A stretch of DNA of 20,676 nt, from IMG/VR virus record IMGVR_UViG_3300017991_000440, positions 1-20,676 of that record. One strand, given 5' to 3'. Position 1 is the stretch's first letter, and the number at the start of each line of letters is the position of its first letter. The translations under genes were made by a program, and so were the position numbers. The DNA is from a virus. This document shows positions 1 to 20,676 of the stretch, one piece after another. The notes under the pieces were generated by a model. The model did not search any database and was not told where the DNA came from. It was given only the letters and a program-made list of their open reading frames with translations.

Positions 1-1
1 G

Positions 2-151
2 GATGCGGCGGACAACCTGAAGGTGGACAAGGCCGAATCTCAAGGCCGGGTGGACGGGATCGTGGCGCTGGTGATGGCGCTGGACCGAGCGATGCGTAAC
101 CAGGGCCAGGGCGGCAGTGTGTACGAGACGCGCGGGCTGACGGTGTTGTGA
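2..151 (+). CDS. terL: Terminase large subunit, C-terminal end (partial)
   Basis: The open frame runs in from the left edge and gives 49 residues ending at a TGA. It contains DGIVALVMALDRAMR, matching the C-terminal end of phage large terminases, where the helix after the nuclease domain reads roughly 'RIDGivAlvMAl.ra' and is preceded by 'dnl.vdka.s'. Terminase is the ATP-driven motor and nuclease that cuts concatemeric DNA and packs it through the portal. Only the tail is visible, so the Walker and nuclease motifs cannot be checked. Its place directly upstream of a portal gene fits the canonical packaging order. The stop overlaps the next start (GTGA), implying translational coupling. Fairly sure of the family from context plus the motif. 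Confidence 0.75.
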   Translation, partial: DAADNLKVDKAESQGRVDGIVALVMALDRAMRNQGQGGSVYETRGLTVL

Positions 152-309
152 GGATCGAGCTGCCGGACGTGATGGTGCTGGCGGGAGTGGCCGCGATCGT
201 GGCGGCTCTGTGGATGTACGACATCCGCCTGGGGATCGCCGGGGCCGGGGTAGCGGTGACGGCATGGGGGATCGCGCTGGCGATGATGAGGGCGAGGCGT
301 GCTGGTTGA
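148..309 (+). CDS. Small two-helix membrane protein between terminase and portal
   Basis: A 53-residue frame begins at a GTG that shares bases with the terminase stop (GTGA) and ends 11 nt inside the portal gene, so it is coupled on both sides. The protein has a short polar N-terminus (MRIELPD), a hydrophobic stretch at about residues 8-22, a short MYDIR turn, a second hydrophobic stretch at about 28-46, and a basic C-terminal RARRAG. This looks like a small hairpin membrane protein. I do not recognise a family. Small membrane proteins do occur between terminase and portal in siphoviruses, but their function is generally unknown. The overlaps on both sides are the main reason to believe it is real. 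Confidence 0.6.
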   Translation: MRIELPDVMVLAGVAAIVAALWMYDIRLGIAGAGVAVTAWGIALAMMRARRAG

Positions 310-2383
310 CCTGTTCGCGACGCGGACGCTCGAGGATCCGACGACGCCGCTGACGGGGGCGCAGCTGGCGACCTATCTCGGGTCGACCCTCACGGCGAAC
401 ACCGGGGCCAGCATCAACACGACGACGGCGATGCGCGTGTCTGCGGTGTTTGCGTGCGTGCGGGTGATCGCTGAGACGGTGGCCAGCCTGCCGCTGATCC
501 TGTACCAACGGGTCGGGGAGAGTGGCAAGGAACGAGCCCGATCCCATCCGCTGTATGGCCTCCTGCACGACCAGCCGAACCCGCGGATGACGGCGATGGA
601 GCTCCGCGAGAACCTGGCCGGGCACGTGTGCCTGTGGGGCTCGGGCTACGCGGAAGTGGTGCGGGACGGGGCAGGGCGGGTGCGAGAGCTCTGGCCGTTG
701 AGGCCTGATCGTATGGACCTTGCCTATGAGGGGACGAAGCCGGTCTGGAACTATTCGATGGTCGACGGCACCCAAGTGCGACTCGCGTACGACGCGGTGT
801 GGCGGGTCCGGGGGTTCGGGATCGACGAGTACAGCGGGTACAGCGTGATCGGGCAGGCGCGGGAGGCGATCGGGGCGGCGCTCGCGACGGAGGAGTTCGC
901 TGCGACTTACTTTGCGAATGGCAGCAGACCGGGTGGCGTGCTGAAGCATCCGGGGAAGCTGAGCAAAGGGGCCGGGACGAACCTGAAGAGCTCCTGGGAG
1001 GGGGCCCACAAGGGCCTCGACTATGCCCATCGGGTGGCCATCCTTGAGGAAGGGATGGAGTGGCAGCAGATCGGGCTGCCGCCCGAGGACAGCCAGTTTC
1101 TGGAGACGCGGCAGTTCCAGGTGCGCGAGATCGCGCGCATGTTCCGTATGCAGCCACATATGATTCAGGACCTGGGAGATGCCACGTTCAGCAACATAGA
1201 GCACCAGGGGATCGAGTTCGTGGTGCACACGATCCGACCGTGGCTGGTGCGATTCGAGCAGTCGATCTACCGGGATCTGCTGAGTGAGGCTGAGAGGCAG
1301 CGGCATTTCGCGGAGCACCTGGTGGATGGTCTGCTTCGCGGGGACATCAAGAGCCGGTATGAGGCGTACGCGACCGGACGGCAGAATGGTTGGCTGAGCG
1401 CGGACGACATCCGCGAGCTGGAGAACATGAACCCGCTGCCGGACGGGCAGGGGCAGATGTACCTAGTGCCGGTGAACATGACGCCGGCGGACCAGGTGGG
1501 ACAGGAAGAAGAAGAGCCGCTCCCAGCAGCCCTCCCCGCACAGGTGGGGGAAGACGAGCCCGAGGACGACGAAGAGAGAGAAGGCCGGGCTGGAGGGCAA
1601 GAGCTCTCGCGTCGGCACTCCCAGGCCCGAGATGATGAGGGGCCGGTGGTCGAGGTGGGGAGCGCACGGACGCGTTGGCTGATCGCGCAGGCCTACCAGA
1701 GGCTGGTGGCGGACGCTTGCAGGCGAGTGCTGAACCGGGAAGAGGCCGACGTGATGCGCAAGGCGCGCAAGCTACTGGCGCAGGGGGACGTGGTCGGGTT
1801 CGTCTCATGGATGCGGCAGTTCTACCAAGACCACGAGCCATTCTTCCAGGAGTGCATGGGCCCTCCGCTGACCAGCCTGGCGGAGCAGGCGGTGAGGGAC
1901 GCCTATGCCGAGATCGGGCAGGAGGGCGAGCTGACACCGGACCTCGAGGGGTTTGTGCAGGAGATCGTCGAGAGCGCGAGCCAGGGATATGCCGGCGGGC
2001 AATTCGGGCAGCTGGAGGCGCTGGTTGACGAGGCGGGAGGCGACCCGGACCTGGCCTTGGAGCTGTTGCAGACCCGGTTCGACGAGTGGGCAGAGGGGAC
2101 GCCGGGCAAGCAGGCCACCTGGGAGACCACACGGGTCAGCAACGCGATCACGAAAGCGGCCTGGATCGCGGGTGGCGTGGTGATGCTCACCTGGGTGACG
2201 AACGGAGAGAACTGCCCATACTGCAACGCGCTAGAAGGCAAAACAGTGGAGATCAACAGTTGGTTCCTCGAGGAGGGAGACGAGTTCCGGCCGGAGGGAA
2301 CCGAGAAGGCGATGACGTTCTATACGAACATCGGGCATCCGCCGGCGCACGGGGGATGTGACTGCGGGATAGCGCCTGGATGA
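299..2383 (+). CDS. Portal protein fused to a MuF-like head morphogenesis domain
   Basis: The portal forms the dodecameric ring at the capsid vertex through which DNA enters and leaves. Residues 1 to about 400 match the HK97/lambda-type portal family: 'AVFACVRVIAETVASLPLILYQR', 'HPLYGLLHDQPNPRMTAMELRENLAG' then 'LWGSGYAEVVRDGAGRVRELWPLRPDRM', and later 'FSNIEHQGIEFVVHTIRPWLVRFEQSI' (quoted here in part). A very acidic linker (about 400-440) leads to a helical segment and a C-terminal region with Cys639-Pro-Tyr-Cys642, then His680-Pro-Pro-Ala-His684 and Cys687-Asp-Cys689. That Cys/His arrangement is the signature of MuF/SPP1 gp7-like minor head proteins. At 694 residues it is far longer than a usual portal (about 400-500), which supports a fusion. 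The start is GTG at 299, overlapping the previous gene by 11 nt. Portal identity is near certain; the MuF assignment rests on the Cys/His pattern. Confidence 0.93.
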   Translation: MLVDLFATRTLEDPTTPLTGAQLATYLGSTLTANTGASINTTTAMRVSAVFACVRVIAETVASLPLILYQRVGESGKERARSHPLYGLLHDQPNPRMTAMELRENLAGHVCLWGSGYAEVVRDGAGRVRELWPLRPDRMDLAYEGTKPVWNYSMVDGTQVRLAYDAVWRVRGFGIDEYSGYSVIGQAREAIGAALATEEFAATYFANGSRPGGVLKHPGKLSKGAGTNLKSSWEGAHKGLDYAHRVAILEEGMEWQQIGLPPEDSQFLETRQFQVREIARMFRMQPHMIQDLGDATFSNIEHQGIEFVVHTIRPWLVRFEQSIYRDLLSEAERQRHFAEHLVDGLLRGDIKSRYEAYATGRQNGWLSADDIRELENMNPLPDGQGQMYLVPVNMTPADQVGQEEEEPLPAALPAQVGEDEPEDDEEREGRAGGQELSRRHSQARDDEGPVVEVGSARTRWLIAQAYQRLVADACRRVLNREEADVMRKARKLLAQGDVVGFVSWMRQFYQDHEPFFQECMGPPLTSLAEQAVRDAYAEIGQEGELTPDLEGFVQEIVESASQGYAGGQFGQLEALVDEAGGDPDLALELLQTRFDEWAEGTPGKQATWETTRVSNAITKAAWIAGGVVMLTWVTNGENCPYCNALEGKTVEINSWFLEEGDEFRPEGTEKAMTFYTNIGHPPAHGGCDCGIAPG

Positions 2384-2386
2384 CGT

Positions 2387-2413
2387 CCCCTCCGACCCCC
2401 CGTCAACGGGGGG
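2387..2413. repeat. Family A hairpin repeat, copy A1
   Basis: Lies 3 nt after the portal stop. A run of four C, a TCCGA spacer, then CCCCCCGTCAACGGGGGG. The stem CCCCCCG/CGGGGGG closes a TCAA loop. It is followed 4 nt later by a GGATAGG box and the protease start. Confidence 0.85.
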
Positions 2414-2417
2414 AGGG

Positions 2418-2433
2418 GGATAGGGGAGGCGAG
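2418..2433 (+). promoter_or_regulatory. GGATAGG start-associated box and ribosome site of the protease gene
   Basis: GGATAGGGGAGGCGAG immediately precedes ATG 2434 and decides this start over an in-frame upstream ATG at 2380. The upstream choice would translate the A1 repeat. The final part, GGGGAGGCGAG followed by ATGGCG, is repeated exactly before the gene starting at 4579. Confidence 0.6.
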
Positions 2434-3120
2434 ATGGCGAAGAGAGACGAGTGCCTGCTGAGGGCATATCAGCTGACGAACGTGCGCGTGCGACAGGCGA
2501 CGGACGATGAGGGCCCGGTGATCGAGGGCTATGCGGCCGTCTTTGACAAGGTGTCGTGCGACTTGGGGGGATTCCGCGAGGTGATCCGGCCCGGGGCGTT
2601 CAGCAAGACGCTGCAAGAGGGCGATCCTCGGGCGACGGTGAACCATAACCCGGACTATGTGCTGGGGCGGAAGGGATCGGGGAGCCTGAGCCTGGACGAG
2701 GACGAGCATGGGCTCAGCGTGGTGATCACGCCTCCGGAGACGCAGTGGGCGCGCGACTTTTTGGTGAGCATGGGGCGCGGGGACATCGACCAGATGTCGT
2801 TCATGTTCTGGCCGATCAAGTCCGACTGGGTCGAAGGCAGTGCGGAGACGGACTGGCTGCCGCTGTGGGTCCAGCGCGAGGTCGATCTACTGGACGTGTC
2901 GGTGGTGACGTATCCGGCGTACGTGGAGACCGAGGCGCATCTGAGGAGCCTCGGCATAAAACTGTGGACACCCGAGCCGCCCGCGTTGCGCTCAGGCGAG
3001 CGTGGCGACGGACACTCGGATGACGATAGGGACGAGGGCGCTCAGGCGAGCGGCTCGGACCAGGGAGCGGCTCTGGCCCTCAGACGGATGAGGCTGGAGC
3101 TGATCGAGAGGACACTGTAG
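2434..3120 (+). CDS. HK97-type prohead maturation protease
   Basis: This 228-residue serine protease cleaves scaffold (delta) domains and itself during capsid maturation. The fold signature is clear: 'PVIEGYAAVFDK', 'EVIRPGAFSKTL', the catalytic His71 in 'TVNHNPDYVLGRKG', the nucleophile Ser122 in 'IDQMSFMFWP', and the acidic strand 'EVDLLDVSVVTYPAY' (150-163). This fits family S78 (HK97 gp4). Residues about 178-228 form a charged Gly/Asp/Ser-rich tail ending RRMRLELIERTL, absent from minimal family members, which may be a self-cleaved or scaffold-like extension. The start is taken at ATG 2434, after a strong GGGGAGG site; the ATG at 2380 would add 18 residues made of repeat sequence. It sits between portal and capsid genes, as expected. 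Confidence 0.93.
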   Translation: MAKRDECLLRAYQLTNVRVRQATDDEGPVIEGYAAVFDKVSCDLGGFREVIRPGAFSKTLQEGDPRATVNHNPDYVLGRKGSGSLSLDEDEHGLSVVITPPETQWARDFLVSMGRGDIDQMSFMFWPIKSDWVEGSAETDWLPLWVQREVDLLDVSVVTYPAYVETEAHLRSLGIKLWTPEPPALRSGERGDGHSDDDRDEGAQASGSDQGAALALRRMRLELIERTL

Positions 3121-3128
3121 CAGAGAAT

Positions 3129-3146
3129 GCCGCCGGGGACGGCGGC
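3129..3146. repeat. Family D hairpin, copy D1
   Basis: GCCGCCG-GGGA-CGGCGGC, a perfect 7-bp stem, followed by GCTCC and then the ribosome site of the capsid gene. The same plan (stem, GGA or GGGA loop, GCTCC tail) recurs at 18979, and GGCGCTCC alone recurs at 4560-4567. It lies in the 43-nt gap between protease and capsid genes. Confidence 0.6.
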
Positions 3147-3163
3147 GCTCCAAAGGGGGCGAG

Positions 3164-4411
3164 ATGCCAGGAAGTGTAGATCTGCGGCAGGAGCGGGCCA
3201 ACGTCTGGAAACAGGCGCAGGCCTTGCTGCAGACGGCAGAGGACGAAAAGCGGGCGATGAGCCCGGAGGAACAGGAACAGTGGGACCGCATGATGGCGGA
3301 CATGGACGAGCTCAAGGGGCGGATCGACACGCTCGAGCGAGCGGACGCCATCAGCGCATCTATGGCGACGTATGAGCGAAAGACCGACGAGGGAGCGGAC
3401 ACCCAGAGCGAGGGGGCACAAGAGCCGGAGAAGCGTGCGTACCGGGCTGCGTTCGACGTGTGGATGCGGTACGGACGGGACGGTCTGGACGGCGAGCAGC
3501 GCAAGCGTCTGGCCGCGGGGTATGAGCAGTTCGAGCAGCGCGCGTTGAGCTCGATCACGGGCAGCGCGGGGGCGTTCACGATCCCCGAGGGGGATATGGC
3601 GCCACTGGTTGAGGCCATGGCGGACTGGGGCGGGATGCGCGAGGCGCCCACGGACAAGTTGACCACGGCGGATGGTCGCGAGATCCCGTGGCCGACGGCG
3701 GACGATACGGCGAACCAGGGGCGGCGGATCGGCGAGAACGTCCAGGTGAGCACGGCTGAGCCGACGTATGGGGCCAAGATTCTCAGGGCGTACCTGTACA
3801 CCACGGACGCGGTGCTGGTGCCGTACGCGCTACTGCAGGACGCCGGGTTTGACGTAGCCGGGTTCATCATGCGGGCGTTCGGCACGCGCTTTGGGCGGAT
3901 CATGAACAGCGAGGACACGACGGGCACTGGCGACAGCATGCCCGAGGGGATCATCGCGGTGGCCGACGTGGGCGAGACCGCGGCCGGGGCCGATGACATC
4001 ACCTGGGCTGACCTGACGGACCTGGAGCACTCGGTGATCCGGGCTTATCGTCGGTCGCGGTCCTGCGCGTGGATGTTTAACGACAACACGCTGAAGTACT
4101 TGAAACAGCTCGAGGATGGGCAGAGCCGTCCGCTGTGGGTGCCTGGGCTGGCGTACAACGCGCCGGACCGGATCGCGGGGTATCCGTACGTGATCAACAC
4201 CGACATGGCGGACATCGCGACCACGGCCAAGGCCGTGGCGTTCGGGGACTGGAGCTACTACAAGATCCGGGACGTGAGCGGGGTGCAGATGCTGCGCCTT
4301 GAGGAGCGGTACGCGGACTATGGTCAGGTCGGGTTCCTGGGGTTCATGCGGCATGACGGCAAGTATGTGGATCCGGGAAGCCACCCGATCAAGGTGATGC
4401 AGCAAGCGTGA
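3164..4411 (+). CDS. Major capsid protein, HK97 fold, with N-terminal scaffold domain
   Basis: This is the main shell protein, 415 residues. Residues 1 to about 125 are charged, helical and coiled-coil-like ('LRQERANVWKQAQALLQTAEDEK', 'EQWDRMMADMDELKGRIDTLE' quoted in part), typical of the delta domain that acts as internal scaffold and is removed by the neighbouring protease. The mature part probably begins near 'ALSSITGSAGAFTIPEG' (about 125-142), since HK97-family mature proteins open with a similar Gly-rich segment before 'ip'. Later segments such as 'ILRAYLYTTDAVLVPYALLQDAGFDVAGFIMRAFG' (part), 'LAYNAPDRIAGYPYVINTDM' and 'VAFGDWSYYKIRDVSG' match the P- and A-domains of Phage_capsid. The start ATG 3164 follows GGGGGCGAG. 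The stop codon lies inside hairpin B1. No separate scaffold gene is seen, consistent with the fused delta domain. Confidence 0.95.
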   Translation: MPGSVDLRQERANVWKQAQALLQTAEDEKRAMSPEEQEQWDRMMADMDELKGRIDTLERADAISASMATYERKTDEGADTQSEGAQEPEKRAYRAAFDVWMRYGRDGLDGEQRKRLAAGYEQFEQRALSSITGSAGAFTIPEGDMAPLVEAMADWGGMREAPTDKLTTADGREIPWPTADDTANQGRRIGENVQVSTAEPTYGAKILRAYLYTTDAVLVPYALLQDAGFDVAGFIMRAFGTRFGRIMNSEDTTGTGDSMPEGIIAVADVGETAAGADDITWADLTDLEHSVIRAYRRSRSCAWMFNDNTLKYLKQLEDGQSRPLWVPGLAYNAPDRIAGYPYVINTDMADIATTAKAVAFGDWSYYKIRDVSGVQMLRLEERYADYGQVGFLGFMRHDGKYVDPGSHPIKVMQQA

Positions 4412-4425
4412 TCGCGGTAGCGATC
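4410..4425. repeat. Family B hairpin B1 (GATCGC-GGTA-GCGATC)
   Basis: A perfect 6-bp stem around a GGTA loop, overlapping the last two bases of the capsid stop codon. Confidence 0.7.
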
Positions 4426-4429
4426 ATTG

Positions 4430-4483
4430 GCAGATTCGGACTGTGAGGAGTCTGCCATAGGCAGGGGCTGAGTCCGAATCTGC
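4430..4483. repeat. Long inverted repeat after the capsid gene, with inner hairpin
   Basis: The 13-bp arms GCAGATTCGGACT (4430-4442) and AGTCCGAATCTGC (4471-4483) are perfectly complementary. The interior holds a second small hairpin, CTGCC-ATA-GGCAG (4452-4464). No T-run follows, so this is not a classical intrinsic terminator. It may stabilise or process the abundant capsid mRNA, or be a DNA cruciform. Confidence 0.75.
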
Positions 4484-4496
4484 GCGGGGCCAGTCG

Positions 4497-4595
4497 ATGC
4501 GAGTGGAGCTGATGGAGCGGATGCTACAGGGAGACTGCCGGGCGAGGATACTCGCCTTTGGCGCTCCGGGGAGGCGAGATGGCGGATCTGTATGA
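4497..4595 (+). CDS. Possible 32-residue peptide after the capsid gene
   Basis: This short frame starts ATG 4497 and ends 17 nt inside the next gene. Its N-terminus, MRVELMERML, closely resembles the last residues of the prohead protease (MRLELIERTL), so it may be a duplicated fragment of that tail. The rest (GDCRARILAFGAPGRRDGGSV) is translated from hairpin B2 and the next ribosome site, so the C-terminal half looks incidental. No convincing ribosome site precedes it. It could equally be a non-coding relic. Confidence 0.25.
   Translation: MRVELMERMLQGDCRARILAFGAPGRRDGGSV
4541..4556. repeat. Family B hairpin B2 (GGCGAG-GATA-CTCGCC)
   Basis: Perfect 6-bp stem with a GATA loop and a trailing TTTGGCGCTCC that links it to the family D tail. 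It sits 22 nt before ATG 4579. Confidence 0.75.
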
Positions 4596-5004
4596 CGGCA
4601 CCAAGGTGCGCGTTGGGCTGGCGTACGCCAGCGGAACGGCGGACCGGAACGGTGCGATCATGGACATGGCGGGATACGACGAGATCGAGGCGGTGGTGAC
4701 GATGGCCACGATCGCGGCCGATGGCGGGCCGACGGTCAAGCTGCAGTATGGCGACGAGAGCGACCTGAGCGACGCCGCTGACGTGGCCGGGGCCAGCCAC
4801 AGCGTAGCCGACGACGACGATGACCAGATCTTTCGGCTGACGCTGGTCAGGCCGACCAAGCGGTACGTGCGGGTGGTCATCGACAAGGACGCCGCGAACG
4901 CGTCGGCGGAGAGCACGCTGTACCGGATGAGCAAGGCGCGGAACCTGCCGGTGACGGCGAACACGGCGGACGAGGTCACGGCGACTCGCGTGGCGAGCGT
5001 GTAA
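4579..5004 (+). CDS. Capsid-associated protein of unknown function (possible decoration protein)
   Basis: A 141-residue acidic protein, mostly predicted beta strands: 'MADLYDGTKVRVGLAYASGT', 'VVTMATIAADGGPTVKLQYG', 'DQIFRLTLVRPTKRYVRVVI'. Proteins of this style (an N-terminal 'DGTKVRVGLA', a central acidic 'DDDD' loop, 'RYVRVVID' near the end) are commonly found just downstream of phage capsid genes, but I cannot name a Pfam family with certainty. By position and beta-rich make-up, a head decoration or stabilising role is a reasonable inference. The start ATG 4579 has the same GGGGAGGCGAG-ATGGCG context as the protease gene. A TTG start at 4558 would add seven residues with no ribosome site. 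Confidence 0.75.
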   Translation: MADLYDGTKVRVGLAYASGTADRNGAIMDMAGYDEIEAVVTMATIAADGGPTVKLQYGDESDLSDAADVAGASHSVADDDDDQIFRLTLVRPTKRYVRVVIDKDAANASAESTLYRMSKARNLPVTANTADEVTATRVASV

Positions 5005-5009
5005 CAAGA

Positions 5010-5050
5010 CCCCCCAGAGCCCCCCCTTCCCCCCCCCGTCAACAGGGGGG
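5010..5050. repeat. Family A hairpin repeat, copy A2 (variant)
   Basis: Five nt after the upstream stop. It has three C-runs (6, 7 and about 9) and the variant core C-run GTCAACA GGGGGG, where an extra A breaks the closing C-G pair. It precedes a GGATAGGAGG box and ATG 5084. Confidence 0.8.
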
Positions 5051-5067
5051 CATAGGACACGGGCCGA

Positions 5068-5083
5068 GGATAGGAGGTACGGC
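5068..5083 (+). promoter_or_regulatory. GGATAGGAGG start-associated box and ribosome site
   Basis: GGATAGGAGGT at 5068-5078 contains a full AGGAGGT Shine-Dalgarno 5 nt before ATG 5084. The GGATAGG part recurs before other starts in this window. Confidence 0.65.
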
Positions 5084-6181
5084 ATGGGAGAGCTGAGTAG
5101 GACGCGGTGGATGGCCCTCCTGCTCGCGGTCCTGGCGGCCAGTGTGCTGGCTGTGGGGTGCGCGACGGGTGGGCCCGTGGCCAAGGTGTACTTTGCCAGC
5201 GGCGGCGACAAGCTGGTCGTGCAGTCGGGTGGCGAGATCGAGGTGCAGAGCGGCGGTACGCTGGATGTGCAGAGCGGGGCGACGACGGACCACTCGGCCG
5301 GGGTCGACCTCGACGGCGCGCAGCTGATCCTGGATGCAGACGGGGACTCGAGCCTGACGGCGGACACGGACGACCAGGTGGACCTGGAGCTCGAGGGGGC
5401 GGACACGGTGGTGTTCGCCGCTGTGCCGGCTGCGGACGCGAGCGGGAGCATCGTCGAGATTCAGTTCACGGCGCCGGCGCACACGACGGGGACGCTGACG
5501 GTCAACGGGCTCGTGCTGGACATCGCCGCGGGGCAGAGTGTGAGCGGGACCAGCCACGTGCTGACGGGGCTGCAGATCGACGGGATCACGGGCGACGTGA
5601 CCACGACGGAGAAGGCGATCAACATCGGGAGCGGGTGGGACACGGACATCGACCTGCAGAACGGTGAGACGATCGTCAACTCGTACAACGGCGTGATCAC
5701 GGCGACGGCGACCACGTTCCACGTCCAGGGCAACGAGACCAGCTCGGGGAACATGACTGCTGGTACCGGCCTGGTGGCCACGACGGGCGGGGCGGACCTG
5801 CAGGCCGGCAACCTCGTGCTCGCGAATGACGAGGAGATCGGGAACGAGGTCGACGGGGCGGTCACAATCACGGGGACGTACACGATCCTGAGCAACTGGC
5901 TGCGGCTGGCGCCGCAGACGGCGATCTCGGTGACGGTGGACGGGTACATCACGCCGACTGGCACGATGCAGCCGCTGGAGTCGTTCGGCAACGTGGAGAC
6001 GAGCAGCTTGGCGATGGGGAACGCGGGCGACGTGCTGTTCCTGTACAACACGGTGGACACGACGATCACGATCTCGGACACGGGCGTGCTCAAGCTGTCG
6101 AGCGATTTGGCTTTGGGCCAGTACGACGGGGTGTGGCTGTTCTGCGATGGGACGAACTGGATGGAGCACGGGGACAACTGA
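5084..6181 (+). CDS. Fibre-like beta-repeat protein with lipoprotein-type signal
   Basis: A 365-residue protein. Residues 1-26 form a signal: basic SRTRW, a hydrophobic core MALLLAVLAASVL, then AVGC with Cys26 as the possible lipidated residue (the lipobox is imperfect, with Ala rather than Leu at -3). Residues about 35-70 repeat 'VQSGGxIxVQSGGTLDVQSG', a strand-turn pattern like beta-solenoids of phage fibres, followed by many Gly/Thr/Asp-rich strands. The C-terminus ('GDVLFLYNTVDTTITISDTGVLKLSS' in part, ending 'YDGVWLFCDGTNWMEHGDN') resembles C-termini of phage head or tail fibre-type proteins. Finding an export signal on such a protein inside the head cluster is odd. It could be a surface-exposed lipoprotein (for example superinfection exclusion) built from a fibre fold, or a virion protein. 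Gene call strong, role uncertain. Confidence 0.75.
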   Translation: MGELSRTRWMALLLAVLAASVLAVGCATGGPVAKVYFASGGDKLVVQSGGEIEVQSGGTLDVQSGATTDHSAGVDLDGAQLILDADGDSSLTADTDDQVDLELEGADTVVFAAVPAADASGSIVEIQFTAPAHTTGTLTVNGLVLDIAAGQSVSGTSHVLTGLQIDGITGDVTTTEKAINIGSGWDTDIDLQNGETIVNSYNGVITATATTFHVQGNETSSGNMTAGTGLVATTGGADLQAGNLVLANDEEIGNEVDGAVTITGTYTILSNWLRLAPQTAISVTVDGYITPTGTMQPLESFGNVETSSLAMGNAGDVLFLYNTVDTTITISDTGVLKLSSDLALGQYDGVWLFCDGTNWMEHGDN

Positions 6182-6193
6182 CGTGAGTACACG
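6182..6193. repeat. Family B hairpin B19 (CGTG-AGTA-CACG)
   Basis: Four-bp perfect stem with the AGTA loop, starting at the first base after the TGA stop of the preceding gene. It is short, so it could be chance, but the position fits other members. Confidence 0.5.
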
Positions 6194-6200
6194 CCTTGGG

Positions 6201-6234
6201 CCTTCCGAAGGCCGATCGCAGAGCCTTCGGAAGG
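6201..6234. repeat. 12-bp inverted repeat in the 6182-6250 gap
   Basis: CCTTCCGAAGGC (6201-6212) and GCCTTCGGAAGG (6223-6234) are perfect complements around a 10-nt loop. Part of the arm (CCGAAGG/CCTTCGG) is shared with the outer arms of the hairpin at 8621-8671. No T-run follows. Confidence 0.7.
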
Positions 6235-6253
6235 TCGCAGAAAAGGAGGGATG

Positions 6254-6700
6254 ATGAGGAATCAGGAACGGTACGCGCTCGGAGGGATTGTTCTGTGTCT
6301 GTTGGTGATGGCGGCGCTGTTCATGACGGGGCCGGGGGTGCGGCCGGTGTGGGCGGCGGCGGGGACGATCACGCCGCAGGACATCTCGACCACGGCGGCG
6401 ATCACGGTGACGGCGTCCTCGGAGGCCGGGGACGGGCTCGAGTTCGCGAACAATGGCCGGTGTCTGCTGGTGATCGGCGCTGAGGCGGTGACGCGGACGC
6501 AGTACATCACGGTGGTGACGGCGGCCACGTACTATGGTTACGCCATCGCGGATCTGGAGATCACGAACTGGAGCCAGGGGACGCGGGTCGTGGGGCCGTT
6601 CACCAAGGAGCTGTTCAACGATAGCTCGGGGAACGTGCACGTTGACGTGGACCCGTACGACTTTGGCGGGGACCTGACGTTGAGCGTGATACGGTACTGA
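6254..6700 (+). CDS. Phage structural-type protein with an N-terminal signal peptide
   Basis: About 148 residues. The N-terminus is basic (MRNQERY), followed by the hydrophobic core ALGGIVLCLLVMAALFM and a probable cleavage region near PVWAAAG (about 32-36), so it looks exported. The mature part is beta-rich: 'LEFANNGRCLLVIGAEAV', 'TQYITVVTAATYYG', 'GTRVVGPFTKELFNDSSGNV', 'DLTLSVIRY'. This strand order, with a 'vGPF...yn...G.v.v' element, resembles small phage virion proteins seen downstream of capsid genes, though those normally lack a signal. Two adjacent ATGs (6251, 6254) follow AAGGAGGG; the second gives better ribosome spacing. Together with the previous gene it forms a pair of exported proteins in the head cluster. 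Confidence 0.75.
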   Translation: MRNQERYALGGIVLCLLVMAALFMTGPGVRPVWAAAGTITPQDISTTAAITVTASSEAGDGLEFANNGRCLLVIGAEAVTRTQYITVVTAATYYGYAIADLEITNWSQGTRVVGPFTKELFNDSSGNVHVDVDPYDFGGDLTLSVIRY

Positions 6701-6702
6701 GG

Positions 6703-6718
6703 GGCCACAGTAGTGGCC
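6703..6718. repeat. Family B hairpin B3 (GGCCAC-AGTA-GTGGCC)
   Basis: Perfect 6-bp stem, AGTA loop, 2 nt after the preceding stop codon. Confidence 0.75.
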
Positions 6719-6721
6719 TGG

Positions 6722-6757
6722 GCACTAGCAGGGCACGAGTACATGTCCTGCTAGTGC
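6722..6757. repeat. Family B hairpin B4, long form with 16-bp arms
   Basis: Arms 6722-6737 and 6742-6757 (outer GCACTAGCAGG / CCTGCTAGTGC, perfect) flank an AGTA loop at 6738-6741. The inner part has one G-T pair and one C-A mismatch. Only 3 nt separate it from B3, making a double hairpin after the gene stop. Confidence 0.8.
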
Positions 6758-6776
6758 GGATGGCTTGGGGTAGCTG

Positions 6777-6872
6777 ATGCGGCATGGGTGGGGGCCTAGG
6801 ATCGAGCAGGTGATCGGGGTGGCGCTGTGCACGCTGATCTGGCTGCTGGCGGCGAAGCTGCAGAGCGGGTGA
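6777..6872 (+). CDS. 31-residue single-pass membrane peptide
   Basis: ATG 6777 opens a 31-residue frame, MRHGWGPRIEQ followed by a strongly hydrophobic VIGVALCTLIWLLAA and a short KLQSG tail, ending TGA just before repeat A3. The pattern is a single transmembrane helix with a short basic N-terminal arm. A GGGGTAG sequence lies a few bases upstream as a weak ribosome site. No family recognised. The clean helix makes it plausible, but at this length chance is possible. Confidence 0.45.
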   Translation: MRHGWGPRIEQVIGVALCTLIWLLAAKLQSG

Positions 6873-6873
6873 T

Positions 6874-6901
6874 CCCCCCCCAACCCCCCGTCAACGGGGG
6901 G
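6874..6901. repeat. Family A hairpin repeat, copy A3
   Basis: One nt after a stop. C8-AA-CCCCCCGTCAACGGGGGG, with a 7-bp stem and TCAA loop, immediately followed by GTGGGATAGGAGCGGG and ATG 6919. Confidence 0.85.
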
Positions 6902-6904
6902 AGT

Positions 6905-6918
6905 GGGATAGGAGCGGG
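6905..6918 (+). promoter_or_regulatory. GGGATAGGAGC start-associated box
   Basis: GGGATAGGAGCGGG directly abuts ATG 6919. It is nearly the same as the start-associated sequence I recall from TM4-like mycobacteriophages (GGGATAGGAGCCC), and contains an AGGAG ribosome site. Confidence 0.65.
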
Positions 6919-7260
6919 ATGGTGGCGACGGAGAAGCAGGTCGCGCAACTGAGGCGGCTCGTCGACGAGTCGGGGACGGACACGTACAGCGATGGGCTGC
7001 TCGCAGAGTACGTCGAGCGGTACCCGCTCGTGGACAGCGCGGGGTACGAGCCGGACGACGATGACTGGACGGAGACGTACGACCTGTACGCGGCTGCAGC
7101 TGACATCCTGTTTGAGAAGGCCGCGGTCGTGGCGGATGAGTTCGATTTCGATGCGGATGGGGCCACGTTCAACATGAGCCAGAAGCACCGGTCGTACCTC
7201 GCCCAGGCTGAGCGGATGCTGGGGTTGAGCGCGCTGCAGGTGAGACGGCATGTGGTGTGA
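6919..7260 (+). CDS. Putative head-tail connector (neck) protein
   Basis: 113 residues, mostly helical and acidic. 'DDWTETYDLYAAAADILFEKAAVVADEFDF' (quoted in part) followed by 'DGATFNMSQKHRSYLAQAERML' matches a pattern common in siphoviruses: a protein with 'W..TYDLnaAAAdiweekAa.vAdeFdF.aDG..f.rSq.y......A', placed right after the capsid genes and annotated as head-tail connector/adaptor (HK97 gp6 functional class). It would bind under the portal ring and seat the head-closure protein. The position before a head closure gene supports this. The start has a perfect GGATAGGAG context. Confidence 0.7.
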   Translation: MVATEKQVAQLRRLVDESGTDTYSDGLLAEYVERYPLVDSAGYEPDDDDWTETYDLYAAAADILFEKAAVVADEFDFDADGATFNMSQKHRSYLAQAERMLGLSALQVRRHVV

Positions 7261-7277
7261 CGCAATGGGGCAGAGGG

Positions 7278-7303
7278 CCCCCCGGCCCCCCGTCAACGGG
7301 GGG
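7278..7303. repeat. Family A hairpin repeat, copy A4
   Basis: C6-GG-CCCCCCGTCAACGGGGGG, 17 nt after the connector stop. It is followed by GAGGTAGCGG and the GTG start at 7318. Confidence 0.85.
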
Positions 7304-7317
7304 CAGCGAGGTAGCGG

Positions 7318-7683
7318 GTGCTGAGCGCGGCGGATTTCACCAGCATGCGGGCGGTGCAGGAGACGATCATGCGGACGACCTGCACGGTGCGCCGGCGGAA
7401 CCTGGTGTCGGACGGGCGCGGGGGCTGGACGGAGGGGACGCCGACGGATACGGAGACGATCTGCCGGATCGCACCATTCGGGCACCGGAGCGCGGTGTCT
7501 GATGCGCTGGTCGGGGCGCAGCTGTCGGAGCTGACGCCGTTCATGATCTCACTGCCGCATGACACGGACGTGCAGGCGGATGACGTGATCCTGATCGACG
7601 GAGAGACATTCGCGGTGCAGGGGCTGATGAACGATCACACGCACATGACGGCGGTGAGGGCGATCGCGACCAGGATGGAATAA
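7318..7683 (+). CDS. Head closure / head-tail joining protein
   Basis: 121 residues. The pattern 'TTCTVRRRNLVSDGRGGWTEGTPT' (part), 'ETICRIAPFGHR' and 'LTPFMISLPHDTDVQADDVILIDGETFAVQGLMND' (part) fits the small beta-barrel head closure proteins (SPP1 gp16 / HK97 gp7 class, Phage_H_T_join). In that family a 'v.DG.GG.t.t......v.Crv' N-terminal half is followed by 't..v.lp...di...Drv.i.g..y.V.gv'. It plugs the portal after packaging and joins head to tail. The start is GTG 7318 with GAGGTAG upstream; ATG 7345 is possible but would cut an N-terminal helix. Its stop abuts repeat A5. Confidence 0.78.
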   Translation: MLSAADFTSMRAVQETIMRTTCTVRRRNLVSDGRGGWTEGTPTDTETICRIAPFGHRSAVSDALVGAQLSELTPFMISLPHDTDVQADDVILIDGETFAVQGLMNDHTHMTAVRAIATRME

Positions 7684-7712
7684 CCCCCCTCGATCCCCCC
7701 GTCAACGGGGGG
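7684..7712. repeat. Family A hairpin repeat, copy A5
   Basis: Begins on the base after the TAA stop. C6-TCGAT-CCCCCCGTCAACGGGGGG. The same spacer, TCGAT, occurs in A12. Confidence 0.85.
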
Positions 7713-7727
7713 AGGCCGGCGACGGGT

Positions 7728-7739
7728 CGAGGGTACTCG
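7728..7739. repeat. Family B hairpin B5 (CGAG-GGTA-CTCG)
   Basis: Four-bp stem with GGTA loop in the gap between A5 and the next gene. It is the shortened form of the GGCGAG-RGTA-CTCGCC type, with the right arm intact (CTCGCC). Confidence 0.6.
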
Positions 7740-7765
7740 CCGTGGCAACGCACCGGAGATAGGGA

Positions 7766-8113
7766 ATGGCGAAGGGCAAGAACGTCAGGGTCTCGTGGAC
7801 GATCGACAAGAAGAAGCTGCGCAGTCTGTCGGGGGACGTGAAGAAGCGGGCCTCGAAGGCGGTGCAGGAGACCAGGGCGGACCTGGCGCGGGAGATGCGC
7901 AGCCGGGCTCCTCGACGAGAGGGGGAGCTGGCGGAGAGCATCAAGGAGTACGAGCCGGGGCCGACCAGGGGCGTGGTGTGGGTCGACGCCAAGCACGGGA
8001 TCCACGTGGAGTATGGGACATCCAGGATGCCGGCGCAGCCGTTCATCAGGCCGGCGGCCAAGGCGGTGGAGGCGGAGTGGAAGAAGCGGGCGGAGGCAGT
8101 TTTCGACGAATGA
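7766..8113 (+). CDS. HK97 gp10-like neck / tail-completion protein
   Basis: 115 residues, basic. 'LRSLSGDVKKRASKAVQETRADLAREMRSRAPRREGELAESIKEY' (quoted in part) then 'VVWVDAKHGIHVEYGTSRMPAQPFIRPAA' (part) is the recognisable HK97-gp10 family pattern: an N-terminal amphipathic helix, 'aP..tG.L..si', then 'yg.fvEfGT..mpaqPFlrPA'. These proteins act in the neck between head closure and tail. The start ATG 7766 follows GGAGATAGGGA. Gene order (connector, closure, gp10, terminator) is canonical. Confidence 0.88.
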   Translation: MAKGKNVRVSWTIDKKKLRSLSGDVKKRASKAVQETRADLAREMRSRAPRREGELAESIKEYEPGPTRGVVWVDAKHGIHVEYGTSRMPAQPFIRPAAKAVEAEWKKRAEAVFDE

Positions 8114-8116
8114 GGC

Positions 8117-8152
8117 GGGCGACCGGGCCTGCGTACTGGCCTTCGTTCGCCC
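8117..8152. repeat. Nested hairpin containing family B member B6
   Basis: Outer arms GGGCGA (8117-8122) and TCGCCC (8147-8152). The inner unit, GGCCTG-CGTA-CTGGCC (8126-8141), differs from B11 (GGCCAG-GGTA-CTGGCC) by one mismatched stem base and one loop base, so it is a degenerate family B copy. It lies just after the gp10-like stop. Confidence 0.55.
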
Positions 8153-8165
8153 CTACCTGTGGTGA

Positions 8166-8612
8166 GTGAGTGAACTGGTGAGCGTACTCAGTGCGATCGA
8201 CACGTGGCTGTATGAGACGCTGACGGGGGACGGGACGCTGGTGGATCTGCTGGCGTCGGCGACGAGTGTGTTTGTGGACCGGGCGGTGCAGGGGGCGGCG
8301 CGGCCGTACGTGACGTGCGAGGTGCAGCTGGGACACGACGTCATGGGCGTGGGCACGGTCCGGCTGATGACTCGGGCGGAGTACATGGTCCGGGCGGTGA
8401 CGGAGAGCACGAGTTTCGCGAGTGCGGACGCCATCATGGAGCGGGCGGATTACCTGCTGCACGGCGCGGCGATCGAGAACAATGCGGACGGGACGATCCT
8501 GAGCTGTGTGCGGGACATGCCGCTGAGAGGGATCGACGATTACCCCGGCGGGGTCGAGGTGCGGTGGGCCGGCGGGGTGTATGTGATTCAGTGTCAGGTA
8601 GTGGAAGCGTGA
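8166..8612 (+). CDS. Tail terminator / tail completion protein
   Basis: 148 residues. It starts with a helix 'VSVLSAIDTWLYETLTGDGTLVDLL' (part), then 'VFVDRAVQGAARPYVTCEVQL', 'VRLMTRAEYMVRAVTEST', 'ADAIMERADYLLHGA' and 'GVEVRWAGGVYVIQCQVVEA'. The 'i...v...P..s.RPYvtf......' beginning, central 'y.vrav' strand and final strand are typical of siphovirus tail terminators (gp17/DUF3168-type), which cap the tail tube and dock to the head. GTG 8166 is used; GTG 8178 (in GTGAGCGTACTC) is an alternative start and neither has a strong ribosome site. It immediately precedes the major tail protein, which fits. Confidence 0.75.
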   Translation: MSELVSVLSAIDTWLYETLTGDGTLVDLLASATSVFVDRAVQGAARPYVTCEVQLGHDVMGVGTVRLMTRAEYMVRAVTESTSFASADAIMERADYLLHGAAIENNADGTILSCVRDMPLRGIDDYPGGVEVRWAGGVYVIQCQVVEA

Positions 8613-8620
8613 GCAGGAGT

Positions 8621-8671
8621 CACCTCCCGAAGGTTGGCGAGAGTACTCGCCTGGAGAGCCTTCGGGAGGTG
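8621..8671. repeat. Nested hairpin with family B core B7
   Basis: Outer arms CACCTCCCGAAGG (8621-8633) and CCTTCGGGAGGTG (8659-8671) are perfect 13-bp complements. Inside sits the perfect unit GGCGAG-AGTA-CTCGCC (8636-8651). The left arm and core recur at 9755, which lacks the right arm. Confidence 0.85.
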
Positions 8672-8696
8672 GGAGCGGACAGTGACCCGAGAGAGA

Positions 8697-8742
8697 GGTG
8701 CCAGGCACTCAGCCGGAGTACCGTCTGGAAGTGCCGGGCACC
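8697..8742. repeat. Nested hairpin of GGTGCC/GGCACC type with inner B8
   Basis: Arms GGTGCCAGGCACT (8697-8709) and AGTGCCGGGCACC (8730-8742) pair with one mismatch, and each arm is itself near-palindromic. The inner CGG-AGTA-CCG (8714-8723) is a weak family B unit. It ends 18 nt before the tail-tube start. Confidence 0.7.
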
Positions 8743-8745
8743 GGA

Positions 8746-8760
8746 GGGCTAGGAGGTAGC
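8746..8760 (+). promoter_or_regulatory. GGGCTAGGAGG ribosome site of the major tail protein gene
   Basis: GGGCTAGGAGGTAGC precedes ATG 8761. It contains a perfect AGGAGGT and resembles the GGGATAGGAG box with a C for A change. It decides ATG 8761 over an upstream in-frame GTG at 8698 inside the hairpin. Confidence 0.65.
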
Positions 8761-9747
8761 ATGCCACGGAGAGCGACGATCCATCAGGTTGTCCAGATCG
8801 GTGTCGAAGCGACGCCGGGGACGACGCCGGCTGGCGGGGCGGACAAGCGCCTCCTGGCCACGAGTTTCGAGATCCAGCCGACGCTGGAGATCACGCCGTT
8901 CAGGCCACGGGGGTTCAAGTTCCCCACGCTGGCGGCGCTGGGCAAGGAATGGGCGGGGGGATCGATCAGCGGGCAGGCGGCGTACAACGACCTGACCTAC
9001 CTGCTGGCAGGCCTGATCGCCACACCGACGCCGGCGCAGCAAGGCGCCACGACGGCGTACCTGAGCTCGTTCGAGCCGGACACGGATGGTCCCGACGCCG
9101 TGACGACGTTCTATGTCCAGGAGGGCGGGAGCGTCCGGGCGCACAGCATCAACTATGCGATGGTGAACCAGCTGGGGCTGACGTTCAACCGCGACAACGT
9201 CGAGGTGAGCGGGGAGCTGATCGGGCGGTCGTTCACGGACTATATCAGCCTGACGGGGAGCCCGAGCGACATCGCGGAGAAGCCGATCCTGCCGGCTCAC
9301 GTGAGTGTGTACGTGGATGATTCCGCCGCGGCGCTGGGGACGACGCAGCTGACGCACGTGCTGAGCGCAGAGTTCACGCTGGGGAACCGGTTCACGCCGA
9401 TGTGGACGCTAAACCGATCGGAGCCGAGCTGGGCGGACTATGTCGAGGGGGAGCCGGAGCTGAGCCTGACGCTGACGATGGAGGCAGACGGCGATGGGAT
9501 GGACCTCCTGAGCAACGCGCAGGACGGCGACGAAAAGTTCATCCGCATCGAGGCCCAGGGCGACCTGATCGAGGACACCTATCACTACAAGCTGCTGATC
9601 GACATGTGCGGCAGGATCAGCGACTTTGGTGGGTTCAGCGATGAGGATGGGGTCTATGCGGTGCAGTGGCCGTTCGCGGGCTGCCACGACGCGACGTGGG
9701 GCAAGGCGCTGAGTGTGGCGCTGACGAATAGCATTTCGAGTCTGTAG
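8761..9747 (+). CDS. Major tail protein (tail tube)
   Basis: 328 residues. This is the subunit of the tail tube through which DNA passes. Supporting features are 'VVQIGVEATPGTTPAGGADKRLLATSFEIQP' (part), a common opening of phage tail tube proteins ('qvG.Et..GT...a...l..t.l...P'), followed by 'GKEWAGGSISGQAAYNDLTYLLAGL', 'YAMVNQLGLTFNRDNVEVSGELIGR' (part) and a repeated beta domain with 'EFTLGNRFTPMWTLN' and 'PELSLTLTMEAD'. It lies between tail terminator and tail assembly chaperone genes, the canonical place. The start ATG 8761 has a perfect AGGAGGT. The long 3' spacer contains a composite hairpin. Confidence 0.85.
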   Translation: MPRRATIHQVVQIGVEATPGTTPAGGADKRLLATSFEIQPTLEITPFRPRGFKFPTLAALGKEWAGGSISGQAAYNDLTYLLAGLIATPTPAQQGATTAYLSSFEPDTDGPDAVTTFYVQEGGSVRAHSINYAMVNQLGLTFNRDNVEVSGELIGRSFTDYISLTGSPSDIAEKPILPAHVSVYVDDSAAALGTTQLTHVLSAEFTLGNRFTPMWTLNRSEPSWADYVEGEPELSLTLTMEADGDGMDLLSNAQDGDEKFIRIEAQGDLIEDTYHYKLLIDMCGRISDFGGFSDEDGVYAVQWPFAGCHDATWGKALSVALTNSISSL

Positions 9748-9754
9748 GAGAGTC

Positions 9755-9802
9755 CACCTCCCGAAGGTGGGCGAGGGTACTCGCCTCGAAGTGCCGTGCA
9801 CC
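9755..9802. repeat. Chimeric repeat with family B core B9
   Basis: The left part, CACCTCCCGAAGG (9755-9767), is identical to the left arm at 8621. The core GGCGAG-GGTA-CTCGCC (9770-9785) is a perfect family B hairpin. The right part, CTCGAAGTGCCGTGCACC (9785-9802), is identical to the right flank at 15080-15097. The two flanks do not pair with each other, unlike those of the parental forms. Confidence 0.8.
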
Positions 9803-9810
9803 GTGAAGGG

Positions 9811-9823
9811 GAGGATAGGTAGG
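9811..9823 (+). promoter_or_regulatory. GAGGATAGGTAGG start-associated box
   Basis: It contains GGATAGG and directly abuts ATG 9824, continuing the pattern seen at 2418, 5068 and 6905. Confidence 0.55.
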
Positions 9824-10252
9824 ATGGCGATCAAGTTGGGGCAGCTGCTCAGGGCGGAGCAGCGGACGTTCAGGCTGGACGTGGGGCTGACGGAGCCGGT
9901 CAAGGTCACGTACTACCCGACCAAGCTGACGCTGGAGACGATCACGGACCTGCAGGCAGCGCTGACGGCGCGTGAGATGGACAAGGTCGCGGCGATCCTG
10001 GCGGAGATCATCTCGCACTGGGACATCGTGGATGACGACGCTGGGGAGATGGTGCCGATCACGACGGAGTCGCTGCGACGGCTGCCGATGCAGTTCATTG
10101 GAAGTCTTGTGCGGGGGATCGGCGCAGACGTAAACCCTCAGGGGAGGAGCGAAGAGCCCTCAAACGGTGGCTCGTTCTCGGCCGGGAAACGAGCACGGCG
10201 TGGTGCCCGGAATGGTACCTCGTCGTCAGAGCCGCCCGCTACCTCGGCGTAG
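9824..10252 (+). CDS. Tail assembly chaperone, short form (lambda gpG analogue)
   Basis: 142 residues. Siphoviruses make a short chaperone and a longer frameshifted form that coat the tape measure during tail assembly. Here 'FRLDVGLTEPVKVTYYPTKLTLETITDLQA' (part) and 'VAAILAEIISHWDIVDDDAGEMVPITTESLRRLP' (part) match the common actino/cyano-siphophage chaperone pattern ('...w.ytp..lt.e........l...l...i..WDl.dd.g..vp.t.e.l..lp'). The last ~35 residues are low-complexity (SEEPSNGGSFSAGKRARRG), consistent with a short tail that is bypassed on frameshifting. It lies between the tail tube and tape measure genes. Confidence 0.82.
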   Translation: MAIKLGQLLRAEQRTFRLDVGLTEPVKVTYYPTKLTLETITDLQAALTAREMDKVAAILAEIISHWDIVDDDAGEMVPITTESLRRLPMQFIGSLVRGIGADVNPQGRSEEPSNGGSFSAGKRARRGARNGTSSSEPPATSA

Positions 10253-10374
10253 GGCCGTGGGAGCTGGCGGTGCGGCCGGTGTTCTGGATGAACGCGGCGC
10301 TGGCGGCGGAGGCGGCGGAGATCGGGGCGCGGAATGAGGTGCGGAGTGGGCCGAGGAAGCTCGGGCGGAAGTAG
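10036..10374 (+). CDS. Frameshift extension of the tail assembly chaperone (lambda gpT analogue)
   Basis: The -1 frame relative to the short chaperone is open from 10036 to the TAG at 10372-10374 and contains no ATG, GTG or TTG until well inside the conserved part, so it cannot be started independently in a useful way. Its product includes RRALKRWLVLGRETSTAWCP and AARYLGVGPWELAVRPVFW followed by MNAALAAEAAEIGARNE. That resembles the second halves of siphovirus chaperones ('a.ylg..PwelldmpfyW...al.aeaaE..ar'). A fusion through a -1 slip is inferred. The G-runs at 10113-10117 and 10141-10144 are candidate slip sites, but neither is a canonical X-XXY-YYZ heptamer in the right phase. The boundary given is the limit of the open frame, not the slip point. 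Confidence 0.65.
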   Translation, partial: RRWGDGADHDGVAATAADAVHWKSCAGDRRRRKPSGEERRALKRWLVLGRETSTAWCPEWYLVVRAARYLGVGPWELAVRPVFWMNAALAAEAAEIGARNEVRSGPRKLGRK

Positions 10375-10379
10375 TGGCA

Positions 10380-10415
10380 CCCCAGCCCCCCCCAGCCCCC
10401 CCGTCAACGGGGGGG
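10380..10415. repeat. Family A hairpin repeat, copy A6
   Basis: Three C-runs (4, 8 and 7) separated by AG, then GTCAAC and seven G. It lies 5 nt after the chaperone extension stop and is followed by AGGAGGACC. Confidence 0.85.
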
Positions 10416-10441
10416 AGGAGGACCGGGATCTGCGGGCGGTG

Positions 10442-10513
10442 ATGGTGGTGGTGTACCGGGCGCTGGTGTGTGTGTGTAGGTATCTGAGGAAGAGGTATCG
10501 CATAGAAGACTGA
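10442..10513 (+). CDS. Possible 23-residue hydrophobic/basic peptide
   Basis: ATG 10442 gives MVVVYRALVCVCRYLRKRYRIED and then TGA. The hydrophobic start plus basic end would suit a membrane-active or membrane-anchored peptide. A GGAGGAGG ribosome-like run at 10413-10420 fits a CTG 10430 or GTG 10439 start better than ATG 10442. With so few residues and no known family this is only a candidate. Confidence 0.25.
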   Translation: MVVVYRALVCVCRYLRKRYRIED

Positions 10514-10518
10514 GACTG

Positions 10519-10537
10519 GCCGCCTAGCGGCGTTTTA
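10519..10537 (+). terminator. Terminator-like hairpin GCCGC-CTA-GCGGC with T-run
   Basis: A perfect 5-bp GC stem with a CTA loop, followed by GTTTTATAT. It is one of only two places in the window where a hairpin is followed by a T-run. It could reduce transcription into the tape measure gene or require antitermination. Confidence 0.6.
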
Positions 10538-10570
10538 TATGGGCCGCGTGCCGGCTTTGCGGACGACGGC

Positions 10571-10584
10571 GGGAGAGTACTCCC
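10571..10584. repeat. Family B hairpin B10 (GGGAG-AGTA-CTCCC)
   Basis: Perfect 5-bp stem with AGTA loop, between the two terminator-like hairpins. Confidence 0.7.
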
Positions 10585-10623
10585 AAGAGCCGGTGCCTCG
10601 CCCCACAGCGTCGGGCGCGGGTG

Positions 10624-10655
10624 AAAGCCCCCCCTCGACGAGGTGGGGCTTTTTC
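10624..10655 (+). terminator. Strong intrinsic-terminator-like hairpin before the tape measure gene
   Basis: AAAGCCCC (10624-10631) pairs with GGGGCTTT, the interior CCTCGACGAGG pairs further, and the run TTTTTC follows. The A-run on the left makes it potentially bidirectional. It lies only about 30 nt before the tape measure start, so read-through or attenuation control of that large gene is suggested. Confidence 0.7.
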
Positions 10656-10683
10656 GTTGGGAAAGGATGGGAACGGACAGAGC

Positions 10684-13600
10684 GTGAGTATTACAGTCGC
10701 CAACCTCCAGGCTGTGGTGCAGATGAACACCAAGGACATGGAGGACGGGACAAAGAGAACCGAGGGCTTTCTCGGCCGGCTGACGGGCGGGTTTGGCGGC
10801 CTGGCGTCCGTGGTTGGTGGCGTGGGGCTGGCGCTCGGCGGCCTCGGAGCAATCAAGAAAGCGACGGAGGTATCCGCGGATTTTGAGTCCCAGGTCAATA
10901 TCCTGGGCACGGCCGTGGGCGATGCTGGAGTGTCGCTGGACACGTACAGCGATGCCGCCCTAAAGATGGGGGCCGACACCTCACTTGTGGGCATCAGCGC
11001 GAGCCAAAGCGTTGAGGCCATGACGAACTTTGCCAAGGCCGGCCTGTCCGTAACAGACATGTTTGGCGGCGCTGAGGGGCTGAACTCCTATCTCGAGGAG
11101 GGGACAGCGCTCTCCGGTGCGCTGCGTGCCGCTGTGGATCTGCAGGCAGCCTCGGAATTGGACCTTGCTGCCGCCTCGGATGCGATCAGCGTTGCCATGG
11201 CGACCTACGGCATCCCCGCCGAGGAAGCCGTGGCGATCACCAACAGTTTTGTCCAGGCTGCTGACGCGTCGGTGGCCTCGGTCCCAGACCTGGTGCAGTC
11301 CCTGCGAACCTTTGGTCCCGTCGCCGCGCGTATGGGGCTGAGCCTGGAGGACACGAACAACGCTCTAGCGATTCTGTCGCAGCGAGGTATCACCGGTGCT
11401 ACGGCTGGCACCCAGATGAAGTCGATGTTCATGGCCATCTCAGGGCCGAGCAAGAATGCCCGAGAGGCCATGGAGGGGCTGGGCATCGCGTTCTATGACG
11501 CCGAGGGCAACCTCAAGTCGATGCCGGACATTCTGGGCAACGTCAACGAGGCCATGGCGGGGCTGACTCAGCAAGCCAAGGACGAAACGCTCAAAGATCT
11601 GTTCGGGACCTATGGCGGTGTGGCAGCCAGCGCGCTGCTGGAGGAGGGCGCCGAGGGCTGGGCCTTTATGGGCGAGGCGACCGAAGCCGCTTCTACAGCG
11701 AGCGAGACGGCCGCGGCGCGGACTCAGGGACTCAACGCCTCGCTAGAGGCGCTCGAGGGCACTGTCGAGACGTTCATGATCAAGGCGGGGACGCCGCTGA
11801 TCGAAAAGTTCTTTACGCCGCTGGTGGGGTTCGCGGCCACGGTCGTGGAGAGCGTGATCCCGATGCTGGACGACTTGGGGCCGGCCATGGACGGCGTGAG
11901 TGGCTTTGTTCAGGGGATCATCGGCGGCGTTGGCGACATGGCCAGCGACGCGGGGGCGGCCGCCGAGGGTGAGGGAGGCGGCTTTTCGCTGGATGCGCTG
12001 ATCGGGAACCTGTTCGCCGGGGCCGACACCTGGCTGGACGAGAACAGCGCGGCGATCGGGCCCAAGATCGGCGGGATGATCGACGGGGCGTTCGCGGCAG
12101 GGATCACGTGGATCGAGAACAACTTTCAGCCGCTGGTGGCGGATCTGTTCGCGGCGTTCAAGACGATTATCGAGGAAGCGCCGGCGCTGTTGGAGGAACA
12201 CGGGCCGACGATTGGGGAGACGTATGGCGAGCTCCTGGGCAAGGTGGTGCGGCTGGGCATCACGGCCCTGGTCAAGATCGTGGCCACCATCGGCAAAGAG
12301 CTCTGGGGCGTGGTCAGCGACATCATCACGGCTGGGGCCAGTGGTGAGGAGGGAGCAGCCGGCACGCTAGCGACCGCCTATCTGGACACGATGAAGGCGG
12401 TGCTCAACGGGTTCATCACGGGCCTGACGGGCGACCCGCAGTGGGGCGAGAGCCTCAAGAACTTTTTCATCGGCGACCCAGACGGGATCATCACCAAAGC
12501 CAAACAGTCCATTGCCGACGAAGTCGAGAACATGAAGCAGGCCGGCAAGGACATGGTGCAGGGCATGATCGACGGCGTGAAGGAGGCGCCGGGGAAGCTT
12601 GTCGACGCGTTCGCTGACGCGGTGGGCGCGCCGGTCAAGTGGGTCAAGAAGATGCTCGGCATCGAGTCCCCGTCGACGGTCTTTAGGGACATCGGCGGGT
12701 ACGTGATCGAGGGCCTGGGGCTGGGGATCTCGGAAGGGATACCGCAGATCGAGGGGCCGATCGGCGATGTGATGGGGGTGTTCGACTCGATCATCGGGTG
12801 GCTGACGCGGTTCGCGATCGTGGCGGGGAGCCAGGGCCTCGAGGCGGCGGGAGAGACGTTCGAGGACGTCGCGGACGGCATCGAAGATATGTCGACCGCG
12901 TTCATGCAGTTCGCCCAGGGAGCGGCGGCGGTCAAGGCTGGCAACCTCGACCAGGGCGCCATGGTGGCCTACCTCGACCAGTGGGCCTGGGCGATGGAAC
13001 AGGCTGTGCTGCGGGTCAAGGAGGTGGTGGACAATGTAGGGTGGAAGACGATCGGGGACATGAAGGGCCGGGCGACGCGGCTCGGGACAATCCTCGAGAG
13101 CATGACCACCGACCTGAGCAAGATGAAGCCGGGCGACTGGGGCGTGATGCTGGCCTACCTGGACCAGCTCACTCAGTTCCTGCCGATGCTGGTGCGGGGC
13201 GTCGTGGGGATGGTGACGGACCCGGAGACGGGGCTGGGCGCGATCGTCCTGGACGACGTGGACAAATGGTCGGGGCAGCTGGCGGGATCGTTCGTGCTGA
13301 TGGGCGCGAACCTGGCGGGGATCGAGGCCAGCGAGGACGCGAGTTTCCTCGAGAACGCGGCCACGTACCTGGACCAGGTGTTCGGGTTCGCGAAGCTGGC
13401 GAAAGAGCGGATGACCGCCCTGGGGCCCGAGGCGATGGCGGCGTACGAGGCGGCGAGCGAGGGCGTGCCGTTCATCACCGGGCTGCTGGGGCTGCTGGGG
13501 CAGGACCTCAAGGCCGAGCTTCCCGAGGAGGGCTACGAGGAACGGCTGCCCGAGTATCTGCGGCTGGTCGAGTGGTCGGTGGGCTTGGTGACGCCGGCGC

Positions 13601-14982
13601 TGCAGCGGATCAAGGCTGCGTGGGGGGCGATCCTCGAGGAGACGAAAGAGATCGGCGGCCTGACGCAGAGCGCGCTGGGCCTGCTGGGCATCGGGATGGC
13701 GGCCGAGCTTCCAGAGGAGGGGTACCGGGAGGCGCTGCCGGGATACCTCGAGCTGGTGGAGTGGAGCACCGGGCTGGCGGTGCCGGCGCTGCAGCGGATC
13801 AAGGCCGCGTGGGGTCAGGCGCTGGTGGACACCCAGGAGATCGGTGGCCTGGTGCAGAGCGCGCTGGGGCTGCTGGGGCTGGGCCTGGCGGCAGAGATGC
13901 CGGACGAGACGTTCGCGGACACACTGCCGGACTATCTCGGCGTCGTAGAGTGGACGACGGACCTGGTGGTGCCGGCGATCGAGCGGATCAAGCAGCGGTG
14001 GGGAGAGCTGCTGGCGAGCGCGGCGGAGGCCGCTGGGAACGTGACGAGCGTGCTGGGCGTGCTGGGGACCGCATTCGACCTTCAGCCGCTGGCACCGAAC
14101 TGGCCACAGCTACTGAGCGATGCGGTGGCGGCCGTCGGGCTGGGCGCGGACTGGATGATCGCCGAGCTGCAGAGCCTACGGTCGCGGTGGGGCGACGACG
14201 TGCTGGCGGCGGTGGCGGAGACCTCGGGCGAGATCCAGGACGTGATGGGGCTGTTCGACCTGGCCAAGCTGTTCAACGATCTGCAGACGCAAAAGAGCGA
14301 CAAGGGGACGAAGCGGATCGCGTTTGAGAACGTGGTGGACAGGTTCCTGCAGCAGCTGCGGTATGCGAGCGAGCGGCTCAAGGCGGAGCTGCCGGGGATC
14401 AAGGCGATCTGGGGCGACATGCTGGACGTCAGCATCGAACTGGCGGACAGCTTTGCGCAGCTCTTTGGCAATATCGCCTCGGCGATGAAGGCGGGCGAGG
14501 AGATCGCGGCGAGCAAGGGGCTCAAGCCGCAGGCGGTGCTGGACGCGCTGGACGTGTTCCAGCAGATGGTCTCAGATGTTCAGACGATCGGGGGGTTCGC
14601 GGGTCTGAACGTGACGGGCCCGAACGTGGGCGACGTGGGGACGGGGATGGGGATGACGCCGGGGGCACCCACAGCGCTGACGGGGTTGGACTGGCACGGG
14701 CTCGGGGGCCAGGGTACTGGCCTTGGCGGAGGGTACTCCGCTGGGGGGCTGACAGCGGCACCGCGGGGGCTGGGCGTCGCGGGTGGCGGCGACGGTAGTT
14801 TTGGAGCTATCGCGGAGGCGGTGCGGGCGGGGATTCGCGAGGGGCTGGCGGAGAGCCGGCTGGAGATCGAGCTGCTGGTGAGGCAGCGGGACACGGAGCG
14901 GAAGCGGTTCAGCGCACGGCTGGGCAGGCTGGAAAAGATGGCGACGGAGATGACGGTGAGTATGGAGGCGGCTGGGGTGTGA
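10684..14982 (+). CDS. Tail tape measure protein
   Basis: 1432 residues. It sets tail length and is ejected with the DNA. From GTG 10684: a hydrophobic segment at about 40-57 (GLASVVGGVGLALGGLGAI), the TP901/PhageMin_tail-type domain at about 60-290 ('FESQVNILGTAVG', 'SQSVEAMTNFAKAGLS', 'LAILSQRGITGATAGTQMKS'), and near 655-680 the tape-measure motif 'MLGIESPSTVFRDIGGYVIE'. Five tandem ~63-73-residue helical repeats follow at 937-1262, then a Gly-rich linker at about 1310-1370 encoding two family B hairpins, and a C-terminal coiled coil. Using about 1.5 angstrom per residue, the tail would be roughly 200 nm. The longer frame from GTG 10621 is rejected because it would translate the terminator hairpin. 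The ribosome site is weak (GAAAGGATGGG, 13-15 nt away). Confidence 0.93.
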   Translation: MSITVANLQAVVQMNTKDMEDGTKRTEGFLGRLTGGFGGLASVVGGVGLALGGLGAIKKATEVSADFESQVNILGTAVGDAGVSLDTYSDAALKMGADTSLVGISASQSVEAMTNFAKAGLSVTDMFGGAEGLNSYLEEGTALSGALRAAVDLQAASELDLAAASDAISVAMATYGIPAEEAVAITNSFVQAADASVASVPDLVQSLRTFGPVAARMGLSLEDTNNALAILSQRGITGATAGTQMKSMFMAISGPSKNAREAMEGLGIAFYDAEGNLKSMPDILGNVNEAMAGLTQQAKDETLKDLFGTYGGVAASALLEEGAEGWAFMGEATEAASTASETAAARTQGLNASLEALEGTVETFMIKAGTPLIEKFFTPLVGFAATVVESVIPMLDDLGPAMDGVSGFVQGIIGGVGDMASDAGAAAEGEGGGFSLDALIGNLFAGADTWLDENSAAIGPKIGGMIDGAFAAGITWIENNFQPLVADLFAAFKTIIEEAPALLEEHGPTIGETYGELLGKVVRLGITALVKIVATIGKELWGVVSDIITAGASGEEGAAGTLATAYLDTMKAVLNGFITGLTGDPQWGESLKNFFIGDPDGIITKAKQSIADEVENMKQAGKDMVQGMIDGVKEAPGKLVDAFADAVGAPVKWVKKMLGIESPSTVFRDIGGYVIEGLGLGISEGIPQIEGPIGDVMGVFDSIIGWLTRFAIVAGSQGLEAAGETFEDVADGIEDMSTAFMQFAQGAAAVKAGNLDQGAMVAYLDQWAWAMEQAVLRVKEVVDNVGWKTIGDMKGRATRLGTILESMTTDLSKMKPGDWGVMLAYLDQLTQFLPMLVRGVVGMVTDPETGLGAIVLDDVDKWSGQLAGSFVLMGANLAGIEASEDASFLENAATYLDQVFGFAKLAKERMTALGPEAMAAYEAASEGVPFITGLLGLLGQDLKAELPEEGYEERLPEYLRLVEWSVGLVTPALQRIKAAWGAILEETKEIGGLTQSALGLLGIGMAAELPEEGYREALPGYLELVEWSTGLAVPALQRIKAAWGQALVDTQEIGGLVQSALGLLGLGLAAEMPDETFADTLPDYLGVVEWTTDLVVPAIERIKQRWGELLASAAEAAGNVTSVLGVLGTAFDLQPLAPNWPQLLSDAVAAVGLGADWMIAELQSLRSRWGDDVLAAVAETSGEIQDVMGLFDLAKLFNDLQTQKSDKGTKRIAFENVVDRFLQQLRYASERLKAELPGIKAIWGDMLDVSIELADSFAQLFGNIASAMKAGEEIAASKGLKPQAVLDALDVFQQMVSDVQTIGGFAGLNVTGPNVGDVGTGMGMTPGAPTALTGLDWHGLGGQGTGLGGGYSAGGLTAAPRGLGVAGGGDGSFGAIAEAVRAGIREGLAESRLEIELLVRQRDTERKRFSARLGRLEKMATEMTVSMEAAGV
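13492..14469 (+). repeat. Tandem ~63-residue repeats inside the tape measure gene
   Basis: Units run 13492-13680, 13681-13869 and 13870-14058 (exactly 189 nt each), then 14059-14250 and 14251-14469, which are diverged. Units 1-3 share the plan LLG...AELPEEGY...LPxYLxLVEW...VPALQRIKAAWG...EIGGLxQSALG. Earlier YLDQ-containing segments (12961-13430) look like still older copies. Each unit is probably a pair of amphipathic helices stacked along the tail axis. Confidence 0.9.
14707..14741. repeat. Two adjacent family B hairpins B11 and B12 inside the tape measure gene
   Basis: GGCCAG-GGTA-CTGGCC (14707-14722) and GCGGAG-GGTA-CTCCGC (14726-14741), both perfect 6-bp stems with the same GGTA loop but different stem sequences, 3 nt apart. 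They encode part of a Gly-rich linker (GQGTGLGGGYSAGG). Confidence 0.85.
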
Positions 14983-14984
14983 CG

Positions 14985-15011
14985 CCCCCCCTGCCCCCCG
15001 TCAACGGGGGG
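14985..15011. repeat. Family A hairpin repeat, copy A7
   Basis: C7-TG-CCCCCCGTCAACGGGGGG, starting 2 nt after the tape measure stop codon. Confidence 0.85.
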
Positions 15012-15033
15012 CAAAGGCAGGGTCTGTAGTGTA

Positions 15034-15097
15034 GGTGCAAGGCACTGGGCGAGAGTACTCGCCGGGCAGGAGTACCTGCCTCGAAGTGCCGTGCACC
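15034..15097. repeat. Nested double hairpin with family B cores B13 and B14
   Basis: Outer arms GGTGCAAGGCACT (15034-15046) and AGTGCCGTGCACC (15085-15097) pair with one mismatch. Inside are two perfect units: GGCGAG-AGTA-CTCGCC (15048-15063) and GGCAGG-AGTA-CCTGCC (15065-15080). The product is a cloverleaf-like three-stem element 12 nt before the distal tail gene. Confidence 0.85.
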
Positions 15098-15109
15098 AGG
15101 TGAGGATGG

Positions 15110-15910
15110 ATGGCTGAGTATATCAAGTTCGATGGGAATGTGCTGTGGCACGGGAATGGATCCACTCCGGAGGCGGTGTTCGAGGCGGAGGAGGACATTA
15201 ACGGCCGGGTGCACGTGATCGAGGACTTGGGGGACCGGTACGCGAACCTGTACCGGGACACCAAGGCGGAGAATCGTGCCTACACGGCCACGTTCACGCT
15301 CAAGGCGACGCCGACGGTGTCGTTGCAGGTGCTCAAGGCGCAGTGGGAGCAGATGCACCGGGCGCGCGGGGGCTTGCGGACGCTGGAACGGCAGACGGAC
15401 ACGGGGCGGATCCTGCAGCTGAGTGTGGTGCCGGAGACGCCGCAGTGGAGCGAGGAGCACACGAGCTGGCAGCAGGTGGTGCAGGCGTACACGTCGCCGG
15501 ACCCGTTCTGGCAGAGCGCGGCGGAGCAGAGCGCGAGCGCGGCGTACGACGGGGAAACGCCCGTGGCGCTGACGTGCGTGAACGACGGGGACGAGCCGTG
15601 CTGGGTGCGGTTCGACCTGGCGGACGCGATCGAGGATCCCAAGATCGAGCTGGCGGACGAGTGGGAGCTCGAGTTCGGGCTGACGATGGGTGCCGGCGAT
15701 GCGCTGGCCATCGTATGCAAGACGCCGGCGACTGCATGGTACACGGAGAGTGGCGAGGATCCGACGCGGGCGTACGGGTACAGGACGGCGGCGACGCTGT
15801 TCCGCAAGACCAAGCTGGCGGTGGGGAGCAACGCACTGAGTCTGAGTGCGACGAGTGGGACGGGGACGTGTGTGGCGTATTGGAGGGAGCTCTTTGATGC
15901 ACTCAGGTAG
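15110..15910 (+). CDS. Distal tail protein (Dit-like)
   Basis: 266 residues. It would form the ring joining the tail tube to the tip. 'INGRVHVIEDLGDRYANLYRDTKAENRAYTATFTLKA' (quoted in part), 'LKAQWEQMHRARGGLRTLE' and 'LQLSVVPETPQWSEEH' fit the N-terminal part of siphovirus distal tail proteins, where a beta core ends with 'l..l..lf....g.l.......g......v.v'. 'VQAYTSPDPFWQS' matches the common 'l.f.a.dPfw' element preceding the C-terminal galectin-like domain. The remaining half (about 145-266) is beta-rich, as expected for that domain. ATG 15110 follows GTGAGGATGG. It sits between tape measure and hub genes, the canonical Dit place. Confidence 0.8.
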   Translation: MAEYIKFDGNVLWHGNGSTPEAVFEAEEDINGRVHVIEDLGDRYANLYRDTKAENRAYTATFTLKATPTVSLQVLKAQWEQMHRARGGLRTLERQTDTGRILQLSVVPETPQWSEEHTSWQQVVQAYTSPDPFWQSAAEQSASAAYDGETPVALTCVNDGDEPCWVRFDLADAIEDPKIELADEWELEFGLTMGAGDALAIVCKTPATAWYTESGEDPTRAYGYRTAATLFRKTKLAVGSNALSLSATSGTGTCVAYWRELFDALR

Positions 15911-15929
15911 GGGCCAGGCAGAGGGGACA

Positions 15930-15960
15930 GGTGCCCGGCACCTCGCAGGTGCCGGGCACC
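15930..15960. repeat. Perfect 14-bp hairpin of GGTGCC/GGCACC type
   Basis: GGTGCCCGGCACCT (15930-15943), loop CGC, AGGTGCCGGGCACC (15947-15960). It belongs with the outer arms at 8697 and 15034 but has no family B core inside. It lies between distal tail and hub genes, followed by GAGAGGGATAG-ATG. Confidence 0.85.
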
Positions 15961-15962
15961 GA

Positions 15963-15971
15963 GAGGGATAG
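15963..15971 (+). promoter_or_regulatory. GAGGGATAG start-associated box
   Basis: GAGGGATAG directly abuts ATG 15972, matching the GGATAG(G) motif seen before other starts, again just downstream of a strong hairpin. Confidence 0.5.
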
Positions 15972-18155
15972 ATGCCGTACGAGGGTGGGCTCTGGAGACC
16001 GCACAACTGGGATGACTATGAGATCGAGCTGATCGACGCCAGCCTGGACACGGTGGGTGTGCTGGACGAGGCGGTGGGGATCAAGCTCGATTGGGCGCTG
16101 TTCGGGCAGGGGTCGGGGAGTCTGGCGCTGCACCTGGGGAGCGACCGGGCGGACGACCTGCTGACGGATGCGATGTGGTACCTGCGGGTATATCGCGACG
16201 GGGTGCAGCTGCGGGACTGGATGGTGGCCAAGGACGACCGAGGCTACACCATCGCGAACCAGACCGTGGACGAGTATATCGAGATCGCGATCTCGCCACT
16301 GGACATGATCCTCAAGGACAGGTTCTGCCTGCCGGACGGGGGCAGCGGACAGTTCAAGTCGGACAGCCTGCCGTACGACGACGGGTTCAAGTGGATCGTG
16401 GACCACGTGGTGGGGCCCAGCGCGTACACGTCACCAGGGGGAGACCCGAAGAGCATCACGGGGTTCACGGTGGCGGCGGACGAGAGCGCGCACGGGACGA
16501 CGGCGGCGATCGAAGCGGCGCACAAGATGGACCTGTACGAGTTCCTGTCCAAGTACGGGCCGACGTGGGACATCGACTGGCGGGTGCGCCTGGAGAAGAC
16601 GTCGGGGATCGCAAACCAGTTCGTGTTCGAGACGTTCACTCCGGCAAGGGGGCTGGACAAGAGCGCGGACAACGGGGCGCGCTATCCGGTGCTGATGAAC
16701 GACGCCAGCGGGGAGGTGCCTGGGGCGAGGCGATACAGCCCCAGGACCGGGTTCAAGAACGTGATCATCCAGGCCGACCTGAGCGACGAGGTGACCGACG
16801 CGACGAGCGTGAGCACGTTCGGCCGGCACGAGGTGCTGAGCGACACGAACGACAGCGACCAGCTCGACGCGCAGCTGGAAGAGAACGCTCGGCGGATGGG
16901 GTACGATTTCGATTTCGTCGAGAGCGAGATGCTCGAGGTGGGCAGCGAGAGCTGGCAGATCCAGCCTGGGGACACGGTGACGATCGCGAACGATCACCTG
17001 GCTGTGACCGCAGAGGATCGGCTGGTCAAGCAGGTGACGTTGACGATCGAGCCGGGGGATCCGGAGCAGGCCGAGCTCACGTTCGGGGAGTATGAGAAGG
17101 GGCTGGGCGACAAGGTCAAGGAGGCGGGCGGCGGGGGCGGAGGAGCCGACGGGTTCGATGAGGCGCTGTTGGGGAATCAGGTTGGGGCCACGTTCATCCC
17201 ATTCAGTCCCACGGACCCGAGCATCATCACAATTGCCGGTGAGAACGGGATCACGCTGTCGCCGGGGGCGAACGCGATCACGATCGGGCTGGGGAACACT
17301 GCAGTGACGCCGGGGACCTACGGCGACGCCACGCACGTCGGGCAATTCACGGTCGATCAGCAGGGGCGGATCACGGCGGCGTCGAGCGTGACGATCTCGG
17401 GGGTGACGCCGGCGACACACGACATCATCAGTGGGCACAGCGTGAGCGGGACGGCGGGCCAGGTGGTGGGCCTGTCGGGGGACACGACGCTGGCGCTGCT
17501 GGACGTGAGCAGCGGCCCGGACGCAACGTCCAAGATCCTCAAGACGGACGGGAGCGGGTTCGTCGAGGTGCAGAGGTTGTATGTCGGGGACGGGGGGAAC
17601 TATATCTCGTCCGGCGCGACGCAGTTCCTGTTCGTGACGGACAACACGTATGTCGTGATCACTGCGGCCGCGGGTAGCGCAATCTGGGGCAACGACTATT
17701 TCTACAGGTCTGGCGGGGGCGGGTACATCGGGGTCTCGACGGCGCGGTGGGCGAACGGGTATTACAGCGCGCTGGACGTGGACGGGAACATCACGGTCAC
17801 GGGGAACGTGGACGGGGTGGACCTGGGGGCGTTCAAGACGGCGTACGATGCGCATGTGCACGTGGTGGGTACGTCGGAGGTGGCGACCAGCAACACGCAG
17901 CCGACGCTGTCGGGCAAGACGGACAACTGGGCGGTGTACGGGAGCATCTCGTACTCGCTGGCAGCGGCAACCAGCGGCGGCGCCGCTCTGTACTACGACG
18001 CCACAGGCCATGTCAACACCTCGGGAGGCGCACCGATCAAGGTGCCAACAAGGCCACACACCCACAACCTGATAGGCGGCGTGGCGGATGCGGCGGTGTC
18101 AGCGCATGGCCACTTGTACAACGAGCCGGACACGCCGACGGGGACGCCGAGCTAG
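15972..18155 (+). CDS. Tail hub protein fused to a tail fibre (receptor-binding) region
   Basis: 727 residues. Residues 1 to about 375 resemble siphovirus baseplate-hub proteins (ReqiPepy6 gp37-like): 'YEIELIDASLDTVGVLDEAVGIKLDWALFGQGSGSLAL' (part), 'GVQLRDWMVAKDDRGYTI', 'GPTWDIDWRV', 'LEENARRMGYDFDF' and 'VESEMLEVGSESWQIQPGDTVTI' (part). A Gly-rich linker (about 383-390) leads to a fibre region. The latter starts with 'PGTYGDATHVGQFTVDQQGR' (about 447-466), a motif widespread in tail fibres, followed by repeated Ser/Thr/Gly strands. The C-terminus has three His-x-His sites: 628-630 (HVH), 696-698 (HTH) and 712-714 (HGH), as in metal-binding trimeric fibre tips. The protein probably attaches the tail tip to the host surface. 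The stop codon abuts repeat A8. Confidence 0.82.
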   Translation: MPYEGGLWRPHNWDDYEIELIDASLDTVGVLDEAVGIKLDWALFGQGSGSLALHLGSDRADDLLTDAMWYLRVYRDGVQLRDWMVAKDDRGYTIANQTVDEYIEIAISPLDMILKDRFCLPDGGSGQFKSDSLPYDDGFKWIVDHVVGPSAYTSPGGDPKSITGFTVAADESAHGTTAAIEAAHKMDLYEFLSKYGPTWDIDWRVRLEKTSGIANQFVFETFTPARGLDKSADNGARYPVLMNDASGEVPGARRYSPRTGFKNVIIQADLSDEVTDATSVSTFGRHEVLSDTNDSDQLDAQLEENARRMGYDFDFVESEMLEVGSESWQIQPGDTVTIANDHLAVTAEDRLVKQVTLTIEPGDPEQAELTFGEYEKGLGDKVKEAGGGGGGADGFDEALLGNQVGATFIPFSPTDPSIITIAGENGITLSPGANAITIGLGNTAVTPGTYGDATHVGQFTVDQQGRITAASSVTISGVTPATHDIISGHSVSGTAGQVVGLSGDTTLALLDVSSGPDATSKILKTDGSGFVEVQRLYVGDGGNYISSGATQFLFVTDNTYVVITAAAGSAIWGNDYFYRSGGGGYIGVSTARWANGYYSALDVDGNITVTGNVDGVDLGAFKTAYDAHVHVVGTSEVATSNTQPTLSGKTDNWAVYGSISYSLAAATSGGAALYYDATGHVNTSGGAPIKVPTRPHTHNLIGGVADAAVSAHGHLYNEPDTPTGTPS

Positions 18156-18181
18156 CCCCCCAACCCCCCGTCAACGGGGGG
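18156..18181. repeat. Family A hairpin repeat, copy A8
   Basis: Starts on the base after the TAG stop. C6-AA-CCCCCCGTCAACGGGGGG, then GGCGAGGAGGAGAAGG leading to ATG 18206. Confidence 0.85.
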
Positions 18182-18205
18182 CGGCGAGGAGGAGAAGGGG
18201 GACGG

Positions 18206-18697
18206 ATGAGGATCGAGGATACGGTGCTGCATGTGTGGGGGATGAGGACGTTGTGCCAGGCGGCGGCGACTGGGGCGCTACTGGATGTGTTCGCGAACCT
18301 GGCGGAGTCGATCGAGGGGCAGACGGAGGAGGTGCTCGAGGCGCGGGGGCTGGGCTGGGCTGAGAACGGGCTGCGGATCGCGCCTGGGGCGAAGGGGTTG
18401 GATGGCACGGTGGGGCTGGACGTGACGCGGGAGGAACTGGGGGCGCTGGTGCAGGCGTACTATGGCAGCCCAGAGTGCCGGCCGATGATCTGGCCGCAGG
18501 AGTTGCCGGCGGCATTCAGGCGTGCGGCGCGGACGCTGGGGCCGGCGCTTATGGAGTGGCGGGACGAGGCGAACGCGGAGGCGCAGTTCGAGGCGATGCC
18601 GGAGGGGATGCGGAAGAAGGTGGCGTATTTGTGCAGGGTAGAGAATGCCCCCCCTCTCCCCCCCGTCAACGGGGGGGAATCGGAGGAGCCTTGTTAA
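18206..18697 (+). CDS. Unknown protein after the fibre gene, C-terminus encoded by repeat A9
   Basis: 163 residues, no recognised family. ATG 18206 follows GAGGAGGAGAAGGGGG. The protein is mostly helical: 'HVWGMRTLCQAAATGALLDVFANLAESIEG' (part), 'LGALVQAYYGSPECRPM', 'AAFRRAARTLGPALMEWRDEANAEAQFEAMPEGMRKKVAYL' (part). The last ~18 residues, ENAPPLPPVNGGESEEPC, come from repeat A9, so the natural end of the protein has been replaced or extended by the repeat. By position it could be a fibre assembly or tip accessory protein, but that is only inference. Its stop overlaps the TTG start of the next gene. Confidence 0.7.
   Translation: MRIEDTVLHVWGMRTLCQAAATGALLDVFANLAESIEGQTEEVLEARGLGWAENGLRIAPGAKGLDGTVGLDVTREELGALVQAYYGSPECRPMIWPQELPAAFRRAARTLGPALMEWRDEANAEAQFEAMPEGMRKKVAYLCRVENAPPLPPVNGGESEEPC
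18648..18677. repeat. Family A hairpin repeat, copy A9 (in coding sequence)
   Basis: C7-TCT-C7-GTCAAC-G7. Unlike most copies it lies before the stop codon and is translated as PPLPPVNGG at the end of the upstream protein. Confidence 0.85.
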
Positions 18698-18936
18698 CAC
18701 CACAGGGCGAGTGGAAGCTGGATCGGCAGGTGCGAGTGGTGTACCAGCAGCTGGGGGATCTGAGGCGGGCGCTGGCGGACCTGGACGCGCTGATCGCGGA
18801 GGCGGATGAGGGCGGGGGCACGGATGGGGCTGACCGGGTGGGTCGGCTGATCCGGGCGAACGAGCGGGCGACGATTGGGGCGACGCTTGGGGGGTGGCTG
18901 GAGACGCTCAGACAGCGTTGGGACGGTGGGGAATGA
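18691..18936 (+). CDS. Small helical protein of unknown function
   Basis: 81 residues from TTG 18691, which overlaps the previous stop (TTGTTAA) and is preceded at good spacing by CGGAGGAG. Sequence: MLTPQGEWKLDRQVRVVYQQ followed by a helix LGDLRRALADLDALIAEADE, a GGGTDGADRV turn, and a second helix RLIRANERATIGATLGGWLETLRQRW. The protein looks like two amphipathic helices that could form a helical hairpin or coiled coil. No known family, and not obviously a holin, since the helices are charged. Coupled to both neighbours (its TGA overlaps ATG 18933). Confidence 0.65.
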   Translation: MLTPQGEWKLDRQVRVVYQQLGDLRRALADLDALIAEADEGGGTDGADRVGRLIRANERATIGATLGGWLETLRQRWDGGE

Positions 18937-19502
18937 CCCCCCTAGCCCCCCGTCAACGGGGGGAACTGGCGGAAGCGTGCCAGCGGGACGCTGGCGCTCC
19001 GGGGAAGCGGCTGCTGCCGTTGCGCGGGGGGCGGATCTCGCAGGGATGGGGCGAGAATGGGGCGTACTATGCGCGGTGGGGACTGCGCGGGCACAACGGA
19101 GAGGACTGGGTCAACGGGCCTGCAGACAGACCTATCACGCCCCCCCCTAGCCCCCCCGTCAACTGGGGGGGAATCCCGGAGGCGTGGGATGACGAGGTGT
19201 TCTGGGTGTACGCGACGGGGGCCGGGGTACTGCGGGTGGGCAGCTCGGACGGGTATGGGCTGTACGCCTATGTGATGGGAGAACGGTGGCACTGGCTGTT
19301 CGCGCACCTGGCGGCAATCTGGGTGATGGACAAGGGTGTGGCGGTGCCGGGTGAGGTGATCGCGTGCATGGGGTACAGCGGGATCACGGTGCCGGCGGGC
19401 ATCGCGGGGCGGCATCTGCACTATGGGGTGAGGCCGGCGGAGATGGACCGGGGGAACGGGTACGGGGGGTATGTGGACCCATCTGGGGTGAGGGCAGCGT
19501 GA
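18933..19502 (+). CDS. M23-family peptidase (tail lysin or endolysin) carrying an inserted repeat
   Basis: 189 residues. M23 zinc endopeptidases cut peptide cross-links of peptidoglycan. The core reads 'GRISQGWGENGAYYARWG', then His54-x3-Asp58 in 'GHNGEDW', 'VYATGAGVLRVG', 'GYGLYAYVMG', His125 in 'LFAHLAAIWV', 'GVAVPGEVIACMGYSG' and His161-Leu-His163 in 'GRHLHYGVRP'. All expected metal and catalytic residues are present. Residues 70-80 (PPPSPPVNWGG) are the translated repeat A11, lying between the first His/Asp pair and the next strand; relatives normally have a short 'ap.GtpV.A' link there. Residues 1 to about 26 are translated from repeats A10 and D2. ATG 18933 overlaps the previous stop (ATGA). 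Position after fibre genes fits entry or lysis. Confidence 0.85.
   Translation: MTPLAPRQRGELAEACQRDAGAPGKRLLPLRGGRISQGWGENGAYYARWGLRGHNGEDWVNGPADRPITPPPSPPVNWGGIPEAWDDEVFWVYATGAGVLRVGSSDGYGLYAYVMGERWHWLFAHLAAIWVMDKGVAVPGEVIACMGYSGITVPAGIAGRHLHYGVRPAEMDRGNGYGGYVDPSGVRAA
18937..18963. repeat. Family A hairpin repeat, copy A10 (in coding sequence)
   Basis: C6-TAG-CCCCCCGTCAACGGGGGG, starting right after a TGA stop and just inside the M23 gene, whose N-terminus it encodes (PLAPRQRG). Confidence 0.85.
18979..18995. repeat. Family D hairpin, copy D2
   Basis: GCCAGCG-GGA-CGCTGGC, a perfect 7-bp stem, followed by GCTCCGGGGAAGCGG. It has the same layout as D1 at 3129 with a different stem sequence, and is translated in the N-terminus of the M23 protein. 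Confidence 0.65.
19140..19171. repeat. Family A hairpin repeat, copy A11, inside the M23 peptidase gene
   Basis: C8-TAG-C7-GTCAACT-G7. The loop has T in place of the closing G. It reads in frame as PPPSPPVNWGG with no stop, and sits in a loop region of the enzyme. Confidence 0.85.
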
Positions 19503-20676
19503 CAGGGAGAAGGCCCCCCCTCGATCCCCCCCGTCAACGGGGGGGAACGTCGGCAGCGTGGCTCTTGGTGGCGTGGGTGCTGCTCACGACGGTCGTGGTG
19601 GGGTCCGGGTTGACGGGCGAGGCAACGCGGGCTCAGAGCACGGGCGTCGGTGTTGCGCCGGTGGCCGACACGTATGTGACGGGGTGGGATCCGGAGGCGG
19701 CCAAAGATACTCAGCCGTATCTGAGGCTCCAGGCAACGGGGAACGACGTGGTGGCGTTGGCGCTGGTGACGTACCCGCCGGACGTGGACCTGAGTGAGGG
19801 CGGCGTGTTGCGGATGACCTTCACGGAGCGGACGAACGCGCAGGGAATGATCGTCCGGGTGTACCAGGGGATCGAGTGGAACCGGAGAATCGTGTACGCG
19901 GGGCATCTGTGGGAGAGCCACCTGGGCGAGAGTACTCGCCTTGCGCAGTTCACGGTGTACGCGGAGGAGAGCCTGCCGCGGGAGTGGGAGGTGCTGCTGC
20001 CGGCGTTCGAGCCGGTGGAGGCCGCGGCGAGGCGGAACCTGATCATCGCGGGGATCTGTCCGAACGGGAGTGTGGGGTACAAGGTGGCCTCGCGAGAGGC
20101 TGGGGGCCAGAGTCCTGGCGTGACGTTCGAGGCGGGCGGGGAGGCGCCTGTAGAGACGCCGACGCGGACGCCGGCCTGGACGCCGGGGCCGAGCACGCCA
20201 TGGCCTCCGTGGCCGACGACGACGCCGATGCCGTTCCCGACGCCGTGGGACGAGGGGCCCAGGGCGGTGGTGCGGATGTGGCGGGAGGACTGGGCGGACG
20301 GTGTCTATGTCTGCGTGGACGCGGAGGGGTACCGAGGACTGAGGCCGAGCGGGCTGGTGATGGCATCGGCCACATGGGCGCCGGGGGAAGGGCTCACGTG
20401 GGCGGATCCGGTGTGTGTGCCGCTGAGTGAGTGGGCGGAGTGGCAGGTGTACTGGGTGGGGGAAGCGGGGCAGAGTACTGCCTTTCCGACGGCGACTGCG
20501 CAGAGTACTGCGCTTGCGTCGCCGTCGGTGGCTGCTACCTCGACCTGTACGCCGAGCGTGACGGCGTCACCCTCGCCGACTCCAACACAGGCGCCGACCT
20601 GCATACCGTTGCAGGGGTACGCGCTGGGGGAGCTTTTAGCAGAGGCAAGCATGCGGATGGCGAACGCGGTCGGGGA
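19499..20676 (+). CDS. Secreted DNRLRE-like protein with Pro/Thr-rich linkers (partial at right edge)
   Basis: The frame stays open from GTG 19499 (overlapping the M23 stop as GTGA) to the window end, at least 392 residues. Residues 6-16 are translated repeat A12; residues 19-37 are a hydrophobic signal/anchor (AAWLLVAWVLLTTVVVGSG) with a possible cleavage after TRAQ. The domain at about 50-205 begins 'VADTYVTGWDPEA', 'PYLRLQATGNDVVALALVTY', 'GGVLRMTFTER', recalling DNRLRE/CBM96-type beta domains ('aDTYv....p..n.G....L.v......allrF'). Then come a TP-rich linker (about 217-250), a second small domain with 'DWADGVYVCVDAEGYRG', and another Ser/Thr/Pro linker (about 322-367). Family B hairpins encode GESTRL, GQSPGV and QSTA-type pieces. 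A surface-binding or host-modifying role is inferred; the C-terminus is unseen. Confidence 0.75.
   Translation, partial: MTGRRPPLDPPRQRGGTSAAWLLVAWVLLTTVVVGSGLTGEATRAQSTGVGVAPVADTYVTGWDPEAAKDTQPYLRLQATGNDVVALALVTYPPDVDLSEGGVLRMTFTERTNAQGMIVRVYQGIEWNRRIVYAGHLWESHLGESTRLAQFTVYAEESLPREWEVLLPAFEPVEAAARRNLIIAGICPNGSVGYKVASREAGGQSPGVTFEAGGEAPVETPTRTPAWTPGPSTPWPPWPTTTPMPFPTPWDEGPRAVVRMWREDWADGVYVCVDAEGYRGLRPSGLVMASATWAPGEGLTWADPVCVPLSEWAEWQVYWVGEAGQSTAFPTATAQSTALASPSVAATSTCTPSVTASPSPTPTQAPTCIPLQGYALGELLAEASMRMANAVG
19514..19545. repeat. Family A hairpin repeat, copy A12 (in coding sequence)
   Basis: C7-TCGAT-C7-GTCAAC-G7, 11 nt after the M23 stop and inside the next reading frame, where it encodes PPLDPPRQRGG. 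It has the same TCGAT spacer as A5. Confidence 0.85.
19925..19940. repeat. Family B hairpin B15 (GGCGAG-AGTA-CTCGCC) in coding sequence
   Basis: Perfect 6-bp stem, identical to B7 and B13, translated as GESTRL in the secreted protein. Confidence 0.8.
20106..20119. repeat. Family B-like hairpin B16 (GCCAG-AGTC-CTGGC) in coding sequence
   Basis: Five-bp perfect stem with the loop changed to AGTC. It has the same reading phase as B15, translated GQSPGV. Confidence 0.55.
20469..20482. repeat. Family B hairpin B17 (GGCAG-AGTA-CTGCC) in coding sequence
   Basis: Perfect 5-bp stem with AGTA loop and trailing TTT, translated GQSTAF at the start of the second Ser/Thr/Pro linker. Confidence 0.75.
20498..20513. 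repeat. Family B hairpin B18 (GCGCAG-AGTA-CTGCGC) in coding sequence
   Basis: Perfect 6-bp stem with AGTA loop and trailing TT, 15 nt after B17, translated AQSTAL. Its stem differs from its neighbour's but keeps pairing. Confidence 0.8.

Follow-up and report, generated by a model that had tools for sequence, protein, structure and literature searches.

A hairpin repeat of phage gene junctions read in frame within a predicted M23 peptidase gene

Rickettsia and Wolbachia have palindromic repeats that are read in frame within protein-coding genes, and in a review of 2024 the same was considered conceivable for other prokaryotes (PMC10969869). The Rickettsia palindromic elements are approximately 100–150 bp long (PMC3767692) and are reported to sit in existing open reading frames without destroying them, in solvent-exposed places (PMC3767692, PMC10969869). 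Among phages, the Cluster K mycobacteriophages have SAS and ESAS elements near gene starts, nearly all of them in one orientation and about half with upstream inverted repeats, the SAS being a conserved asymmetric 13-mer, GGGATAGGAGCCC, in non-structural genes (PMC3203893). Bacterial REP elements and MITEs are also short palindromes, mostly intergenic, that are present in many copies and have no coding capacity of their own.

The DNA analyzed here (hereafter the window), a 20,676-base contig from IMG/VR, consists of late siphophage genes, including those for the portal, head protease, major capsid, tape measure, minor tail and Gp37-like proteins, followed by a gene for a predicted M23 peptidase. 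Within the tape measure gene there were three tandem 189-nt units (13512–14078) that were 62–75% alike. A sibling contig, 3300018080_000736, was identical to the window over positions 1–16009 and agreed with it at every copy of the repeat described below within that range. The sibling had approximately 3 kb more sequence upstream, in which there were zero further copies of the repeat, and it ended at 16009, so that the M23 region is known from one contig only.

The element in the window resembles those of Rickettsia and Wolbachia in being a short, many-copy palindrome of which some copies are in frame in genes. The parallel with the Rickettsia elements that was drawn in the original prediction holds for this behavior, in that a palindrome is read in frame and a conserved gene is kept, but it does not extend to membership, for which length, sequence and organism all disagree. 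The Rickettsia elements are approximately 100–150 bp and belong to Rickettsiales, whereas the element here is approximately 32 nt (69 nt with a part that is unexplained) and is in a bacteriophage contig. It is also G+C-rich and apparently unrelated in sequence to the Rickettsia families, and its copies are mostly at gene junctions, with frames that differ between the window and a second contig (L006, below). That a known kind of event, a palindrome coding for protein, has taken place in a new setting, a phage lysin, is partly supported. The window provides a bacteriophage candidate for an in-frame palindrome that is within the catalytic domain of a well-known fold, and as a result insertion, tolerance and activity are testable on one small enzyme.

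Copies of the repeat and their placement

The element is a short, G+C-rich hairpin with the architecture C4-8 N2-5 C6-9 GTCAAC G6-7, and there were 12 copies of it in the window. The pattern CCCCCNGTCAACNGGGGG had 12 sites, all in the + orientation, with 0.03 expected in dinucleotide shuffles, and each of these sites also matched the minus strand with two mismatches (i.e., was near-palindromic). The upstream second C-run (C4 to C8) was present at all 12 copies. Ten of the copies were perfect, the two others being that at 19140–19171, whose loop had an extra T (GTCAACTG7), and that at 5032, which read GTCAACAG6. The arms of the hairpin were equal in every one of the perfect copies (6/6 in seven, 7/7 in three), an outcome that free pairing would produce once in 120, which indicates that the hairpin as such is kept. 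Stop codons are almost absent from the sense strand of the element, whichever of the three frames is read. A search of Rfam identified no match to the element. In contrast to REP elements and MITEs, the element is in a phage, and it was seen with neither an associated transposase nor a target-site duplication.

Eight of the 12 copies were strictly intergenic, compared to 8.7% of the bases (p about 1e-6, a statistic that rests on our own gene calls). A copy was located between the portal and head protease genes (2387–2413), and intergenic cores were present at 5032–5049 (imperfect), 6884–6901, 7286–7303, 7695–7712, 14994–15011 and 18164–18181, with a further core at 10397–10414 between the gene calls at 10252 and 10621. 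Translation of the copy at 2387–2413 would be possible provided that the start codon of the protease is ATG 2380 instead of ATG 2434. Three of the remaining four copies were at gene ends (18659, 18946 and 19527) and one (19140–19171) was deep inside a coding region.

The SAS/ESAS elements appear to be the nearest phage analogue of the junction copies. The traits in common are the single orientation (12/12 on the + strand here), the mostly junctional placement and the inverted repeats upstream of starts. The differences are that the conserved part of the element in the window is the hairpin, that it occurs in structural genes and that the 13-mer is not conserved. There was one near copy of the SAS, GGGATAGGAGCGGGATG, after the element copy at 6884 and before ATG 6919, and elsewhere there was at most GATAGG. 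The hexamer GATAGG was observed shortly upstream of several start codons (2419, 5069, 6907, 7758 and 9814).

Occurrence in other phages

The exact 18-mer was identified in IMG/VR only in this phage, in its identical sibling and in one unrelated contig, and the pattern with the second C-run and a 3-base spacer was identified in this phage only. The unrelated contig (IMGVR_UViG_3300032163_001294, L006) had its copy at 13270–13298, in frame within a polyprotein of at least 1636 residues and directly after an ART-PolyVal domain. This copy reads PESPRQRGE, in another frame than the copy within the M23 gene of the window, and the conserved feature is therefore not the peptide itself. A check for insertion at the site in L006 identified one weak relative, which started beyond the site.

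Phages whose portal protein was 35–45% identical to that of the window had no copies of the element, and no M23 gene was found in these portal relatives. The junction between the portal and protease genes was tight or overlapping in the clear cases (L127, L129 and L132), as opposed to approximately 50 nt with the element here. A blastn search with the element against plasmid and phage collections gave no match, a result that is weakened by the low-complexity filter. We found no literature on such G+C-rich repeats in Chloroflexi, which was our guess for the host from the Thr/Pro-rich proteins. A looser pattern, CCCCNGTCAACNGGGG, matched 109 stretches in viral contigs, nearly all of which did not have the architecture of the element and whose number was close to chance for a collection of this size, and these were discarded.

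The junction copies could be functional phage sites for translation start, transcription stop or RNA processing, comparable to SAS/ESAS or stoperators, with the M23 copy as another such site or a decaying one. Their single orientation and location at junctions, often right before purine-rich start regions, would fit such a role, as would the equal hairpin arms and the scarcity of relatives of the element outside this phage. However, most copies have no common start-linked motif, the element is missing from the same junctions in related phages and there is the in-frame copy in the unrelated L006. On balance, we regard a role as functional sites as possible but rather unlikely, and in itself it does not contradict an insertion in the M23 gene.

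The copy within the M23 peptidase gene

The gene at 18933–19502 on the + strand encodes 189 amino acids from a putative start codon, ATG 18933. The zinc and catalytic residues, all of which the original prediction had described as intact, are indeed kept (H54, D58, H125, H161 and H163), and the M23 family motifs H-x(3)-D and H-x-H are present together with the histidine of A-H-L. PF01551 matched residues 92–168 with a score of 24.4 bits, under the curated cut-off of 28.7 bits, because an extra segment in the protein breaks the match. Zoocin A was also matched (E 1.4e-5). These motifs, the zoocin A match and the matching of both halves of the protein, in order, to a broad profile support its assignment as a predicted M23 peptidase. 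The lysins of Arthrobacter phages Kels and Moloch, and zoocin A, are likewise of the M23 family and have the H-x-x-x-D, A-H-L and H-x-H motifs in common with the window protein, and the tails of the Kels lysin and zoocin A align with it too.

The element copy at 19140–19171 (+ strand) consists of CCCCCCCC followed by TAG, CCCCCCC, GTCAAC, T and GGGGGGG (i.e., C8 TAG C7 GTCAAC T G7). It is in frame, as had been predicted, and encodes residues P70–G80 as PPPSPPVNWGG. Upstream of it are H54 and D58, and downstream of it are VYATGAGVLRVG (residues 92–103), H125 and H161-x-H163.

Relatives of the M23 protein were distant. The Kels lysin was 26% identical and the proteins L121–L125, which came from alignment-based searches with two-sequence alignments, were 24–28% identical, the best being L123 with 33% over the aligned part. 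A single-protein search for M23 relatives in viral contigs identified none. The single match of a genome-contig search (L010) was a chance match to PEAWDDEVFW in an unrelated protein and was rejected. Alignment of the window protein with L123 had one 22-residue gap, which fell on the repeat, and phmmer with L123 broke the window protein into residues 33–71 and 99–166. In five relatives PF01551 matched in one piece from the H-x-x-x-D motif, at profile position 2–3 (e.g., L123 residues 28–122 on positions 2–96), and in a sixth, L121, it matched only from 45. In the window protein the match began only at V92, at profile position 16, and one PHROG match began at V92 likewise.

A profile of ten relatives was ambiguous as to the first core strand, with ungapped scores of 9.0 bits for P67–P82 versus 7.7 bits for W91–D106, and we therefore built a wider profile. 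This comprised 35 M23 domains, 27 of them from genomes that belong to the same class as a Bacilli MAG and eight from phages, with Moloch and L122 nearly identical within the set. Residues 28–68 of the window protein were placed on nodes 3–38 of the wider profile and residues 92–168 on nodes 38–111, in collinear order. Because the first match ends and the second begins at the same node, the extra segment comprises T69–W91, that is, 23 residues or 69 nt (19137–19205, + strand), with the element as its left half, and it is absent from the 35 other domains. The spacing from the zinc-binding Asp to the core strand was eight residues in 32 of the domains (including those of Kels and Moloch), nine in two and ten in one, versus 33 in the window.

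The extra segment is approximately twice the length of the repeat, a point that was absent from the original prediction. The element and one preceding codon account for the first 12 of its 23 codons, and the remaining 11 (IPEAWDDEVFW) had no counterpart in any repeat. Past the G-run, the sequence weakly resembled the tails of the copies at 18946 and 19527 (uncorrected p about 0.016, best pairs). With 12 of the 23 codons explained, there are two readings, a mobile unit that extends beyond its conserved hairpin or a native loop that was long to begin with. The claim of an insertion is thus borne out as far as the frame, the ligands and the relatives without the segment are concerned, but the insert (23 residues) is larger than the repeat (12). 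Similarly, an orthologue without 10–20 residues at this site had been sought, and relatives without the segment exist, but only at 24–33% identity. No empty site was seen at the nucleotide level, since the closest relative is only 33% identical.

Based on these findings, we favor an account in which the gene junctions of a siphophage late operon (head, tail and lysis) would have been colonized by a short, non-coding, REP-like palindrome in one orientation, which may have spread by some REP/MITE-like process. One copy would then have entered the M23 gene within an in-frame addition of 69 nt (23 codons), which lies past the loop that follows the first zinc motif and ahead of the first core strand. 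The insert would be tolerated because the sense strand of the element has almost no stop codons in any frame and encodes a peptide rich in Pro and Gly, and because no catalytic residue lies at the site. We estimate the probability of this account as a whole at roughly two in three. We infer that the segment was gained here and that the predicted enzyme works, and the composition and site of the segment suggest an exposed loop. Junction-marking repeats can thereby become protein termini and loops. A broader proposal, that a mobile hairpin enters both junctions and the phage's own proteins in frame, among them a lysin that would remain functional despite 23 residues added within its catalytic domain, and that palindromes are a source of new phage protein loops, is tentative and we give it somewhat less than an even chance.

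A different placement of the core strand would change how the M23 copy is read. Residues 67–80 (PITPPPSPPVNWGG) might now form the first core strand, in which case the repeat would have overwritten that strand, the extra residues would be 81–104 and the enzyme would probably be damaged. The ten-relative profile and several MAFFT alignments do align the repeat with the strand P-V-Y-A-x-x-x-G-x-V, and an AlphaFold model made with six sequences has residues 76–79 as a strand. That model followed the ten-relative profile alignment with low confidence (pLDDT 48; pLDDT 33 for a model with two sequences), and at such confidence the placement of the segment is unreadable. A Foldseek search with the pLDDT 48 model identified EnpA, LytM and zoocin A, in agreement with an M23 fold. 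We consider an overwritten strand unlikely because a core strand would then contain at least four prolines, and because the 35-domain profile favors V92, where the Pfam match also begins. In addition, all four conserved residues (V, A, G and V) are found in the stretch V92-Y-A-x-x-x-G98-V, from which the alignment with L123 runs nearly without gaps to the GYG and AHL motifs.

The repeat could instead be a scar of recombination and not an insertion, marking a crossover that united the M23 halves of different phages. A large number of near-identical repeats within a genome favors recombination, and 11 of the extra codons could not be traced to a source. Nevertheless, the halves join at a single node of the profile and no part of the domain is duplicated or missing, and repeats of approximately 30 nt are short for homologous recombination, which makes a scar improbable. 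It is still less credible that the repeat caused an assembly misjoin of two different M23 genes, despite the single metagenomic contig at M23, because the repeat of approximately 32 nt is below ordinary read length, the frame and domain order are intact and the window and its identical sibling do not differ at any copy that the sibling covers.

Neighboring translated copies and other repeats

The three copies adjacent to the one in the M23 domain are probably translated at protein ends, and these had been missed in the original prediction. The copy at 18650–18677 (+ strand) is at the C-terminus of the ORF that precedes the M23 gene (18206–18697), and the last residues of this protein (APPLPPVNGGESEEPC, encoded within 18650–18697) come from it. 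The copy at 19514–19545 (+ strand) is at the N-terminus of the ORF that follows the M23 gene (GTG 19499), where, within 19499–19600, it lies between the start codon and the hydrophobic part of a signal-like N-terminal stretch.

The third of these copies (18940–18963, C6 TAG C6 GTCAAC G6, + strand) is in frame after the putative M23 start codon. There are 28 residues before the first conserved proline in the window protein, compared to 5–7 in relatives with a clear start, and the additional residues include this copy, whose translation is PLAPRQRGE, as well as a second palindrome, GCCAGCGGGACGCTGGC (18979–18995, + strand). The M23 N-terminus encoded by 18940–18995 thus seems to be made of two in-frame palindromes. 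TTG 19020 is an alternative start, but its use would remove the first conserved proline. The M23 protein therefore probably carries two in-frame copies of the element.

Other repeats were also observed in the window. A second palindrome family with a common tail (GCCGCCGGGGACGGCGGCGCTCC and GCCAGCGGGACGCTGGCGCTCC) was present at 3129–3151 and 18979–19000. A third repeat, around GGCGAGGGTACTCGCC and with the tail CTCGAAGTGCCGTGCACC, was at gene junctions (9769–9802 and 15064–15097), with variants near 4540 and 7730. Lastly, a hairpin with two 14-nt arms was located at 15930–15960, between a gene that ends at 15910 and one that starts at 15972.
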